Below, piece after piece: positions 1-41,950 of a stretch of 41,950 bases of DNA. Within the stretch, counting starts at the first letter, position 1; each line of letters starts with the position of its first letter. The notes beneath the pieces were generated by a model. The model did no database searches. It was not told the DNA's origin and worked only from the letters and a program-made list of their open reading frames with translations. Location: positions 1 through 41,950 of the IMG/VR virus record IMGVR_UViG_3300033141_003239; one strand, given 5' to 3'. The stretch comes from a virus. The position numbers and the translations under genes were made by a program.

Positions 1-1
1 G

Positions 2-274
2 GCAGCTATTAAAGGAGAACCATATAGACCAGGAATTGAACCAAGAGGAATAACTCAAACTCTTTTTGATGTCTTATTGGGAGTTAAGACTTATCCATTA
101 GATATCAGAAAGGGCTTGAAAGCAAGAAGCTATCGAAGAAAAAAGGAAATACAAGAGGCAAAATATCAATTGAGGCAGATTTTAAGGACTAAAGGATTTT
201 CTAAAGAAACTAAATTAAAAGCAAGAAAGAAATATAAAGCGAAATTAAAAGCTATTAGGGAGAAATATCGGTAG
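2..274 (+). CDS. C-terminal end of a large virion protein (partial)
   Basis: The frame is open from the first bases of the window and ends at 274, giving about 90 residues; the true start lies upstream. The end is very basic and helical (many K/R from about residue 35). The PRGITQTLFDVLLGVKTYP segment resembles, from memory, C-terminal regions of very large phage internal or polyvalent proteins. The gene at the other end of the window (40835 onward) is the N-terminal part of such a protein, so both may belong to one gene in a circular genome. Function is inferred from context only. Confidence 0.6.
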   Translation, partial: AAIKGEPYRPGIEPRGITQTLFDVLLGVKTYPLDIRKGLKARSYRRKKEIQEAKYQLRQILRTKGFSKETKLKARKKYKAKLKAIREKYR

Positions 275-437
275 CGCATTCATAATCAGGATTTAAAAGT
301 CCAGGAATGCCAGGATCGCAATGATAAGAAGATGGATCACTATGAATAACAAAAAGATAAATATAAAGAAGAATTATAAAAATAAGTATTAACCAATGTT
401 TGGAAGGAGTATCTTTAATTTCTTGAATTAAACTCAT
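255..437 (-). CDS. Possible antisense small membrane protein
   Basis: This 60-residue frame on the minus strand fills the gap between two plus-strand genes. It has one clear hydrophobic segment (WLILIFIILLYIYLFVI, about residues 15-31) and a Cys-containing tail. Upstream of its ATG there is an extended -10 (TGTTATAAT, complement of 446-454) but no Shine-Dalgarno, so it would be nearly leaderless. It would be the only minus-strand gene here and may be fortuitous. Confidence 0.22.
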   Translation of the reverse strand: MSLIQEIKDTPSKHWLILIFIILLYIYLFVIHSDPSSYHCDPGIPGLLNPDYECATDISP

Positions 438-467
438 TACTGAAAATTATAACACAAGGAGCCAAAT

Positions 468-911
468 ATGGACAAACAAACAGAAAACACAACTCAAGAA
501 ATAAAACAACTTTCTCAAAAAATAGAGGAGAGTGCAGAGAGAATCGCACAACAAGAAAGTTTAAAAAAGAGAAAGAGGGAATTCTTGCCAGACCCTAGAA
601 TTTCTTATCGTTATAACCCAGATTATCATAAACTGGCTGATTTTTTAGGAATAGATAAAGAAAAAAGAGATGATTTAAGTATAGCAGAAAAACTTGATTT
701 AATAAGAGAATGGGGAATTAAAAAAACTGGATCTACACAATTAATAGATACATTGATGGCAATTAAAAAGTTAAAAAGGAAATTGGGATTAAATTTACAG
801 GGAGAAACTTTGGTTAAAGCTCTTTATAAGTATTTAAGGTTATCACTTGAAAAAGAAACAATTAAAAAAGAAATGGAACTTCTAAAAGGGGAGGTGGAAA
901 AAAATGAGTGA
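468..911 (+). CDS. Hypothetical helical protein upstream of tail fibre genes
   Basis: This 147-residue protein starts after an AAGGAG site. Residues 1-35 and 100-147 are charged and look coiled-coil. The middle has a short conserved-looking patch (DPRISYRYNPDYHKLADFLG). It overlaps the next gene by 8 nt, so the two are probably co-translated. I do not recognise the family. Its place between a large virion protein and the fibre suggests a virion or assembly role, which is inference. Confidence 0.75.
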   Translation: MDKQTENTTQEIKQLSQKIEESAERIAQQESLKKRKREFLPDPRISYRYNPDYHKLADFLGIDKEKRDDLSIAEKLDLIREWGIKKTGSTQLIDTLMAIKKLKRKLGLNLQGETLVKALYKYLRLSLEKETIKKEMELLKGEVEKNE

Positions 912-1272
912 AGCAAGTCTTCATACAGGCAATGCTCAGCCCCAAATGGATAGGGAAGAGCATGACCATCCAAATGGTGCAGAAGCAGCAAAAAGGGTTT
1001 CTATCAGGGGATTAATAACTCCCCAGTTGTCAACAGTAACTGTTTCAACAACAGAAACTCCCTGTCCAGCTGTTTCTATGCCTAATAGAAGAAGTATTAT
1101 TATTTTTAACTCTAATGCAAGTTTAGTATGTTGGATCGGGGCATCAGGACTGGCATCAGGAACAGGAATAAAACTTGATAGTGAGGAAAAGATGGTAATT
1201 GATTCTGAGAGGGGACTAACTGCAATTGCAGAAGCAAATTATGTATTATTAAGAATTTTGGAGTTAAGGTAA
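904..1272 (+). CDS. Small beta-rich virion-associated protein
   Basis: This 122-residue protein has a strong GGGAGGTG site. The N-terminal 35 residues are polar and His/Glu-rich. The remainder is beta-rich with NRRSIIIFNSNASLVCWIGA followed by a short glycine turn and LDSEEKMVI. From memory this pattern occurs in small phage structural proteins encoded next to fibres. It lies just upstream of the fibre and probably belongs to the same operon. No enzyme motif is visible. Confidence 0.65.
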   Translation: MSEASLHTGNAQPQMDREEHDHPNGAEAAKRVSIRGLITPQLSTVTVSTTETPCPAVSMPNRRSIIIFNSNASLVCWIGASGLASGTGIKLDSEEKMVIDSERGLTAIAEANYVLLRILELR

Positions 1273-1281
1273 GGAGGTAAT

Positions 1282-3255
1282 ATGGCAGGTCGTGCTGATT
1301 TTTATACTACACCAACAGTAAGATTAGATACCCGTTATGTCAACATCACTGGCGACACGATGACGGGAATGCTGTCTTACCAAAGTAGCCGAAGCATTAC
1401 CGATTTATATCACGTAGTTGATAAAAGGTATGTTGACGAGGCAGTAACAGCATTGGGTGCAAGGTATTATATGATTGACACCGCTTCTGGAGAGGCAGAT
1501 TACAAACTTTGTTCTCTTACTGCTTCGTCGGATACGGAAAAAAGTATTAACGGAACAGACCTCGCAGACGGAGATTACATCGCAGGCTGGATTTCTCCAA
1601 ATACTAACGAACCTGATAAGTTAATAGCGGGAGTCTATAACTGGAGGGTTTATGCGGAGAAGACTGGGGGAACGAAAACGCTACGGCTTTATTGGAAATT
1701 GGTTGAAAGGAAAAGCGACGACTCAGAAACTGTCATTGGAACTTCTGTTGTCAGCAACGAGATTACGACTGGCAAGAATTCTTACATTATTCCTCTTACT
1801 TTGTCAGCAGACCACGAGGTAGCGAGTGATAGTTATGTTGTCGGCAAACTTTATGCCGATGTTTCTGGAGGCGGGAATGCTCCGTCAGTAACTCTTTATT
1901 ATGAAGGAGACTCTGACTCGCATTGGGAAATTCCCGTCAATACCGAAATACTTGATAACAGCTATGTAAATGCAACTGGGGATACGATGACGGGAGCTTT
2001 GACAATTACTCCCTCCGCCGATGGGACTTCAATTTTAAATGTTACTACGGCTGCTGGAACTTCTGTTTTAAATGTAGATACCACTAATAAAAGAGTGGGG
2101 ATTGGAACGGATAGTCCCGCAGGAATTTTAGATTTGGATTCTGGAGCATCGTCAGCGGTTTTATATATGCGAACCGACTCAGGGGCTTATGATGCAAGGA
2201 TTCAAGGATATAACGGAGCAACTATAAAATTTACTGCTGGATATGATGAAAGCGATGATGTTGTTAAATTGTTTTATGGTTCATTTGCGGGTGGAAAAGG
2301 AATAGCTATAGATTCCTCTGGCGATGTCGGTATTGGGACAACGAGTCCAACCTCCAAGCTGCACCTTTACGGGACTACCACTCAAATCGGAGTAAATATC
2401 AAAGCGGATGGGAACTACAACTCTTTTATGATTCTTGATTCTGGGAAAACAAGTGTTGCCAAATCTGGATTTTGGTTCAAACATGCGGGAACTGAACAAT
2501 GGCGGGTTTCGAAAGATGCTAACAATAACTTTGAGATTTACGATGATGCCAATAACTTGACAAAACTCTATTTTAAGGTTGGGGCAGGAGCAGATGGTTA
2601 TATTGTTAATGTTGACCAATTTGGGTTGGGGACTTCTTCGCCAAAAGCCCTTTTACATCTTCAATCAGACACAGCGGCAACCAATGTAATTTTCCAACAG
2701 GATGTCAATACGGGAAGCGGCTTTGCCTTTACTTTTAGGAAGAGCAGGGGAACAGAATCATCTCCCTCTGTAGTTTTCAACAACGACATTGTTGGAGAAA
2801 TTGCTTGGAAGCCCTATGATGGGCTAGATTATATTTCCGAGTCTGGAAGAATCAGGGTTGAAATGGATGGGGGAATAGGCAATGATGACGTCCCTGGAAG
2901 GATGACTTTTTGGACTACTGCCGATGGCGCAAACTCTCCCACGGAGCGGATGAGGATTAACAATGCTGGTGATGTGGCGATTGGGCTTGCTGCTTCAGCC
3001 TCGGCCCAACTGCATATTGACCAATCTTCAGCTACAGGAGCACAGCCAGTTTTACTTCTAGACCAAGCCGATGTTTCTGAAGAATTTATTAAGTTTGTTG
3101 GCTCAGCAGCAGCAGGAGTTTTAACTCAATCCATTGTCAACGCCTCTGATGTTACTACCGCTACGGTAGCTGGCTATTTACGAGTTTATGTTCAAGATGA
3201 TGGAGACCAGATTACCGACCAAGCCTATTATGTTCCAATTTATACCCTTTCTTAA
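1282..3255 (+). CDS. Tail fibre / receptor-binding protein
   Basis: This 657-residue protein follows AAGGAGGT. It has classic fibre repeats: two GDTMTG motifs (about residues 22 and 231), VVDKRYVDEAV near residue 45, and GIGTxSP-type repeats with a following L-H/D-L (about residues 272, 349 and 447), plus a related VAIGLAASASAQLHID near 565. Such repeats form trimeric beta structures in phage fibres and collar proteins. No intramolecular chaperone domain is obvious. It should bind the host surface; the receptor is unknown. GC content seems somewhat higher than in neighbouring genes, consistent with modular exchange. Confidence 0.88.
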   Translation: MAGRADFYTTPTVRLDTRYVNITGDTMTGMLSYQSSRSITDLYHVVDKRYVDEAVTALGARYYMIDTASGEADYKLCSLTASSDTEKSINGTDLADGDYIAGWISPNTNEPDKLIAGVYNWRVYAEKTGGTKTLRLYWKLVERKSDDSETVIGTSVVSNEITTGKNSYIIPLTLSADHEVASDSYVVGKLYADVSGGGNAPSVTLYYEGDSDSHWEIPVNTEILDNSYVNATGDTMTGALTITPSADGTSILNVTTAAGTSVLNVDTTNKRVGIGTDSPAGILDLDSGASSAVLYMRTDSGAYDARIQGYNGATIKFTAGYDESDDVVKLFYGSFAGGKGIAIDSSGDVGIGTTSPTSKLHLYGTTTQIGVNIKADGNYNSFMILDSGKTSVAKSGFWFKHAGTEQWRVSKDANNNFEIYDDANNLTKLYFKVGAGADGYIVNVDQFGLGTSSPKALLHLQSDTAATNVIFQQDVNTGSGFAFTFRKSRGTESSPSVVFNNDIVGEIAWKPYDGLDYISESGRIRVEMDGGIGNDDVPGRMTFWTTADGANSPTERMRINNAGDVAIGLAASASAQLHIDQSSATGAQPVLLLDQADVSEEFIKFVGSAAAGVLTQSIVNASDVTTATVAGYLRVYVQDDGDQITDQAYYVPIYTLS

Positions 3256-3267
3256 AGGAGGTGAAAA

Positions 3268-3504
3268 ATGCTTGATTTTATAAAATTTATCAACGACAAT
3301 GTTTCTTTAACTTCTGCTCAAAAGCAGGCATTATTGGATGATTTTTGTTCTGCTTTCAATTATGATGAGATACCAGAAGCTGAGTCGCCATCAAAAAAGG
3401 ATTTTGCTAATCAGATAATCAGTAATTTTATTGTTAGTCATATTAACGATTATCGGAGAAGAAAAGAAGCGGAAAAAATTTCTATTGAGGAGTTGGAGCT
3501 ATGA
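3268..3504 (+). CDS. Hypothetical small helical protein
   Basis: This 78-residue protein follows an excellent AAAGGAGGTG site. It is acidic in the middle and helical throughout, with a KKDFANQIISNFIVSHINDYRRRKE segment. It is coupled to the next gene by an ATGA overlap. The family is not recognised. Small proteins just after a fibre gene can be fibre assembly factors, but nothing in this sequence proves that. Confidence 0.75.
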   Translation: MLDFIKFINDNVSLTSAQKQALLDDFCSAFNYDEIPEAESPSKKDFANQIISNFIVSHINDYRRRKEAEKISIEELEL

Positions 3505-3680
3505 AAAAACAAAAAAAAGAATTAAAACTAACTAGTCAAGAGTTACAACTGCTCATCAATGTTCTTTATCAAAATCGGTGGAATGGACAAGAATGGCAGA
3601 AGACAATTATGCCTTTGATAAATAAGATGAGTAAGATGATAGACGGCTTGACTAATAAAGAAAAATTTGGTAAAAAATAA
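3501..3680 (+). CDS. Hypothetical 59-residue basic protein
   Basis: The start codon overlaps the upstream stop (ATGA) and the upstream gene ends in GGAGTTGGAG, which can serve as ribosome site. The protein is lysine-rich at both ends with a central ELQLLINVLYQNRWNGQEWQKTIMPLINKM helix-rich part. Its 3' end carries the -35 and -10 of the downstream small RNA gene. No function recognised. Confidence 0.65.
   Translation: MKKQKKELKLTSQELQLLINVLYQNRWNGQEWQKTIMPLINKMSKMIDGLTNKEKFGKK
3648..3676 (+). promoter_or_regulatory. Promoter of small RNA copy 1
   Basis: TTGACT (3648-3653), a 17-nt spacer and TAAAAA (3671-3676). The arrangement aligns base for base with the better promoter of copy 2 (TTGACT, 17 nt, TATAAA at 34330-34358). 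It lies inside the end of the preceding gene. The -10 is weak by itself; conservation of spacing between copies is the main support. Confidence 0.6.
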
Positions 3681-3682
3681 TT

Positions 3683-3783
3683 ACAATTGAATAAATAGAC
3701 CCTACTTTAAGAAATCTTAAAGGCTAGGAGCTTTTCCTAGAGAACAAAGTAATCTTTGCTAGGAAAAGAACCTAGCTTTTTTT
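3683..3783 (+). ncRNA. Two-hairpin structured small RNA, copy 1
   Basis: After an AT-rich 5' end, hairpin 1 is CTTTAAG (3705-3711) / CTTAAAG (3716-3722) with an AAAT loop. Hairpin 2 is compound: GCTAGG (3723-3728) pairs with CCTAGC (3771-3776), CTTTTCCTAG (3731-3740) with CTAGGAAAAG (3759-3768), and CAAAG (3745-3749) with CTTTG (3754-3758), followed by seven T. Copy 2 at 34365-34465 keeps the same fold with paired changes (AAG/CTT to GGG/CCC; CAAAG/CTTTG to CGAAG/CTTCG). The 3' end is an intrinsic terminator. It may be an independent sRNA, a leader/attenuator, or both. The family is not recognised. Confidence 0.8.
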
Positions 3784-3789
3784 GTTGAA

Positions 3790-4029
3790 ATGGCTCAAAA
3801 ATCAGACCACGATTTACTAATTGAAATCAATACGCATGTTAAATACATCCGACGGACTCTTTGTGAACATAACAAAGCTATAAAGCGAGCTACTAAGGAG
3901 AGACAGGATTTAAGAGATTGGCAGGAAAAGATGGACACGAGGATAGGAGTTTTTGTGGGATTGGCAAGTTTTATCGGGGGAGCAATAGTTTTCATAGTAA
4001 ACAAAGCGTGGGATTGGTTCGATAAATGA
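3790..4029 (+). CDS. Holin-like / XhlA-type membrane protein
   Basis: This 79-residue protein has a charged helical N-terminus (DHDLLIEINTHVKYIRRTL) and one C-terminal transmembrane segment (IGVFVGLASFIGGAIVFIV, about residues 52-70). This is the layout of phage XhlA-like or holin-accessory proteins that work with an endolysin at the inner membrane. It overlaps the endolysin gene by ATGA. There is no Shine-Dalgarno: the ATG lies only 6 nt after the U-tract of the small RNA terminator, so translation would need readthrough and an unusual start. Confidence 0.7.
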   Translation: MAQKSDHDLLIEINTHVKYIRRTLCEHNKAIKRATKERQDLRDWQEKMDTRIGVFVGLASFIGGAIVFIVNKAWDWFDK

Positions 4030-5120
4030 AAATCAGATATCCCTTTAAAGGAAAAAGCACAACTTACAAAATAACGCAAAAATTTGGAGAAAACCCGCAC
4101 ATTTACAAAAGATTTGGATTAAGAGGGCATTCTGGTCTTGATTTTTCCACTCCGCTGGGCACACCGATTGTTGCTTGCGATGATGGTATTTGTCGGGAAA
4201 ATCGTTTTGACAAGAATGGCTATGGTTGGTATGTCAAGCTCATTCATAGCTGGGGCGAGTCTTTATATGCTCACTTTCAGGAAAAATCTTTTTTAAGAGT
4301 TAACTCTAAAGTCAAAAAAGGCGAGGTGATTGGCTATGCGGATTCCACAGGTTTCAGCACTGGTCATCATCTTCATTTTGCCATTAGAGTTAATCCTTAT
4401 AACAGAAACGATGGATGGCTGGGTTACACAGACCCTCTTCCCTACCTGAAAGGAGGAGCAATGTCTCCAAGTGGAGATACCGTAAGTAAAGAAAGTTATG
4501 ACGCCTGTATGGCGGATAGAGAAAAGTTTTGGAAAAAATCCGATGAACTGGAAAAAGAACTGGAAAGAGTTAGAGATGAATTTAAAAAACAAAAGGAGGA
4601 TTATGAAAGAGAAATTCGCTCTTTGCGGACTCGGAACATCGAGCAACAAAAACAAATTGAAGAGATTGCTGAAAAGCTTGGGACTGGTAAGGAGCTTGGT
4701 AAAATTTTGGCGGCGATTCAAAGAGGCAATGATGCTGTGGATGTGGTTGAACGAGCGAGACGGGAGACTGAGCGAGTGAAAAAGGAGTTGGAAAACTACA
4801 AAAACGAGGTAAAAGCTCAAGTAAAAGCAATCTGCGAGATGTATGATATACCCTTGACGGATTTTAAAGGGCTTAGAGAGGCGCTAATGCAATTTCAGCC
4901 TGTTTTTAAAGAGGAAAATAGACAAAAAAAGGGGGTGAAGCTAGGTATGAACGAAAAATTGAATAAAGTTTTAAAGGTTTTGGTGTGGGTGGGTATTCCT
5001 TATGCAGTTTTGAAGGTCGTGGAAGTGTTAAGTGGAGTTGAAGGATTTGCCGAATACTCACCGCTTCTAAATGTAATTGCTTACATCGCAAAGCAATTTA
5101 TTAAAGAGGAAGAAAAATGA
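4026..5120 (+). CDS. M23-family endopeptidase endolysin with C-terminal membrane region
   Basis: This 364-residue protein begins with a LytM/M23 metallopeptidase domain (residues 1-145). The zinc ligands are visible as H35-x3-D39 (GHSGLDF) and H115-x-H117 (HHLHF), with H83 in YAHF. Such enzymes cut peptidoglycan cross-links. Residues 155-275 are a long charged coiled coil. Residues 308-364 hold one or two hydrophobic segments that look like a separate small holin, with its own internal ribosome site at 4931-4938. It follows a holin-like gene and precedes another membrane protein, forming a lysis cassette. Confidence 0.87.
   Translation: MKIRYPFKGKSTTYKITQKFGENPHIYKRFGLRGHSGLDFSTPLGTPIVACDDGICRENRFDKNGYGWYVKLIHSWGESLYAHFQEKSFLRVNSKVKKGEVIGYADSTGFSTGHHLHFAIRVNPYNRNDGWLGYTDPLPYLKGGAMSPSGDTVSKESYDACMADREKFWKKSDELEKELERVRDEFKKQKEDYEREIRSLRTRNIEQQKQIEEIAEKLGTGKELGKILAAIQRGNDAVDVVERARRETERVKKELENYKNEVKAQVKAICEMYDIPLTDFKGLREALMQFQPVFKEENRQKKGVKLGMNEKLNKVLKVLVWVGIPYAVLKVVEVLSGVEGFAEYSPLLNVIAYIAKQFIKEEEK
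4947..5120 (+). CDS. Possible internally initiated holin-like protein
   Basis: In frame within the endolysin gene, codon 308 is an ATG preceded by GGGGGTGA at a spacing of about 8 nt, as strong as any start in the window. The product would be 57 residues, NEKLNKVLKVLVWVGIPYAVLK at the front, a second hydrophobic part near FAEYSPLLNVIAYIAKQF, and a charged tail, typical of a small holin. It may be made as well as the full-length enzyme, or the gene may be a fusion of endolysin and holin genes that kept the old start. Confidence 0.45.
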   Translation: MNEKLNKVLKVLVWVGIPYAVLKVVEVLSGVEGFAEYSPLLNVIAYIAKQFIKEEEK

Positions 5121-5221
5121 TTTGGGAGTTTATAATTTTTTATTATTTGGGTCTGCTAACAGGAATGATTTTGGGAACTCTTCTTTGTTGGTGGATTTTC
5201 TTTAAAGACAATGGCAAATAG
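5117..5221 (+). CDS. Tiny membrane protein (34 residues)
   Basis: The ATG overlaps the endolysin stop (ATGA), and GAGG of the endolysin end sits at proper distance as ribosome site. The product is almost one transmembrane helix (IIFYYLGLLTGMILGTLLCWWIFF) with a short charged tail. Its position directly after the endolysin suggests a spanin-like, holin or antiholin role, which is inference from place and topology. Confidence 0.6.
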   Translation: MIWEFIIFYYLGLLTGMILGTLLCWWIFFKDNGK

Positions 5222-5223
5222 AA

Positions 5224-5418
5224 TTGAGCTCGAAAAAAAAAGACGGACTAAGTTTTTACGAAATGGCTTACTATGACATTATGGGCTGGTCGTTAAAGAT
5301 GGACATTAAAACTTTACATGATGAAAAACTGCCTCTCTATTTTAGGATTGGGGCTTTAGTAAGATTATCTACCTTCGTAGATTTGGTTTACGAAGGTGAA
5401 GAGGATTTTCAGCAATGA
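5224..5418 (+). CDS. Hypothetical protein, start uncertain (possible frameshift at A9)
   Basis: The frame runs from a TTG at 5224 and reads LSFYEMAYYDIMGWSLKMDIKTLHDEK and on to 5418 (64 residues); there is no ribosome site for the TTG. An ATG at 5211 overlaps the upstream gene in another frame and reads into a run of nine A (5233-5241). A one-base slip there would join MANRIELEKK to DGLSFYEM, giving a more natural N-terminus. The gene is coupled to the next one by ATGA. No family recognised. Confidence 0.55.
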   Translation: MSSKKKDGLSFYEMAYYDIMGWSLKMDIKTLHDEKLPLYFRIGALVRLSTFVDLVYEGEEDFQQ

Positions 5419-5630
5419 AGGAAAGACTTTACGGTAAACCCTGTTTATACTTGAATAGATTCTGCACGGTAGTTGACGCCATAGAAAGGGCGAGAAGTCT
5501 GCAGGATATTCAAATCCTTAGAGAATACACTTGCAAGCCTTGTCTTAGGCATGAAAGAGAAATTGATCCAACTAGCGATCTGGAAGATTTCATCAAAAAA
5601 GAAGGGATAAAACTAGATGGGTGGGAATGA
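5415..5630 (+). CDS. Small Cys-containing hypothetical protein
   Basis: This 71-residue protein has an ATGA start overlap and four cysteines (GKPCLYLNRFC and YTCKPCLRHE), which could bind a metal. The C-terminus is acidic. It overlaps the start of the phosphoesterase gene by 14 nt, so the two are probably translated together. Function not recognised. Confidence 0.65.
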   Translation: MKERLYGKPCLYLNRFCTVVDAIERARSLQDIQILREYTCKPCLRHEREIDPTSDLEDFIKKEGIKLDGWE

Positions 5631-7641
5631 AAGATTAAATCCAATTGCGCCAGTCGATGTTTGGCATGACTTAGAAGAGCAATTAGAACTTCTTCATAGT
5701 GATACTCCTCTTAAAGAAATCTGGACTCACTTTACACCTAACTTTGTAGACACTCAGGTTGCAAAATTTGATATGGAGGAAGCATTGAGGGCAATGAGTG
5801 AGAGATGCAGGATTTATCAGGAGACAAAGATCACCCAACCCTCAGCGGTGATAACCTTAGACACGGAACTACCCGTGTCTATTTTTTTTAGTGGTGATTG
5901 GCACTTTGGCTCGATTTATACCGATCATGAAAGGCTTTTGGAAGATTTACATAAAATTATGGAAACGCCAAATGCCTACCTCTTCTTGATGGCTAACTTA
6001 ATAGACAATGGTATTCCTGCCAAATATCCTGATGCGATGTTAAGAAACTCCCTGCCTCCCCAAGAACAGGTAATTGCGGTAAGAAAAATAATTCAGAAGC
6101 TGGATGAGAAAGGAAAAATTCTTGGAGCAGTAGTCTCACCTTGCCATGAGGGGTGGTGTATAGATGCAGAAAAAAGCGAAATTCTTACACGAAACGGCTG
6201 GAAAAAAGAAGAAGAAATTCTAATAGGCAGCGAAATTGTTACTTTTAATATTTTTACGGAGAAGTTTGAATATGCAAGGGTATTGGATAAATATAGCGGA
6301 TATTATAATGGTGAAATGTTTCATTTTAAAAACGATAATGTAGATTTACTATGCACTCCAAACCATAAAATTCTTTACATTAATAGTAGTAAGAAATATT
6401 TTCACGAGGCAAAACTAATTAAAAATATAAGTAATATCAAATTCTGGCAAACTACAAAATTTGCAAATCAGCAGGACGGGAGTAATAGAGGCGCTTATGA
6501 TTATAGTCTAATGTTAGTGGCCTGGATTATTACGGAGGGGACATATAGCAAAAAATTTAATAGAATCACTATTTATCAATCAACTAAAAATCTTCCTATG
6601 TTAGAACGTATTAGAAAAATCTTGCGGAAGAATCATATTAAATTTAAGGAAAGTATCCATCCATCTGGATTTGGCGGAGCTGATGTAGTTGGTTTTAGTT
6701 TCAAACCATCTGTTGATTTTATGAAACGATGGTTTCCTACTGAAGCCATACATCGTATACCACGAAGAATATTTGATTTTAGAAAAAAGAAAAGAATCCT
6801 ATTTCTACGAGAATTAATGTTGGGAGATGGAACAAGTCGTGAATTTACCTATAATACTCGTTCCTGGGAACTAGCAAGTGATGTTCAAGAATTAGCAATT
6901 AAATCTGGAATCAAAGCAACAATAGGAAAAAAAGGAGAAAAGGATTGGGCTATATATATGAAAGAACCAAATGGAAGAAATGGGGGAAATTTTGTATGGA
7001 TTGGTAATGGAGAGATGAGGAAAATTGATTTTAAGGGGAAAATATGGTGTCCTCATACTAAAAACGGTACAATCGTGGTAAGAAGAAATGGCAAAGTATG
7101 TATTACGGGAAATACCTGGACTGTCGCAGGACAAGATATTAATGCCATGCTTTTTGGTTATGAGGGCAGGAAATTTCCAGTTTTGGAGAACGGAGGGATT
7201 ACTCATTTGTTTGTCGGCAGTCAGGAATACCAGATTGCCTCTTACCATCAAATCGGACCATTTGAAAGCAACTTTAATCCTACTCATGGGATAAGACAAA
7301 TGAATAGATTAAGAGCAAGGAATGTAGATATAATATGTGCCGCCCACAAACATTGGGGGGCAACCCTACAAGTCTATGAAGGTGTGGCAGAAAGTATGCG
7401 TCCCAATGTTTATATTAGAAGCGGAACTTATAAACTAGATGACCAATGGGCACGGGAACGCTGGGGAATTCTTGGCGAGCCCTCAGGACAATCAGTTATG
7501 CTTTGGCCTAATGAAAGACGGATGCAGGAGTTCTTAGATATTGATACAGCCATCGAAGCTCACGAAGCAATCTATCTAGTAAGGTGGCTTGAAACTGTAG
7601 AGATGTTGGGGAAAATAAGGGAATTGGCAGAAGCCTCCTAA
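5617..7641 (+). CDS. Metallophosphoesterase interrupted by an intein
   Basis: The extein (residues 1-180 and 500-674, about 355 residues after splicing) is a calcineurin-like phosphoesterase. Motifs: GDWHFGS (D94, H96), MANLIDNG in place of GDxxDNG, SPCHEGW in place of GNHE, and AAHKHWG in place of GHxH. Key metal ligands are thus partly replaced, so activity may be altered. The intein (residues 181-499) sits right after SPCHEGW. Phage enzymes of this class act as DNA end nucleases or phosphatases; the substrate is unknown. It is the last gene of the lysis-side operon and is followed by a promoter-rich gap. Confidence 0.82.
   Translation: MGGNERLNPIAPVDVWHDLEEQLELLHSDTPLKEIWTHFTPNFVDTQVAKFDMEEALRAMSERCRIYQETKITQPSAVITLDTELPVSIFFSGDWHFGSIYTDHERLLEDLHKIMETPNAYLFLMANLIDNGIPAKYPDAMLRNSLPPQEQVIAVRKIIQKLDEKGKILGAVVSPCHEGWCIDAEKSEILTRNGWKKEEEILIGSEIVTFNIFTEKFEYARVLDKYSGYYNGEMFHFKNDNVDLLCTPNHKILYINSSKKYFHEAKLIKNISNIKFWQTTKFANQQDGSNRGAYDYSLMLVAWIITEGTYSKKFNRITIYQSTKNLPMLERIRKILRKNHIKFKESIHPSGFGGADVVGFSFKPSVDFMKRWFPTEAIHRIPRRIFDFRKKKRILFLRELMLGDGTSREFTYNTRSWELASDVQELAIKSGIKATIGKKGEKDWAIYMKEPNGRNGGNFVWIGNGEMRKIDFKGKIWCPHTKNGTIVVRRNGKVCITGNTWTVAGQDINAMLFGYEGRKFPVLENGGITHLFVGSQEYQIASYHQIGPFESNFNPTHGIRQMNRLRARNVDIICAAHKHWGATLQVYEGVAESMRPNVYIRSGTYKLDDQWARERWGILGEPSGQSVMLWPNERRMQEFLDIDTAIEAHEAIYLVRWLETVEMLGKIRELAEAS
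6157..7113 (+). mobile_element. Intein with LAGLIDADG endonuclease domain
   Basis: The 319-residue intein begins with Cys (CIDAEKSEILTRNGW, block A), has block B with TPNH (LLCTPNHKI), and ends ...GKVCITGN followed by Thr as first extein residue. Two dodecapeptide motifs mark a homing endonuclease: VAWIITEGTY (about residue 301 of the host protein) and ELMLGDGTS (about 399). The usual penultimate His is replaced by Gly (GN instead of HN), a known variation in some inteins. The insertion point is inside the catalytic motif region of the host enzyme, the kind of conserved site inteins prefer. Confidence 0.9.
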
Positions 7642-7651
7642 TCTTCACTTA

Positions 7652-7660
7652 TGTTATAAT
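7652..7660 (+). promoter_or_regulatory. Extended -10 promoter
   Basis: TGTTATAAT, an extended -10 element (TG at 7652-7653, TATAAT at 7655-7660), directly after the phosphoesterase stop. No -35 is visible at 17 nt. A transcript from about 7667 would lead into the small gene at 7707. Its leader holds CCCC...GGGG and TCTCT/AGAGA complementarities around the ribosome site. Confidence 0.5.
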
Positions 7661-7706
7661 ATAACTCTTCTGCCCCATCTCTGCCCTAGAGAGGAGGAGA
7701 AGGGGA

Positions 7707-7850
7707 GTGTCAAATCTTATAAATGGTTCTTATCTTCAATGTTGGCTAGCGATGACGCGTGATTACTGTGTCGCAAAAGCAACTAAAACAAACAAGCAAT
7801 GGTGGTGGAAGATTGCATTTTTTTTTGAAAGAATTTTTATGCTATTTTAA
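7707..7850 (+). CDS. Small Trp-rich hypothetical protein (47 residues)
   Basis: A GTG start follows a purine-rich GGAGGAGAAGGGG site. The product contains YLQCWLAMTRDYCVAKATKT then a KQWWWKIAFFFERIF patch that looks like an amphipathic or membrane-surface segment. A leader hairpin (TCTCT near 7677 with AGAGA near 7688) and CCCC/GGGG pairing could cover the ribosome site. It has its own extended -10 promoter upstream. The family is not recognised. Confidence 0.5.
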   Translation: MSNLINGSYLQCWLAMTRDYCVAKATKTNKQWWWKIAFFFERIFMLF

Positions 7851-7879
7851 AAATGTTGATATATCAATCCTTTTTCCTC

Positions 7880-7908
7880 TTGACAAACCTTTCAAAATCC
7901 TTTAGAGT
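7880..7908 (+). promoter_or_regulatory. Sigma70-type promoter for the early-type region
   Basis: TTGACA (7880-7885), 17-nt spacer, TAGAGT (7903-7908). A perfect -35 and correct spacing in an intergenic gap. Transcription from about 7915 would run through the small HTH gene and the following chain of tiny genes. Confidence 0.7.
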
Positions 7909-7924
7909 AGGGGTTAGAGGTTAA

Positions 7925-7949
7925 GTCGCAAAAGATACAGTAAAGCGAC
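7925..7949 (+). other. Leader hairpin
   Basis: GTCGC (7925-7929) pairs with GCGAC (7945-7949) around a 15-nt loop, just after the predicted start of the 7880 promoter transcript. A second GTCGCAAAAG occurs near 7769. It may be an operator or a 5' stabilising hairpin. Confidence 0.35.
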
Positions 7950-7963
7950 CCGTCTCAAACAAT

Positions 7964-8137
7964 ATGAAAATAGACTGGAATCCTTCAGAAGAAACCAAAA
8001 GCCTAGCGGCTTATGTGAATTCCCTTCATAAAACTTTATCCTATAAGCAAATCGCCAAAAAAATAGGAAAACATTGGACTTATGTAGTTGCTCTCAATAA
8101 ATGGCACAAGGAGCATAATGAGAATTCACACAACTAA
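7964..8137 (+). CDS. Small HTH-like DNA-binding protein
   Basis: This 57-residue protein starts at ATG 7964. The central part (TLSYKQIAKKIGKHWTYVVALNKWHKEH) reads like a helix-turn-helix with a recognition helix. It is the first gene after the 7880 promoter and overlaps the next gene by 20 nt. It could be a local regulator. The ribosome site is weak. Confidence 0.55.
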   Translation: MKIDWNPSEETKSLAAYVNSLHKTLSYKQIAKKIGKHWTYVVALNKWHKEHNENSHN

Positions 8138-8609
8138 AAACTATCTTGTTTTACATCTAAATAAAAGACTTCTTCTTTTCATCGCCGTTTATTTGCTGGC
8201 GTTAGGCATTCTTGTTAAATTGAATCAATTAAAGGTTAAGGCTGAAGCTCCAATTTTATCCCCAGTTCCTGAAGGTTCTCTTACTTCTCCTTCACCTACT
8301 CCAGAACCAGACCTTAGCGTAGAAGCGGTCTTAGAACGAGCTGCTACCTATTATGGTTTGGATGTAGCTTTATTTAAAAGGATTGCCTTTTGTGAAAGCT
8401 CTTACAGAAAAGATGCAGAAAATGGGAATTGTGTAGGAATCTTTCAATTTAAACCCTACACTTGGCGGGAAACAAGGGAAAGAATGGGAGAAGATCCAAG
8501 AGAAGTTTTAAGATACGACCACATTTCCAACATCTGGACGGCTGCTTGGAAAATGAAAAATGATGGTTTTGGAGCTTGGGAGGCTTCCAAAGCCTGCTGG
8601 GCAAAATAA
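8118..8609 (+). CDS. Lytic transglycosylase-like protein with signal anchor
   Basis: The start at 8118 is chosen because AAGGAG lies at 8107-8112. The 163-residue product has an N-terminal signal anchor (LLLFIAVYLLALGILV, residues 18-33), a Pro/Ser-rich linker (about 46-64) and a lysozyme-fold SLT-type domain. The probable catalytic Glu is E93 (AFCESSY), followed by GIFQFKPYTW, the counterpart of the usual GLMQ. Such enzymes cleave glycan strands of peptidoglycan. It is far from the M23 endolysin, so it may help genome entry, release, or modify the envelope early. Activity is inferred. Confidence 0.78.
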   Translation: MRIHTTKNYLVLHLNKRLLLFIAVYLLALGILVKLNQLKVKAEAPILSPVPEGSLTSPSPTPEPDLSVEAVLERAATYYGLDVALFKRIAFCESSYRKDAENGNCVGIFQFKPYTWRETRERMGEDPREVLRYDHISNIWTAAWKMKNDGFGAWEASKACWAK

Positions 8610-8634
8610 AAAACCCCCAAAGGAGGTTTCTTAT

Positions 8635-8868
8635 ATGAGCGATCACAATATAGCACCTTCAAATGACGATTGTCAAGACATTCCCGACTGGATGGAGCAT
8701 CAACCTTGGGAAGACTATACCCAAGAAGATTGGGAGGAATATCAAAGGAGAAAAAAAGAAGAAGAGAAAAAAAGAAAAGAGAGGGCAAGGAAGAATCTGG
8801 AAACGATGGCAAGGCTAAACATGTTACAGGATTTAATCATTGCTACAAGGAGGAAACATGGCAAGTGA
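8635..8868 (+). CDS. Hypothetical charged helical protein
   Basis: AAAGGAGGT (8618-8626) points to the ATG at 8635, giving 77 residues. The front is acidic and Trp-containing (DIPDWMEHQPWEDYTQEDWEEYQ) and the rest is a K/R/E-rich helix ending ATRRKHGK. It overlaps the following gene slightly. Function unknown. Confidence 0.72.
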   Translation: MSDHNIAPSNDDCQDIPDWMEHQPWEDYTQEDWEEYQRRKKEEEKKRKERARKNLETMARLNMLQDLIIATRRKHGK

Positions 8869-9214
8869 GAAAGCAGAGTTAGAAGTTTTCCTCTCAACGG
8901 ATGGAAAACATACGATTCATATCAAGTGTCCTGCTGAGATGGGAGACAAAGACAGAAAGGAAGCGGTAGCTGGTGCCATTAATATGTATCGTTTTATCGC
9001 TAAGGAGTTGGGAACGAAACCAGAACTTTGGGGAGACGCAATGAATGGAAAAAAGAAAAAGCAGGAAGTGCAAGAACCCCCACGAGTAGAAACAAGATAT
9101 TGCTCAATTCATAAAGCGGTAATGCACAAAGCTATCAGTAAGAAAACGGGTAAGCCTTATTTCTTTCACAAAAACGAACAAGGACAGATTTGCTTTGGAG
9201 GTGGCTATCAATGA
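8858..9214 (+). CDS. Hypothetical protein with C-terminal zinc-ribbon-like motif
   Basis: The start at 8858 follows AAGGAGGA. The 118-residue protein has an alpha/beta front (AELEVFLSTDGKHTIHIKCP), a charged linker, and a tail with YCSIHKAVMHK ... FFHKNEQGQICFGG, a Cys/His pattern that could hold one metal ion. Similar tails occur in uncharacterised phage proteins. It may bind nucleic acid. It is coupled by ATGA to the next gene. Confidence 0.72.
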   Translation: MASEKAELEVFLSTDGKHTIHIKCPAEMGDKDRKEAVAGAINMYRFIAKELGTKPELWGDAMNGKKKKQEVQEPPRVETRYCSIHKAVMHKAISKKTGKPYFFHKNEQGQICFGGGYQ

Positions 9215-9351
9215 AGATGGGGAAAATTTTAAAACTTGCCAAAGCAGAGAGTTATCGAAAGAACCGAGACTTTTACCATAAGAGAGATAAGGAGTTTGCT
9301 AAAAAACTTTTAAAAGAGTTAGAAAAAAAGAGCAATTTAACAAGCAAATAG
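9211..9351 (+). CDS. Tiny basic hypothetical protein (46 residues)
   Basis: ATGA overlap with the upstream gene. The product is Lys/Arg/Tyr-rich and helical (KILKLAKAESYRKNRDFYHK), possibly a nucleic-acid-binding peptide. A structured element follows immediately. Confidence 0.55.
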   Translation: MKMGKILKLAKAESYRKNRDFYHKRDKEFAKKLLKELEKKSNLTSK

Positions 9352-9352
9352 T

Positions 9353-9441
9353 AAAGAGGTTTTTTCCTCTTTACCCCCCCAGCTCGGTCTTCATTACGAT
9401 TTGGGCAGGTATCATAACTCGTTTTCTCTGGGCTGGGGGGG
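9353..9441 (+). other. Double stem-loop element with C7/G7 arms
   Basis: First hairpin AAAGAGG (9353-9359) / CCTCTTT (9366-9372) with a T6 loop. Directly after, CCCCCCCAGC (9374-9383) pairs perfectly with GCTGGGGGGG (9432-9441) around a 48-nt loop. Only the next ribosome site (9443-9449) separates it from a small gene. A 10-bp GC stem is striking in AT-rich DNA. It could end transcription, protect RNA or control the small gene. Confidence 0.55.
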
Positions 9442-9453
9442 CAAGGAGGAAAA

Positions 9454-9540
9454 GTGAAAATAATTCTACAACAAATACTTGGATTTATAGGACTGATAGC
9501 TTTGTTTTGGTTCGCAATTGAGCAAAGTTTCAAAAAATAG
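9454..9540 (+). CDS. Tiny membrane peptide (28 residues)
   Basis: A GTG start follows AAGGAGG (9443-9449). The product is one hydrophobic helix (ILQQILGFIGLIALFWFAI) with a short polar tail. The strong ribosome site directly after a GC stem supports it as real. Function unknown; phage peptides of this type can act on the host membrane or holin. Confidence 0.5.
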   Translation: MKIILQQILGFIGLIALFWFAIEQSFKK

Positions 9541-9547
9541 ATAATAT
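9518..9547 (+). promoter_or_regulatory. Possible promoter before the terminator at 9578
   Basis: TTGAGC (9518-9523), 18-nt spacer, TAATAT (9542-9547). Moderate match only. Its interest is that an intrinsic terminator lies about 30-60 nt downstream, as at 15166 and 19855. Confidence 0.35.
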
Positions 9548-9577
9548 GAACTGTCTACTGCCTAAAATTAAATTAAA

Positions 9578-9616
9578 CCCTACAAGCCTTTTAAAGGTGA
9601 GTGGGGATTTTTGTTT
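9578..9616 (+). terminator. Intrinsic terminator abutting the next start codon
   Basis: CCCTAC (9578-9583) pairs with GTGGGG (9601-9606), with an inner CCTT/AAGG hairpin, followed by ATTTTTGTTT. The ATG of the next gene comes directly after at 9617, so the only ribosome-site-like bases (GTGGGG) are in the stem. Translation of that gene may depend on the state of this hairpin. Confidence 0.55.
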
Positions 9617-9997
9617 ATGAGAAAAAAACAAGAAAGTGAATTTGGAAAAGGATTTATTTACAACCTAATTCTTTTTGCTAAACATTGGGGGAGAATTGAA
9701 AACGACTTAGAAGCATATAAATCTATTGGAGATAAGCAGGGTGCTTATGGAATATGGTTTTATGGAGCTGCTGACCATTTTTTTGAATTTGAAATTCCAA
9801 AACAATTTAAAAAAAAGAAAATTGGAAAATTAGCTAAATGGCTTAGAAATAAATGTTTAGATTTTCGATTACCACTAACCAGAGAAAAAAAGCCAACTGA
9901 AAAAGACTTTGAGGAAATATTTGAAAAACTAGAAGAGTTAGCAAGATTGATAGATAAAGAATTAGGAATAAAAACTATTAAAGCTACTTGGAGATAA
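9617..9997 (+). CDS. Hypothetical 126-residue protein
   Basis: The ATG at 9617 directly follows the terminator-like hairpin and lacks a free ribosome site. The protein has an aromatic front (FIYNLILFAKHW), a WFYGAADHFFEFEIPKQF core and an acidic C-terminal helix (KDFEEIFEKLEELARLIDKELGI). It looks a compact alpha-helical domain; I do not recognise a family. It overlaps the next gene by one base (TAATG). Confidence 0.68.
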   Translation: MRKKQESEFGKGFIYNLILFAKHWGRIENDLEAYKSIGDKQGAYGIWFYGAADHFFEFEIPKQFKKKKIGKLAKWLRNKCLDFRLPLTREKKPTEKDFEEIFEKLEELARLIDKELGIKTIKATWR

Positions 9998-10305
9998 TGC
10001 GCAAATTTAAGGATGTAAAAGAAAGAACCATTGCGGTTTTAGCAGAGTTTCCTGATAGTAGGAGCTTTGATTGGGAGTTGGTCTTAAGATATGCAAACTT
10101 ATGCGGAGCAGGGATACCAGAAAAATATATTAACTTTTGCAAATGGCATGTAGCCACACCAGAGAGTATTTGCCGAGCAAGAAGAGAAATCCAACGACAC
10201 GGAGTAGCTTATAAAGGGAAATATGAGTTCTTTAAAGCGACACCAGAAAGAGAAAATCAGAGAAAATTATTTAAGATGGCGTATAGAGAAAACTTTAGAA
10301 AATAG
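9997..10305 (+). CDS. Possible winged-helix/HTH protein
   Basis: The start at 9997 overlaps the previous stop and follows GGAG. The 102-residue protein has WHVATPESICRARREIQRHG, which looks like a recognition helix pattern (TPESI-x-RARREIQ) seen in small phage DNA-binding proteins. The front (SFDWELVLRYANLCGAGIPEKYINFC) is helical. It is the last gene before the structured RNA and might control it; that is speculation. Confidence 0.65.
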   Translation: MRKFKDVKERTIAVLAEFPDSRSFDWELVLRYANLCGAGIPEKYINFCKWHVATPESICRARREIQRHGVAYKGKYEFFKATPERENQRKLFKMAYRENFRK

Positions 10306-10582
10306 CTTTGTGCGCTCTGTGCTGGCTACTCACAAAGCGGCCGCCTGAGAGCGAGAGAACATAACTGTAGAGTCCGCTCTTTAATACAGACTCTTGGCCA
10401 AAGGCTGATGCGCTCCCGACAGCAATCGGGAGTGGTTGAGGCAGAGGGTGAAAAAAGAGTGCGAGGACAAGGGTTTCACACTATGCCCGCCTCCCTTTTT
10501 TCCGAGTTAGCTTCGGTTTTGGGATAGATAGTAGGTCAACTAAGTGTCCGGAGAGAAAACCGTTTTTATTAAGACACAGTTG
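10305..10582 (+). ncRNA. Large structured noncoding RNA candidate
   Basis: This ~280-nt stretch has no reading frame, is clearly GC-richer than its surroundings and holds many perfect stems: GCTTTGTG/CACAAAGC (10305-10312/10331-10338); CTCCCGA/TCGGGAG (10413-10419/10426-10432); GAGGC/GCCTC (10438-10442/10489-10493) enclosing GTGAAA/TTTCAC (10448-10453/10474-10479) and followed by T6; CCGA/TCGG (10502-10505/10513-10516); CAACT-aa-GTGTC/GACAC-AGTTG (10537-10548/10573-10582) enclosing CGG/CCG. Alternative AGAGCG/CGCTCT and AGAGTC/GACTCT pairings exist near 10348-10394. No RNase P, tmRNA, SRP or group I core was recognised. A DUF559 endonuclease gene follows, as in mobile RNA-plus-endonuclease elements. 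Confidence 0.6.
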
Positions 10583-10627
10583 TAAAACAAGAGAACAACA
10601 GGCATTCTTGTGGTTTGAGGCAGGAAT

Positions 10628-11173
10628 ATGAAAACAGCAATAGAGCTAAAAAAGTATCAACGAAGAATGTTGGCTAATCCAACGCCGGCCGAAAGAATAA
10701 TTGCAGAAAAATTACAAACGGCGGGATTTGATTTTAAGCAACAGATGATTTTAGGTTTTTATATTTTAGATTTTGTAATTCCTAAAAAAATGTTAGTAAT
10801 AGAGGTTGATGGAAAGAACCACGAGGAGAGGAAGCAGATAGAATATGATGTTAAAAAAGACAACTTTATTAAAGAATGTGGCTTTTCTATATTGAGAATA
10901 AGGAATGAATATGCAGAGGGATTTGATATTGAGGTGATAAAGAATATGAAAAATCGGACAACAAAAGAATTTAGAAGTAGTTTAGGAAAAGCAAATGCCT
11001 TAAGAAGTAAGGCAATCCAGAAAACAAAGAAGCGATTATCACCAGAAGGGGACGACTTTCAGAAACTTAAAAAATTATTAGAGAAAGATATTCCCAACAC
11101 AATTATTCAGTTAATAGAACAATATGTAGAAGTATGTGAAGCGTTAACGGGAAAAAAATTTATTAAAAAATAA
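10628..11173 (+). CDS. DUF559 / Vsr-like endonuclease
   Basis: This 181-residue protein has an N-terminal KKYQRRMLANPTPAERIIAEKLQ helix followed by a restriction-endonuclease fold: FYILDFVIPKKMLVIEVDGKNHEE with D48, E59 and D61, then YDVKKDNFIKECGFSILRIRN. This matches DUF559, related to very-short-patch repair and homing endonucleases (EDxHD type). Residues 115-181 are a helical extension not typical of the minimal domain. It sits between a structured RNA and a chain of tiny genes and may be a free-standing homing endonuclease. The target is unknown. Confidence 0.8.
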   Translation: MKTAIELKKYQRRMLANPTPAERIIAEKLQTAGFDFKQQMILGFYILDFVIPKKMLVIEVDGKNHEERKQIEYDVKKDNFIKECGFSILRIRNEYAEGFDIEVIKNMKNRTTKEFRSSLGKANALRSKAIQKTKKRLSPEGDDFQKLKKLLEKDIPNTIIQLIEQYVEVCEALTGKKFIKK

Positions 11174-11180
11174 ACTTGAA

Positions 11181-11333
11181 ATGACCAAGCAACAAAAACT
11201 ATCAACTCTTAACAGAAAACTTGAAAAATTACGGTGGTTGTGGAAAAACGAGGCGGCGAGAGACCGAGGAATTTTGAGAAGACAAGCCAGGGCTTTAGAA
11301 ATAGCGATTGAAAAGTTGGAAAGGAAAAAATAA
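11181..11333 (+). CDS. Small coiled-coil protein (50 residues)
   Basis: ATG 11181 to TAA 11331-11333. The sequence is one long basic amphipathic helix (LNRKLEKLRWLWKNEAARDRGILRRQARALE). The stop overlaps the next start (TAATG). No family recognised. Confidence 0.55.
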   Translation: MTKQQKLSTLNRKLEKLRWLWKNEAARDRGILRRQARALEIAIEKLERKK

Positions 11334-11512
11334 TGGTAGCCATCTCTGAAATCCTTTGTTCTGTTTCAAAAGAACCTGGGAAAAGTTGTAATAAAACGGC
11401 AACAAGAATGATTTTTATAGGAAATGAAGGCTATGGAATTTGTGATGATTGTTTTAAATGGTTTAAAAAAACAAGACAACTGATTTTGAAAAAAGGAGAG
11501 GAGGAAAAATGA
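11333..11512 (+). CDS. Small zinc-finger-like protein (59 residues)
   Basis: The start overlaps the previous stop (TAATG) and the stop overlaps the next start (ATGA). Cysteines at SEILCSVS, KSCNKT and YGICDDCFKWF give a four-Cys pattern that could bind zinc. Probably a small nucleic-acid- or protein-binding factor; not recognised. Confidence 0.6.
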   Translation: MVAISEILCSVSKEPGKSCNKTATRMIFIGNEGYGICDDCFKWFKKTRQLILKKGEEEK

Positions 11513-11718
11513 GTTACCCGCTTACCAAAAGACAATCAGAGGTTTATGAATATATTCGGGAATGTTTAGTGGATAAAAGATATAGTCCGACACTCCAAGA
11601 AATTACCAAGAAATTTGGATTTACAAACCATTCATCCGCACAGTATTTTGTGAATACCTTAAGACGGAAAAGGTGGTTATCACGGGAAAAATATGGTCAG
11701 ATTAGATTAGGGGGATAG
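11509..11718 (+). CDS. Stand-alone LexA-type winged-helix protein
   Basis: The 69-residue protein is nearly only the LexA N-terminal DNA-binding domain: LTKRQSEVYEYIRECLVDKRYSPTLQEITKKFGF followed by a recognition helix and a wing (RRKRWLSREKYGQIRL). The LexA self-cleaving peptidase domain is absent. It follows GGAGAGGAGG. It could occupy operators without responding to RecA, acting as a constitutive repressor of phage or host SOS genes; that is inference. Confidence 0.78.
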   Translation: MSYPLTKRQSEVYEYIRECLVDKRYSPTLQEITKKFGFTNHSSAQYFVNTLRRKRWLSREKYGQIRLGG

Positions 11719-11739
11719 AGGGGGGGAAAGAGGTGTGAG

Positions 11740-12018
11740 ATGAAAGGGAAAAAATTAAAACATAAAAGAGAATGGATAAGGTTTTTAGAGTGGATTAATT
11801 CTCTTTCACCCTGGAACTTTTGGAGATATCATAATGATAAAAGACGGGGGATAAAGCCCCTGATTGAAGAGAGATTAGTTGAATTAATTGAAAAAGAAAA
11901 GTATAAAGCGTGGAAGAAGGGCTTTATTGAAGGAATTAAAAGTCAAACACCGCACAGTCCTGAGTGTGTTTGTGATAAGTGTGTGTTGATAAGAAGAGAA
12001 GCTAACCAAAATGCCTAA
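11740..12018 (+). CDS. Hypothetical basic protein with C-terminal Cys cluster
   Basis: This 92-residue protein begins after an AGAGGTGTGAG site. It is Lys/Trp-rich (SLSPWNFWRYHNDKRRG), with a helical centre and a tail ECVCDKCVLIRRE that may be half of a metal site. Overlaps the next frame. No family recognised. Confidence 0.62.
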   Translation: MKGKKLKHKREWIRFLEWINSLSPWNFWRYHNDKRRGIKPLIEERLVELIEKEKYKAWKKGFIEGIKSQTPHSPECVCDKCVLIRREANQNA

Positions 12019-12028
12019 AAGGGGAAAA

Positions 12029-12223
12029 ATGAAGAAGGCTCACATTTACTTTCTTACAGCAAAAAAAGAGGATAGCACTTGGCTTTCAATTATAGAGATA
12101 AAAGTTCTTGCTACTAATCGCAAGTCTGCTTTAAAAAAAGCAAGAGAACTTCTTTCTAAGGATTATAGTATTAAAATAACACAGATTATTTCTCAAGAAA
12201 TTTATAAGAGGGGAGATTGCTAG
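12029..12223 (+). CDS. Small alpha/beta hypothetical protein
   Basis: The ATG at 12029 lies just after AAAAGGGG; an ATG at 12011 in frame would add six residues and overlap the upstream gene. The 64-residue product (MKKAHIYFLTAKKEDSTW then EIKVLATNRKSALKKARELL) has a beta-beta-alpha order like small phage proteins of unknown role. Confidence 0.6.
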   Translation: MKKAHIYFLTAKKEDSTWLSIIEIKVLATNRKSALKKARELLSKDYSIKITQIISQEIYKRGDC

Positions 12224-12225
12224 AA

Positions 12226-12438
12226 ATGAAAAAACAAACAGCTACTTTTGAGAAAAACATTTGTATCGGAGACGAAGTTTACATTGAGAGGGGTGCTCTA
12301 CCAGCCCTTACAGGTAAACTAGTTGAGCTTTATGTTCAGGGATGGTGGAAATGGGGAGTCATTTTGCTTGAAGATGGGACATATAAAGGCTTTGACAGCG
12401 ATGTTCATGTATTAAAAAGAGCAAAGAAAGGAAAGTAA
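12226..12438 (+). CDS. Small SH3/KOW-like hypothetical protein
   Basis: The 70-residue protein starts at ATG 12226 with GGGGAG upstream. CIGDEVYIERGALPALTGKL then VQGWWKWGVILLEDGTYKGF reads as a small beta barrel with a KOW-like turn. It may bind nucleic acid. The assignment rests on strand pattern only. Confidence 0.55.
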   Translation: MKKQTATFEKNICIGDEVYIERGALPALTGKLVELYVQGWWKWGVILLEDGTYKGFDSDVHVLKRAKKGK

Positions 12439-12439
12439 A

Positions 12440-12607
12440 ATGAAAATGAACCTAAAGAAGAAGATTGAGAAAATAATTACCTATTTAACACATATTTGTG
12501 ATGATGATGGTTGTTTGATATTACACAAGCGGTGTTCTGTATGTGGTAGGCAGAGAGAAAGATGGTTTACCTTTTGGTGGTATTTAGGGTTGGAGGATTT
12601 AACATGA
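12440..12607 (+). CDS. Small protein with CxxC motif (55 residues)
   Basis: The ATG follows AAAGGAAAG, and its TGA overlaps the next start (ATGA). It has a His/Cys cluster (LTHICDDDGCLILHKRCSVCGRQ), likely a zinc knuckle, then WFTFWWYLGLEDLT. Conserved spacing and coupling support a real gene. Confidence 0.55.
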   Translation: MKMNLKKKIEKIITYLTHICDDDGCLILHKRCSVCGRQRERWFTFWWYLGLEDLT

Positions 12608-12918
12608 ACATAAAGAAGATTGAGTTTATAACAGTTGAGGAAGCTTTGCAATGGTCAGATAAACACCAAAAATTAACAAGTAGGGGAGCAAGAATTGTCC
12701 ATATAAAACAATTGTTGAGTCAAGCCATCAAACAAGTAGTAGAGAGTGTGCCCGCAAAAGGATATAAAGTTATAAATTATAAAAAAGAAAAATATCTTGA
12801 ATTTATTGACTCCCCAAGTAGTGGAGAAACAATAAGAAGGTGGGGTTACAACCAACACGTTAAAGAAATCAACCAATGGAAGGAGAAAATATTAAAAGAA
12901 TTAAAGGAGGAAAAATGA
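12604..12918 (+). CDS. Hypothetical 104-residue protein
   Basis: GGAGG precedes the ATG at 12604. The protein is helical with IEFITVEEALQWSDKHQKLTSRGARIVHIKQLL and a C-terminal basic helix. It is coupled to the next gene through GGAGGAAAAATGA. Not recognised. Confidence 0.65.
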   Translation: MNIKKIEFITVEEALQWSDKHQKLTSRGARIVHIKQLLSQAIKQVVESVPAKGYKVINYKKEKYLEFIDSPSSGETIRRWGYNQHVKEINQWKEKILKELKEEK

Positions 12919-13166
12919 AAAAGAGAAAGATTGAGGAATTTAAAGGAAGGATATATCTCTTTTTACAGATAGTATTTTGGCAGATTTTAAGGAAATCAAT
13001 GATATTTGGCTATTGGTACGATAGATTTTTAACTGAGCTTTTGTACGATTTGCAACTCCATCGGGATATAGAACAAAAAGAGATAGAGGAAAAGTATTGC
13101 AATAAACTGTATAAATTTAATTTTCTAGGGAAGTATGACCAATTTAAAGAACTGGAGGAAAAATGA
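12915..13166 (+). CDS. Hypothetical 83-residue protein
   Basis: AAAGGAGG before the ATG at 12915 fixes the start. The middle is hydrophobic and aromatic (IYLFLQIVFWQILRKSMIFGYWYDRFLTELLYDL), perhaps membrane-associated, with a charged C-terminal helix. ATGA coupling to the next gene. No family recognised. Confidence 0.62.
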   Translation: MKKRKIEEFKGRIYLFLQIVFWQILRKSMIFGYWYDRFLTELLYDLQLHRDIEQKEIEEKYCNKLYKFNFLGKYDQFKELEEK

Positions 13167-13423
13167 AAAAGAAAACGGTTGAAGAGAGGATAGAGGAGAT
13201 TCTTTGTGGAATGCCAGATGATGTATATGGCAGTGGAAATAGGTATATCAAACCTGCCGTTCAAAAGACTAAGAAGAAAATACTAATTGCTTTTTCCAAC
13301 CTCCTTCAGGAGATTGTGGGGGAGGATATTCCAAATCCGTATGACCAACTTAAAATTGAGGGAATTAACCAAGCTAAACAAGAAATCCGAGAAAAAGCAA
13401 GAAAGTTAGGAATTAAAATTTGA
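13163..13423 (+). CDS. Hypothetical helical protein; its 3' end is duplicated downstream
   Basis: The 86-residue protein starts in an ATGA overlap after GGAGG. It is helical, with PDDVYGSGNRYIKPAVQKTKKKI and NQAKQEIREKARKLGIKI at the end. The last 17 codons plus the following ribosome site are repeated exactly at 14400-14460, where they form a remnant of a second copy. Function unknown. Confidence 0.65.
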   Translation: MKKKTVEERIEEILCGMPDDVYGSGNRYIKPAVQKTKKKILIAFSNLLQEIVGEDIPNPYDQLKIEGINQAKQEIREKARKLGIKI

Positions 13424-13433
13424 AAGGAGGTGA
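13373..13433 (+). repeat. 61-bp exact direct repeat, copy 1
   Basis: From GCTAAACAAGAAATCC to AAAGGAGGTGA, identical over 61 bp to 14400-14460. It covers a gene 3' end plus the next ribosome site. Indicates recent duplication or recombination in this small-gene region. Confidence 0.95.
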
Positions 13434-13438
13434 GAAAA

Positions 13439-13654
13439 GTGGAAACACAACGCCCACAAAAACCAAGTAGGACTGCTGCCATATTAAATGACATTGAGAG
13501 AGTAGTGACAGAAATTGAGGATAAACTTATTCCAATCTTGGCAGCCTCAGCAGCAGAGGAGACAGCACATCCTGAAGAGGTAACCCCTCTAAACAAAAAT
13601 TTGTTGGCAATTCTTATTAGGCTGAACAACCTGAAAGAGAGAATTTGTATTTAA
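13439..13654 (+). CDS. Hypothetical 71-residue protein
   Basis: The GTG at 13439 lies 8 nt after AAAGGAGG; a GTG at 13430 overlaps that site and is unlikely. The protein has RTAAILNDIERVVTEIEDKLIPILAAS, a short acidic turn, then a Leu-rich helix. Probably all-alpha. Not recognised. Confidence 0.62.
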   Translation: METQRPQKPSRTAAILNDIERVVTEIEDKLIPILAASAAEETAHPEEVTPLNKNLLAILIRLNNLKERICI

Positions 13655-13722
13655 TTCTCTCTAGCACTTAATTCCAGTAAGCCTGCAAGTCAAACCTTGC
13701 CCACTCCAGAGAGGAGAGAAAA
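13655..13722 (+). other. Leader with complementary arms around a ribosome site
   Basis: TTCTCTCT directly after the stop can pair with AGAGGAGAGAA near 13711, which holds the ribosome site of the next gene. An inner GCAAG/CTTGC hairpin lies between (13684-13699 area). TTCTCTCTA also follows the stop at 14363. Confidence 0.35.
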
Positions 13723-13941
13723 ATGAAAAAGTGTTGTAAAAAAGAAATCAAGAAAATTTTAGAGAAAGTAAGAGAAAAAGTAATAGAAGAATTAAGGCTT
13801 ACTATTACTGCCCAAACCCTTGATACACGACAGGATTTAAAGGAATTTTTAATGGAATATAAAGGAATTTTTAATGAATTATTAGACGACTTGTGGAGAC
13901 CATTTGCTAAAGAACTTAAAAAATTAAAGGAGGAAAAATGA
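13723..13941 (+). CDS. Hypothetical basic helical protein
   Basis: The 72-residue protein follows GAGAGGAGAG. Almost all of it is charged helix (KKCCKKEIKKILEKVREK ... ELLDDLWRPFAKELKKL). ATGA coupling to the next gene with GGAGG upstream. No function recognised. Confidence 0.6.
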   Translation: MKKCCKKEIKKILEKVREKVIEELRLTITAQTLDTRQDLKEFLMEYKGIFNELLDDLWRPFAKELKKLKEEK

Positions 13942-14090
13942 AAAAGAAAGTTAAAACTTATTCTAAAAAATTAGAGATATTTTTTCCAGCTAGATTAGCT
14001 AGGTGGATTGCTGAAGAATTTTATGAGAAAAAAGATTTTAAAAGTAATGATGACAATTGGGAAGAAAGGGTAAAATACCCAAACCATTAA
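13938..14090 (+). CDS. Tiny hypothetical protein (50 residues)
   Basis: GGAGGAAAAATGA coupling fixes the start. The product contains LEIFFPARLARWIAEEFYEKKDF. A shortened relative (WIAKEHYKEK) lies at 14585-14656, indicating duplication within the region. Confidence 0.55.
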   Translation: MKKKVKTYSKKLEIFFPARLARWIAEEFYEKKDFKSNDDNWEERVKYPNH

Positions 14091-14098
14091 AAGAAAAA

Positions 14099-14137
14099 AT
14101 GAGCAATTACCGTCGCCCCAGAGAGGAGAGAAAATGA
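14099..14137 (+). pseudogene. Truncated copy of the resolvase gene start
   Basis: ATG 14099 reads MSNYRRPREERK then stops. The first five codons match the start of the resolvase gene at 14653 (MSNYRK). Probably a remnant of a recombination event that duplicated the gene front. Confidence 0.4.
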
Positions 14138-14202
14138 AAAAGAAAAAGACTAAGGAGGTGAAGTGGCTATGTATTCCCCAACGAAAATTGAATTTGATTT
14201 GA
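14134..14202 (+). CDS. Possible 22-residue leader peptide
   Basis: ATG 14134 follows GAGAGGAGAG and reads KKKKTKEVKWLCIPQRKLNLI. It contains the ribosome site of the next gene (14153-14159) and ends inside it, so its translation could couple to or regulate the next start. May also be fortuitous. Confidence 0.25.
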   Translation: MKKKKTKEVKWLCIPQRKLNLI

Positions 14203-14363
14203 AAATTAAAAAATATGTTAACAAAAATGACAACGAACCACTTGGTAGTCTAAAAGAAAGCGAAAAGATGGAAAAAATAGAGTGGGAACTAGTGGAGGAG
14301 CTTAACTTTAAGTCGTTAAGTGTAAAAGAAGTTGTAAGGAAAATAATTGATTATTTAGAGTAA
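14169..14363 (+). CDS. Hypothetical 64-residue protein
   Basis: ATG 14169 is 9 nt after AAGGAGG; the in-frame GTG at 14163 is too close. The product is YSPTKIEFDLKIKKYVNK, a charged loop and an acidic C-terminal helix. The frame after its TAA continues without a stop into the 14364-14450 remnant. Not recognised. Confidence 0.55.
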   Translation: MYSPTKIEFDLKIKKYVNKNDNEPLGSLKESEKMEKIEWELVEELNFKSLSVKEVVRKIIDYLE

Positions 14364-14450
14364 TTCTCTCTACCAGATAGAGTAAAAGGCTATAACTACG
14401 CTAAACAAGAAATCCGAGAAAAAGCAAGAAAGTTAGGAATTAAAATTTGA
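14364..14450 (+). pseudogene. 3' remnant of a paralogue of the 13163 gene
   Basis: Reads LPDRVKGYNYAKQEIREKARKLGIKI and stop, matching the end of the 13163 gene (last 17 codons identical in DNA) but with no start codon, in the same frame as the preceding gene after its stop. A decayed duplicate. Confidence 0.65.
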
Positions 14451-14460
14451 AAGGAGGTGA
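14400..14460 (+). repeat. 61-bp exact direct repeat, copy 2
   Basis: Identical to 13373-13433. Here it brings an AAAGGAGGTGA ribosome site to the 14468 gene. Confidence 0.95.
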
Positions 14461-14467
14461 AAAATAG

Positions 14468-14575
14468 ATGCCATTTGGTAAACCCAGAACTTTAGCCCAA
14501 AGAAAGGCAAGGCATAAAAGGATTTACGGAACATTAAAGAATTTTCCTAAACGGAGAAGGGGCAGGAAAAAATAG
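14468..14575 (+). CDS. Tiny very basic protein (35 residues)
   Basis: ATG 14468 follows AAAGGAGGTGA from the repeated block. About 40 percent of residues are K or R (PFGKPRTLAQRKARHKRIYG ... RRRGRKK), so it probably binds nucleic acid. It resembles in composition the basic peptides near the portal gene. Confidence 0.6.
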   Translation: MPFGKPRTLAQRKARHKRIYGTLKNFPKRRRGRKK

Positions 14576-14584
14576 TTTTGACTT

Positions 14585-14656
14585 TTGCTTGGGGGGGTGG
14601 CGGAGGCGGAATGGATTGCAAAAGAGCATTATAAAGAAAAGAGGAGAAAAAAATGA
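14585..14656 (+). pseudogene. Remnant related to the 13938 gene, coupled to the resolvase
   Basis: A frame from TTG 14585 through a G7 run reads EAEWIAKEHYKEKRRKK and stops at the ATGA of the resolvase. WIAKEHYKEK resembles WIAEEFYEKK of the 13938 gene. No good start or ribosome site exists, so it is likely a fragment, though the ATGA overlap could still aid coupling. Confidence 0.35.
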
Positions 14657-14952
14657 GCAACTACCGTAAAGGAAGAAAGCGAGAAGAAGAAATTGTAAAC
14701 CTAGCCAAAAAACACGGCTGGGAAGCTAAAAGAAATCCTTTAAGTAAAAATGGAGACATAATCTTAGAGGATGAATACAGTGGAATGAGATTTATTTGTG
14801 AAGCAAAAACTGGACAACAAGTGCCAGTAAAGATTTATAAATGGCTTAAAGACCACGATTGTTTGATTGTGAAAAGAATAGAAAAAGGAAAAAGGAAAAA
14901 TTATCCTTATTTGATTGTTTTAAAGTTTGAAAAGTTTTTGGAGGTAATATGA
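14653..14952 (+). CDS. Holliday junction resolvase-like nuclease
   Basis: The 99-residue protein follows GAGGAG. The pattern fits Hjc-type resolvases of the PD-(D/E)xK fold: RKGRKREEEIVNLAKKHGW (Glu 11-13), NGDIIL (D35) and ICEAKTG (E50, K52), then a helix. Such enzymes cut four-way DNA junctions, useful for freeing branched phage DNA before packaging. Length is short but normal for the core fold. It is the last gene before the terminase unit, which suits that role. General PD-(D/E)xK nuclease is the alternative. Confidence 0.75.
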   Translation: MSNYRKGRKREEEIVNLAKKHGWEAKRNPLSKNGDIILEDEYSGMRFICEAKTGQQVPVKIYKWLKDHDCLIVKRIEKGKRKNYPYLIVLKFEKFLEVI

Positions 14953-15033
14953 AACAATGGAAGTTTTTGTGATGCTTTTTGGAAAGCAGGAAAGGAGGTT
15001 TTAGAGAAATAGAGTTTTAAAGAAGTCAGCCAC

Positions 15034-15070
15034 GGAAAACCCCCTTACTTTATAAGTTTGGGGGCTTTCC
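15034..15070 (+). terminator. GC hairpin closing the early-type region
   Basis: GGAAAACCCCC (15034-15044) pairs with GGGGGCTTTCC (15060-15070), one mismatch, 15-nt loop containing CTT/AAG. No U-tract follows, so it may be a weak or factor-assisted terminator, or an RNA end-protecting hairpin. Confidence 0.55.
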
Positions 15071-15076
15071 TATGCT

Positions 15077-15120
15077 TGTCAAGAACAAAAAAGATTGTAG
15101 TATTAAGCCGCTTCTTGACA
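15077..15120. promoter_or_regulatory. Inverted repeat, operator candidate
   Basis: TGTCAAGAA (15077-15085) and TTCTTGACA (15112-15120) are perfect inverted arms 26 nt apart, 46 nt before the -35 of the terminase promoter. Could bind a dimeric regulator; the arms also contain -35-like TTGACA on both strands without good -10 partners. Confidence 0.4.
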
Positions 15121-15165
15121 GAGTGCCCAAAAAAATATTGATTTATTAACTTTTTTTAAGGATGG

Positions 15166-15194
15166 TTGACAAAAAGAAGAAAAAAAGGTATAGT
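15166..15194 (+). promoter_or_regulatory. Strong promoter of the terminase unit
   Basis: Perfect TTGACA (15166-15171), 17-nt spacer, TATAGT (15189-15194). The predicted start near 15201 is only about 17 nt from the terminator stem at 15218. Confidence 0.85.
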
Positions 15195-15217
15195 AAATTA
15201 AATAAGATAGGGTCGTG

Positions 15218-15241
15218 GCTGGCTTCAAAGCCAGCTTTTTT
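15218..15241 (+). terminator. Promoter-proximal intrinsic terminator
   Basis: GCTGGCT (15218-15224) / AGCCAGC (15229-15235), TCAA loop, then TTTTTTA. It would stop transcripts from the 15166 promoter after about 40 nt, before the terminase start at 15265. Passage would need an antitermination mechanism or partial readthrough. Confidence 0.85.
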
Positions 15242-15264
15242 ATTGAAAATTTAAAGTGAGATGA

Positions 15265-15687
15265 ATGAATGAAACTATAAAAGAAAAAAATAAAAATAAA
15301 ACAATAAAGAGAAATTATAAGTTAAGTGTAGTAGATAAGAAGAAGATATTGTATCTATATGCTACTGGACAATATTCTTTAAGGGAACTAGGAAGAAGGT
15401 TTGGAGTCCAAAACTCTTCGATTTGGAGCATAATCCACAGTCATCCACAGGCGTTCGAGCGTTACAAAAAGGAAGCTCAGAAAGATTTACAGCGTGAATT
15501 CATAAAATTTGCTAAAGAAGCCTTAAAAGTTGCTGAAAAAAAGAAGGATAAAATGTCAGCTTATCAGGCTTTAACCGCGGCAGCAATTGCCTATGATAAG
15601 GCTTGGCCTAAAAGCGGTGTAGTGATTGACCGTAGAAACCAAAAAATAAAAATAGTCTACAGCCGCTGGAAGGAAAAACAGACGTGA
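15265..15687 (+). CDS. terS: Terminase small subunit
   Basis: This 140-residue protein lies directly upstream of the large-subunit region. Residues 20-60 form an HTH (VDKKKILYLYATGQYSLRELGRRFGVQNSSIWSIIHSHP), as expected for DNA recognition at the packaging site. Residues 65-115 are the oligomerisation-type helices (FERYKKEAQKDLQREFIKFAKEALKVAEKK). The C-terminus is basic. Its ribosome site is weak (AAAGTGAGATGA). It is under the 15166 promoter with the terminator in between. It would form the ring that presents phage DNA to the large subunit. Confidence 0.78.
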   Translation: MNETIKEKNKNKTIKRNYKLSVVDKKKILYLYATGQYSLRELGRRFGVQNSSIWSIIHSHPQAFERYKKEAQKDLQREFIKFAKEALKVAEKKKDKMSAYQALTAAAIAYDKAWPKSGVVIDRRNQKIKIVYSRWKEKQT

Positions 15688-15690
15688 AGA

Positions 15691-15716
15691 TGTCAGACAA
15701 CATATATTGTGCGACA
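15691..15716. promoter_or_regulatory. 26-bp imperfect palindrome after terS
   Basis: Half sites TGTCAGACAACAT and ATATTGTGCGACA match as inverted repeats at 10 of 13 positions, centred between terS and the terL region, right after the terS stop. Could be an operator or part of the packaging recognition site. Confidence 0.45.
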
Positions 15717-15743
15717 CTAAGAGGGGTCTAACAGAGGTGAGAA

Positions 15744-15816
15744 GGGGGGCGGGGGGGGATTTTGCGACGCCGAAATCTTCTTTGAACCTTATCATGGTGG
15801 TATGTCTACACCCCCC
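15744..15816 (+). other. Long G tracts facing a C tract
   Basis: G6-C-G8 (15744-15758) and C6 (15811-15816) with about 50 nt between. They could pair like the C7/G7 element at 9374-9441. Noncoding; homopolymer length may be unreliable. Confidence 0.4.
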
Positions 15817-15899
15817 TCTCTCCAAAACCCCCTTAAATCCTCTCTAGTTGCCTTAGAATTAATAAAAAACTAATAAAGTAGGACAGAGAAAGTAGAGAT

Positions 15900-16100
15900 A
15901 TGGTATTTTTACATACAGAACAGACGAAGCCTATTTATTGTAAGTGTTGTAAGAAAGAAATTATTAAGGAAAAAGACTTAATTACTCTTTGTAGTGATTG
16001 TTTTACCTGTTATCTTGCTTGTTTAGATGTAAAAAAACTAATAAAATATCCTAAAAAGTATCCTATAGCAAAAAGAGGTGATTTTAAAAAAAAGCCTTAA
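15900..16100 (+). CDS. Small Cys-rich zinc-finger-like protein
   Basis: The 66-residue protein carries YCKCCKKEI, LCSDCFTCYLAC, a dense cysteine pattern for one or two zinc sites, and a basic tail. It sits between the terminase genes. There is no strong ribosome site (AGAAAGTAGAGAT before the ATG). It may bind DNA or the packaging complex; not recognised. Confidence 0.55.
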   Translation: MVFLHTEQTKPIYCKCCKKEIIKEKDLITLCSDCFTCYLACLDVKKLIKYPKKYPIAKRGDFKKKP

Positions 16101-16230
16101 AATAGTAAAAATCGCTATATATGGAAATCAAAAAATGAATTATCCTATAGAAAAAAAAGAATTCTTTTAAGAATCCTTAGAAAAATATGAGAAAGTTAAT
16201 AAAAAGGTTTTTAGAGAAAATTAGAAAAAA

Positions 16231-18384
16231 ATGGTAAAAGAAAAGATTGAAATCAAATATGCTCCTCTTCCTTGGCAGAGGGAGATTCATGAAGACAATC
16301 ATCGGTTTAGAGTTGTCTGTGCAGGGAGAAGAAGTGGAAAAAGTGTTCTCTCCAGACAAGAAGTGATAAGAAAAGCGATTTTTTTAGATGTGGAAAAATG
16401 GAAAGAGAAGTGGAAAGGGATTTCAAAAGTGCCAAAGTTTTGGATTGTTTCGCCGACTTTTAGACAAGGAAAAGAAATCCATTGGACAGAACTTAAACAA
16501 GATATTCCTTGGCAGTTGGTAGAAAGCAAAAATGAACAAGAGTTGAAGATTAGATTGAAGAATGGAACTGAGATTGCTATTAAAGGAGCAGATAATGAGG
16601 AGAATTTAAGAGGATCAGGATTGGTAGGAGTAATTTTGGATGAGGCAGCTTACCTGAAACCCAATATTTGGACTGAAATTATCTCTCCAATGTTGGCAGA
16701 GACAAAAGGATGGGCATTGTTTATCTCAACTCCCTGTGGTTATAACTGGTTTGAGAAGCTGTTTAGGCGGGGAGATCCGAAAAGTAAAGATTATCATAAG
16801 GATTGGAAAAGCTGGCATTATAGTAGTTATATCAATCCTGACGCAAGAGAAGAAGCAGATCGGGCAAAAGAAACAGAATCTGAAGAGTTTTATCGTCAAG
16901 AATGGCTGGCAGAGTTCACTACTACTACAGGAAGAATTTATAAGAAGTTTTCAAGAGATATTAATGTAATTAAACCCTTCCAGATCGACCAAAGCTTTAA
17001 GGTGATTGCGGGTTATGATTTTCCTGGCGGAGGAAAAGCCGCCGCCGCTTATCTTTTGATTGCAATTAACCCAGACGGAGTTTGGTATATCATTGATGAA
17101 CTTTATGCGGTGGAAAAAACTTCTCAATGGATTTGTGGACAGATTCTGGCGATGACTGAGCCTTATGAATCTTTAAGACCAGGGGAGCCTGTCCCCAAGT
17201 ATTGTGATCCCCATGTAAGACAACTGGTTGAGGATTATGCTGCTTGGAATGTCCATTTGATTTCTGCCAGAAAAGAAACAAAGACTCAGATGCGAAGTTG
17301 GATCAGGCATGGAATTGATTTAGTGAGAAGATTATTGGTTAAGGATGCTAGAACAGGAAAACCAAAACTGTTTGTTTTTAATACTTGTGAGAACACAATC
17401 AGAGAATTTGAGACTTACTCTTGGAAAAAAAATCCTGATCCTACCCTAAATGAGCCAGGAGTGCCAGCAGATGCCAATAATCATTGTTTTACTGGTGAGA
17501 CTTTGATTTCTACAATCAAAGGAAATAAAAAAATTGCCGATATTAAAGAAGGGGAGCTTATTTTGACTAGTAAGGGATATAAAAAAGTTTTGAAAAAATG
17601 GAATAACGGAATTAAAAGAATAAATAAATACTTGTTACACTTAGATACAGAAAAAGTTATAATTAAAGCTACACCAGATCATAAAATTAAAACAACAAGA
17701 GGATGGAAACAAATATCAAAACTAAAATCGGGAGACAAAATTTACTTATTCAAACTTTTCAAGGAAAAGAATACCGACTTTATTCTGGAGAAAAATATTT
17801 CTCACGAGGGACAAAAAGACTTCATGTTGTTGTTTGGGAATACTTCAATGGAAAAGTTCCATCAGATAAACAAGTTCATCATAAAGACGGCAATACCTGG
17901 AACAATAATATTCAAAATCTTGAACTTATTGAAAAAAATATTCATCGAAAAATTCATGGACAAAGAAGATTTAAAGAAAACAGAAAATGGGCAAAAGAAT
18001 TTCAAAAAAAAGGAGTCGAAGCAGCTAAAAAATGGCATTCTTCAAAAGAAGGTCGCAAGTGGCATAGCCAACATGCCAAAGAGCAATGGAAAACTAGGAA
18101 GCCTGTGGAAAAAATTTGTGTGGTTTGTGGCAAGAAATATAAAACCTTCTTCCCCAGCAGAAGTAAATACTGCCATCCGAATTGTAGAGCTAAAGCGCTT
18201 AGAATGCGTAGGAAGCTGGAAAGAAAAAGTTTATGACCTCACAATAGATAAAACTCCCGAATATTTTGCTAATGGTATTTTAGTTCATAATTGCATGGAT
18301 GCTCTACGCTATGCGAGGGTGAGTTATGAACATCGGGAGGATATATGGATTCCAGAGAAAGAGAAAAACTGGGCACTAAAATAG
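16231..18384 (+). CDS. terL: Terminase large subunit interrupted by an intein
   Basis: The ATPase domain shows Walker A CAGRRSGKS (30-38), Walker B VILDEAA (D137, E138) and the STPCG coupling motif (166-170). The nuclease domain has GYDFPGGG (D263), IIDELY (about 287-292) and MDALRYA (D690). The intein occupies residues 419-687 and splits the usual H-A/C-MDALRYA motif between His and Cys; Cys688 is the first downstream extein residue. The spliced protein would be about 448 residues, normal for the family. It drives DNA packaging into the head and cuts the concatemer. The 3' end overlaps the next gene by 40 nt. Confidence 0.95.
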   Translation: MVKEKIEIKYAPLPWQREIHEDNHRFRVVCAGRRSGKSVLSRQEVIRKAIFLDVEKWKEKWKGISKVPKFWIVSPTFRQGKEIHWTELKQDIPWQLVESKNEQELKIRLKNGTEIAIKGADNEENLRGSGLVGVILDEAAYLKPNIWTEIISPMLAETKGWALFISTPCGYNWFEKLFRRGDPKSKDYHKDWKSWHYSSYINPDAREEADRAKETESEEFYRQEWLAEFTTTTGRIYKKFSRDINVIKPFQIDQSFKVIAGYDFPGGGKAAAAYLLIAINPDGVWYIIDELYAVEKTSQWICGQILAMTEPYESLRPGEPVPKYCDPHVRQLVEDYAAWNVHLISARKETKTQMRSWIRHGIDLVRRLLVKDARTGKPKLFVFNTCENTIREFETYSWKKNPDPTLNEPGVPADANNHCFTGETLISTIKGNKKIADIKEGELILTSKGYKKVLKKWNNGIKRINKYLLHLDTEKVIIKATPDHKIKTTRGWKQISKLKSGDKIYLFKLFKEKNTDFILEKNISHEGQKDFMLLFGNTSMEKFHQINKFIIKTAIPGTIIFKILNLLKKIFIEKFMDKEDLKKTENGQKNFKKKESKQLKNGILQKKVASGIANMPKSNGKLGSLWKKFVWFVARNIKPSSPAEVNTAIRIVELKRLECVGSWKEKVYDLTIDKTPEYFANGILVHNCMDALRYARVSYEHREDIWIPEKEKNWALK
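17485..18291 (+). mobile_element. Terminase intein whose central part is overprinted by an HNH gene
   Basis: A 269-residue intein. Block A is CFTGETLIST with Cys1; block B has ATPDHKIKT; the front Hint half ends near GDKIYLF. The C-terminal half has VYDLTIDKTPEYFANGILVHN with canonical His-Asn, followed by Cys. All splicing residues are present. In the intein frame, residues from about 17770 to 18165 look like nonsense and hold no endonuclease motif; the same DNA in another frame encodes a complete HNH endonuclease. So splicing and homing seem to be coded in different frames of one segment. Confidence 0.92.
17703..18236 (+). CDS. HNH homing endonuclease nested out of frame in the intein
   Basis: This 177-residue product is read one base off the terL/intein frame and lies wholly within the intein. 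It has a GTKRLHVVVWEYFNGKVP lead-in, the HNH core VHHKDGNTWNNNIQNLELI (H59, H60, N64, N67-N69), a basic linker and a C-terminal zinc ribbon C139-x2-C142 ... C157-x3-C161. All parts of phage HNH endonucleases are intact. ATG 17703 has only AGAGG just before it; a later start is possible. Its last 24 codons overlap the conserved intein block F region, so both frames encode conserved residues there. Confidence 0.85.
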   Translation: METNIKTKIGRQNLLIQTFQGKEYRLYSGEKYFSRGTKRLHVVVWEYFNGKVPSDKQVHHKDGNTWNNNIQNLELIEKNIHRKIHGQRRFKENRKWAKEFQKKGVEAAKKWHSSKEGRKWHSQHAKEQWKTRKPVEKICVVCGKKYKTFFPSRSKYCHPNCRAKALRMRRKLERKSL

Positions 18385-18530
18385 AAATTTATAATCTTTT
18401 GAAGGGAATTGAGCCGAGAATTGCCGAGGCTTTTATGATGATTATGGGAAGTAAGAATGGTCAAGGCACGATAGTGATAAGAATAAGAAAAAGAAGGATA
18501 ACTGATGTGAAATATGATATTCAGCTATAA
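18345..18530 (+). CDS. Small hypothetical protein after terL
   Basis: GGGAGG lies 5 nt before ATG 18345 inside the terL end, so the 40-nt overlap is real. The 61-residue product has a helical front and a C-terminal beta part (GQGTIVIRIRKRRITDVKYDIQL) that vaguely recalls the DUF2292/YezD fold. That likeness is weak. Function unknown. Confidence 0.62.
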   Translation: MDSREREKLGTKIEIYNLLKGIEPRIAEAFMMIMGSKNGQGTIVIRIRKRRITDVKYDIQL

Positions 18531-18547
18531 AGAGAAAGGAGGTGAAA

Positions 18548-19114
18548 ATGGAACAAATAGCAATAAAATCACCTGACTTTGGTTTTTTTACTGTTGAGAT
18601 TGAAGGAACAACTTCTCTAATTTGTAATAAAAGACGGTTAGAAGACAAAATCGGCCCAAAAAAAACAATAGATGAAGAAAGGGAGTTTATGAATTGTCTT
18701 TATAAAATTGAGGGAGAAAAAAACAAATTTGGTTTTCCAGCGAGTGGATTTAAAAAGTGTTTTGAGGAAGCAGCTAAAGGAAAAAATTGGTTTGCTGATC
18801 CTCAAATAAGTGGGAAAAGAATTAAGGGTGGATTGTTTATCCTCACAGATTTAGTGCCTATTCAGGGGACACCCACTCCCAGAAAGGACTATGTAGTAAT
18901 CAAGAAGGCAACCGTTCTAAAAATAAGAGCTGAATTCAAAAAATGGTCATGTTCTTTGCCAATAAAATTTGTCCGTAATTTATTGACTCCAAACCAACTT
19001 CTAAATGTAATTAATATTGCTGGAACAGCGGTAGGAGTTGGTGATTGGCGGCCTCAAAGGAATGGGACTCACGGAACTTTTAAGATTACCAAGGTTATAA
19101 AAATGAAAATATAA
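18548..19114 (+). CDS. Conserved phage protein of unknown function
   Basis: AAAGGAGGTG before ATG 18548 fixes the start (188 residues). Features: a beta-rich front with EIEGTTSLICNKR, FPASGFKKCFEEAAKG, LVPIQG, and GTAVGVGDWRPQRNGTHGTF near the end. I recall this set (TPLLxNR, FPASGFKKA, GVGxWRP) in many uncharacterised phage proteins encoded near terminase or portal genes. It may be a nucleic-acid-binding protein, but no catalytic motif is visible. Confidence 0.72.
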   Translation: MEQIAIKSPDFGFFTVEIEGTTSLICNKRRLEDKIGPKKTIDEEREFMNCLYKIEGEKNKFGFPASGFKKCFEEAAKGKNWFADPQISGKRIKGGLFILTDLVPIQGTPTPRKDYVVIKKATVLKIRAEFKKWSCSLPIKFVRNLLTPNQLLNVINIAGTAVGVGDWRPQRNGTHGTFKITKVIKMKI

Positions 19115-19130
19115 TAATGGAGTGAGACAT

Positions 19131-19210
19131 GGCTAGGCAAGGCGTGGCGTGGCAAGGCCAGGCCAGGCAAGGCAAGGCACGGCGGGGCAAGGCGAGGCTT
19201 GGCAGGGCAA
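19131..19210. repeat. GGCNN pentamer array 1 (16 units)
   Basis: Sixteen uninterrupted 5-bp units, all beginning GGC with two variable bases (AA most common; also GT, CA, TA, AC, GG, GA, TT, AG). It is GC-rich in AT-rich DNA. Period 5 shows it is not protein coding. It lies between the 18548 and 19242 genes, about 18 nt before the latter's ribosome site. Confidence 0.95.
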
Positions 19211-19241
19211 GTTTAATAGAATAGAAAGGGGGTGAAAGATA

Positions 19242-19754
19242 ATGAAAAAAGAATTAAAAATAAAAGAAAAATATTATTATGCTAGACCAGGCGCACCCTT
19301 TGATGATAAGGAAGCACAAGAACTTGGAGAATATTTAGAAAAAAAACAACTTAGAACCACAAAGCAAATGTTGGAGGATGCAAAAAATCCAAAATCCATT
19401 CTTCATAAATATCTAGAATGGGACGATAAAAAAGCGGCATATCATTATCGCATTCAACAACTAAGCACATTAATTGGTTATTTAGAAGTTGAGATTGTTT
19501 ATGAAGAAGGAAAATCAGTGATGTATGAAAAGGCTAGTGAGTTTATATATACAAAAAAAGGGGAGAAGATTTGGGTTCCTGTTGAGGAGGGGATGAAAGA
19601 TGAAAACTTCAAAACACAAGTTATAATAAAGGGATGGAAAATTTTAAGAAGATTTAGGGAAAGATTTATTCTATATCAAGTTTTTAGTCCTGTTTTTGAT
19701 GCTATCGAGGAAGTAGAACAAGAATTAAAAGCAAAGAAACTAATTGGTGAGTAA
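19242..19754 (+). CDS. Phage protein flanked by pentamer arrays
   Basis: The 170-residue protein starts after AAAGGGGGTG. ARPGAPFDDKEAQELGEYLEK near the front, then SILHKYLEWDDKKAAYHYRIQQLSTLIGYLEVEI is a pattern I recall from widespread uncharacterised phage proteins (PGAPF ... HxxFEWDDxKAAxxYR). The C-terminus is a charged coiled coil. GGCNN arrays lie directly on both sides, making the gene look like a cassette. Role unknown. Confidence 0.72.
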   Translation: MKKELKIKEKYYYARPGAPFDDKEAQELGEYLEKKQLRTTKQMLEDAKNPKSILHKYLEWDDKKAAYHYRIQQLSTLIGYLEVEIVYEEGKSVMYEKASEFIYTKKGEKIWVPVEEGMKDENFKTQVIIKGWKILRRFRERFILYQVFSPVFDAIEEVEQELKAKKLIGE

Positions 19755-19765
19755 ATGATTTTCCT

Positions 19766-19850
19766 GGCACGGCTGGGCGGGGCAAGGCCAGGCGCGGCAA
19801 GGCGCGGCGTGGCCAGGCGCGGCAAGGCGTGGCTTGGCTTGGCAAGGCAA
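19766..19850. repeat. GGCNN pentamer array 2 (17 units)
   Basis: Seventeen uninterrupted GGCNN units (variable pairs AC, TG, GG, AA, CA, GC, GT, TT), same orientation as array 1, 12 nt after the stop of the 19242 gene and 4 nt before the -35 of the next promoter. Confidence 0.95.
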
Positions 19851-19854
19851 ACCC

Positions 19855-19884
19855 TTGACAATATTGTGCGAAGTGTGTTATAAG
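19855..19884 (+). promoter_or_regulatory. Promoter of the portal/capsid unit
   Basis: Perfect TTGACA (19855-19860), 17-18-nt spacer, TTATAA or TATAAG (19878-19884). The predicted start near 19891 is at the first arm of the attenuator that follows. Confidence 0.82.
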
Positions 19885-19894
19885 TAAAACAAAG

Positions 19895-19945
19895 CGGTTA
19901 TAAAGACAAATTTTAACCGTCCACAAGTGGTGGGCGGTTTTTTTA
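19895..19945 (+). terminator. Intrinsic terminator with competing antiterminator hairpin
   Basis: Terminator: AACCGTCCAC (19915-19924) / GTGGGCGGTT (19930-19939), then T7. Competing hairpin: CGGTTA (19895-19900) pairs with TAACCG (19914-19919), which takes the 5' arm of the terminator. The two are mutually exclusive, the layout of an attenuator controlling portal and capsid gene expression. Confidence 0.8.
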
Positions 19946-19982
19946 TTGCTTTAAAAATTTTTATACCAAAGGAGGCTTCATT

Positions 19983-20237
19983 ATGAGAAAAAGCTCATTA
20001 AATGTAATTGCTAAACGGATTGAAGAGGAAAGAGATAAGGTTGCTGAAGAAGCACAACATTTTAGAAATAAAATGGCAACCGCTGATAATGATAAAGATT
20101 TAGAGTTCTTCACACACGAATTTCAGATTAGAGATTGGGGATTAAGAATTTATGATGCAATGCAGGCAGGCGGCCCAGGAATGCCAGCCAATATTCCTGT
20201 CGCTTACGAAAAATTTGTGGATAAGTTTAAAAAATAA
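19983..20237 (+). CDS. Hypothetical protein before the portal gene
   Basis: AAAGGAGG precedes the ATG. The 84-residue protein is helical: NVIAKRIEEERDKVAEEAQHFRNKMATADN then IRDWGLRIYDAMQAGGPGMPANIPVAYEKFVDKF. It ends 2 nt before the portal start, so co-translation is likely. No family recognised. Confidence 0.68.
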   Translation: MRKSSLNVIAKRIEEERDKVAEEAQHFRNKMATADNDKDLEFFTHEFQIRDWGLRIYDAMQAGGPGMPANIPVAYEKFVDKFKK

Positions 20238-20239
20238 CA

Positions 20240-22273
20240 ATGGCAATTTATAAAGCGGCTGGTGGTTCTTCTGCCCCAGCAGGAACGAAAGAGGAACAGA
20301 AGCTGTTTGTAGAAGTACAGCGTCACTATTCAATGGCGCAGCAGGATTTGGATGCAAGAAGAGATGATTGGGATACTAAAGATGAATTGTTTAGAAGTTA
20401 TCTTGATGAAAGTAGTTGGCCTTATCGGGCATTAGTTTTTGACCCTCGCACCTTTACAGCAATTTTCGAGAAAACCTCTCGGTTATTGGGATCAAAACTT
20501 CGTGGAAAGATGATCCCAAGAGGGGGAGGGGCAACAATTCTGGGAGCGAAGATAAGAAATACTCTTTTAGAGATTCAATGGGATGAGGTTTCTCGAATTG
20601 GTGAGCCGATGTTGGCTCGTTGGGCAATGGCGGATATGAATGCTAGGAAGTATGGAGCGGCGTTTATTAGGGTGAACTGGCATTGGGAGCGCAGAAAAAT
20701 GGCTGTTAATAGAAGGGGGAAGAGAATTAAAAAAGGTGAGTTGCAGTATGTGGAGTATTTTAACGGTCCAACAATGCGGGTTTGGAATAACCGAGATGTT
20801 TTACATAATCCTTCTTATTCTACAATTAAAAACTGGATTCAGCTTAGGGATTATGTAACTTTCAGAGAATTAGAAGATGTTAATGATGCAGCTGCAGGCA
20901 AACCAATTTATAAAAATCTCCATATTTTGCGCAAGAAGATTGATGAAGAAGCGCAAACTGGCGGAGATTTAAGAGCTTCCAACTATGCTTCTCGGAATTT
21001 AAATATCAAAGGATTAACTGATTTCTTAGGACAAGATCCCTACAATAAAGTTATTGAGATAGTTACTGAATACCGTAATGATCGTTGGATTACTTTTGCT
21101 CCCAAGCATGGTGTGATTTTAAGAGATATTCCTAATCCTTATGATCACGCCCAGATTCCAGTGATTCTTCTGAAATATTATCCAATTGATGAGGATATTT
21201 ATGGCCTTTCTGAAATTGAACCAATTGAGAAACTTCAGAAGGCGATTAATGCTCTCATCTGTCAGTACCTTGACACAGTTAATACAGATTTGTATCCCCC
21301 ATTAATGGTTAACCCAGCGGGAGTAAGGATGCATACTTTGGAGTTTGGACCTGATAAGAAATGGTTGATGAATCAACCAGGAAAAGATGTGGTAAGAGTT
21401 GATACCTCAACAGCAGGGACAACTACTTTTGTGCAAACTTACTCTTTCTTGGTGGCGGCGATGATGAATGCTTTGGGAGAAAGTTCATTGGGGGTTTCCA
21501 ATATTGGAAGGTTCCAGAAAGAAAAAACTGCTACTGAGATTAGAGATTTGGCTTTACAACGGAACGCAAGAGATAACTATAATCAAATCTTTTTAGCGGA
21601 AGCCATTAAGAAACAGATGCAGTTGTGGGATTTGATGAATCGGCAGTTTCTCTTTTCTGATCCTAGACAAAAAGTTATTCCTTTACGGATTTCTGATACA
21701 GAAGCAATGGAGTATTTTGCTCAATCTAGAGCAGGAATGATTCATCCTACACCAGAAGATATTTTGGAAGCAAGCAGAACTGGAATAGAACCTTATCAAG
21801 GTTTTGAGTATCCAGTAATGCTGGAGGACGGCACAATTGTTCCTAAATTTGAGATGGATGAAAGCGGTGAGTTTGGCACGATTTATTTGGAAAGAGAAGA
21901 CTTTACTGGCAACTATGACTATGTACCCGATGTGCAGTCAATGAATATTGCTACAGACGAAATTGAGAAGCAAAAACTGCTTGAGTATTACGCGTTGGTA
22001 GAGAAGAGCGCAGGTTTGTTGGCAGAAGAAGGATGGAGACCAAAACTTAAAGATTTATTGGTTAAGATTGGTGAAAGATTAAAGGTAGTTTCTGATGCAG
22101 AGCAATTTTTTGAACAGATAAAACAACCAGCAAGTTTACCACCTGGTGGTGGAAGAGGAGGATTGCCAAATGCCATCAAAAAAGAAGAAAAAGAACCTGT
22201 CGCCCCAGGAACAGCAGGCCCTGGAGGTGAGCAGATCCCTGGTCCGCTTGAGCCAATCCAAAGGCTGGGTTAA
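20240..22273 (+). CDS. Portal protein
   Basis: This 677-residue protein is the size of portal proteins of podoviruses. It begins with a helical arm and a conserved-looking LFRSYLDESSWPYRALVFDPRTFTAIFEKTSRLLG, has an IYGLSEIEPIEKLQKAINALICQYLDTVNTDLYPPLMVNP stem/clip region, the ATEIRDLALQRNARDNYNQIFLAEAIKK helix, and a Pro/Gly-rich tail. It forms the dodecameric ring where DNA enters the head. Position after terminase and before scaffold and capsid is classic. The 3' 104 nt overlap the next gene. Confidence 0.85.
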   Translation: MAIYKAAGGSSAPAGTKEEQKLFVEVQRHYSMAQQDLDARRDDWDTKDELFRSYLDESSWPYRALVFDPRTFTAIFEKTSRLLGSKLRGKMIPRGGGATILGAKIRNTLLEIQWDEVSRIGEPMLARWAMADMNARKYGAAFIRVNWHWERRKMAVNRRGKRIKKGELQYVEYFNGPTMRVWNNRDVLHNPSYSTIKNWIQLRDYVTFRELEDVNDAAAGKPIYKNLHILRKKIDEEAQTGGDLRASNYASRNLNIKGLTDFLGQDPYNKVIEIVTEYRNDRWITFAPKHGVILRDIPNPYDHAQIPVILLKYYPIDEDIYGLSEIEPIEKLQKAINALICQYLDTVNTDLYPPLMVNPAGVRMHTLEFGPDKKWLMNQPGKDVVRVDTSTAGTTTFVQTYSFLVAAMMNALGESSLGVSNIGRFQKEKTATEIRDLALQRNARDNYNQIFLAEAIKKQMQLWDLMNRQFLFSDPRQKVIPLRISDTEAMEYFAQSRAGMIHPTPEDILEASRTGIEPYQGFEYPVMLEDGTIVPKFEMDESGEFGTIYLEREDFTGNYDYVPDVQSMNIATDEIEKQKLLEYYALVEKSAGLLAEEGWRPKLKDLLVKIGERLKVVSDAEQFFEQIKQPASLPPGGGRGGLPNAIKKEEKEPVAPGTAGPGGEQIPGPLEPIQRLG

Positions 22274-22493
22274 TGTCTTAAAACCATTCTTGGAAGAGAA
22301 ACTACACCATTCTTGGATTGATCCAAGAGAATGTAAAGATGAAAAAAAGTTTATGTGGCGTTATTTTCAAGGTTATTTCTTTGCTCAAGCGGTTAAAGAA
22401 ATTCTTGAGTTTGTTGACAGAGCAAAAGACGAATACAAAGCACTGGAGAAGAAAAGTAAAGGAGAGGTGGAGAAAGATAAATTTAGGATTTAA
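22170..22493 (+). CDS. Hypothetical protein overlapping the portal gene end
   Basis: AGAGGAGG about 10 nt before ATG 22170 sets the start; 107 residues. The front is Lys-rich and coded in the same DNA as the portal tail, in another frame. Then SLVRLSQSKGWVNVLKPFLEEKL and MWRYFQGYFFAQAVKEILEFV helices. It may be a head-assembly partner. Not recognised. Confidence 0.65.
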   Translation: MPSKKKKKNLSPQEQQALEVSRSLVRLSQSKGWVNVLKPFLEEKLHHSWIDPRECKDEKKFMWRYFQGYFFAQAVKEILEFVDRAKDEYKALEKKSKGEVEKDKFRI

Positions 22494-22506
22494 GGAGGTG
22501 AGATAA

Positions 22507-22722
22507 GTGCCTTGTAAGATTCAAATAAATCCAGTAAATGTGGCAGAAAAAGATCAGTCAGAGTACAGAAAAGAATTTGATTATGATGGCCAAAAATATA
22601 CCTTAGTGCCAAATCAAATCTTGACTGTTCCAGATGAAGTAGCCAGTGCTTGGACAGCTCATGATTCTGAGGTGGAAACCGTTGTTGATGAGAAGGTTCA
22701 AACAAGTGAACCTTGGGTATAA
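22507..22722 (+). CDS. Small virion-type protein
   Basis: GTG start after AAGGAGGTGAGATAA. The 71-residue product has KEFDYDGQKYTLVPNQILTVPDEVASAWTAHDSEVE, a beta-rich domain common in small phage head-region proteins, and an acidic tail. The next ribosome site directly follows. Role unknown. Confidence 0.62.
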   Translation: MPCKIQINPVNVAEKDQSEYRKEFDYDGQKYTLVPNQILTVPDEVASAWTAHDSEVETVVDEKVQTSEPWV

Positions 22723-22733
22723 AGGAGGTGAAT

Positions 22734-22934
22734 ATGGCTAAAAGGAAAACTAAAAAATATAAAGTTAAAGGCAAGTTGGGAACTGGAGGACGGTTTAAGA
22801 GATTGGTCAAAACTTTAAGAAAGAGAGGAGCAAAAAGCCCGAAAGCATTAGCAGCTTGGATTGGTAGAAAAAAATATGGAAAAAAACGAATGACAAAGCT
22901 AGCTGCAAAAGGTAGAAAAAAAAGGAGAAAGTAA
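22734..22934 (+). CDS. Basic protein of the portal-scaffold region
   Basis: AAAGGAGGTG precedes ATG 22734. The 66-residue protein has KGKLGTGGRFKRLVKTLRKRGAKSPKALAAWIGRKKYGKKRM, a pattern I recall from many phages next to head genes (GTGGRFxxLxxxLxxxGxxxPxALAAxIGRKKYG). Very basic, so it may bind DNA or scaffold. Stop overlaps next start (TAATG). Confidence 0.7.
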   Translation: MAKRKTKKYKVKGKLGTGGRFKRLVKTLRKRGAKSPKALAAWIGRKKYGKKRMTKLAAKGRKKRRK

Positions 22935-23095
22935 TGCCGTTTAGAAGTGAAAAACAACGCAGATTCTTATGGAAGTTTCATCCCGATATTGCAAGGAGGT
23001 GGACAAAGAAATATGGAAGCAAGATCGTCCGTAAAAAGCGAAAAACCAAACGGCGAAAGAAAACTCGAAAATCTACCAGAAAGCGAAGATCGTAA
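22934..23095 (+). CDS. Small basic phage protein (53 residues)
   Basis: TAATG overlap with the previous gene. MPFRSEKQRRFLWKFHPDIA then RRWTKKYG is a motif common to tiny phage head-region proteins. The C-terminal 25 residues are nearly all K/R/T. Perhaps nucleic-acid-binding. It overlaps the next gene in another frame. Confidence 0.68.
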   Translation: MPFRSEKQRRFLWKFHPDIARRWTKKYGSKIVRKKRKTKRRKKTRKSTRKRRS

Positions 23096-23276
23096 ATTTT
23101 GGAAGGGTGATACTCAAATTATTCGTCTACAGAAGGCAAAGAGATGTAAACATGAGTTTGAAAGATTAAATGGAATTGAAGTGAGATGTAAAAAATGCCA
23201 TATGGGTTATCGCTTAGGACCAGAGTTTAGTTTGCAAGACGGGCATATCTACTATAAATCAAAAAAGTTGATTTAG
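23013..23276 (+). CDS. Small zinc-finger-like protein
   Basis: ATG 23013 has AAGGAGGT 12 nt upstream inside the previous gene; 87 residues, overlapping that gene by 83 nt. The C-terminal part RCKHEFERLNGIEVRCKKCHMGYRL has C-x-H ... C-x2-C-H and ends in GHIYYKSKKLI. Similar single-finger proteins occur next to phage scaffold genes. An upstream in-frame ATG (22947) lacks a ribosome site. Confidence 0.62.
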   Translation: MEARSSVKSEKPNGERKLENLPESEDRKFWKGDTQIIRLQKAKRCKHEFERLNGIEVRCKKCHMGYRLGPEFSLQDGHIYYKSKKLI

Positions 23277-23286
23277 AGCAATATGC

Positions 23287-23310
23287 CCGCCTCGCCAGCG
23301 TATCAGGCGG
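23287..23310 (+). other. Stem-loop before the scaffold gene
   Basis: CCGCCT (23287-23292) / AGGCGG (23305-23310), 12-nt loop, followed by AAAGGAGG. TATGCCCGCCT just before it also occurs at 10482-10492 in the structured RNA. Could be a processing or stabilising hairpin. Confidence 0.45.
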
Positions 23311-23326
23311 TAAGAAAGGAGGATTT

Positions 23327-24136
23327 ATGGCAGATATTAAAAAGGCGGCAACAACTCCTGAGAGTGCAGAAACTCAGAAATCTGTCTCGCCAACAGAAAA
23401 ACAAAAAACGCCTGCATCCGCGGAAGTTACACAGAAATCTGTGAAGACTGAAGCGAAAGCAGAAGTGCCTCAAGAAGGCTTGGCAGAAAAAACTCAACGG
23501 CGAATCCGTGAGTTTCAAAAAAAACTTAATGAGAAAGATCGGATGATTGATGATCTGTCTCGTCAAATAGCCGAACTTAGAACTGGAGGGCTTCCTAAAG
23601 AAGAGGTGCCCAATGTAGAGGATTATATTGATCCTCAAACAGGCATGGTGGATATTGACGGCTTGAATAAAGCTGTTAAAACAGCTTACACCCTTGCCAA
23701 ACAAGCCCAACAGCAAGTTCAAGGCTATATTCAGACTCAACAAGAGCGAGAAGCCTATACGGCACATCCAGAGCTTAATCCAGATGCAGAAAATTTTGAT
23801 AAGGAGTTGCATAGGATTACGCGTGCTATTTTGAATGATTCAATGTGGGCGCCAGAAGATTATGGTGGCCGACCATTGACCTTCAAAGAAGCAGCGGATC
23901 TCGCTAAACAAATGAGTCCTAAAGAAAAGAAGAAAGTTGAAGAGCAAGCCAAGAAAGAGGCATTTGAACAAGTCTCTAGAAGAGAAGCAGCTAGTCTTGA
24001 AGCAACAGGTACGCCTGGAAGACGAGGAGCCATCCAGTCTGATGAAGAACTGGAGGTGCTTAGAAGAAGAACTCGTGAGGGCGACCTAAGTGCAATTGCG
24101 GCAAGACTAAAAAATATACCATTGGAAGAAAAGTAG
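23327..24136 (+). CDS. Scaffolding protein
   Basis: The 269-residue protein lies directly before the capsid gene, with AAAGGAGG upstream. Composition is typical of scaffolds: Ala/Thr/Glu/Lys-rich disordered front (1-50), coiled coil KTQRRIREFQKKLNEKDRMIDDLSRQIAELR (about 55-85), a second helical part with YTLAKQAQQQVQGYIQTQQERE, and a charged C-terminus (EVLRRRTREGDLSAIAARLKNIPLEEK) of the sort that contacts the capsid protein. It would guide procapsid assembly and leave before packaging. Confidence 0.8.
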   Translation: MADIKKAATTPESAETQKSVSPTEKQKTPASAEVTQKSVKTEAKAEVPQEGLAEKTQRRIREFQKKLNEKDRMIDDLSRQIAELRTGGLPKEEVPNVEDYIDPQTGMVDIDGLNKAVKTAYTLAKQAQQQVQGYIQTQQEREAYTAHPELNPDAENFDKELHRITRAILNDSMWAPEDYGGRPLTFKEAADLAKQMSPKEKKKVEEQAKKEAFEQVSRREAASLEATGTPGRRGAIQSDEELEVLRRRTREGDLSAIAARLKNIPLEEK

Positions 24137-24155
24137 AAGGAGGTGAAAAAGATAC

Positions 24156-25768
24156 ATGGCATACGGTCTTATGACCTGAATTTTGGGTCATAACCTGGCT
24201 ATATGCGGGAACACTCTAAAGCACCAACTACTGATTAGGTAAGAATGGAGGTGATAAGAATGAGCAATCCGCAGGAAAGACAGCACTTTTACATTGGATA
24301 CCTCTTAGGAATATTAGATGCCGATGGTTCATTCCAACTAGGGAAGGACGGCAAGGGACACTATATTCCTGAGATAACAATTGCAAACACTAATAATTCT
24401 ATTATCGAGAAGATAATAGAAGCACTAAAGTTTCTAGGACTTACAGGATATGTTTGGACGGCAAAAAGAAAAAGAAAACGGTGGAAACCAGTTCATAGAG
24501 TTGTAATAAAAGGAATAAAAAGAGTTGCCAGAACATTAGAGCTTTTAAATAATTACAATTTTGGAAAGAAAGATAGAGCTTTAGTGCTTAAAGAGTTTTG
24601 CGATTATAGATTATCAATTCCTCATAAAAAAAAGTATTTAAACATAATTTATAGAGTTAGGAATAAAGATAGAATATATGGGGAAAAGGAAGATGAGTTT
24701 AAAAGGCGATTAACCTTGTTAAATATGGCTGGTATCCGACCCAATACAAATATGAGTGCTGTATCCTCAGAGACTATACGCCAGGCTTCCAAGATGGAAG
24801 AAGATATAGTCCGAGCTTACACGAAAGTGTAAGAGCTAGGCAGAAATGACCTAGCCCCCAATAAAGGGAGTAACAAAACTGATCAGGATGCTGTTCGTAG
24901 GGAAGACTTGATTGATGTCATTGGGGATGTCTCACCAGATGACAATCCTTTAATGACAATGCTCAAGACGACCAAAGCAACTGGTACCTATCATGAATGG
25001 ACTGAGGAATATATTGCGAGACCAACCTCTGTTACCTATGCAGCGGAGGGTGCAGCCGCTACTTACAGCGACTTAACTCAACCAGTGCGCAGAGGGAATA
25101 TCACCAATATTATTACCGAAACATTCAGGGTATCAGGAACTGAGCGAGCAGTATCCATAGCTGGTATGGGAGATCCGTATAGCTACCAGCAAGCAAAAGC
25201 CTTGCGTCGTTGGAAAAACAAAGCAGAGTTTACCATTCTTCGAGGAGCAAAAGCATCAGGTTCATCTGGTGTAGCTCGTGAGATGGATGGAATAACTTCT
25301 GTTATTACCACGATTGCAACTGCTCGGAACTCTGGGACTTCTCTCTCAGAGAATGAGTTCAACGGCTTTGCTGAGGATTCTTGGAAACAAGGTGGCAACG
25401 ACAATGTCTTTGATTTGGTTTTGGTTCCTGGTGGTTTGAAGAGGAAAATTTCCTCCTTCACTGCAGGATCAACCAGATATGTTGATGCTACCGACAAGAA
25501 GCTGGTAAGACCAGTAATGGTTTATGAATCCGACTTTGGAGTTCATAGAATTATGGCACACCACGATCTGCCTGATGCTAATGGAACTTCTCAGTTGGTA
25601 GCCATTAAAGAGGATCTCTACAGAATTGCCTATCTGAGACCACCTAAAGCAGAAAAACTAGCTAAAGATGGAGACCGTGACAACGGTCAAATCGTTGGCG
25701 AGTTTACTCTTGAGTGGTTGTCAGAAAGGACTTCTGTCTTAGCAGCTGGCTATAACAAGAACGGATAA
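24156..25768 (+). CDS. Major capsid protein (DUF5309/SU10-like), split by a group I intron
   Basis: Exon 1 is 24156-24177 (ATG after AAGGAGGTGAAAAAG; MAYGLMT plus one base) and exon 2 starts at about 24867, giving 307 residues. Exon 2 reads SNKTDQDAVRREDLIDVIGDVSPDDNPLMTML then TYHEW, the front of the DUF5309 capsid family, followed by GTERAVSIAGMGDPYSYQQAKALRRWKNKAEFTILRG and GEFTLEWLSERTSVLAAGYNKNG at the end. It builds the HK97-fold head. Without splicing, exon 1 hits a stop at 24178 (TGA spanning the splice site). Confidence 0.88.
24178..24866 (+). mobile_element. Group I intron in the capsid gene
   Basis: P1: exon TTATGACCT pairs with internal guide GGGTCATAA, with a U-G pair at the 5' splice site (24177/24178). 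P4/P-Q region: ATGCGGGAACACTCTAAAGC. P7: GACTATA pairs with TATAGTC in AGATATAGTCC; P8 TTCC/GGAA between. P9: CTTACAC-GAAA-GTGTAAG with a GNRA loop; then GCTAGG/CCTAGC. Length about 689 nt. The 3' end is set at G24866 because only that keeps the capsid frame; neighbouring G residues are possible only if the 5' site also shifts. Confidence 0.9.
24260..24832 (+). CDS. LAGLIDADG homing endonuclease of the intron
   Basis: GGAGGTG before ATG 24260 sets the start (190 residues). One LAGLIDADG motif is clear: YIGYLLGILDADGSF near the front; a single motif suggests it acts as a homodimer. The rest has IANTNNSIIEKIIEALKFLG and KDRALVLKEFCDYR. It would cut intron-less capsid genes to spread the intron. 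Its 3' end runs through P8, P7 and part of P9, so the last ~25 codons share DNA with the ribozyme core. Confidence 0.9.
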   Translation: MSNPQERQHFYIGYLLGILDADGSFQLGKDGKGHYIPEITIANTNNSIIEKIIEALKFLGLTGYVWTAKRKRKRWKPVHRVVIKGIKRVARTLELLNNYNFGKKDRALVLKEFCDYRLSIPHKKKYLNIIYRVRNKDRIYGEKEDEFKRRLTLLNMAGIRPNTNMSAVSSETIRQASKMEEDIVRAYTKV

Positions 25769-25805
25769 GTAGGTCTGTAAGAAAGATGCGGCGCGACGGA
25801 TGGGC

Positions 25806-25837
25806 TGGTTGGACCATCTTCCGCGAGAAACCAACCA
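25806..25837 (+). other. Stem-loop after the capsid gene
   Basis: TGGTTGG (25806-25812) / CCAACCA (25831-25837), perfect 7-bp arms, 18-nt loop, 7 nt before the next ATG, which has no Shine-Dalgarno. No U-tract. May tune expression of downstream genes relative to capsid. Confidence 0.5.
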
Positions 25838-25843
25838 TTAAAA

Positions 25844-26266
25844 ATGGGGATACTGACACGAGATTCAGTTACAGGAAAAATAAGAGATGCTGACCACTTA
25901 GCGGCGGCTACAAAGATTATTATGGCTTCAAAAGTTAAACCATGGTGGGAAGTAATCAATATGGTTGTCTCCCTTTATAAAAAACTTTATCCCGCCGAGT
26001 ATCGGCAGTTTGTCAAGATAAATCGAGAATTGATGAAGACAAGAGGAACGGCTACTGGTAGAGGAAAAAATCAAGACGAAGAACATTGGCACAAGCAGTC
26101 TGAGGTGCGTTATCTTCTTAATCTTCCACAAAAACTTATTAGAATGATCCGTTGTGTCTATCCTTTGCCTGATGAGAGAAACAAACCATATCTTAAGTTT
26201 GATCGCAAATTCTATAGAAAGTTTGCCAGGTATCATCCTGAGTTTCGTATACCAGAGAAGATATGA
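25844..26266 (+). CDS. Hypothetical protein after the capsid gene
   Basis: 140 residues from ATG 25844, with no ribosome site but a hairpin just upstream. Contains KPWWEVINMVVSLYKKLYPAEYRQFVKINRELMKTR, LLNLPQKLIRMIRCVYP, KFDRKFYRKFARYHPEFRIPEKI. From memory similar proteins follow DUF5309 capsid genes in phages; function unknown. Overlaps the glycosyltransferase gene by ATGA. Confidence 0.68.
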   Translation: MGILTRDSVTGKIRDADHLAAATKIIMASKVKPWWEVINMVVSLYKKLYPAEYRQFVKINRELMKTRGTATGRGKNQDEEHWHKQSEVRYLLNLPQKLIRMIRCVYPLPDERNKPYLKFDRKFYRKFARYHPEFRIPEKI

Positions 26267-28035
26267 AAAAACCAAAAATCGCTTTATCAATGATTGTTAA
26301 AAATGATTCGGAAGCTGGAAATTTAAGGAGATGTCTTCGTTCGATTGCTCCTTATGTAGATGGTATTTTTATTACTACAACTGCTCTTCCAAATAAAGAA
26401 ATAAAAAAGATTTGCAAGGAAGTTAATGCTCATCATAGTTTTTTCAAATGGCGAAAAGATTTCTCCGCGGCAAGAAATTTCAATATTAATCAAATTCCTA
26501 AAAAAGAATATTCATGGTTTTTCTGGTGTGATGCTGATGATTATATCTTGGGCGGAGAGAATCTGCATAATTTAGCACAAATTGGAGAAGAAAGAGGAAT
26601 TGAAGCATTTTTCTTCAACTATGTATATGCTTTGGATGAGGTTGGAATTCAACATTTTCTAAAAACAGGAAAAGTTTTACCAGATCATATTTTAATTGAG
26701 CATTTGCGGGAACGGTTGTTGAGGAATAATGGTGTATATAAATGGATTGCTCCTATTCATGAAACTTTAATTGAACAAAGACCGACAAAAAAAGTTGATG
26801 ATCCTTCAGTTCAGGTTGTCCATTTAAATTCTCCAGAAAGAATGAAAGAAGCAATTTTTAGAAATGTGGATATTCTTGAAACTCAGCTAAAATCTCAAGG
26901 AAAAAGAAGAGATCCAAGAACTGTCTATTACTTGGGCAAAGCTTATTTTGACCTACGGGGAGAGGATGAAAAATATTTAATAAAAGCTTTTGATCTTTTT
27001 AAAGAATATCTTAAAACTTCTGGTTGGAATGAAGAGAGAGCGCAGGCATGGGAATATATGGCGGAGATTTACAATATCTATAAAAAATTTGATAAAGCTG
27101 AAAAATGCCTTTTATCTGCTCTTTCAGAGACTCCAGTTTTTACTACTACTTATGTTGCTTTGGCAAGTCTTTATATGCGTCAAGGAAAATGGGATCAAGC
27201 CCTTCATTGGTTAAAACTCAGTGTCTATGTCCCTATGCCGAAAACCACTTTGGTAGTTAATCCAAGAGATATTATCACTCATTCTTATGAAGTGGCTTTT
27301 AATTGTTTTCTTCATAAAAAAGAATGGGATAAAGCTTATCAGGCAATGCAACAACTAGCAAAGTATTTTCCTAATGAACCATCTGTCCAAGAAAGACTTC
27401 AATGGATTACCAACATAGTAAAAGAAAGAGATGCTCTTAAATACTTCATTAAACTTGCTGATTATTTGCGGCAAACAGGAGAAAACGATAAACTTCTTCC
27501 GCTTTTGTCAGCTACTCCAAAAAATATTGAGAATAATCAACTGGTTAGCAATCTCAGAAATGAAGTGCTACCTCCTAAAGTCTGGAAAAAGAATGAAATT
27601 GCTATCTTTTGTGGACCTGGCTTTGAATGTTGGGATCCGACTTCTATTAAAAAAGGAATTGGAGGATCAGAGGAGGCAGTTATTTACCTTTCTCAAGCTT
27701 TAACAAAACTAGGTTGGAAAGTAACGGTTTTTGGCGATCCAATTAAAGAAGGAGTATATGATGGAGTCAAGTATTTACATTATTTTAAGTGTAATTTTTT
27801 GAAAGACAAATTTAATATTTTCATTGTTTGGCGAGCGATTGGAAATGTTGATCCAGTAAGAAGAGCAAGGGCAATTTTTGTTGATATGCATGATGTCCCT
27901 AATCCTTTGGAGTTTACTAAAGAGAGAGTTAAAAAAGTTAAAAAAATTTTTGTTAAATCTAGGTATCATCGCAATTTTTTACCAGATATTCCTGATGAAA
28001 AATTTGCGATTGTACCCAATGGAATTGTGATATGA
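26263..28035 (+). CDS. Multi-domain glycosyltransferase (GT2 + TPR + GT4 N-terminal half)
   Basis: 590 residues in three parts. Residues 1-200: GT2-type transferase (IALSMIVKNDSEAGNLRRCLRSI, DxD motif D90-A-D92-D93 in WCDADDYI). Residues about 205-420: TPR-like helical repeats (VYYLGKAYFDL, AWEYMAEIYNIYKKFDKAEKCLLSAL, VALASLYMRQGKWDQALHWLK). Residues about 445-590: N-terminal Rossmann half of a GT4 enzyme with GIGGSEEAVIYLSQALTKLGWKVTVFG, ending NGIVI. The other GT4 half is the next gene, started by ATGA overlap. It begins the glycosylation cassette inserted between capsid and neck genes. Confidence 0.85.
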   Translation: MKKPKIALSMIVKNDSEAGNLRRCLRSIAPYVDGIFITTTALPNKEIKKICKEVNAHHSFFKWRKDFSAARNFNINQIPKKEYSWFFWCDADDYILGGENLHNLAQIGEERGIEAFFFNYVYALDEVGIQHFLKTGKVLPDHILIEHLRERLLRNNGVYKWIAPIHETLIEQRPTKKVDDPSVQVVHLNSPERMKEAIFRNVDILETQLKSQGKRRDPRTVYYLGKAYFDLRGEDEKYLIKAFDLFKEYLKTSGWNEERAQAWEYMAEIYNIYKKFDKAEKCLLSALSETPVFTTTYVALASLYMRQGKWDQALHWLKLSVYVPMPKTTLVVNPRDIITHSYEVAFNCFLHKKEWDKAYQAMQQLAKYFPNEPSVQERLQWITNIVKERDALKYFIKLADYLRQTGENDKLLPLLSATPKNIENNQLVSNLRNEVLPPKVWKKNEIAIFCGPGFECWDPTSIKKGIGGSEEAVIYLSQALTKLGWKVTVFGDPIKEGVYDGVKYLHYFKCNFLKDKFNIFIVWRAIGNVDPVRRARAIFVDMHDVPNPLEFTKERVKKVKKIFVKSRYHRNFLPDIPDEKFAIVPNGIVI

Positions 28036-28622
28036 AAAGAAATCCTAAAGCCTGTTTATACACCAGTTCTTATGATAGAGGATTAGAGCATCTTTTAGAT
28101 ATTTGGCCAGCAGTTATTAAAGCTGTGCCAGATGCAAAGCTAAATATTTTTTATGGCTGGCAAACCTTTGATGCAATTCATGCCGATAATCCAGAGCGAC
28201 AAGCTTATAAAGAAAAAATGGAGAAAAAGATGAGGTATAAGGGGATTGTTCATCATGGAAGGGTTGGTCATCGAGAATTGGAGAAGTGGTTTCAACGCTG
28301 TGGAATTTATGCTTATCCGACACATTTTGAAGAGATTAGTTGTATTTCTGCGATGAAAGCTCAGGCTTTTGGAGCAATTCCTGTAGTAATCAACTATGCT
28401 GCTCTTAAAGAAACTGTGAAGTTTGGAATTAAAGTTGATGGCGATATTTATGAAAAAGAAACTAAAGAGAAATATCTAAAAAAACTTATTTGGGCTTTAA
28501 AACATCCTGAGTGGCAAGAGGAGGTGAGAGCAAAGATGATGCCTTGGGCAAAGAAGTCCTTTGCTTGGGCACTGATTGCAGAAAAATGGGACAAGATATT
28601 CCGAGAAACTATAAAGCCTTAA
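28032..28622 (+). CDS. GT4 glycosyltransferase C-terminal half
   Basis: 196 residues starting at the ATGA overlap. KACLYTSSYDRGLEHLLDIWPAVIKAVPDAKLNIFYGW is the start of the nucleotide-sugar-binding GT-B half; GRVGHRELEKWFQRCGIYAYPTHFEEISCISAMKAQAFGAIPV carries the E-x7-E-type donor site. It completes the GT4 fold begun in the upstream gene; the two chains probably associate. Whether the stop at 28033-28035 is natural or a sequence error cannot be told here. Confidence 0.83.
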   Translation: MKRNPKACLYTSSYDRGLEHLLDIWPAVIKAVPDAKLNIFYGWQTFDAIHADNPERQAYKEKMEKKMRYKGIVHHGRVGHRELEKWFQRCGIYAYPTHFEEISCISAMKAQAFGAIPVVINYAALKETVKFGIKVDGDIYEKETKEKYLKKLIWALKHPEWQEEVRAKMMPWAKKSFAWALIAEKWDKIFRETIKP

Positions 28623-28801
28623 AAGGGAAATGTGCTTTTTGTGGAGAAAAAATTACTAAAACCGACAGAAGTTTTTGGGGATTTTGTGATAAGGCATGTG
28701 CTGCCAACTATAAATATATGAAACGCTATCCTCCTTCTCAGCAAGAAATGATAAGAAGGAGACTATTGGCAGAGTTTAAACCAGAGGTATTAAAAAAATG
28801 A
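28586..28801 (+). CDS. Small zinc-binding protein in the sugar cassette
   Basis: 71 residues from ATG 28586, overlapping the upstream gene by 37 nt. KCAFCGEKITKTDRSFWGFCDKACAANYKYMKRYP has four cysteines (C-x2-C ... C-x3-C) like treble-clef or FCS-type zinc knuckles. Ends with a basic helix and ATGA coupling. Role unknown; start uncertain because no ribosome site is visible. Confidence 0.58.
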   Translation: MGQDIPRNYKALKGKCAFCGEKITKTDRSFWGFCDKACAANYKYMKRYPPSQQEMIRRRLLAEFKPEVLKK

Positions 28802-29613
28802 AAATAGCATTTGTTTATCAAATTGATGATGAACATTATTGGAAAGACGGTCTATGGGCTGCTTTAAAGATATTGGAGAAAGATTGGCAGATTGATTATT
28901 TTAATCTTTATTTCGGTGAAACTTATGCAAGATTTAAAGATATTCAGGAGCATGATTTATGTTTAGTATGGGGAGCATTGGGAAGTGAACAAGCTAATTT
29001 TGTAGTTAGTCTTCAAGATATTAAAAAAGGAATTTGTGTAGGTGGTGGTCCTGTTAACCATCCTAATATTCATCAATTTGACATAGTTTTTGTGGAAAGT
29101 CCATGGTATGTCAAGGAATGTAGAAAGCTTGGGGTTGATGCCAAACTTGCTTTTGGCACAAACACTAAGCTTTTTAAACCCATTCCTAATCAATCTAAAT
29201 TATGGAAAGCAATTTATCCTGCGGCGTTTGCCAAATGGAAAAGACATAAAATTTTTGCTGAAGAATGGGGAAAGAAAGGATTAGCAGTTGGGTATATGCA
29301 ACCCAATAATTGGGAAAAAGAATGTTATGAGATTTGTTTAAAAAATGGTGTAACAGTCTTACCACGAGTAATGCCAGAAGTCTTAGTCTGGCTTTACAAT
29401 GCAAGTAAGTTGGTTCACATAACTGCTGATTTAATGGGAGGGGGAGAAAGAACAGTATTGGAGGGTTTAGCTTGTGGATTGTCAGTTAGGGTAGAAAGAG
29501 ACAACCCTAAACTTATGGAGTTATTGAAGATAAATAAAAAAAGACTTTGGACAGAAGAAGATTATGCACAGACCTTAAAAAAAGAAATAGAGGAGGTGAT
29601 AAGAGATGCTTGA
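28798..29613 (+). CDS. Glycosyltransferase-like protein
   Basis: 271 residues, ATGA start. The front MKIAFVYQIDDEHYWKDGLW and the later FDIVFVESPWYVKECRKLGVDAKLAFGTNTKLFKPI (GT4-like N-G/T-D linker) and LMGGGERTVLEGLACGLSVRV (GT-B donor loop with E) point to a GT-B glycosyltransferase. It probably adds a sugar to phage or host surface polymers. Next gene overlaps by 8 nt after GAGGAGGTG. Confidence 0.78.
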   Translation: MKIAFVYQIDDEHYWKDGLWAALKILEKDWQIDYFNLYFGETYARFKDIQEHDLCLVWGALGSEQANFVVSLQDIKKGICVGGGPVNHPNIHQFDIVFVESPWYVKECRKLGVDAKLAFGTNTKLFKPIPNQSKLWKAIYPAAFAKWKRHKIFAEEWGKKGLAVGYMQPNNWEKECYEICLKNGVTVLPRVMPEVLVWLYNASKLVHITADLMGGGERTVLEGLACGLSVRVERDNPKLMELLKINKKRLWTEEDYAQTLKKEIEEVIRDA

Positions 29614-30709
29614 TGATTTAATCAGAGTGTGTCGCCCAACCGTTGATGAACAAACACAAAAAGATTTATTAAAAGTTTTGGAAGACGGCTGGCTGGGATG
29701 TGGTCCTAAGACAGCTGAGTTTGAGAAAAAATTTGCTCAGTATGTGGGCAAAAAATATTGCGTGGGAACAAATAGTGGAACTTCAGCATTAGATTTGTGT
29801 TTGAGAGTCTACGAAATTGAGGGGGGCGAGTTGATTACTACTCCTATGACTTTTGTTTCTGATGCGATTGTTGGTGAATGGCATGGAATGGATGTAACTT
29901 TTGGTGATATTGATGAAGAAACTTTATGTTTAGATCCAGAGAGTTTGGTTATAACAAAAAAAACCAAAGCAATTATTGTTGTTGATTCTCATGGAAGATT
30001 GGCAGACATTAAAGGAATTCGAAAGAAGTGTGAAGAAGCAGGCGTCAATCCAATTATTATTGAAGATGCCGCTCACGCTTGTTTTACACCAGGCGTAGGA
30101 GAATTTTCCGATATTACAATGTGGAGTTTTCAAGCAGTAAAAACCCTTCCCACTGGTGATGGAGGAGCAATTACAACTGATGATGAAGGGATTGCTAAAG
30201 AACTTCACAGACTTAAATGGCTGAATGTGGAGAAGACTACTTGGGATCGGTCAAAAGGTAGAAAATATACTTGGGATTATGACATTACTAAAGGGAATGG
30301 AATAAAAGCTTACATGAATGATGTTCAAGCAGTAATGGCATTGGGACAGTTACGGCGGCTTGATGAAATGTTGGCAAAGAGACGAGCAATTCAGGCAGTT
30401 TATAATGAAGCCTTTAAAAATATAAAAGAAATTAAGATTCCAGCTTTCTCTTATACAGTTCAATATTACACTATGCAGTGTAAAAATCGAGATAAACTTT
30501 CTGAGCATTTAGCGGAGGAGGGGATTGCTACTTCGGTTCATTTTAAACCATTGTCGGAGATGACTTACTGGAAGAAGGCTGTAAAAAGACCCCTGCCAGT
30601 AACTGATCGGGTATGGAAGAAGCTGTTGAGTTTGCCTTGCCATGATCATTTGAGTTGGAAACAAGTGGAGTATGTCATTCAGAAAGTCAAGGAGTTTTAT
30701 GGATATTAG
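29606..30709 (+). CDS. DegT/DnrJ/EryC1-type sugar aminotransferase
   Basis: 367 residues, the usual length. PLP-site features: NSGTSALDLCL (phosphate-binding region), EDAAHA (D154) and WSFQAVKTLPTGDGG with K179 as PLP-binding lysine. Such enzymes transfer an amino group from glutamate to keto-sugar nucleotides. With the Gfo/Idh/MocA oxidoreductase (32518) and the beta-helix acyltransferase (32124) it forms the oxidise-aminate-acylate set known from 3-acetamido sugar pathways (WlbA/WbpE/WbpD type). Substrate is inferred. Confidence 0.9.
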   Translation: MLDDLIRVCRPTVDEQTQKDLLKVLEDGWLGCGPKTAEFEKKFAQYVGKKYCVGTNSGTSALDLCLRVYEIEGGELITTPMTFVSDAIVGEWHGMDVTFGDIDEETLCLDPESLVITKKTKAIIVVDSHGRLADIKGIRKKCEEAGVNPIIIEDAAHACFTPGVGEFSDITMWSFQAVKTLPTGDGGAITTDDEGIAKELHRLKWLNVEKTTWDRSKGRKYTWDYDITKGNGIKAYMNDVQAVMALGQLRRLDEMLAKRRAIQAVYNEAFKNIKEIKIPAFSYTVQYYTMQCKNRDKLSEHLAEEGIATSVHFKPLSEMTYWKKAVKRPLPVTDRVWKKLLSLPCHDHLSWKQVEYVIQKVKEFYGY

Positions 30710-31310
30710 TGTTGTTATTCCAATCTATATTATTAGCAGAAGACTACTCCAGCTTACACGGGATTGTCTTTATTCATTGAAAGGACAATATGACGAGCTG
30801 GTGATTGTTGATGACAATTCCCCATTGAAAACTGGAGAATTTAAAAAACAGGCAGACATTTTTCTGGTAAACAAAAAAAATGAGGGTTATATCAAGTCGG
30901 CTAATCGAGGATTTAGAAATGCACATGGGAAATATATCATACTCGTTTGTAATGATACAGTTTTATTGAATGGTGATCTTAAAGATTTATGTGGAAAAGG
31001 ATACATTTTCCCTACGATTGTAGGAAAAGATATTCCTTTTTGGGATGGAGCTTTCTACGGTTTTCCCAGACAGATTGGGGGGTTATATGACGAGAGATTT
31101 AAAAATTATTTTGGAGATTTAGATAAATTTTATTATGCAAAAATGAGGGGAATTCCTCTTACTAAAACCAACAAAGTTTTAGTGGAACATCTTCAAAGTC
31201 AAACAACAAAAGAAGCGAAGATTAGAACTTCAGCTTATCTTGAAGACTATGAAAAGTTTAAAAAGAAATGGAAGTTTGATCCTTTAAAAAATTATTACAA
31301 ACTAATATGA
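30699..31310 (+). CDS. GT2-family glycosyltransferase
   Basis: AAGGAG before ATG 30699 sets the start (203 residues). DISVVIPIYIISRRLLQLTRDCL, VIVDDNSP and NKKNEGYIKSANRGFRNAHGKYIILVCNDTVLL match GT2 enzymes, with NDT in place of the usual DxD. Shorter than typical GT2 proteins, so perhaps a minimal catalytic domain. Overlaps genes on both sides. Confidence 0.82.
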   Translation: MDISVVIPIYIISRRLLQLTRDCLYSLKGQYDELVIVDDNSPLKTGEFKKQADIFLVNKKNEGYIKSANRGFRNAHGKYIILVCNDTVLLNGDLKDLCGKGYIFPTIVGKDIPFWDGAFYGFPRQIGGLYDERFKNYFGDLDKFYYAKMRGIPLTKTNKVLVEHLQSQTTKEAKIRTSAYLEDYEKFKKKWKFDPLKNYYKLI

Positions 31311-32152
31311 TTTTATATCTTAATTGCAATACTAATAAAAGAGACTCATGGACAAAGGATGTATATTTGTTGAGAGCAGCCAAACGGCTGGGAATTAAGT
31401 ATGTTAAAAAATATGAGCCACAAAAAGAGCCTGTAGAGCCAGAGTATGTTCTGAATATTGAGCCTTATTCTTTTAAAAAAGGGAAAAAATGGACAGGAAT
31501 ATGGGAAATCGATTTATTGCTTCAACACCAATTAAATCCTGAACATTATAAACAGGCTGATGTTATCTTTTGTGCTGTTAATTTTATTCCTAAAGTGATA
31601 AAGCCATTTAAGGAAAAATGTGTGCTTCTTTATCAAGCATGCGATCCTAAAATTCACCATCCTTATAAAGAAATAAGAAAAAAATATGACATTGTTTTTT
31701 ATGGCAATGATGAGTTTGATATCTATTCGGAGAGAAGAAGAATTTATAAGCTCCTCCAAGAAAAATACAATGTAAAAATGGGAGGAAGACATCTATCTCC
31801 ACCCACATATAGCAAGCTTTTGAATGAAGCGAAAATACAATTTATTCGTTCTTTAGGACAAACACCAGAACAAGGAGAAATAGCACAAAGGTTTTTTGAA
31901 TGTTTAGCAATTGGTCCTGTTTTAACAAATTGGTGTGAGGATTTATCTTATCTTGGAGGAGAGGGGATAGATTTTTGTTCTTATCGAAATGATGAAGAAA
32001 TGTTCTTAAAACTGGATAGACTTTTAAAAGATGAAAATTATCGAGAATATGTTGCTAACAATGGGAGGAAAAAGGCATTAGCCTTTCATACTTATCAACA
32101 TCGCTTAGCAACAATTTTATACTATGCAAATAGGAAAAGGCACTATCATTGA
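31307..32152 (+). CDS. CgeB-like glycosyltransferase
   Basis: 281 residues. ADVIFCAVNFIPKVIKPF, YDIVFYGNDEFDIYSERRRIYKLLQEKYNVKMGGRHLSPPTYSKLLNEAKIQF and a closing GEIAQRFFECLAIGPVLTNW segment match the GT-B fold of CgeB/Glycos_transf_1_2 proteins. ATGA overlap with the upstream gene and 29-nt overlap with the next. Confidence 0.8.
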   Translation: MILYLNCNTNKRDSWTKDVYLLRAAKRLGIKYVKKYEPQKEPVEPEYVLNIEPYSFKKGKKWTGIWEIDLLLQHQLNPEHYKQADVIFCAVNFIPKVIKPFKEKCVLLYQACDPKIHHPYKEIRKKYDIVFYGNDEFDIYSERRRIYKLLQEKYNVKMGGRHLSPPTYSKLLNEAKIQFIRSLGQTPEQGEIAQRFFECLAIGPVLTNWCEDLSYLGGEGIDFCSYRNDEEMFLKLDRLLKDENYREYVANNGRKKALAFHTYQHRLATILYYANRKRHYH

Positions 32153-32543
32153 AAAAAATGCCTGGGTTGACCCGGGCGGGAAAGTAAAGATTGGTGAAGA
32201 GACCTATATTAGCGGTGAGGTAGTAATTTATACTCACCACCATAACGAGGCAAGACAGAAATGGATAACTTCAAAGATGGAGAGAAAGGAAATTCAAGGA
32301 GAAATAGAGATTGGCAACAATGTTTTTATAGGAAGACGCTCAGTGATTTTATCTAGTTGCAACCGAATTGGAAACAATGTGGTAATTGGAGCTTGTTCGG
32401 TTGTTACTAAAGATATTCCTGATAACGAAATTTGGGCTGGCAATCCAGCAAGAAAGATTAGAAGTAGAAAATTTGATAAAGAAGGTAATGATTTATTAGC
32501 TCATACAGGAAACTACAATGAAAGTAGGAATAATCGGTTATAA
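32124..32543 (+). CDS. Left-handed beta-helix acetyltransferase
   Basis: 139 residues with hexapeptide repeats: IGKGTIIEKNAWVDPGGKVKIGEETYISGEV, IEIGNNVFIGRRSVILSSCNRIGNNVVIGACSVVTKDIPDN and the closing WAGNPARKI. YTHHH supplies the likely catalytic His. These enzymes use acetyl-CoA to acetylate sugar amino or hydroxyl groups. In this cassette it would act after the aminotransferase. Start lies inside the upstream gene and lacks a clear ribosome site. Confidence 0.9.
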   Translation: MQIGKGTIIEKNAWVDPGGKVKIGEETYISGEVVIYTHHHNEARQKWITSKMERKEIQGEIEIGNNVFIGRRSVILSSCNRIGNNVVIGACSVVTKDIPDNEIWAGNPARKIRSRKFDKEGNDLLAHTGNYNESRNNRL

Positions 32544-33345
32544 AGGAGATGTAGCCCAGAGACATATTAAAGCTTGGGAAGAGCTGGGAATTGAGTGGAT
32601 TGGTTGTGAAAAAGAAAACAATTGGCGAGAGTTTATAGAAAGAAAAGATTTAGATTTAATTGATATTTGCACTCCTATTTATCTTCATCCTTCAATGTTT
32701 ATTGGGGCTTTGCGTGCCAGAAAAGATGTGCTTTGCGAGAAACCAATTGCCAATAATCTAAGTGAAGCCTATAAAATGGCTTCTTATGCGGAAAACTCTA
32801 AAAACAGGGCTGGTATTATTTATCAGTATCGTTTTAATCCTAAATTTTTAAAGCTCAAAAGAGAGATTGAGAAAGGAAAATTCGGAGAGATAAAAATGGC
32901 AGTTGTTAATTATTTCCGCTACAAAGATTTGAGTTATTTTGCTAAAAAATGGCGAGGATGCTCAGAACAGGCTGGAGGAGGAGTAGTTTTAAATGTAACC
33001 ATTCATTATTTAGATCAACTTCAGTGGTTATTTGGTTATCCTAAATCTATTAAAGGATTTGTAACAACTGCTAAAACAGGAATTGATGTGGAGGATACAG
33101 CGACGGCGATTATGAAATTTCCCAATGGCACAATTGGATCGGTAAGCTTATCAACCCATGTTACTCCTCCCAAACATATGGAGTTTTCAGTTTTTGGAAC
33201 AAAAGGCTATAAGACAATTCAAATGAGAGAAAACGAATATCATAAAGAAAATTTTGAAGCTTTTTTAAAAGGAGAGAATTATGTTACTCCACTTGAGGCG
33301 ATTAAAAGCCTTAAGATGGCATTAACAATTATTGGAAGGAGGTGA
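32518..33345 (+). CDS. Gfo/Idh/MocA-family sugar oxidoreductase
   Basis: 275 residues. VGIIGYKGDVAQRHIKAW is an N-terminal Rossmann start (glycine pattern somewhat altered), DLDLIDICTPIYLHPSM and DVLCEKPIANNLSEAYKM contain the family EKP motif (E74-K75-P76), and GGGVVLNVTIHYLDQLQWLFG carries the catalytic region. It would oxidise a UDP-sugar carbon to a ketone for the aminotransferase. At about 275 residues it is shorter than the usual 310-350. Confidence 0.88.
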   Translation: MKVGIIGYKGDVAQRHIKAWEELGIEWIGCEKENNWREFIERKDLDLIDICTPIYLHPSMFIGALRARKDVLCEKPIANNLSEAYKMASYAENSKNRAGIIYQYRFNPKFLKLKREIEKGKFGEIKMAVVNYFRYKDLSYFAKKWRGCSEQAGGGVVLNVTIHYLDQLQWLFGYPKSIKGFVTTAKTGIDVEDTATAIMKFPNGTIGSVSLSTHVTPPKHMEFSVFGTKGYKTIQMRENEYHKENFEAFLKGENYVTPLEAIKSLKMALTIIGRR

Positions 33346-33349
33346 GAAT

Positions 33350-33628
33350 ATGCCTTTAGTTAAAATTTTAGTTGACTATCCCAATATTGAAGGTTGGAAA
33401 AAAGGAGACATTGTAGACATCACTTCTCCACAAAGATTAATTGAAGAGAAAAAAGTTGAGCTTTATACGGGAGCAGTAGATGAAGAAGGAAAACCAGTTA
33501 AGGAAGTCTCCTCAGTTAAAAAAGTGAAAAAAACTGAGACTTCTAAAAAAATAGTGTGTCCTGTTTGTGGAAAAGTTTGTAAGAGTGAATTTGGATTGTT
33601 GTCTCATTCAAGAGTCCACAAAGTATAG
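33350..33628 (+). CDS. Small protein with C-terminal C2H2 zinc finger
   Basis: GAAGGAGGTGAG before ATG 33350 fixes the start (92 residues). The front VKILVDYPNIEGWKKGDIVDITSPQRLIEEKKVELY is a small beta domain, then a Lys-rich linker, and CPVCGKVCKSEFGLLSHSRVH is a classical C2H2 finger (C-x2-C-x12-H-x4-H). C2H2 fingers are uncommon in phage proteins. Function unknown. Confidence 0.72.
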   Translation: MPLVKILVDYPNIEGWKKGDIVDITSPQRLIEEKKVELYTGAVDEEGKPVKEVSSVKKVKKTETSKKIVCPVCGKVCKSEFGLLSHSRVHKV

Positions 33629-33629
33629 A

Positions 33630-34346
33630 ATGAAAAAAATTTCAGTTATCACACCGAGTATAAGAAAAGAGGGGTTAAAACTCGTTTCAAAAGCCTTAAA
33701 AAAACAAACTTTTAGGGATTTTGATTGGTGGGTGGGAGCCCCTTTTCCTCCTCTTGAGGAGATTAATTATGATTACTGGATTTTGGATGATTTTAAAGGG
33801 GGATTTTGGAGTCTTAATAGGATTTATAACAAACTAATAGAGCATTCGAGAGGAGAATTAATTGTTTCATGGCAAGATTATACTTATGCAAAACCTGATG
33901 CTTTAGAGAAATTTTGGTTTCACTATCAAAATAATCCAAGAGCAATTGTTACTGGAGTAGGGAATAAGTATAAAGATGAAAGTTGGCAGGTTAAAATCTG
34001 GCAGGATCCACGAGAGAGGAATGATCAGGGAAGTTTTTATGAGTGTTATCCCAATGATATTGAATTTAATTTTTGTGCTGTTCCTAGAGAAGCCTTCTAT
34101 CAAATCGGAGGATTTGATGAGAAAATGGATTTTCTAGGATATGGAATGGATGGAATTTCTGTAGTTGAAAGACTTGATGCTTTGGGTTGGAAATTTTACA
34201 TTGATCAAACCAACAAATCTTATTCATTAAAACATGGACGACCAAAAGGATGGGAAAAATATAATCTTCTACATGGAGGGTATATTAAGAGAAAAAAACA
34301 ATTGATTGAAAAAGGAAAGTGGCCAGTTCTTGACTATTTAAAATAA
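33630..34346 (+). CDS. GT2-family glycosyltransferase (last of cassette)
   Basis: 238 residues from ATG 33630. KISVITPSIRKEGLKLVSKALKKQTFRDFDWWVGAPF, a central ELIVSWQDYTY in place of the DxD loop, YQIGGFDEKMDFLGYGMDGISVVERLDALGWKFY (GT2 acceptor-side GFDE motif). The promoter of small RNA copy 2 is in its last codons. Confidence 0.83.
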   Translation: MKKISVITPSIRKEGLKLVSKALKKQTFRDFDWWVGAPFPPLEEINYDYWILDDFKGGFWSLNRIYNKLIEHSRGELIVSWQDYTYAKPDALEKFWFHYQNNPRAIVTGVGNKYKDESWQVKIWQDPRERNDQGSFYECYPNDIEFNFCAVPREAFYQIGGFDEKMDFLGYGMDGISVVERLDALGWKFYIDQTNKSYSLKHGRPKGWEKYNLLHGGYIKRKKQLIEKGKWPVLDYLK

Positions 34347-34358
34347 TTTTGTTATAAA
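34330..34358 (+). promoter_or_regulatory. Promoter of small RNA copy 2
   Basis: TTGACT (34330-34335), 17-nt spacer, TATAAA (34353-34358). Good match; same geometry as copy 1. Confidence 0.8.
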
Positions 34359-34364
34359 GGTATT

Positions 34365-34465
34365 AACAACTGAATAATTTGTCCCTGCTTTGGGAAATCC
34401 CAAAAGCTAGGAGCTTGTCCTAGAGACGAAGCAATCTTCGCTAGGAGAGGCACCTAGCTTTTTTT
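34365..34465 (+). ncRNA. Two-hairpin structured small RNA, copy 2
   Basis: Hairpin 1: CTTTGGG (34388-34394) / CCCAAAAG (34399-34406), AAAT loop. Hairpin 2: GCTAGG (34406-34411) / CCTAGC (34453-34458), CTTGTCCTAG (34414-34423) / CTAGGAGAGG (34441-34450), CGAAG (34427-34431) / CTTCG (34436-34440), then T7. Compared with copy 1, paired positions change together. A shared 5' part (TGAATAA ... CCCT) lies upstream of hairpin 1. It sits at the boundary between the sugar cassette and the neck genes. Confidence 0.82.
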
Positions 34466-34488
34466 GTTGGGAAGGGGGTGAAAAAAAT

Positions 34489-34905
34489 ATGGCAATAGAT
34501 TTACTAAATCTTGATGCTGAAAGTGGTAAAAATATTATCTCTGATGATTCAGGGGTAGCCCTCACTCTAGAGAATACTGGTTCTGGAGAGGTTTTAAGTT
34601 TGAGAGGAACTGGTGGATATCTTTTATCTACCTATTCTTGTCCAACAACTGCAGCCTCATTTAAGAGTGCAGCAACAGAAGCAACTCCAGTAGTAATAGA
34701 ACATGCTGTTGTTGGAAGTCCAACTGTTGCTCCTTTGAAGATTGCTGCTTCAGGAGCATCAGCACCAGCTTTCCAAATTGAGGGAGGTTGTATTGTCTCT
34801 ATTACTTCTGGTGCTTCATTCTGCGCAGCAATCAGGATTAAAAGGGGAGACCAGTATTACTGGATTCCTTTAGTAGATGAAGTAGATGGCGCAGCCGCAC
34901 CATAA
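34489..34905 (+). CDS. Virion structural / decoration-type protein
   Basis: 138 residues after GGGGGTG. Beta-rich, low in charge, rich in Ser/Thr/Gly/Ala: LTLENTGSGEVLSLRGTGGYLL, APLKIAASGASAPAFQIEGGCIVSI, IRIKRGDQYYWIPLV. The pattern fits head decoration or fibre-attached proteins. First gene after small RNA copy 2, so it would be the first controlled by that unit. Confidence 0.68.
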   Translation: MAIDLLNLDAESGKNIISDDSGVALTLENTGSGEVLSLRGTGGYLLSTYSCPTTAASFKSAATEATPVVIEHAVVGSPTVAPLKIAASGASAPAFQIEGGCIVSITSGASFCAAIRIKRGDQYYWIPLVDEVDGAAAP

Positions 34906-34910
34906 AGAAA

Positions 34911-35192
34911 ATGACCGCAGATTATAGAACAGAATCAGAAATCGTTAATTTGGCGAAGAAAAACGCCGATACCAAGACGCATCAGTATTTGTCTGACATG
35001 CGTGTAGGCTATTTTGGTTCGTCTAGACGAAGTGAAATAATCGCAAAAGTAAAAGATTGGAATAATTCAACCAAAAAAGGCCACTCTTGGCATGATGAAT
35101 GGCAGGAGTGGCTAAGCGGTCAAGGAGTGGCAGCCAGTATGAAAACTGAAGAAAGGAGAGCCGTCTTTCATAAGACGGATACTTATCCATAA
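34911..35192 (+). CDS. Hypothetical 93-residue protein
   Basis: Starts 5 nt after the previous stop, likely by coupling. Contains YRTESEIVNLAKKNADTKTHQYLSDMRVGYFG and NSTKKGHSWHDEWQEWLSGQGVAASMKTEERRAVF. Not recognised; lies among neck genes. Stop overlaps the next start. Confidence 0.62.
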   Translation: MTADYRTESEIVNLAKKNADTKTHQYLSDMRVGYFGSSRRSEIIAKVKDWNNSTKKGHSWHDEWQEWLSGQGVAASMKTEERRAVFHKTDTYP

Positions 35193-35860
35193 TGGATGTA
35201 CAAGAATTACAAAATCGAATAGCGGCAATTGTTGATCAAAGTTCCACTGCTCCCACAGCAGGGAGTTCTAGTTGGAATTTAAGATTGAAGTATTTAAATA
35301 TGGCCCAACGAGAATGGGAGGAGGCTTATGATTGGTCAACCCTTTATAAGGAATATAATACTTTAACTTCTAATTCTAGTGGGGGACCGACAATCTCAAT
35401 GCCTTCAGATTTTAGGAAATTAGCAGGTTATCCCAAGATAACTGCTGATGGTTCTAATACTGATGAATATCCAGAGATTGATCCCCAAACAAAAGAACAA
35501 TATCTCTCAACTGATGAGTATTGTTATGTTTTAGGAAATGATAAGGATGGTTATAGTTTGATTATTAATCCAGCAACTCCTGTTTCGGGAGCAAGTATTT
35601 TTATTCCTTATTGGGCAGCAGCAGCCTCTTTAGCTTCACCAGCAGATGTTTCTATGTGTCCTGATCCAAATTATTTAGTGCAACGATCAGTAGCACAACT
35701 TTGGGAGGCAAGAGGTGATCCAAGATTTCCTCAAGCCAAAAGTGAAGCGGAAAAACTTCTGCAAAGGATGGTGGAGCAAGAGAATACAAGAGGTTATGGC
35801 TATCACAATGAAGTAAAACACGCTGAAGATAAAAAGAGTTTTCGTTGGGGAAGAGATTAA
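35192..35860 (+). CDS. Head-tail adaptor protein
   Basis: 222 residues. LNMAQREWEEAYDWSTLYKEYNTLTSNSSGGPTISMPSDFRKLAGYP is typical of phage adaptor (P22 gp4-like / phi29-type neck) proteins: N-terminal helices then a beta part (EYCYVLGNDKDGYSLIINP) and C-terminal helices (LVQRSVAQLWEARGDPRFPQAKSEAEKLLQRMV). It would dock under the portal after packaging. Position before the stopper supports this. Confidence 0.75.
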   Translation: MDVQELQNRIAAIVDQSSTAPTAGSSSWNLRLKYLNMAQREWEEAYDWSTLYKEYNTLTSNSSGGPTISMPSDFRKLAGYPKITADGSNTDEYPEIDPQTKEQYLSTDEYCYVLGNDKDGYSLIINPATPVSGASIFIPYWAAAASLASPADVSMCPDPNYLVQRSVAQLWEARGDPRFPQAKSEAEKLLQRMVEQENTRGYGYHNEVKHAEDKKSFRWGRD

Positions 35861-35861
35861 G

Positions 35862-37799
35862 ATGCCAATATTTGATACACGAATAAAATCATTTAAACCA
35901 CAAAAGTTACTTCAGTTTAACTGGGATAACTTTCGTGGTGGATTAAATACTTTGTTGCGTCCTACAGAACTTGAGGATAATGAGTTAGCTCAAGCGGATA
36001 ACATTATGCTTGTTGGAAAAGGAATTCCTACCAAAAGAGGAGGATTAAGTAATTATTATCTTTCGGGAGCTACTTCTTCTGTTCGGGGATTAAGCGGCTT
36101 CTATAAAAGTGATGGCACCAATGAATTGTTGGCAGTTACCGATGATGGTTTTCTGACAGTAAAATCTAATGCTTCTTATGTGCAGAGAAGTGGAGTCTCT
36201 TGGGCTTCAGGTTATCCAGTAGAAATGGCTCAGCTTGGGGATGAGATGTTTATAGTTTCTGAAAGTCGAGAGACAGTTTTATACTCTGGTTCTGCTTCTT
36301 TAACGGGTTCACCAACAATTGCTAAACCTGTGGCTATTGGAGCAAGTCAATTATCAGGAGCCACAGGAACATCTACTTATTCTTATAGAATTTCAGCTTT
36401 AAATGCGGTAGGAGAGACTTTGGCTTGTGATTCTTTTATTATTAAAAATCAACCAGAAGATATATCAGATGGTCTTATTAGAATATTTTGGACAGCTCCT
36501 TCCACAGCTTCAGGAGTTTTGAAAGGGTTTAATATTTATGGTCGTGATGAAGGAAATGAAACTTGGATGGCACAAGTCACGGCTCAGACTACTCAATGGG
36601 ATGATGATGGTTCTACAATTCCCTCAACTTTTATTTTTCCTCCTTTAGTTGACTCTACAGGTGGGGTGAAAGCGAAATATATTGTGCGCTACAAAGATCG
36701 GTTGGTATACGCAGGAATTGATGGACATCCAACAAGAGTAATGTTTTCGGGACGCTATCCTAATCATGCAGCTTTTTCTTTTGCTGATGGGGCTACAGAT
36801 GTGGATATTGAGCCTGATGCAGGAGATAACATTACTGGGTTAGCTGTTATAGAAGATAAAGTGATTGTCTTCAAAGAGCGCTCTATTTGGCAGGTAACTT
36901 TATCTTCTTCTACAGTTGGTAACTTTACGATTTATGAGGCAATTCCTCAATTGATTACTCGTTCTTATGGTTGTGTTGCCTCTCGTTCTATTGTTCATGT
37001 TGAAAATGATTTGTTCTTTTTAGGAGATAAAGGAGTATATATCTTGGGAAGAGAACCAAATATTTATGGAGATGTTCTAAGAACGAATGAGTTGTCAGTC
37101 AAGGTCCGTCCTTACTTTAATAGCTTAACTTATACTCAAAAACAAAATGCTGCAGCAATTTATTATGACTTTAAATATATTATTTCTTTTCCTGGCAAGA
37201 ACGAAACTATGGTATTTGATAGAGAAAGGACTTGTTGGTTAGGACCATGGAGTTTTGATGCTCAAGGATATCATCTTTATTATGACTCTTCAGGTAATGA
37301 ACATTGTCTTTTAATGGATGATGAGGATGCTTATGTTTCTGAATATTCTTCAAATAATGCTGATGATAAGGGAACAGCAATTGAAACTATTTTGCGTACT
37401 AAGAAGGAAAATTGGGGTGATTGGAGTTTATTCAAAAACATAAGTAATTTATTTCTCAATTTTAGGAATGTTAAGGGTTCGGCAGCAGTGAATATTCGAT
37501 TAGAGAAAAGGGATGGACAGACTACTACCGCAAAATCTTTTTCAATAACTTCCCAATCAAGTAATGCAGGTTGGGGAGCAGATCTTTGGGGAAATGCTCA
37601 ATGGGGAGATTCAGAAGAACATGGAGAAGCCGCTTCGACAGAAGATTTGGTCAAATGGGCAACTCTTCATGAAGCGGCAAGAACTACCCAAATAGAAATT
37701 AAAACATCAAATAGAAGTGATAATTATGAACTTTTATCAATCTTAGGAGAGGCTTTCCCAATTGGAAGAGGATTTACTCCTATTGATTGGAAAGTGTAA
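35862..37799 (+). CDS. Stopper / tail hub protein (P22 gp10-like)
   Basis: 645 residues. Begins FNWDNFRGGLNTLLRPTELEDNELAQADNIMLVGKGIPTKRGGL, a phage neck signature, and continues as beta-propeller-like repeats (RGLSGFYKSDGTNELLAVTDDGFL, MAQLGDEMFIVSESRETVLY, VRYKDRLVYAGIDGHPTRVMFSG, ITGLAVIEDKVIVFKERSIWQV). A short fibronectin-like insert lies near residues 165-255. It closes the portal channel and joins tail parts in podoviruses. Confidence 0.78.
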   Translation: MPIFDTRIKSFKPQKLLQFNWDNFRGGLNTLLRPTELEDNELAQADNIMLVGKGIPTKRGGLSNYYLSGATSSVRGLSGFYKSDGTNELLAVTDDGFLTVKSNASYVQRSGVSWASGYPVEMAQLGDEMFIVSESRETVLYSGSASLTGSPTIAKPVAIGASQLSGATGTSTYSYRISALNAVGETLACDSFIIKNQPEDISDGLIRIFWTAPSTASGVLKGFNIYGRDEGNETWMAQVTAQTTQWDDDGSTIPSTFIFPPLVDSTGGVKAKYIVRYKDRLVYAGIDGHPTRVMFSGRYPNHAAFSFADGATDVDIEPDAGDNITGLAVIEDKVIVFKERSIWQVTLSSSTVGNFTIYEAIPQLITRSYGCVASRSIVHVENDLFFLGDKGVYILGREPNIYGDVLRTNELSVKVRPYFNSLTYTQKQNAAAIYYDFKYIISFPGKNETMVFDRERTCWLGPWSFDAQGYHLYYDSSGNEHCLLMDDEDAYVSEYSSNNADDKGTAIETILRTKKENWGDWSLFKNISNLFLNFRNVKGSAAVNIRLEKRDGQTTTAKSFSITSQSSNAGWGADLWGNAQWGDSEEHGEAASTEDLVKWATLHEAARTTQIEIKTSNRSDNYELLSILGEAFPIGRGFTPIDWKV

Positions 37800-37810
37800 G
37801 GAGGTGAACA

Positions 37811-38641
37811 ATGGCAAATCTTTATAAAGCCCCTACCACTAACTATTGGAGTACAACTCTAAATGGAAGCATAAATGATAGTGTTACCACTATCACTCTT
37901 AACTCAACAACTAATCTGCAAGCACCAGGATTTTTGGTAATTGATAGAGAAGATGGAAATGGAAATGCGACACCAAATTCAAGGGAGGTTATTTATTATA
38001 CGGGAATTTCAGGAAATGATATTACGGGAGTAACTAGAGGAGCTGATGGTTCAACTGCTCGTTCTCATGGAGATGGAGCATTGGTAGAAGCGGTTTTAAC
38101 AGTAGGAATGTGGAATGATTTACGAGATGGATTTGCTGCTCAACATACTACTGCTGGTGCTCACATTATGACAGGAACAGCAAGTGCAGCAACTATGCAG
38201 ATACAAAAAGCATTAATCTCAACAGCAAGTATTGGTGAGTTAACAGCAACAAATGTAAATGCAGGAGTTAAAGGAGTTTTTGAATGGACTTATTCTGGGG
38301 CATTGGCAACTTCATTAGTGACTGCCTCTCGGCGTCCATTCTGGAGAGCAACCAAAAACTTGACTTTGACAGGTTTTTGGGCAGGTGTTTGTTCAGCACC
38401 ATCAACTGCTCCTGTTTTGCTTGACATTGAGTATTCAACAGAACCCGACGGTACATTCACTAGTATTTTTACTACTAAACCATTTATTGATATTGGTGAG
38501 AAAAACTCTGCTTCGTCAGCAACTGTTGGGGTGTTGAATCTGACCAGTATTGCTTCTGGAACAATTTTACAACCAGAAGTTGAGCAACCTGGAGATGCAG
38601 GAATTTTATTGATGCAGTTAATCGCAAAGGAGAGAGTGTAA
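37811..38641 (+). CDS. Virion protein, fibre-like
   Basis: 276 residues after AAGGAGGTG. YWSTTLNGSINDSVTTITLNSTTNL, SREVIYYTGISGNDITGVTRGADGSTARSHGDGALVE is a common front of phage tail proteins. Middle MTGTASAATMQIQKAL looks like a short trimeric stalk, then a jelly-roll-like C-terminus. Probably part of the tail or an appendage. TAATG overlap with the next gene. Confidence 0.7.
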   Translation: MANLYKAPTTNYWSTTLNGSINDSVTTITLNSTTNLQAPGFLVIDREDGNGNATPNSREVIYYTGISGNDITGVTRGADGSTARSHGDGALVEAVLTVGMWNDLRDGFAAQHTTAGAHIMTGTASAATMQIQKALISTASIGELTATNVNAGVKGVFEWTYSGALATSLVTASRRPFWRATKNLTLTGFWAGVCSAPSTAPVLLDIEYSTEPDGTFTSIFTTKPFIDIGEKNSASSATVGVLNLTSIASGTILQPEVEQPGDAGILLMQLIAKERV

Positions 38642-39561
38642 TGATTAAGTATTTTTTTAACAAATACCAAAAAGAGTTGGTGAAACTTGCCAACCTGAAA
38701 AGTGGCAGGGAGTTTTTAGATATTGAGAAAAAAATATCTCCTGATAAAAAGATAGTGGGATTAACTCCTAATACGGTTATTTATCAAATCAGTAGAAAAA
38801 AATTTGGCTATCTCTGCCACGCAGGACAGCCGTTTGCAAGGAAATTAGTAGCTTGTATTAGTAAAACTGATATTGCGGGATTAAATAAGTATCAAGGATT
38901 ACTTCATTATACTGGTTTGTTTGAACAACCCAGATTGTTTCCCCAAATATTTTTAGCTACTTATCAAGTAGAAACTCATACGGATGCCAAGTATTCCATT
39001 GACAAGACAGATGCTAATTGGGCAACTGCAAGGGGAGCAACTTCTGGAACGGTTTATGGAGTAACAAATAGAATCCATGCTTACGCCGCTTTCAATGGCG
39101 GAACTACTTATGAAATTATCAGAGGATTTTTTAGTGTAGATACTAGTGCAGTTTCAGGCACGATTGAAGATGCTTCATTGTATGCCTATTTTGTTTCAAA
39201 AAGCGATACAGGCTACTCGACTTTACTGGAAGGAACACAAGCAGCTACTAATGTTCTTGAAGACAATGATTTTGACAATTTTAATACCACTAAGTTGGTT
39301 TCTGATGTTGACCATAGCGGCATTACCTTAAGCCAATTTACAGAGATTTCTTTGAACAGCGATGGGATTTCTGCTATCAATACATCGGGTTACTCGAAAT
39401 TCTGTTGGAGAAATGAAGATAAGGATTATGACAATGTGGCTCCTACTCAAGCAGATGAGTCTTATTTATATTTTAGTTCTTCAGATGTAGCGGGAGAGGA
39501 GCCTTATTTAGACATTACTGTAACAACAGAAGATGAGATTATTGGCTATTTTTATCATTAA
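38641..39561 (+). CDS. Virion protein with carbohydrate-binding-like C-terminal domain
   Basis: 306 residues. Front MIKYFFNKYQKELVKLANLK helical; then a beta-rich domain RIHAYAAFNGGTTYEIIRGFFSVDTSAVSGTIEDASLYAYFVSK ... WRNEDKDYDNVAPTQADESYLYFSS, like the disaggregatase-related/CBM-type beta sandwiches that bind sugars. Probably an appendage that touches glycans. No catalytic residues recognised. Confidence 0.68.
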   Translation: MIKYFFNKYQKELVKLANLKSGREFLDIEKKISPDKKIVGLTPNTVIYQISRKKFGYLCHAGQPFARKLVACISKTDIAGLNKYQGLLHYTGLFEQPRLFPQIFLATYQVETHTDAKYSIDKTDANWATARGATSGTVYGVTNRIHAYAAFNGGTTYEIIRGFFSVDTSAVSGTIEDASLYAYFVSKSDTGYSTLLEGTQAATNVLEDNDFDNFNTTKLVSDVDHSGITLSQFTEISLNSDGISAINTSGYSKFCWRNEDKDYDNVAPTQADESYLYFSSSDVAGEEPYLDITVTTEDEIIGYFYH

Positions 39562-39582
39562 TTTGAAAGGAGGTGAAGAAAA

Positions 39583-40833
39583 ATGGCATTGTGGTCACAT
39601 ATAGGAAGTTGGGGAACACCAGAGTTTGGAGCTACTGAATGGCTCCAAAAAAAGTTATGGCCTCAAAAAGCTTATGCAGCTTCTGGTGGAAGTAATATTT
39701 TAGGAGCAACTACTTATCAACCTGCTCCTAAACAAGAACCAATGGTTACAACTGTCTGGGGAGAAGTAATACCAGAGAGTTTAGTACCAACACCGTCTAC
39801 TGGTGGTGGAGGAATATCTGTTTCTCCTCAGCAAACCTCTACTACTGGTACTTCTCAACAACCGACTACTTCAGGCGGTGGTGCTTCTACTCCACAACCA
39901 CCCGCTCCTCCAGAGCCGACTTATTCTGGTCCGAGTTTGGAAGATATTTTGTCAGAAGTAGAAGCGGCATACAGTAATTTTGAGAAGAGTCTAAGAGAAA
40001 CTACTGAATCTCAAATTGGACAGTTGAAAGAATTAGCTAAAGCTGAAAAAGAAACAGTTACAGGAAAAGAGAAAAGAGATATTGAGGCTTATGAGCTAGA
40101 AAGGGGAATTGAAGAAAAAGGAAAGAAATCGGCTTTAGCTGAGGCAGCAAGAGAGTATTCAGAATTATCGGCTGGACTTGGAGCAAGATATGGAGCACGG
40201 AGTGGTGCGGGTAGAGCAGCTTTGGGTATTTTGGGATCAGCGGCAATGAGAGCAAGAGCTAAAGTTAGAACTGCCTATCAAAATACTATTGATAAAATTA
40301 ATAAGGCAATTGCGGATACAAGGGCTTGGGCAGCAGATCAACTTAGAACGATTGATACCAATTTGAATGTTGGAATTCAACAACTTCAAACTGCTCTTCA
40401 ATCAAAGTTGGCTGAAGCCGCTCAAGCAAAAGCTGCCACAAGAGCTAATTTAAGTATGCAGGCTTGGCAAGACTACCAAAATCAGGTAGCAAGATTAAAA
40501 GAACAAGCTTACAACTTACAGCAACAAGTCTATCTAAAAATGATAGATCACCAGACTGCTCTTAAAGAAATGGCAACAAAAGCACGGACTACTTACAGAA
40601 CCGTTGCGCCAAAACCCTTCACATTGAATTATGGACAGGCAAGATATATACCAAAAGCAGGTGGTGGTTATGAAATGATTGCGGCGCCCGCAAAACCAGA
40701 AGAACAAGAATTATGGCAGATTAAACAACAGGTAGGACAAGAGGCGGCGAAAGCAGGTTCTGAAGAAGAAGCAGCAGCTTATATTAGAAGTCAAGGATTT
40801 AACCCAGAAGATTTTGGATATTACGAATACTAA
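39583..40833 (+). CDS. Internal virion (ejection-type) protein
   Basis: 416 residues after AAAGGAGGTG. Front is low-complexity (Gly/Ser/Thr/Pro/Gln, residues 45-115), then a long Ala/Glu/Lys coiled coil (about 120-340: LEDILSEVEAAYSNFEKSLRETTESQIGQLKELAKAEKE), a GLGARYGARSGAGRAALGILGSAAMRARAKV stretch, and an acidic C-terminus. Such Ala-rich helical proteins before a giant internal protein are typical ejection proteins. Confidence 0.65.
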   Translation: MALWSHIGSWGTPEFGATEWLQKKLWPQKAYAASGGSNILGATTYQPAPKQEPMVTTVWGEVIPESLVPTPSTGGGGISVSPQQTSTTGTSQQPTTSGGGASTPQPPAPPEPTYSGPSLEDILSEVEAAYSNFEKSLRETTESQIGQLKELAKAEKETVTGKEKRDIEAYELERGIEEKGKKSALAEAAREYSELSAGLGARYGARSGAGRAALGILGSAAMRARAKVRTAYQNTIDKINKAIADTRAWAADQLRTIDTNLNVGIQQLQTALQSKLAEAAQAKAATRANLSMQAWQDYQNQVARLKEQAYNLQQQVYLKMIDHQTALKEMATKARTTYRTVAPKPFTLNYGQARYIPKAGGGYEMIAAPAKPEEQELWQIKQQVGQEAAKAGSEEEAAAYIRSQGFNPEDFGYYEY

Positions 40834-40834
40834 A

Positions 40835-41950
40835 ATGGCCATTCAATCATTTGAAGACTGGAAAAATACTCAAGCAGTAAAACCTGTTAAGCCTAAAAAG
40901 GAGAAAATGGGTTTATTGCAGCGCTTTTATAAAACTCCAGTAATAGGAAAGGCCGCTGAGGTTATACTGGAGTATCCTTCTTATGCAACTGGGGGGTTTT
41001 TAACAGCAGCACGGCGTTATTCCGAAGCCCATAGAGGAGCAGGATTAAAGGCTGTTCCTCAAGCCGTAAAAGCAGGTATTAGGGGTATTATTCCTGGGAT
41101 TAAAGAAAAAAAGACTATTTTTAGATATGCAACTGAGGAATTGCCTCAAACTTATCCTCAATGGGCAAAAATTTCAATGGGATTAGGAGGAGAGCTTGCA
41201 ACACCCGCTTTGCCCATTGGTAAGATTTCAAAAGCGCTTGGTATTACTAAGTTGGCAGGGAAAGGATTAAAAACAATTGGCGATATTAGGCTACCTATCA
41301 AGGTTGCAGGAGCAAGAAAAATTGGCGGGTTATTGGCTTATGGGTATGAACAAGCTCCTGAATATAGAGTGGCAAAGGAGGTTTTATATAAACGACCTGT
41401 TCAGGTAGCGGGAGAAGAAGCCTTAGAGTTGGGAACCAAACTTGGTAAAAGTAAAAAGGCTCGTTTAATGATGATGGGGAAAATTCCTTACAAAGGAAAG
41501 ATAGGTCAGATTGCTCAGTTTGCTACCAAACAATTCGAGGAAACAGGACAAAAGTTAGTTGATTTGGGTTTTTTAAATAAGAAGTCTTATGCAGCTCTGA
41601 AGGGAAAATATTTCCCTAGATTATATAAGTATTATGAGACAGGAAAAGCAGGAGTTAAAGGAGTAGGTGTTAAACCAATGAGACTTGACTTAGCGAGAAT
41701 GATGAAAAGAAAAGACCTACCTCCAGAAGTAATAGAGATGTTAGGAGAAATTAAGCAGGCGGGCTATCCGACTGCTAAAGCACTTTTCCAAGAGAAAAAA
41801 CTGGTTGCTCTAGGAACTTTCTTTAAGAAGATAGCAGAGAATCCTGATTGGGTTTCTAAAAGCTATAAAGAAGGATTTGAACAGTTGCCAAAAACCAGAC
41901 AATTGGGACCATTGGCAGGAAAATGGGTGAGGCCATGGATTGCTGATGAC
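40835..41950 (+). CDS. Large internal virion protein, N-terminal part (runs off the window)
   Basis: 372 codons are open to the last base with no stop. It starts 1 nt after the previous stop, without a ribosome site. The front LLQRFYKTPVIGKAAEVILEYPSYATGGFLTAARRY is hydrophobic/helical; later KGKYFPRLYKYYE, MLGEIKQAGYPTAKALFQEKK, FFKKIAENPDWV and FEQLPKTRQLGPLAGKWVRPWIADD resemble, from memory, very large phage polyvalent/internal proteins. The fragment at 2-274 may be its C-terminal end in a circular genome. Confidence 0.72.
   Translation, partial: MAIQSFEDWKNTQAVKPVKPKKEKMGLLQRFYKTPVIGKAAEVILEYPSYATGGFLTAARRYSEAHRGAGLKAVPQAVKAGIRGIIPGIKEKKTIFRYATEELPQTYPQWAKISMGLGGELATPALPIGKISKALGITKLAGKGLKTIGDIRLPIKVAGARKIGGLLAYGYEQAPEYRVAKEVLYKRPVQVAGEEALELGTKLGKSKKARLMMMGKIPYKGKIGQIAQFATKQFEETGQKLVDLGFLNKKSYAALKGKYFPRLYKYYETGKAGVKGVGVKPMRLDLARMMKRKDLPPEVIEMLGEIKQAGYPTAKALFQEKKLVALGTFFKKIAENPDWVSKSYKEGFEQLPKTRQLGPLAGKWVRPWIADD

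Follow-up and report, generated by a model that had tools for sequence, protein, structure and literature searches.

An HNH endonuclease gene in a second reading frame of a phage terminase intein, and its relatives in other phage lineages

Can one stretch of phage DNA encode, in one frame, an intein that interrupts the terminase large subunit and, in another frame, the homing endonuclease of that intein? This question is raised by the DNA analysed here, which we refer to as the window: the 41,950 nucleotides of the IMG/VR virus record IMGVR_UViG_3300033141_003239. From its sequence alone it had been proposed, in what we call the original prediction, that the terL frame stays open across an intein of 807 nt with complete splicing motifs, that a complete HNH endonuclease lies one base out of register within it, and that selection is likely to keep the terminase frame open. 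We found that this observation is correct in all its coordinates and is neither a fluke nor a sequencing error. The arrangement is made up of the following features, all on the plus strand:

16231-18384 (+), terL, the terminase large subunit, a continuous ORF of 717 codons that includes the intein
16231-17484 (+), N-extein of TerL (ATPase and most of the nuclease domain)
17485-18291 (+), intein (Hint splicing domain) of 269 codons, TerL residues 419-687, with Cys1, a C-terminal His-Asn and Cys+1
17485-17754 (+), N-terminal splicing half (intein residues 1-90) with blocks A and B (ATPDH, 17668-17694)
17755-18171 (+), middle of the intein frame (residues 91-229), stop-free, predicted disordered and without an endonuclease motif, standing where other inteins carry an in-frame endonuclease
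18172-18291 (+), C-terminal splicing half (residues 230-269) with block F (VYDL, 18229 onward) and block G (ILVHN)
17703-18236 (+), hidden HNH endonuclease gene of 177 codons plus stop, in the -1 frame relative to terL, with the HNH core at 17874-17909, CxxC at 18117-18128 and CxxxxC (YCHPNC) at 18168-18185
17703-17705 (+), HNH start codon ATG, formed by the last base of GGA (Gly) and TGG (Trp) of the intein
18234-18236 (+), HNH stop codon TGA, formed across TAT GAC (Tyr-Asp) of intein block F
18292-18384 (+), C-extein starting CMDALRY (the conserved DAxRY motif of the TerL nuclease)

Both translations were searched against profile databases, as the original prediction had asked for. The TerL ORF matches phrog_2 (1.7e-52) and Terminase_6N (8.6e-7). 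The intein on its own matches the Pfam family Intein_splicing (PF14890, 3.4e-12), as well as TIGR01443 and TIGR01445, the N- and C-terminal intein models. The HNH ORF matches HNH_3 (4.6e-17) and phrog_15471 (2.2e-23). The middle of the intein frame gave no Pfam or NCBIfam endonuclease match, and no group I or group II intron was detected with Rfam between positions 16000 and 19000 at E values up to 1. AlphaFold predicts an intein whose two ends are confident (pLDDT 85-96 for residues 1-90 and 85-93 for residues 230-269) and whose middle lies below 50; Foldseek matches the ordered parts to solved inteins, among them the Mtu RecA intein (6.6e-8). The HNH, modelled without rows from database phages, is predicted with a mean pLDDT of 92.9, and its best match among solved structures is I-HmuI (1U3E), although this match is weak (Foldseek E 0.048, probability 0.84). 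The same phage carries a second intein that provides a useful internal contrast: an exonuclease-like gene (phrog_7339) at 5617-7641 contains a 319-aa insert (6157-7113) with intein-like ends (GW-CIDAEK ... CITGN-T) and a LAGLIDADG_3 match (3.9e-6), and its other two frames hold 18 and 40 stops, so it is an ordinary in-frame intein.

Could the TerL frame have remained open by chance? It has no stop in the intein, while the unused third frame has 24. We calculated, with the HNH protein fixed and the phage's own codon use, that 5.4 stops are expected in the TerL frame and that the probability of finding none is 4.5e-4; the original hand estimate of about one in 10,000 was therefore within an order of magnitude. 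To test whether both frames stay open in homologous terL inteins, a check proposed together with the original prediction, we collected relatives by HNH and intein searches and from phage records and clustered them at 90% nucleotide identity (individual loci are given L numbers below). A scan of genome contigs contributed only two relatives, L069 and L070, and a scan with the intein of the near relative L014 found only itself. Of the resulting 102 clusters, 85 have the HNH out of frame inside a continuous TerL-intein frame: in 64 the host frame is +1 relative to the HNH, as in the window, and in 21 it is +2. In the remaining 17 the HNH is free-standing, lies between split intein halves or was not resolved, and in none of the 102 is it fused in frame.

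Given the HNH proteins and local codon use, 682 stops were expected in the TerL frames of the 85 hidden clusters and none was seen (342 expected and 0 observed in the +1 class; 340 and 0 in the +2 class). In the unused frame, by contrast, 1437 were expected and 1490 observed in the +1 class, and 205 and 223 in the +2 class, while the 17 clusters that are not hidden gave 88 expected and 104 observed in one frame, and 230 and 255 in the other. It should be noted that the sequences are not phylogenetically independent, so the summed log-probabilities (-216 and -201) are not true P values, but the contrast between frames is not affected by this. In addition, the open frame of Tetrasphaera phage TJE1, a cultured, GC-rich member, is not significant on its own (P = 0.115). 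A second sign is found at the amino-acid level. Met followed by Lys, Asn, Thr, Ile or Met forces TGA in the +1 host frame, and this combination occurs 0 times among 72 internal Met in the +1 class, against 50 of 120 in the +2 class and 21 of 46 in the clusters that are not hidden. The interpretation offered in the original prediction, that of an independent out-of-frame HNH gene nested in a continuous intein whose terminase frame is kept open by selection, is thus supported by the comparative data. Neither of the conditions that had been named as contradicting it holds: compensating indels cannot explain 85 lineages in two different phases, and no relative has the HNH in the intein frame.

The intein and the HNH are also conserved in their functional residues. 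Cys1 is invariant in 17 aligned relatives, the block B pattern TxxH is present in 85 of 85 hosts, and the C-terminal N[C/S] was found by pattern in 84 (with Cys at +1 in 81 and Ser in 3) and by eye in L044. The catalytic His/Asn (H59, H60 and N68) and the four zinc-ribbon Cys of the HNH are invariant across 32 diverse members. Of 81 host N-exteins scanned, most match terminase-large-subunit profiles, 71 of them phrog_2 alone, and the inteins sit within a few residues of each other at the conserved DAxRY motif (C-MDALRY, C-DALRY, DA-CRY, C-SHAADSIRY), whose Asp is the third catalytic Asp of the TerL nuclease. The host ORF of L042, with 1167 codons, is far longer than TerL plus intein and may hold a further insertion or fusion.

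The HNH gene fills exactly the linker between the two splicing halves, and its stop lies in or near intein block F. The start codon is formed from the Gly-Trp that follows block B: in 41 of 41 window-type loci the codon before the Trp ends in A and so makes the ATG, although codon use predicts only 15.3. Control Gly codons in the same intein half end in A in 50% of cases, and two specific conserved Gly positions in 20/35 and 27/36. Across relatives the HNH stop lies 31-80 nt (median 55) before the intein end, and in 35 of 61 same-phase loci it is formed by the Tyr-Asp-type pair of block F. It had been suggested that both frames carry conserved residues near 18165-18236, and this is supported. 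Among 15 diverged members, host-frame identity exceeds a null that keeps the HNH proteins and an open host frame, strongly for HNH codons 1-18 (0.55 against 0.27, z = 24) and 156-177 (0.39 against 0.26, z = 11). The unused control frame shows an excess too (z = 17 and 10), so shared ancestry contributes in part; a formal overlapping-gene dN/dS or synonymous-rate model was not run. Between the two ends the excess is small (z about 1-6) and similar to that of the unused frame, probably reflecting shared ancestry. The middle of the intein frame is therefore best read as a stop-free, disordered spacer, with dual protein-level constraint only at the two ends, which corrects the original view. In the HNH genes of L002 and L008, the first roughly 75 residues differ while the rest is nearly identical, suggesting recombination inside the overlap.

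Several comparisons indicate that intein and hidden gene move together. The occupied locus L206 and the empty loci L209, L211 and L212 share flanks of 91-95% nucleotide identity, with a clean 876-nt insertion at GCT|TGT. Among the 80 best terL relatives of L168, 47 are empty and 29 carry an intein. The inteins of L073 and L123 are 81% identical in DNA over about 800 bp, and the nucleotide match ends about 20-30 nt outside the intein, although their N-exteins are only 35% identical in protein; L165 and L190 show the reverse (N-exteins 97.9% and inteins 67.8% nucleotide identity). Mobility is thus shown for relatives, but not for a close allele of the window's terL, which by its extein has only one relative in the viral collection: L281 (36% amino acid identity), which is empty at the same site and reads AFDH-CMDALRY.

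Based on these results, we consider the most likely explanation, with a probability of about 0.8, to be a mobile intein in the large-terminase gene whose homing endonuclease is an overlapping gene rather than a fused domain. In this view, the TerL frame is translated straight through the insertion, and the Hint domain, its two halves joined by an unstructured linker, splices itself out to give active terminase. From the same mRNA, ribosomes would initiate internally at the AUG made by the codon before the conserved Trp and translate the -1 frame into a separate 177-aa endonuclease. This enzyme would cut intein-free terL alleles at the DAxRY site, and repair would copy the intein together with its hidden gene. 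Selection for working terminase would keep the TerL frame free of stops, and selection for homing would keep the HNH protein. Our computations establish the two ORFs, the two protein families, the absence of stops beyond chance across 85 lineages, the conserved start, the empty alleles and the horizontal similarity restricted to the intein; splicing, internal initiation and cleavage specificity are inferred, as neither splicing, expression nor cleavage of the empty allele was assayed. The expression signals are weak in the window: a Shine-Dalgarno-like AAGAGG abuts the ATG with no spacing. Hidden loci have on average much weaker ribosome-binding sites than free or split relatives, which have strong GGAGG sites (-3.2 against -7.5 kcal/mol), although some hidden loci (L045, L048, L049 and L056) have strong ones.

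Of the alternative explanations, two are unlikely but deserve consideration. The first is that the HNH is made by programmed ribosomal frameshifting as an intein-N/HNH fusion. This would be in line with the mostly weak ribosome-binding sites, and a -1 shift from the TerL frame would enter the HNH frame at the window. However, frameshifting would not need the conserved ATG, the open HNH frame often begins only 1-6 codons upstream of it, and the two phases would need opposite shifts. We saw no canonical slippery heptamer in frame between 17698 and 17760 on inspection, the relatives not having been scanned systematically. Moreover, some members have a strong Shine-Dalgarno site in place and split relatives start the same gene from a GGAGG. 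Frameshifting is nevertheless not excluded. The second is that the HNH is a packaging partner of terminase, as proposed for HK97-type HNH proteins, nested in terL for co-expression. Free-standing relatives mostly sit beside terL, and Kala et al. 2014 (cited in PMC4422536 and PMC10448857) report HNH proteins in packaging. However, close relatives lack the whole element, with clean empty sites and otherwise intact terL, and the element moves between diverged terL genes with sharp ends; a required packaging factor should not be dispensable in this way. It is very unlikely that the HNH frame is a dead relic kept open by chance and that only the intein is functional: homing endonucleases commonly decay after fixation and the expression signals in the window are weak, but the catalytic and zinc residues are invariant, a full-length ORF is present in 85 clusters and start codons are kept. 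A sequencing or assembly error, for which nothing speaks beyond the oddness of the layout, is refuted by 85 clusters from unrelated assemblies, including the GenBank phages TJE1, LS06-2018-MD07 and Highwayman, and by the overlap of the HNH zinc ribbon and block F on the same bases, so that no pair of indels gives both in one frame.

How does this arrangement relate to known systems? The original prediction named no precedent for an overprinted free-standing HNH gene in a continuous intein, but the layout is not unprecedented. The ShiLan domain in mycobacteriophage DNA methylases (Arsenault, Gosselin, Gogarten 2025, PMC11855218) is also an insertion that stays open in the host frame and holds an out-of-frame HNH endonuclease; it has spread horizontally and its expression route is unknown. 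The authors found no intein splicing motifs in it, so the insert is thought to stay in the methylase, whereas here a complete, conserved Hint intein surrounds the HNH, the host is TerL and both alternative phases occur. One sentence in a study on brucellaphages (Virol J 2015, PMC4422536) states that these carry a putative intein-encoded HNH out of frame within terL; the passages on it give no splicing motifs, homologues or selection test, and kinship to ORF 8 of brucellaphage Tb was not assessed, the brucellaphage genomes NC_019446, JN939331 and KC556897 not being part of our set. In bifunctional inteins the LAGLIDADG or HNH endonuclease is a domain of the intein and is made with it, and these inteins likewise move into conserved sites of essential genes; here the endonuclease is a separate product of another frame. 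The TerL inteins of mycobacteriophages splice and cut intein-free alleles, but they lie in the ATPase domain (PMC5050341). In fractured genes of the gp41 type (Dassa et al. 2009), the endonuclease is a gene with its own start between split intein halves; in the window and 84 other clusters TerL is one continuous ORF and the HNH overlaps the intein frame completely. I-HmuI belongs to the same nuclease family (HNH_3, phrog_15471), but is encoded by a group I intron. As far as could be checked, the broad TerL family, the real intein around the gene, the two phases and the evidence for selection are new, although a 2025 preprint by Gosselin et al. on actinobacteriophage inteins with "non-canonical architecture", cited in PMC11855218 as showing overlapping frames, may contain related cases.

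The relatives also provide hints on the origin of the layout. The closest free-standing relatives are separate genes beside terL, mostly between terL and the portal gene. L046, L050-L053 and L195 have the fractured layout TerL-IntN / HNH / IntC-TerL with the same HNH family, the IntC ORF starting inside the HNH 3' end, so the split and the hidden layouts are linked by evolution, a point that has to be added to the original interpretation. On a quick tree of 99 HNHs the four layouts need 10 changes, against 32.5 for shuffled labels, and the +1 class alone needs 7 (starred branches force at least 2). The hidden layout probably arose, or changed phase, more than once, but branch support is moderate. 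We consider it somewhat more likely than not that these loci represent a previously uncatalogued, widespread class of overprinted inteins, in which the splicing domain and its homing endonuclease are overlapping genes in two possible relative phases and the endonuclease borrows its start codon and often its stop codon from conserved intein motifs, and which was assembled more than once by capture of terL-associated free-standing HNH genes and is connected to split-intein layouts.

Inteins typically carry their endonuclease as a fused domain or, when split, as a gene between the halves. The finding that the same nuclease family occurs free beside terL, between split intein halves, and overprinted inside continuous inteins in either alternative frame gives a natural series for asking how inteins gain endonucleases and how split inteins arise. 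It is also a long same-strand gene overlap (about 530 nt) with hundreds of natural replicates, intein-free alleles and cultured or genome-sequenced carriers, so overlap evolution and internal initiation can be tested directly. In practical terms, gene callers miss these nucleases: the public records of L055 (TJE1), L056 (LS06-2018-MD07), L057 (MT838676) and L058 (Acinetobacter phage Highwayman) show only terminase, or nothing, but hold the hidden HNH.

Elsewhere in the window, positions 10628-11173 encode a DUF559 / REase_MTES_1575 nuclease-like protein (Pfam 2.1e-17; phrog_559 "HNH endonuclease", 3.8e-9). Between terL and the portal gene, at 19131-19211 and 19776-19848, the AT-rich genome contains GC-rich arrays of 5-nt GGCAA-like units of unknown function.

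Follow-up and report, generated by a model that had tools for sequence, protein, structure and literature searches.

Candidate leader RNAs with their own promoter- and terminator-like signals at late-module borders of a phage with an SU10-type capsid

Why would one phage genome carry the same short promoter–RNA–terminator segment twice, and does the RNA serve the genes that follow it or act elsewhere? The initial annotation of this locus offered both readings, a phage sRNA and a cis antitermination or attenuation leader. The window analysed here, 41,950 bases with 37% G+C, comprises an entire IMG/VR virus record. It encodes a capsid protein of the SU10 type (PF17236, 1.5e-66), an SU10-type adaptor, an SU10-type portal and an M23 endolysin, as well as a glycosyltransferase cassette recognised by homology to annotated phages. 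The module genes identified all lie on the + strand, and many genes of the window have strong Shine-Dalgarno sequences.

Control of late genes by a promoter, a leader and a terminator is best known from lambdoid phages, typically with one such arrangement per genome. Here several module borders of each genome show the layout, and the clade is represented by metagenomic sequences only. If the reading given below is true, it provides a sequence-level handle on the timing of lysis versus assembly in such phages, as well as a matched set of leaders for testing protein-dependent versus RNA-only antitermination.

Several unrelated features of the genome were recorded along the way. TerL (16231-18384) and a phosphoesterase-like gene (5617-7641) each appear, as read from the sequence, to contain an intein, and the latter gene includes a LAGLIDADG_3 match. 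A free-standing homing-endonuclease-like ORF (24245-24832) lies just 5' of the capsid gene. A 72-nt direct repeat (13366-13437 and 14393-14464, 95.8% identical) spans a gene end and a strong Shine-Dalgarno sequence.

The duplicated segment and its predicted fold

Comparison of the window with itself (blastn) yielded a direct repeat, 3647-3787 and 34329-34469, with 79.6% identity over 142 nt (E=3.7e-27); the window contains no further copy. The homology begins at CTTGACT, which holds the −35 box, and ends at TTTTTTTGTTG after the U-tract; therefore the duplicated unit is exactly the promoter, the RNA and the terminator. The homologous segments described in the initial annotation are thus borne out from promoter through U-tract, and its promoters have the sequences given there: TTGACT-17-TAAAAA in copy 1 (3648..3676, + strand) and TTGACT-17-TATAAA in copy 2 (34330..34358, + strand). 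They match the promoter consensus at 9/12 and 10/12 bases, respectively, a level frequent by chance in this A+T-rich window, and are considered putatively active on the basis of sequence. The leader RNAs would extend over 3683..3783 and 34366..34465 (both + strand), with starts predicted from the promoters and 3' ends in the U-tracts.

Each copy consists, in this order, of a short A+U-rich 5' tail, a hairpin H1, four CTAGG/CCTAG segments and a T7 tract. H1 has the loop AAAT and 7 pairs in copy 1 (CTTTAAG AAAT CTTAAAG, 3705..3722, + strand) and 6 pairs in copy 2 (CTTTGGG AAAT CCCAAA, 34388..34405, + strand). The long hairpin region that follows (3723..3776 and 34406..34458, + strand) holds the segments CTAGG, CCTAG, CTAGG and CCTAG and includes the terminator stem; a small inner hairpin lies between segments 2 and 3 (CAAAG TAAT CTTTG, 3745-3758, and CGAAG CAAT CTTCG, 34427-34440, + strand). 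The U-tracts occupy 3777..3783 and 34459..34465 (+ strand). In each copy segments 1 and 3 are near-identical, as are segments 2 and 4. In the minimum-energy fold, 1:4 and 2:3 are nested as one long hairpin, and in the alternative fold 1:2 and 3:4 form consecutive hairpins; the latter pairing excludes 2:3 together with 1:4. A stem stands immediately 5' of the U-tract in both folds. Since the pairings are mutually exclusive, the element may be interpreted as an attenuator whose arms exclude one another. In this respect it resembles the attenuators of trp and ribosomal-protein leaders; unlike them, it shows no reading frame or leader peptide conserved between the two copies and no riboswitch match. 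No known RNA family from Rfam was matched in the window, and around copy 2 only chance-level matches were obtained at E<=10.

The paired stem changes noted in the initial annotation are exact in both copies: TTTAAG/CTTAAA in copy 1 became TTTGGG/CCCAAA in copy 2 (two compensatory pairs in H1), and CAAAG/CTTTG became CGAAG/CTTCG, with the loops AAAT and TAAT/CAAT alike. In total, the copies differ by 14 substitutions, with three pairs fully compensatory and one pair broken. We simulated random placement of 14 substitutions with the same transition bias and counted compensatory and broken pairs. At least three compensatory pairs with at most one broken pair were obtained with P of about 6e-4 (0.06%) for the four-hairpin fold; for the nested fold, 0.15% of the simulations reached at least three compensatory pairs without more breaks than observed. 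The substitutions at columns 36, 67, 69 and 71 of alignment A4 fall in loops of the alternative fold, and in the nested fold they correspond to one broken pair and one G-U. A column shuffle of the two-row alignment gave a much weaker result (71/500), two sequences being few. Both RNAs fold better than shuffled sequences (z −5.0 and −5.4). Together with the covarying leaders of relatives described below, the three compensatory pairs versus one broken pair support, as far as sequence comparison goes, the claim that the copies carry a selected RNA structure.

Compensation in hairpins can also arise non-selectively in DNA, by quasi-palindrome correction or template switching. Accordingly, the copies could be a repeat, mobile or quasi-palindromic, that plays no part in regulation and owes its paired changes to template switching in hairpin DNA. 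The two copies are indeed near-palindromic, and the CTAGG type is known from these two sequences only. However, the boundaries of the repeat coincide with the promoter and the U-tract, covarying equivalent leaders occupy the same borders in relatives, and no target-site duplication is seen, and we regard this explanation as hardly credible.

Position at module borders and further units in the window

Copy 1 starts within the 3'-terminal part of a 59-codon ORF (3501-3680) downstream of the tail fibre gene and is followed by a gene for a 79-aa protein (3790..4029, + strand), probably holin-like judging by its C-terminal hydrophobic stretch, and then by the M23 endolysin gene (4026-5120, + strand). 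The start of copy 2 likewise lies within the 3'-terminal part of the cassette's last glycosyltransferase gene (33567-34346), and the copy precedes the neck module, which opens with a gene at 34489..34905 (+ strand) and continues to the SU10-type adaptor (35192-35860, + strand). The location at module borders was thus described correctly, copy 1 standing before the lysis genes and copy 2 between the glycosyltransferase and the neck module. The distance from the U-tract to the start codon equals 6 nt in copy 1 (ATG of 3790) and 23–24 nt in copy 2 (34489).

As the terminators end 6–24 nt before the start codons, a further promoter would not fit in between, and the downstream genes would need read-through. 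A module reached only via read-through is in turn better explained by a leader than by a free-standing sRNA gene. We therefore consider it quite improbable that the unit is a stand-alone duplicated sRNA gene whose product acts in trans on messages of the phage or the host and which stands before modules incidentally. This explanation agrees with the complete transcription unit of about 100 nt, whose promoter and terminator were copied as a block, and with the absence of a sequence homologue elsewhere. Against it, the RNA showed no pairing with phage translation starts above that of shuffled controls, except with its own terminator, relatives have matching units at the same borders, and the downstream genes would still require read-through. 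Hence the sRNA reading gained nothing from the analysis.

The + strand of the window has six strict TTGAC promoters, four of which stand upstream of a strong intrinsic terminator lying 14–44 nt before a start codon; these four belong to the two copies and two further units. (A scan for terminators by energy, without promoter or start-codon filters, proved too permissive.) The third unit (15166..15243, + strand) consists of TTGACA-17-TATAGT, a short leader and a hairpin (15217-15236) with a U-tract, and precedes a terminase small-subunit-like (TerS-like) gene (15265-15687). The fourth (19855..19946, + strand) consists of TTGACA-18-TATAAG, a leader and a hairpin (19915-19939) with a U-tract, and precedes gene 19983 and the portal operon. 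Neither has significant sequence similarity to the two copies or to the other.

Two minor observations concern this part of the analysis. G+C-rich tandem repeats lie immediately 5' of the portal leader promoter both in the window (19755-19850) and in a relative, G030 (L200:17350-17440). Also, a perfect 9-bp hairpin followed by T8 (5858-5881, + strand) within the phosphoesterase-like ORF 5617-7641 resembles a terminator inside a gene and has no promoter upstream.

Homologue searches and leaders in related phages

A covariance model built from both window copies (R1) was run on 80 capsid relatives, on 20 neck relatives and on whole records and detected no homologue in any of them. Its matches on the reverse strand (30–38 bits) were discarded as the palindromic image of the copies; that strand has no long U-tract. 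Blastn of the copies against phages gave only chance A+T-rich matches. One search of viral_contigs with DNA patterns of the copies gave 0 hits; 88 DNA-pattern matches in the same collection were rejected as chance CTAGG repeats, and the only match in the genome collection, a GCTAGGAGCGAGG repeat in a MAG, was rejected too. In the collections searched the CTAGG-type leader therefore has no homologue outside this record. The covariance-model search proposed initially thus provided no support from sequence homologues; the supporting evidence is provided by non-homologous leaders that occupy the same borders in related phages.

Such leaders were found in G030, a true relative of the window phage retrieved by an adaptor search. 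The identity between the two equals 59% for the capsid protein, 48% for the portal, 41% for TerL, 54% for the adaptor and 51% for the next large neck protein, with neck proteins in the range of 46–54%. G030 contains three promoter–leader–terminator units (39241, 30799 and 17447). The first is located 5' of the homologue of the 34489 gene and the adaptor, that is, before the neck module. The second (TTGACT-17-TATAAT) coincides exactly with the end of the gene for the homologous glycosyltransferase, and the third, with a 21-bp hairpin, precedes the portal. Units 39241 and 30799 look distantly paralogous (z 4.6, 1/300). As a side observation, the glycosyltransferase region 26263-28622 comprises two ORFs in the window (26263-28035 and 28032-28622, with an ATGA overlap); its counterpart is unsplit in G030 and in some further relatives.

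A query made from two aligned sequences of the large neck protein retrieved 20 relatives. The neck-border leaders of two contigs (L211 and L214) are clearly homologous to G030 39241, and the three form one family. All three have AAGACGG close to the predicted start, a small hairpin, a stem containing GATATTTGA, and the U-tract; 6 pairs are changed on both sides, a result reached in 1/500 shuffles, and every slid structure is worse. The second family, G030 17447 and L211 17270, is characterized by CGGTAGAACYG followed by a 21–22 bp hairpin with 7 double-changed pairs. Thus leaders at matching borders in relatives are not homologous to the window copies, are equally built and covary strongly, and at least three sequence families of leaders occupy equivalent positions.

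A single start motif common to all units was considered and rejected: AAGACGG is clear in the three relatives, unit 19855 has part of it (AAGCGG), and neither window copy evidently contains it. No clear sequence motif links the window copies with the leaders of relatives; the link is the layout. A second covariance model (R2) was built from the three relatives only and run exhaustively on the window. Its four best matches are the four units: 3682-3787 (26.5 bits), 19879-19948 (24.9), 34373-34469 (15.0) and 15191-15245 (13.8). In G030, ranks 2 and 3 are its other two units (24.2 and 19.3). In two distant phages totalling 73.5 kb, the best control match scored 16.2 bits, and with default filters in 852 kb the best match outside the units and their antisense scored 17.7. 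As controls reach 16.2–17.7, two window units exceed the background individually, and the other two, copy 2 and the 15191 unit with scores at the control level, stand out by rank only. Any strong hairpin that has a U-tract also gains score under R2; the result indicates a shared layout and possibly old homology, and is not a proof of common descent.

The elements could also be RNase III processing hairpins, such as occur between T7 early genes, that mature a long transcript at module borders. The long imperfect hairpins (14–22 bp) at borders in the window and in relatives agree with this. Still, neither the U-tracts right after the stems nor the promoters right before them are required for processing, and we consider this explanation very improbable.

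In a further relative, L231 (G035), three related GTTATAYCAAGGGCGTT-like hairpins were observed on the − strand (353-389, 1789-1835 and 2102-2144). Each is followed by a T-rich stretch, with a start codon about 40 nt further on, and they thus form a repeated leader-like element.

Proposed mechanism and comparison with known systems

The two copies are probably cis-acting 5' leader RNAs, attenuators or antitermination sites, that gate late modules in the manner of lambda pR'-tR'; we estimate the probability of this at about 0.6. The cis reading was already among those of the initial annotation and is now supported by the location of the leaders before modules, the lack of space for a second promoter, and the matched position and architecture in relatives. 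The promoters and terminators of the units are inferred from their sequences to work. Host RNA polymerase would start at the TTGACT promoter and produce about 100 nt of RNA, folding into a short 5' hairpin and then a long imperfect hairpin. Unmodified polymerase would stop at the U-tract just before the first gene and release the short RNA. Read-through of copy 1 would turn on the lysis module and read-through of copy 2 the neck/tail module, and units 15166 and 19855 may gate the terminase and portal modules likewise. Read-through is presumably regulated and not fixed. The regulator could be a phage factor recognising the promoter or start DNA, similarly to Q, a phage factor recognising the 5' hairpin as in nut or put, or refolding of the four CTAGG/CCTAG segments.

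The main rival is that the terminators are simply leaky: a fixed fraction of polymerases would pass, setting the relative amounts of modules or insulating them from upstream transcription, with no switch and no factor. Identical anatomy would be expected in this case, and no antitermination protein was recognised. Yet leakiness by itself explains neither a short 5' hairpin kept by compensation beside the terminator nor a promoter just upstream of each unit, and we find it unlikely compared with regulated read-through.

The gating reading has its closest parallel in lambda, where Q-dependent antitermination at pR'-tR' is established and the system includes a −10-like pause element in the first transcribed bases and a Q-binding element between the −35 and −10 boxes (PMC6606751). 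The order is the same: a promoter, a short structured leader, an intrinsic terminator and then late genes, so that the terminator gates the module. As read from sequence, this layout is represented by four units in the window and three in G030. Unlike lambda, the window genome has at least four units, each before its own module and two of them paralogous. No Q was found, in searches that also missed an annotated one (see below), and a −10-like pause element is not seen consistently: TACAAT occurs near the predicted start of copy 1 and is not consistent in copy 2 or in relatives.

The initial annotation compared the copies with put of phage HK022, an RNA of about 70 nt with two stem-loops that is present in two related copies per phage, binds the zinc domain of the RNA polymerase β' subunit and acts without a protein (PMC9378689). 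The similarity consists in promoter-proximal structured RNAs of about 70–100 nt with stem-loops, in two related copies per phage. In contrast, put acts on early transcripts. Both window copies end in a terminator-like hairpin with T7, whereas the published description of put mentions no such terminator as part of the element (PMC9378689). The analysis showed no match between put and the window copies in sequence or fold. The comparison therefore stays as an analogy, and membership of the copies in put is unsupported.

Leaders of relatives can also be compared with lambda N/nut: AAGACGG is a single-stranded motif, after which a 4–5 bp hairpin with a five-base loop can be drawn (possible pentaloops AAAAA, TATAA, TAGAA and ACGAA), and then comes the terminator. 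However, AAGACGG differs from boxA, the loop in the window copies is the tetraloop AAAT, and no N-like protein was identified. RNA-only action similar to put, or a boxB-like loop in relatives, is possible.

A broader generalization is rather doubtful and is offered tentatively: phages of the clade with SU10-type capsids might have one leader RNA per late module served by a single antitermination mechanism, either protein-free as in put or dependent on a new factor, with fast turnover of leaders, retention of the layout and copying of leaders between modules.

The Q families PF06530 and PF03589 gave no match in G000 or the relatives; as they missed an annotated Q as well, this negative result carries little weight. 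That Q is encoded by MW202481 (L005:7813-8247), a Manatee Spring podovirus with a related capsid protein, where the Q gene is directly followed, in this order, by TTGACA-18-TATAAT, a terminator and an ORF; this set of Q, promoter and terminator constitutes a lambda-like late switch.
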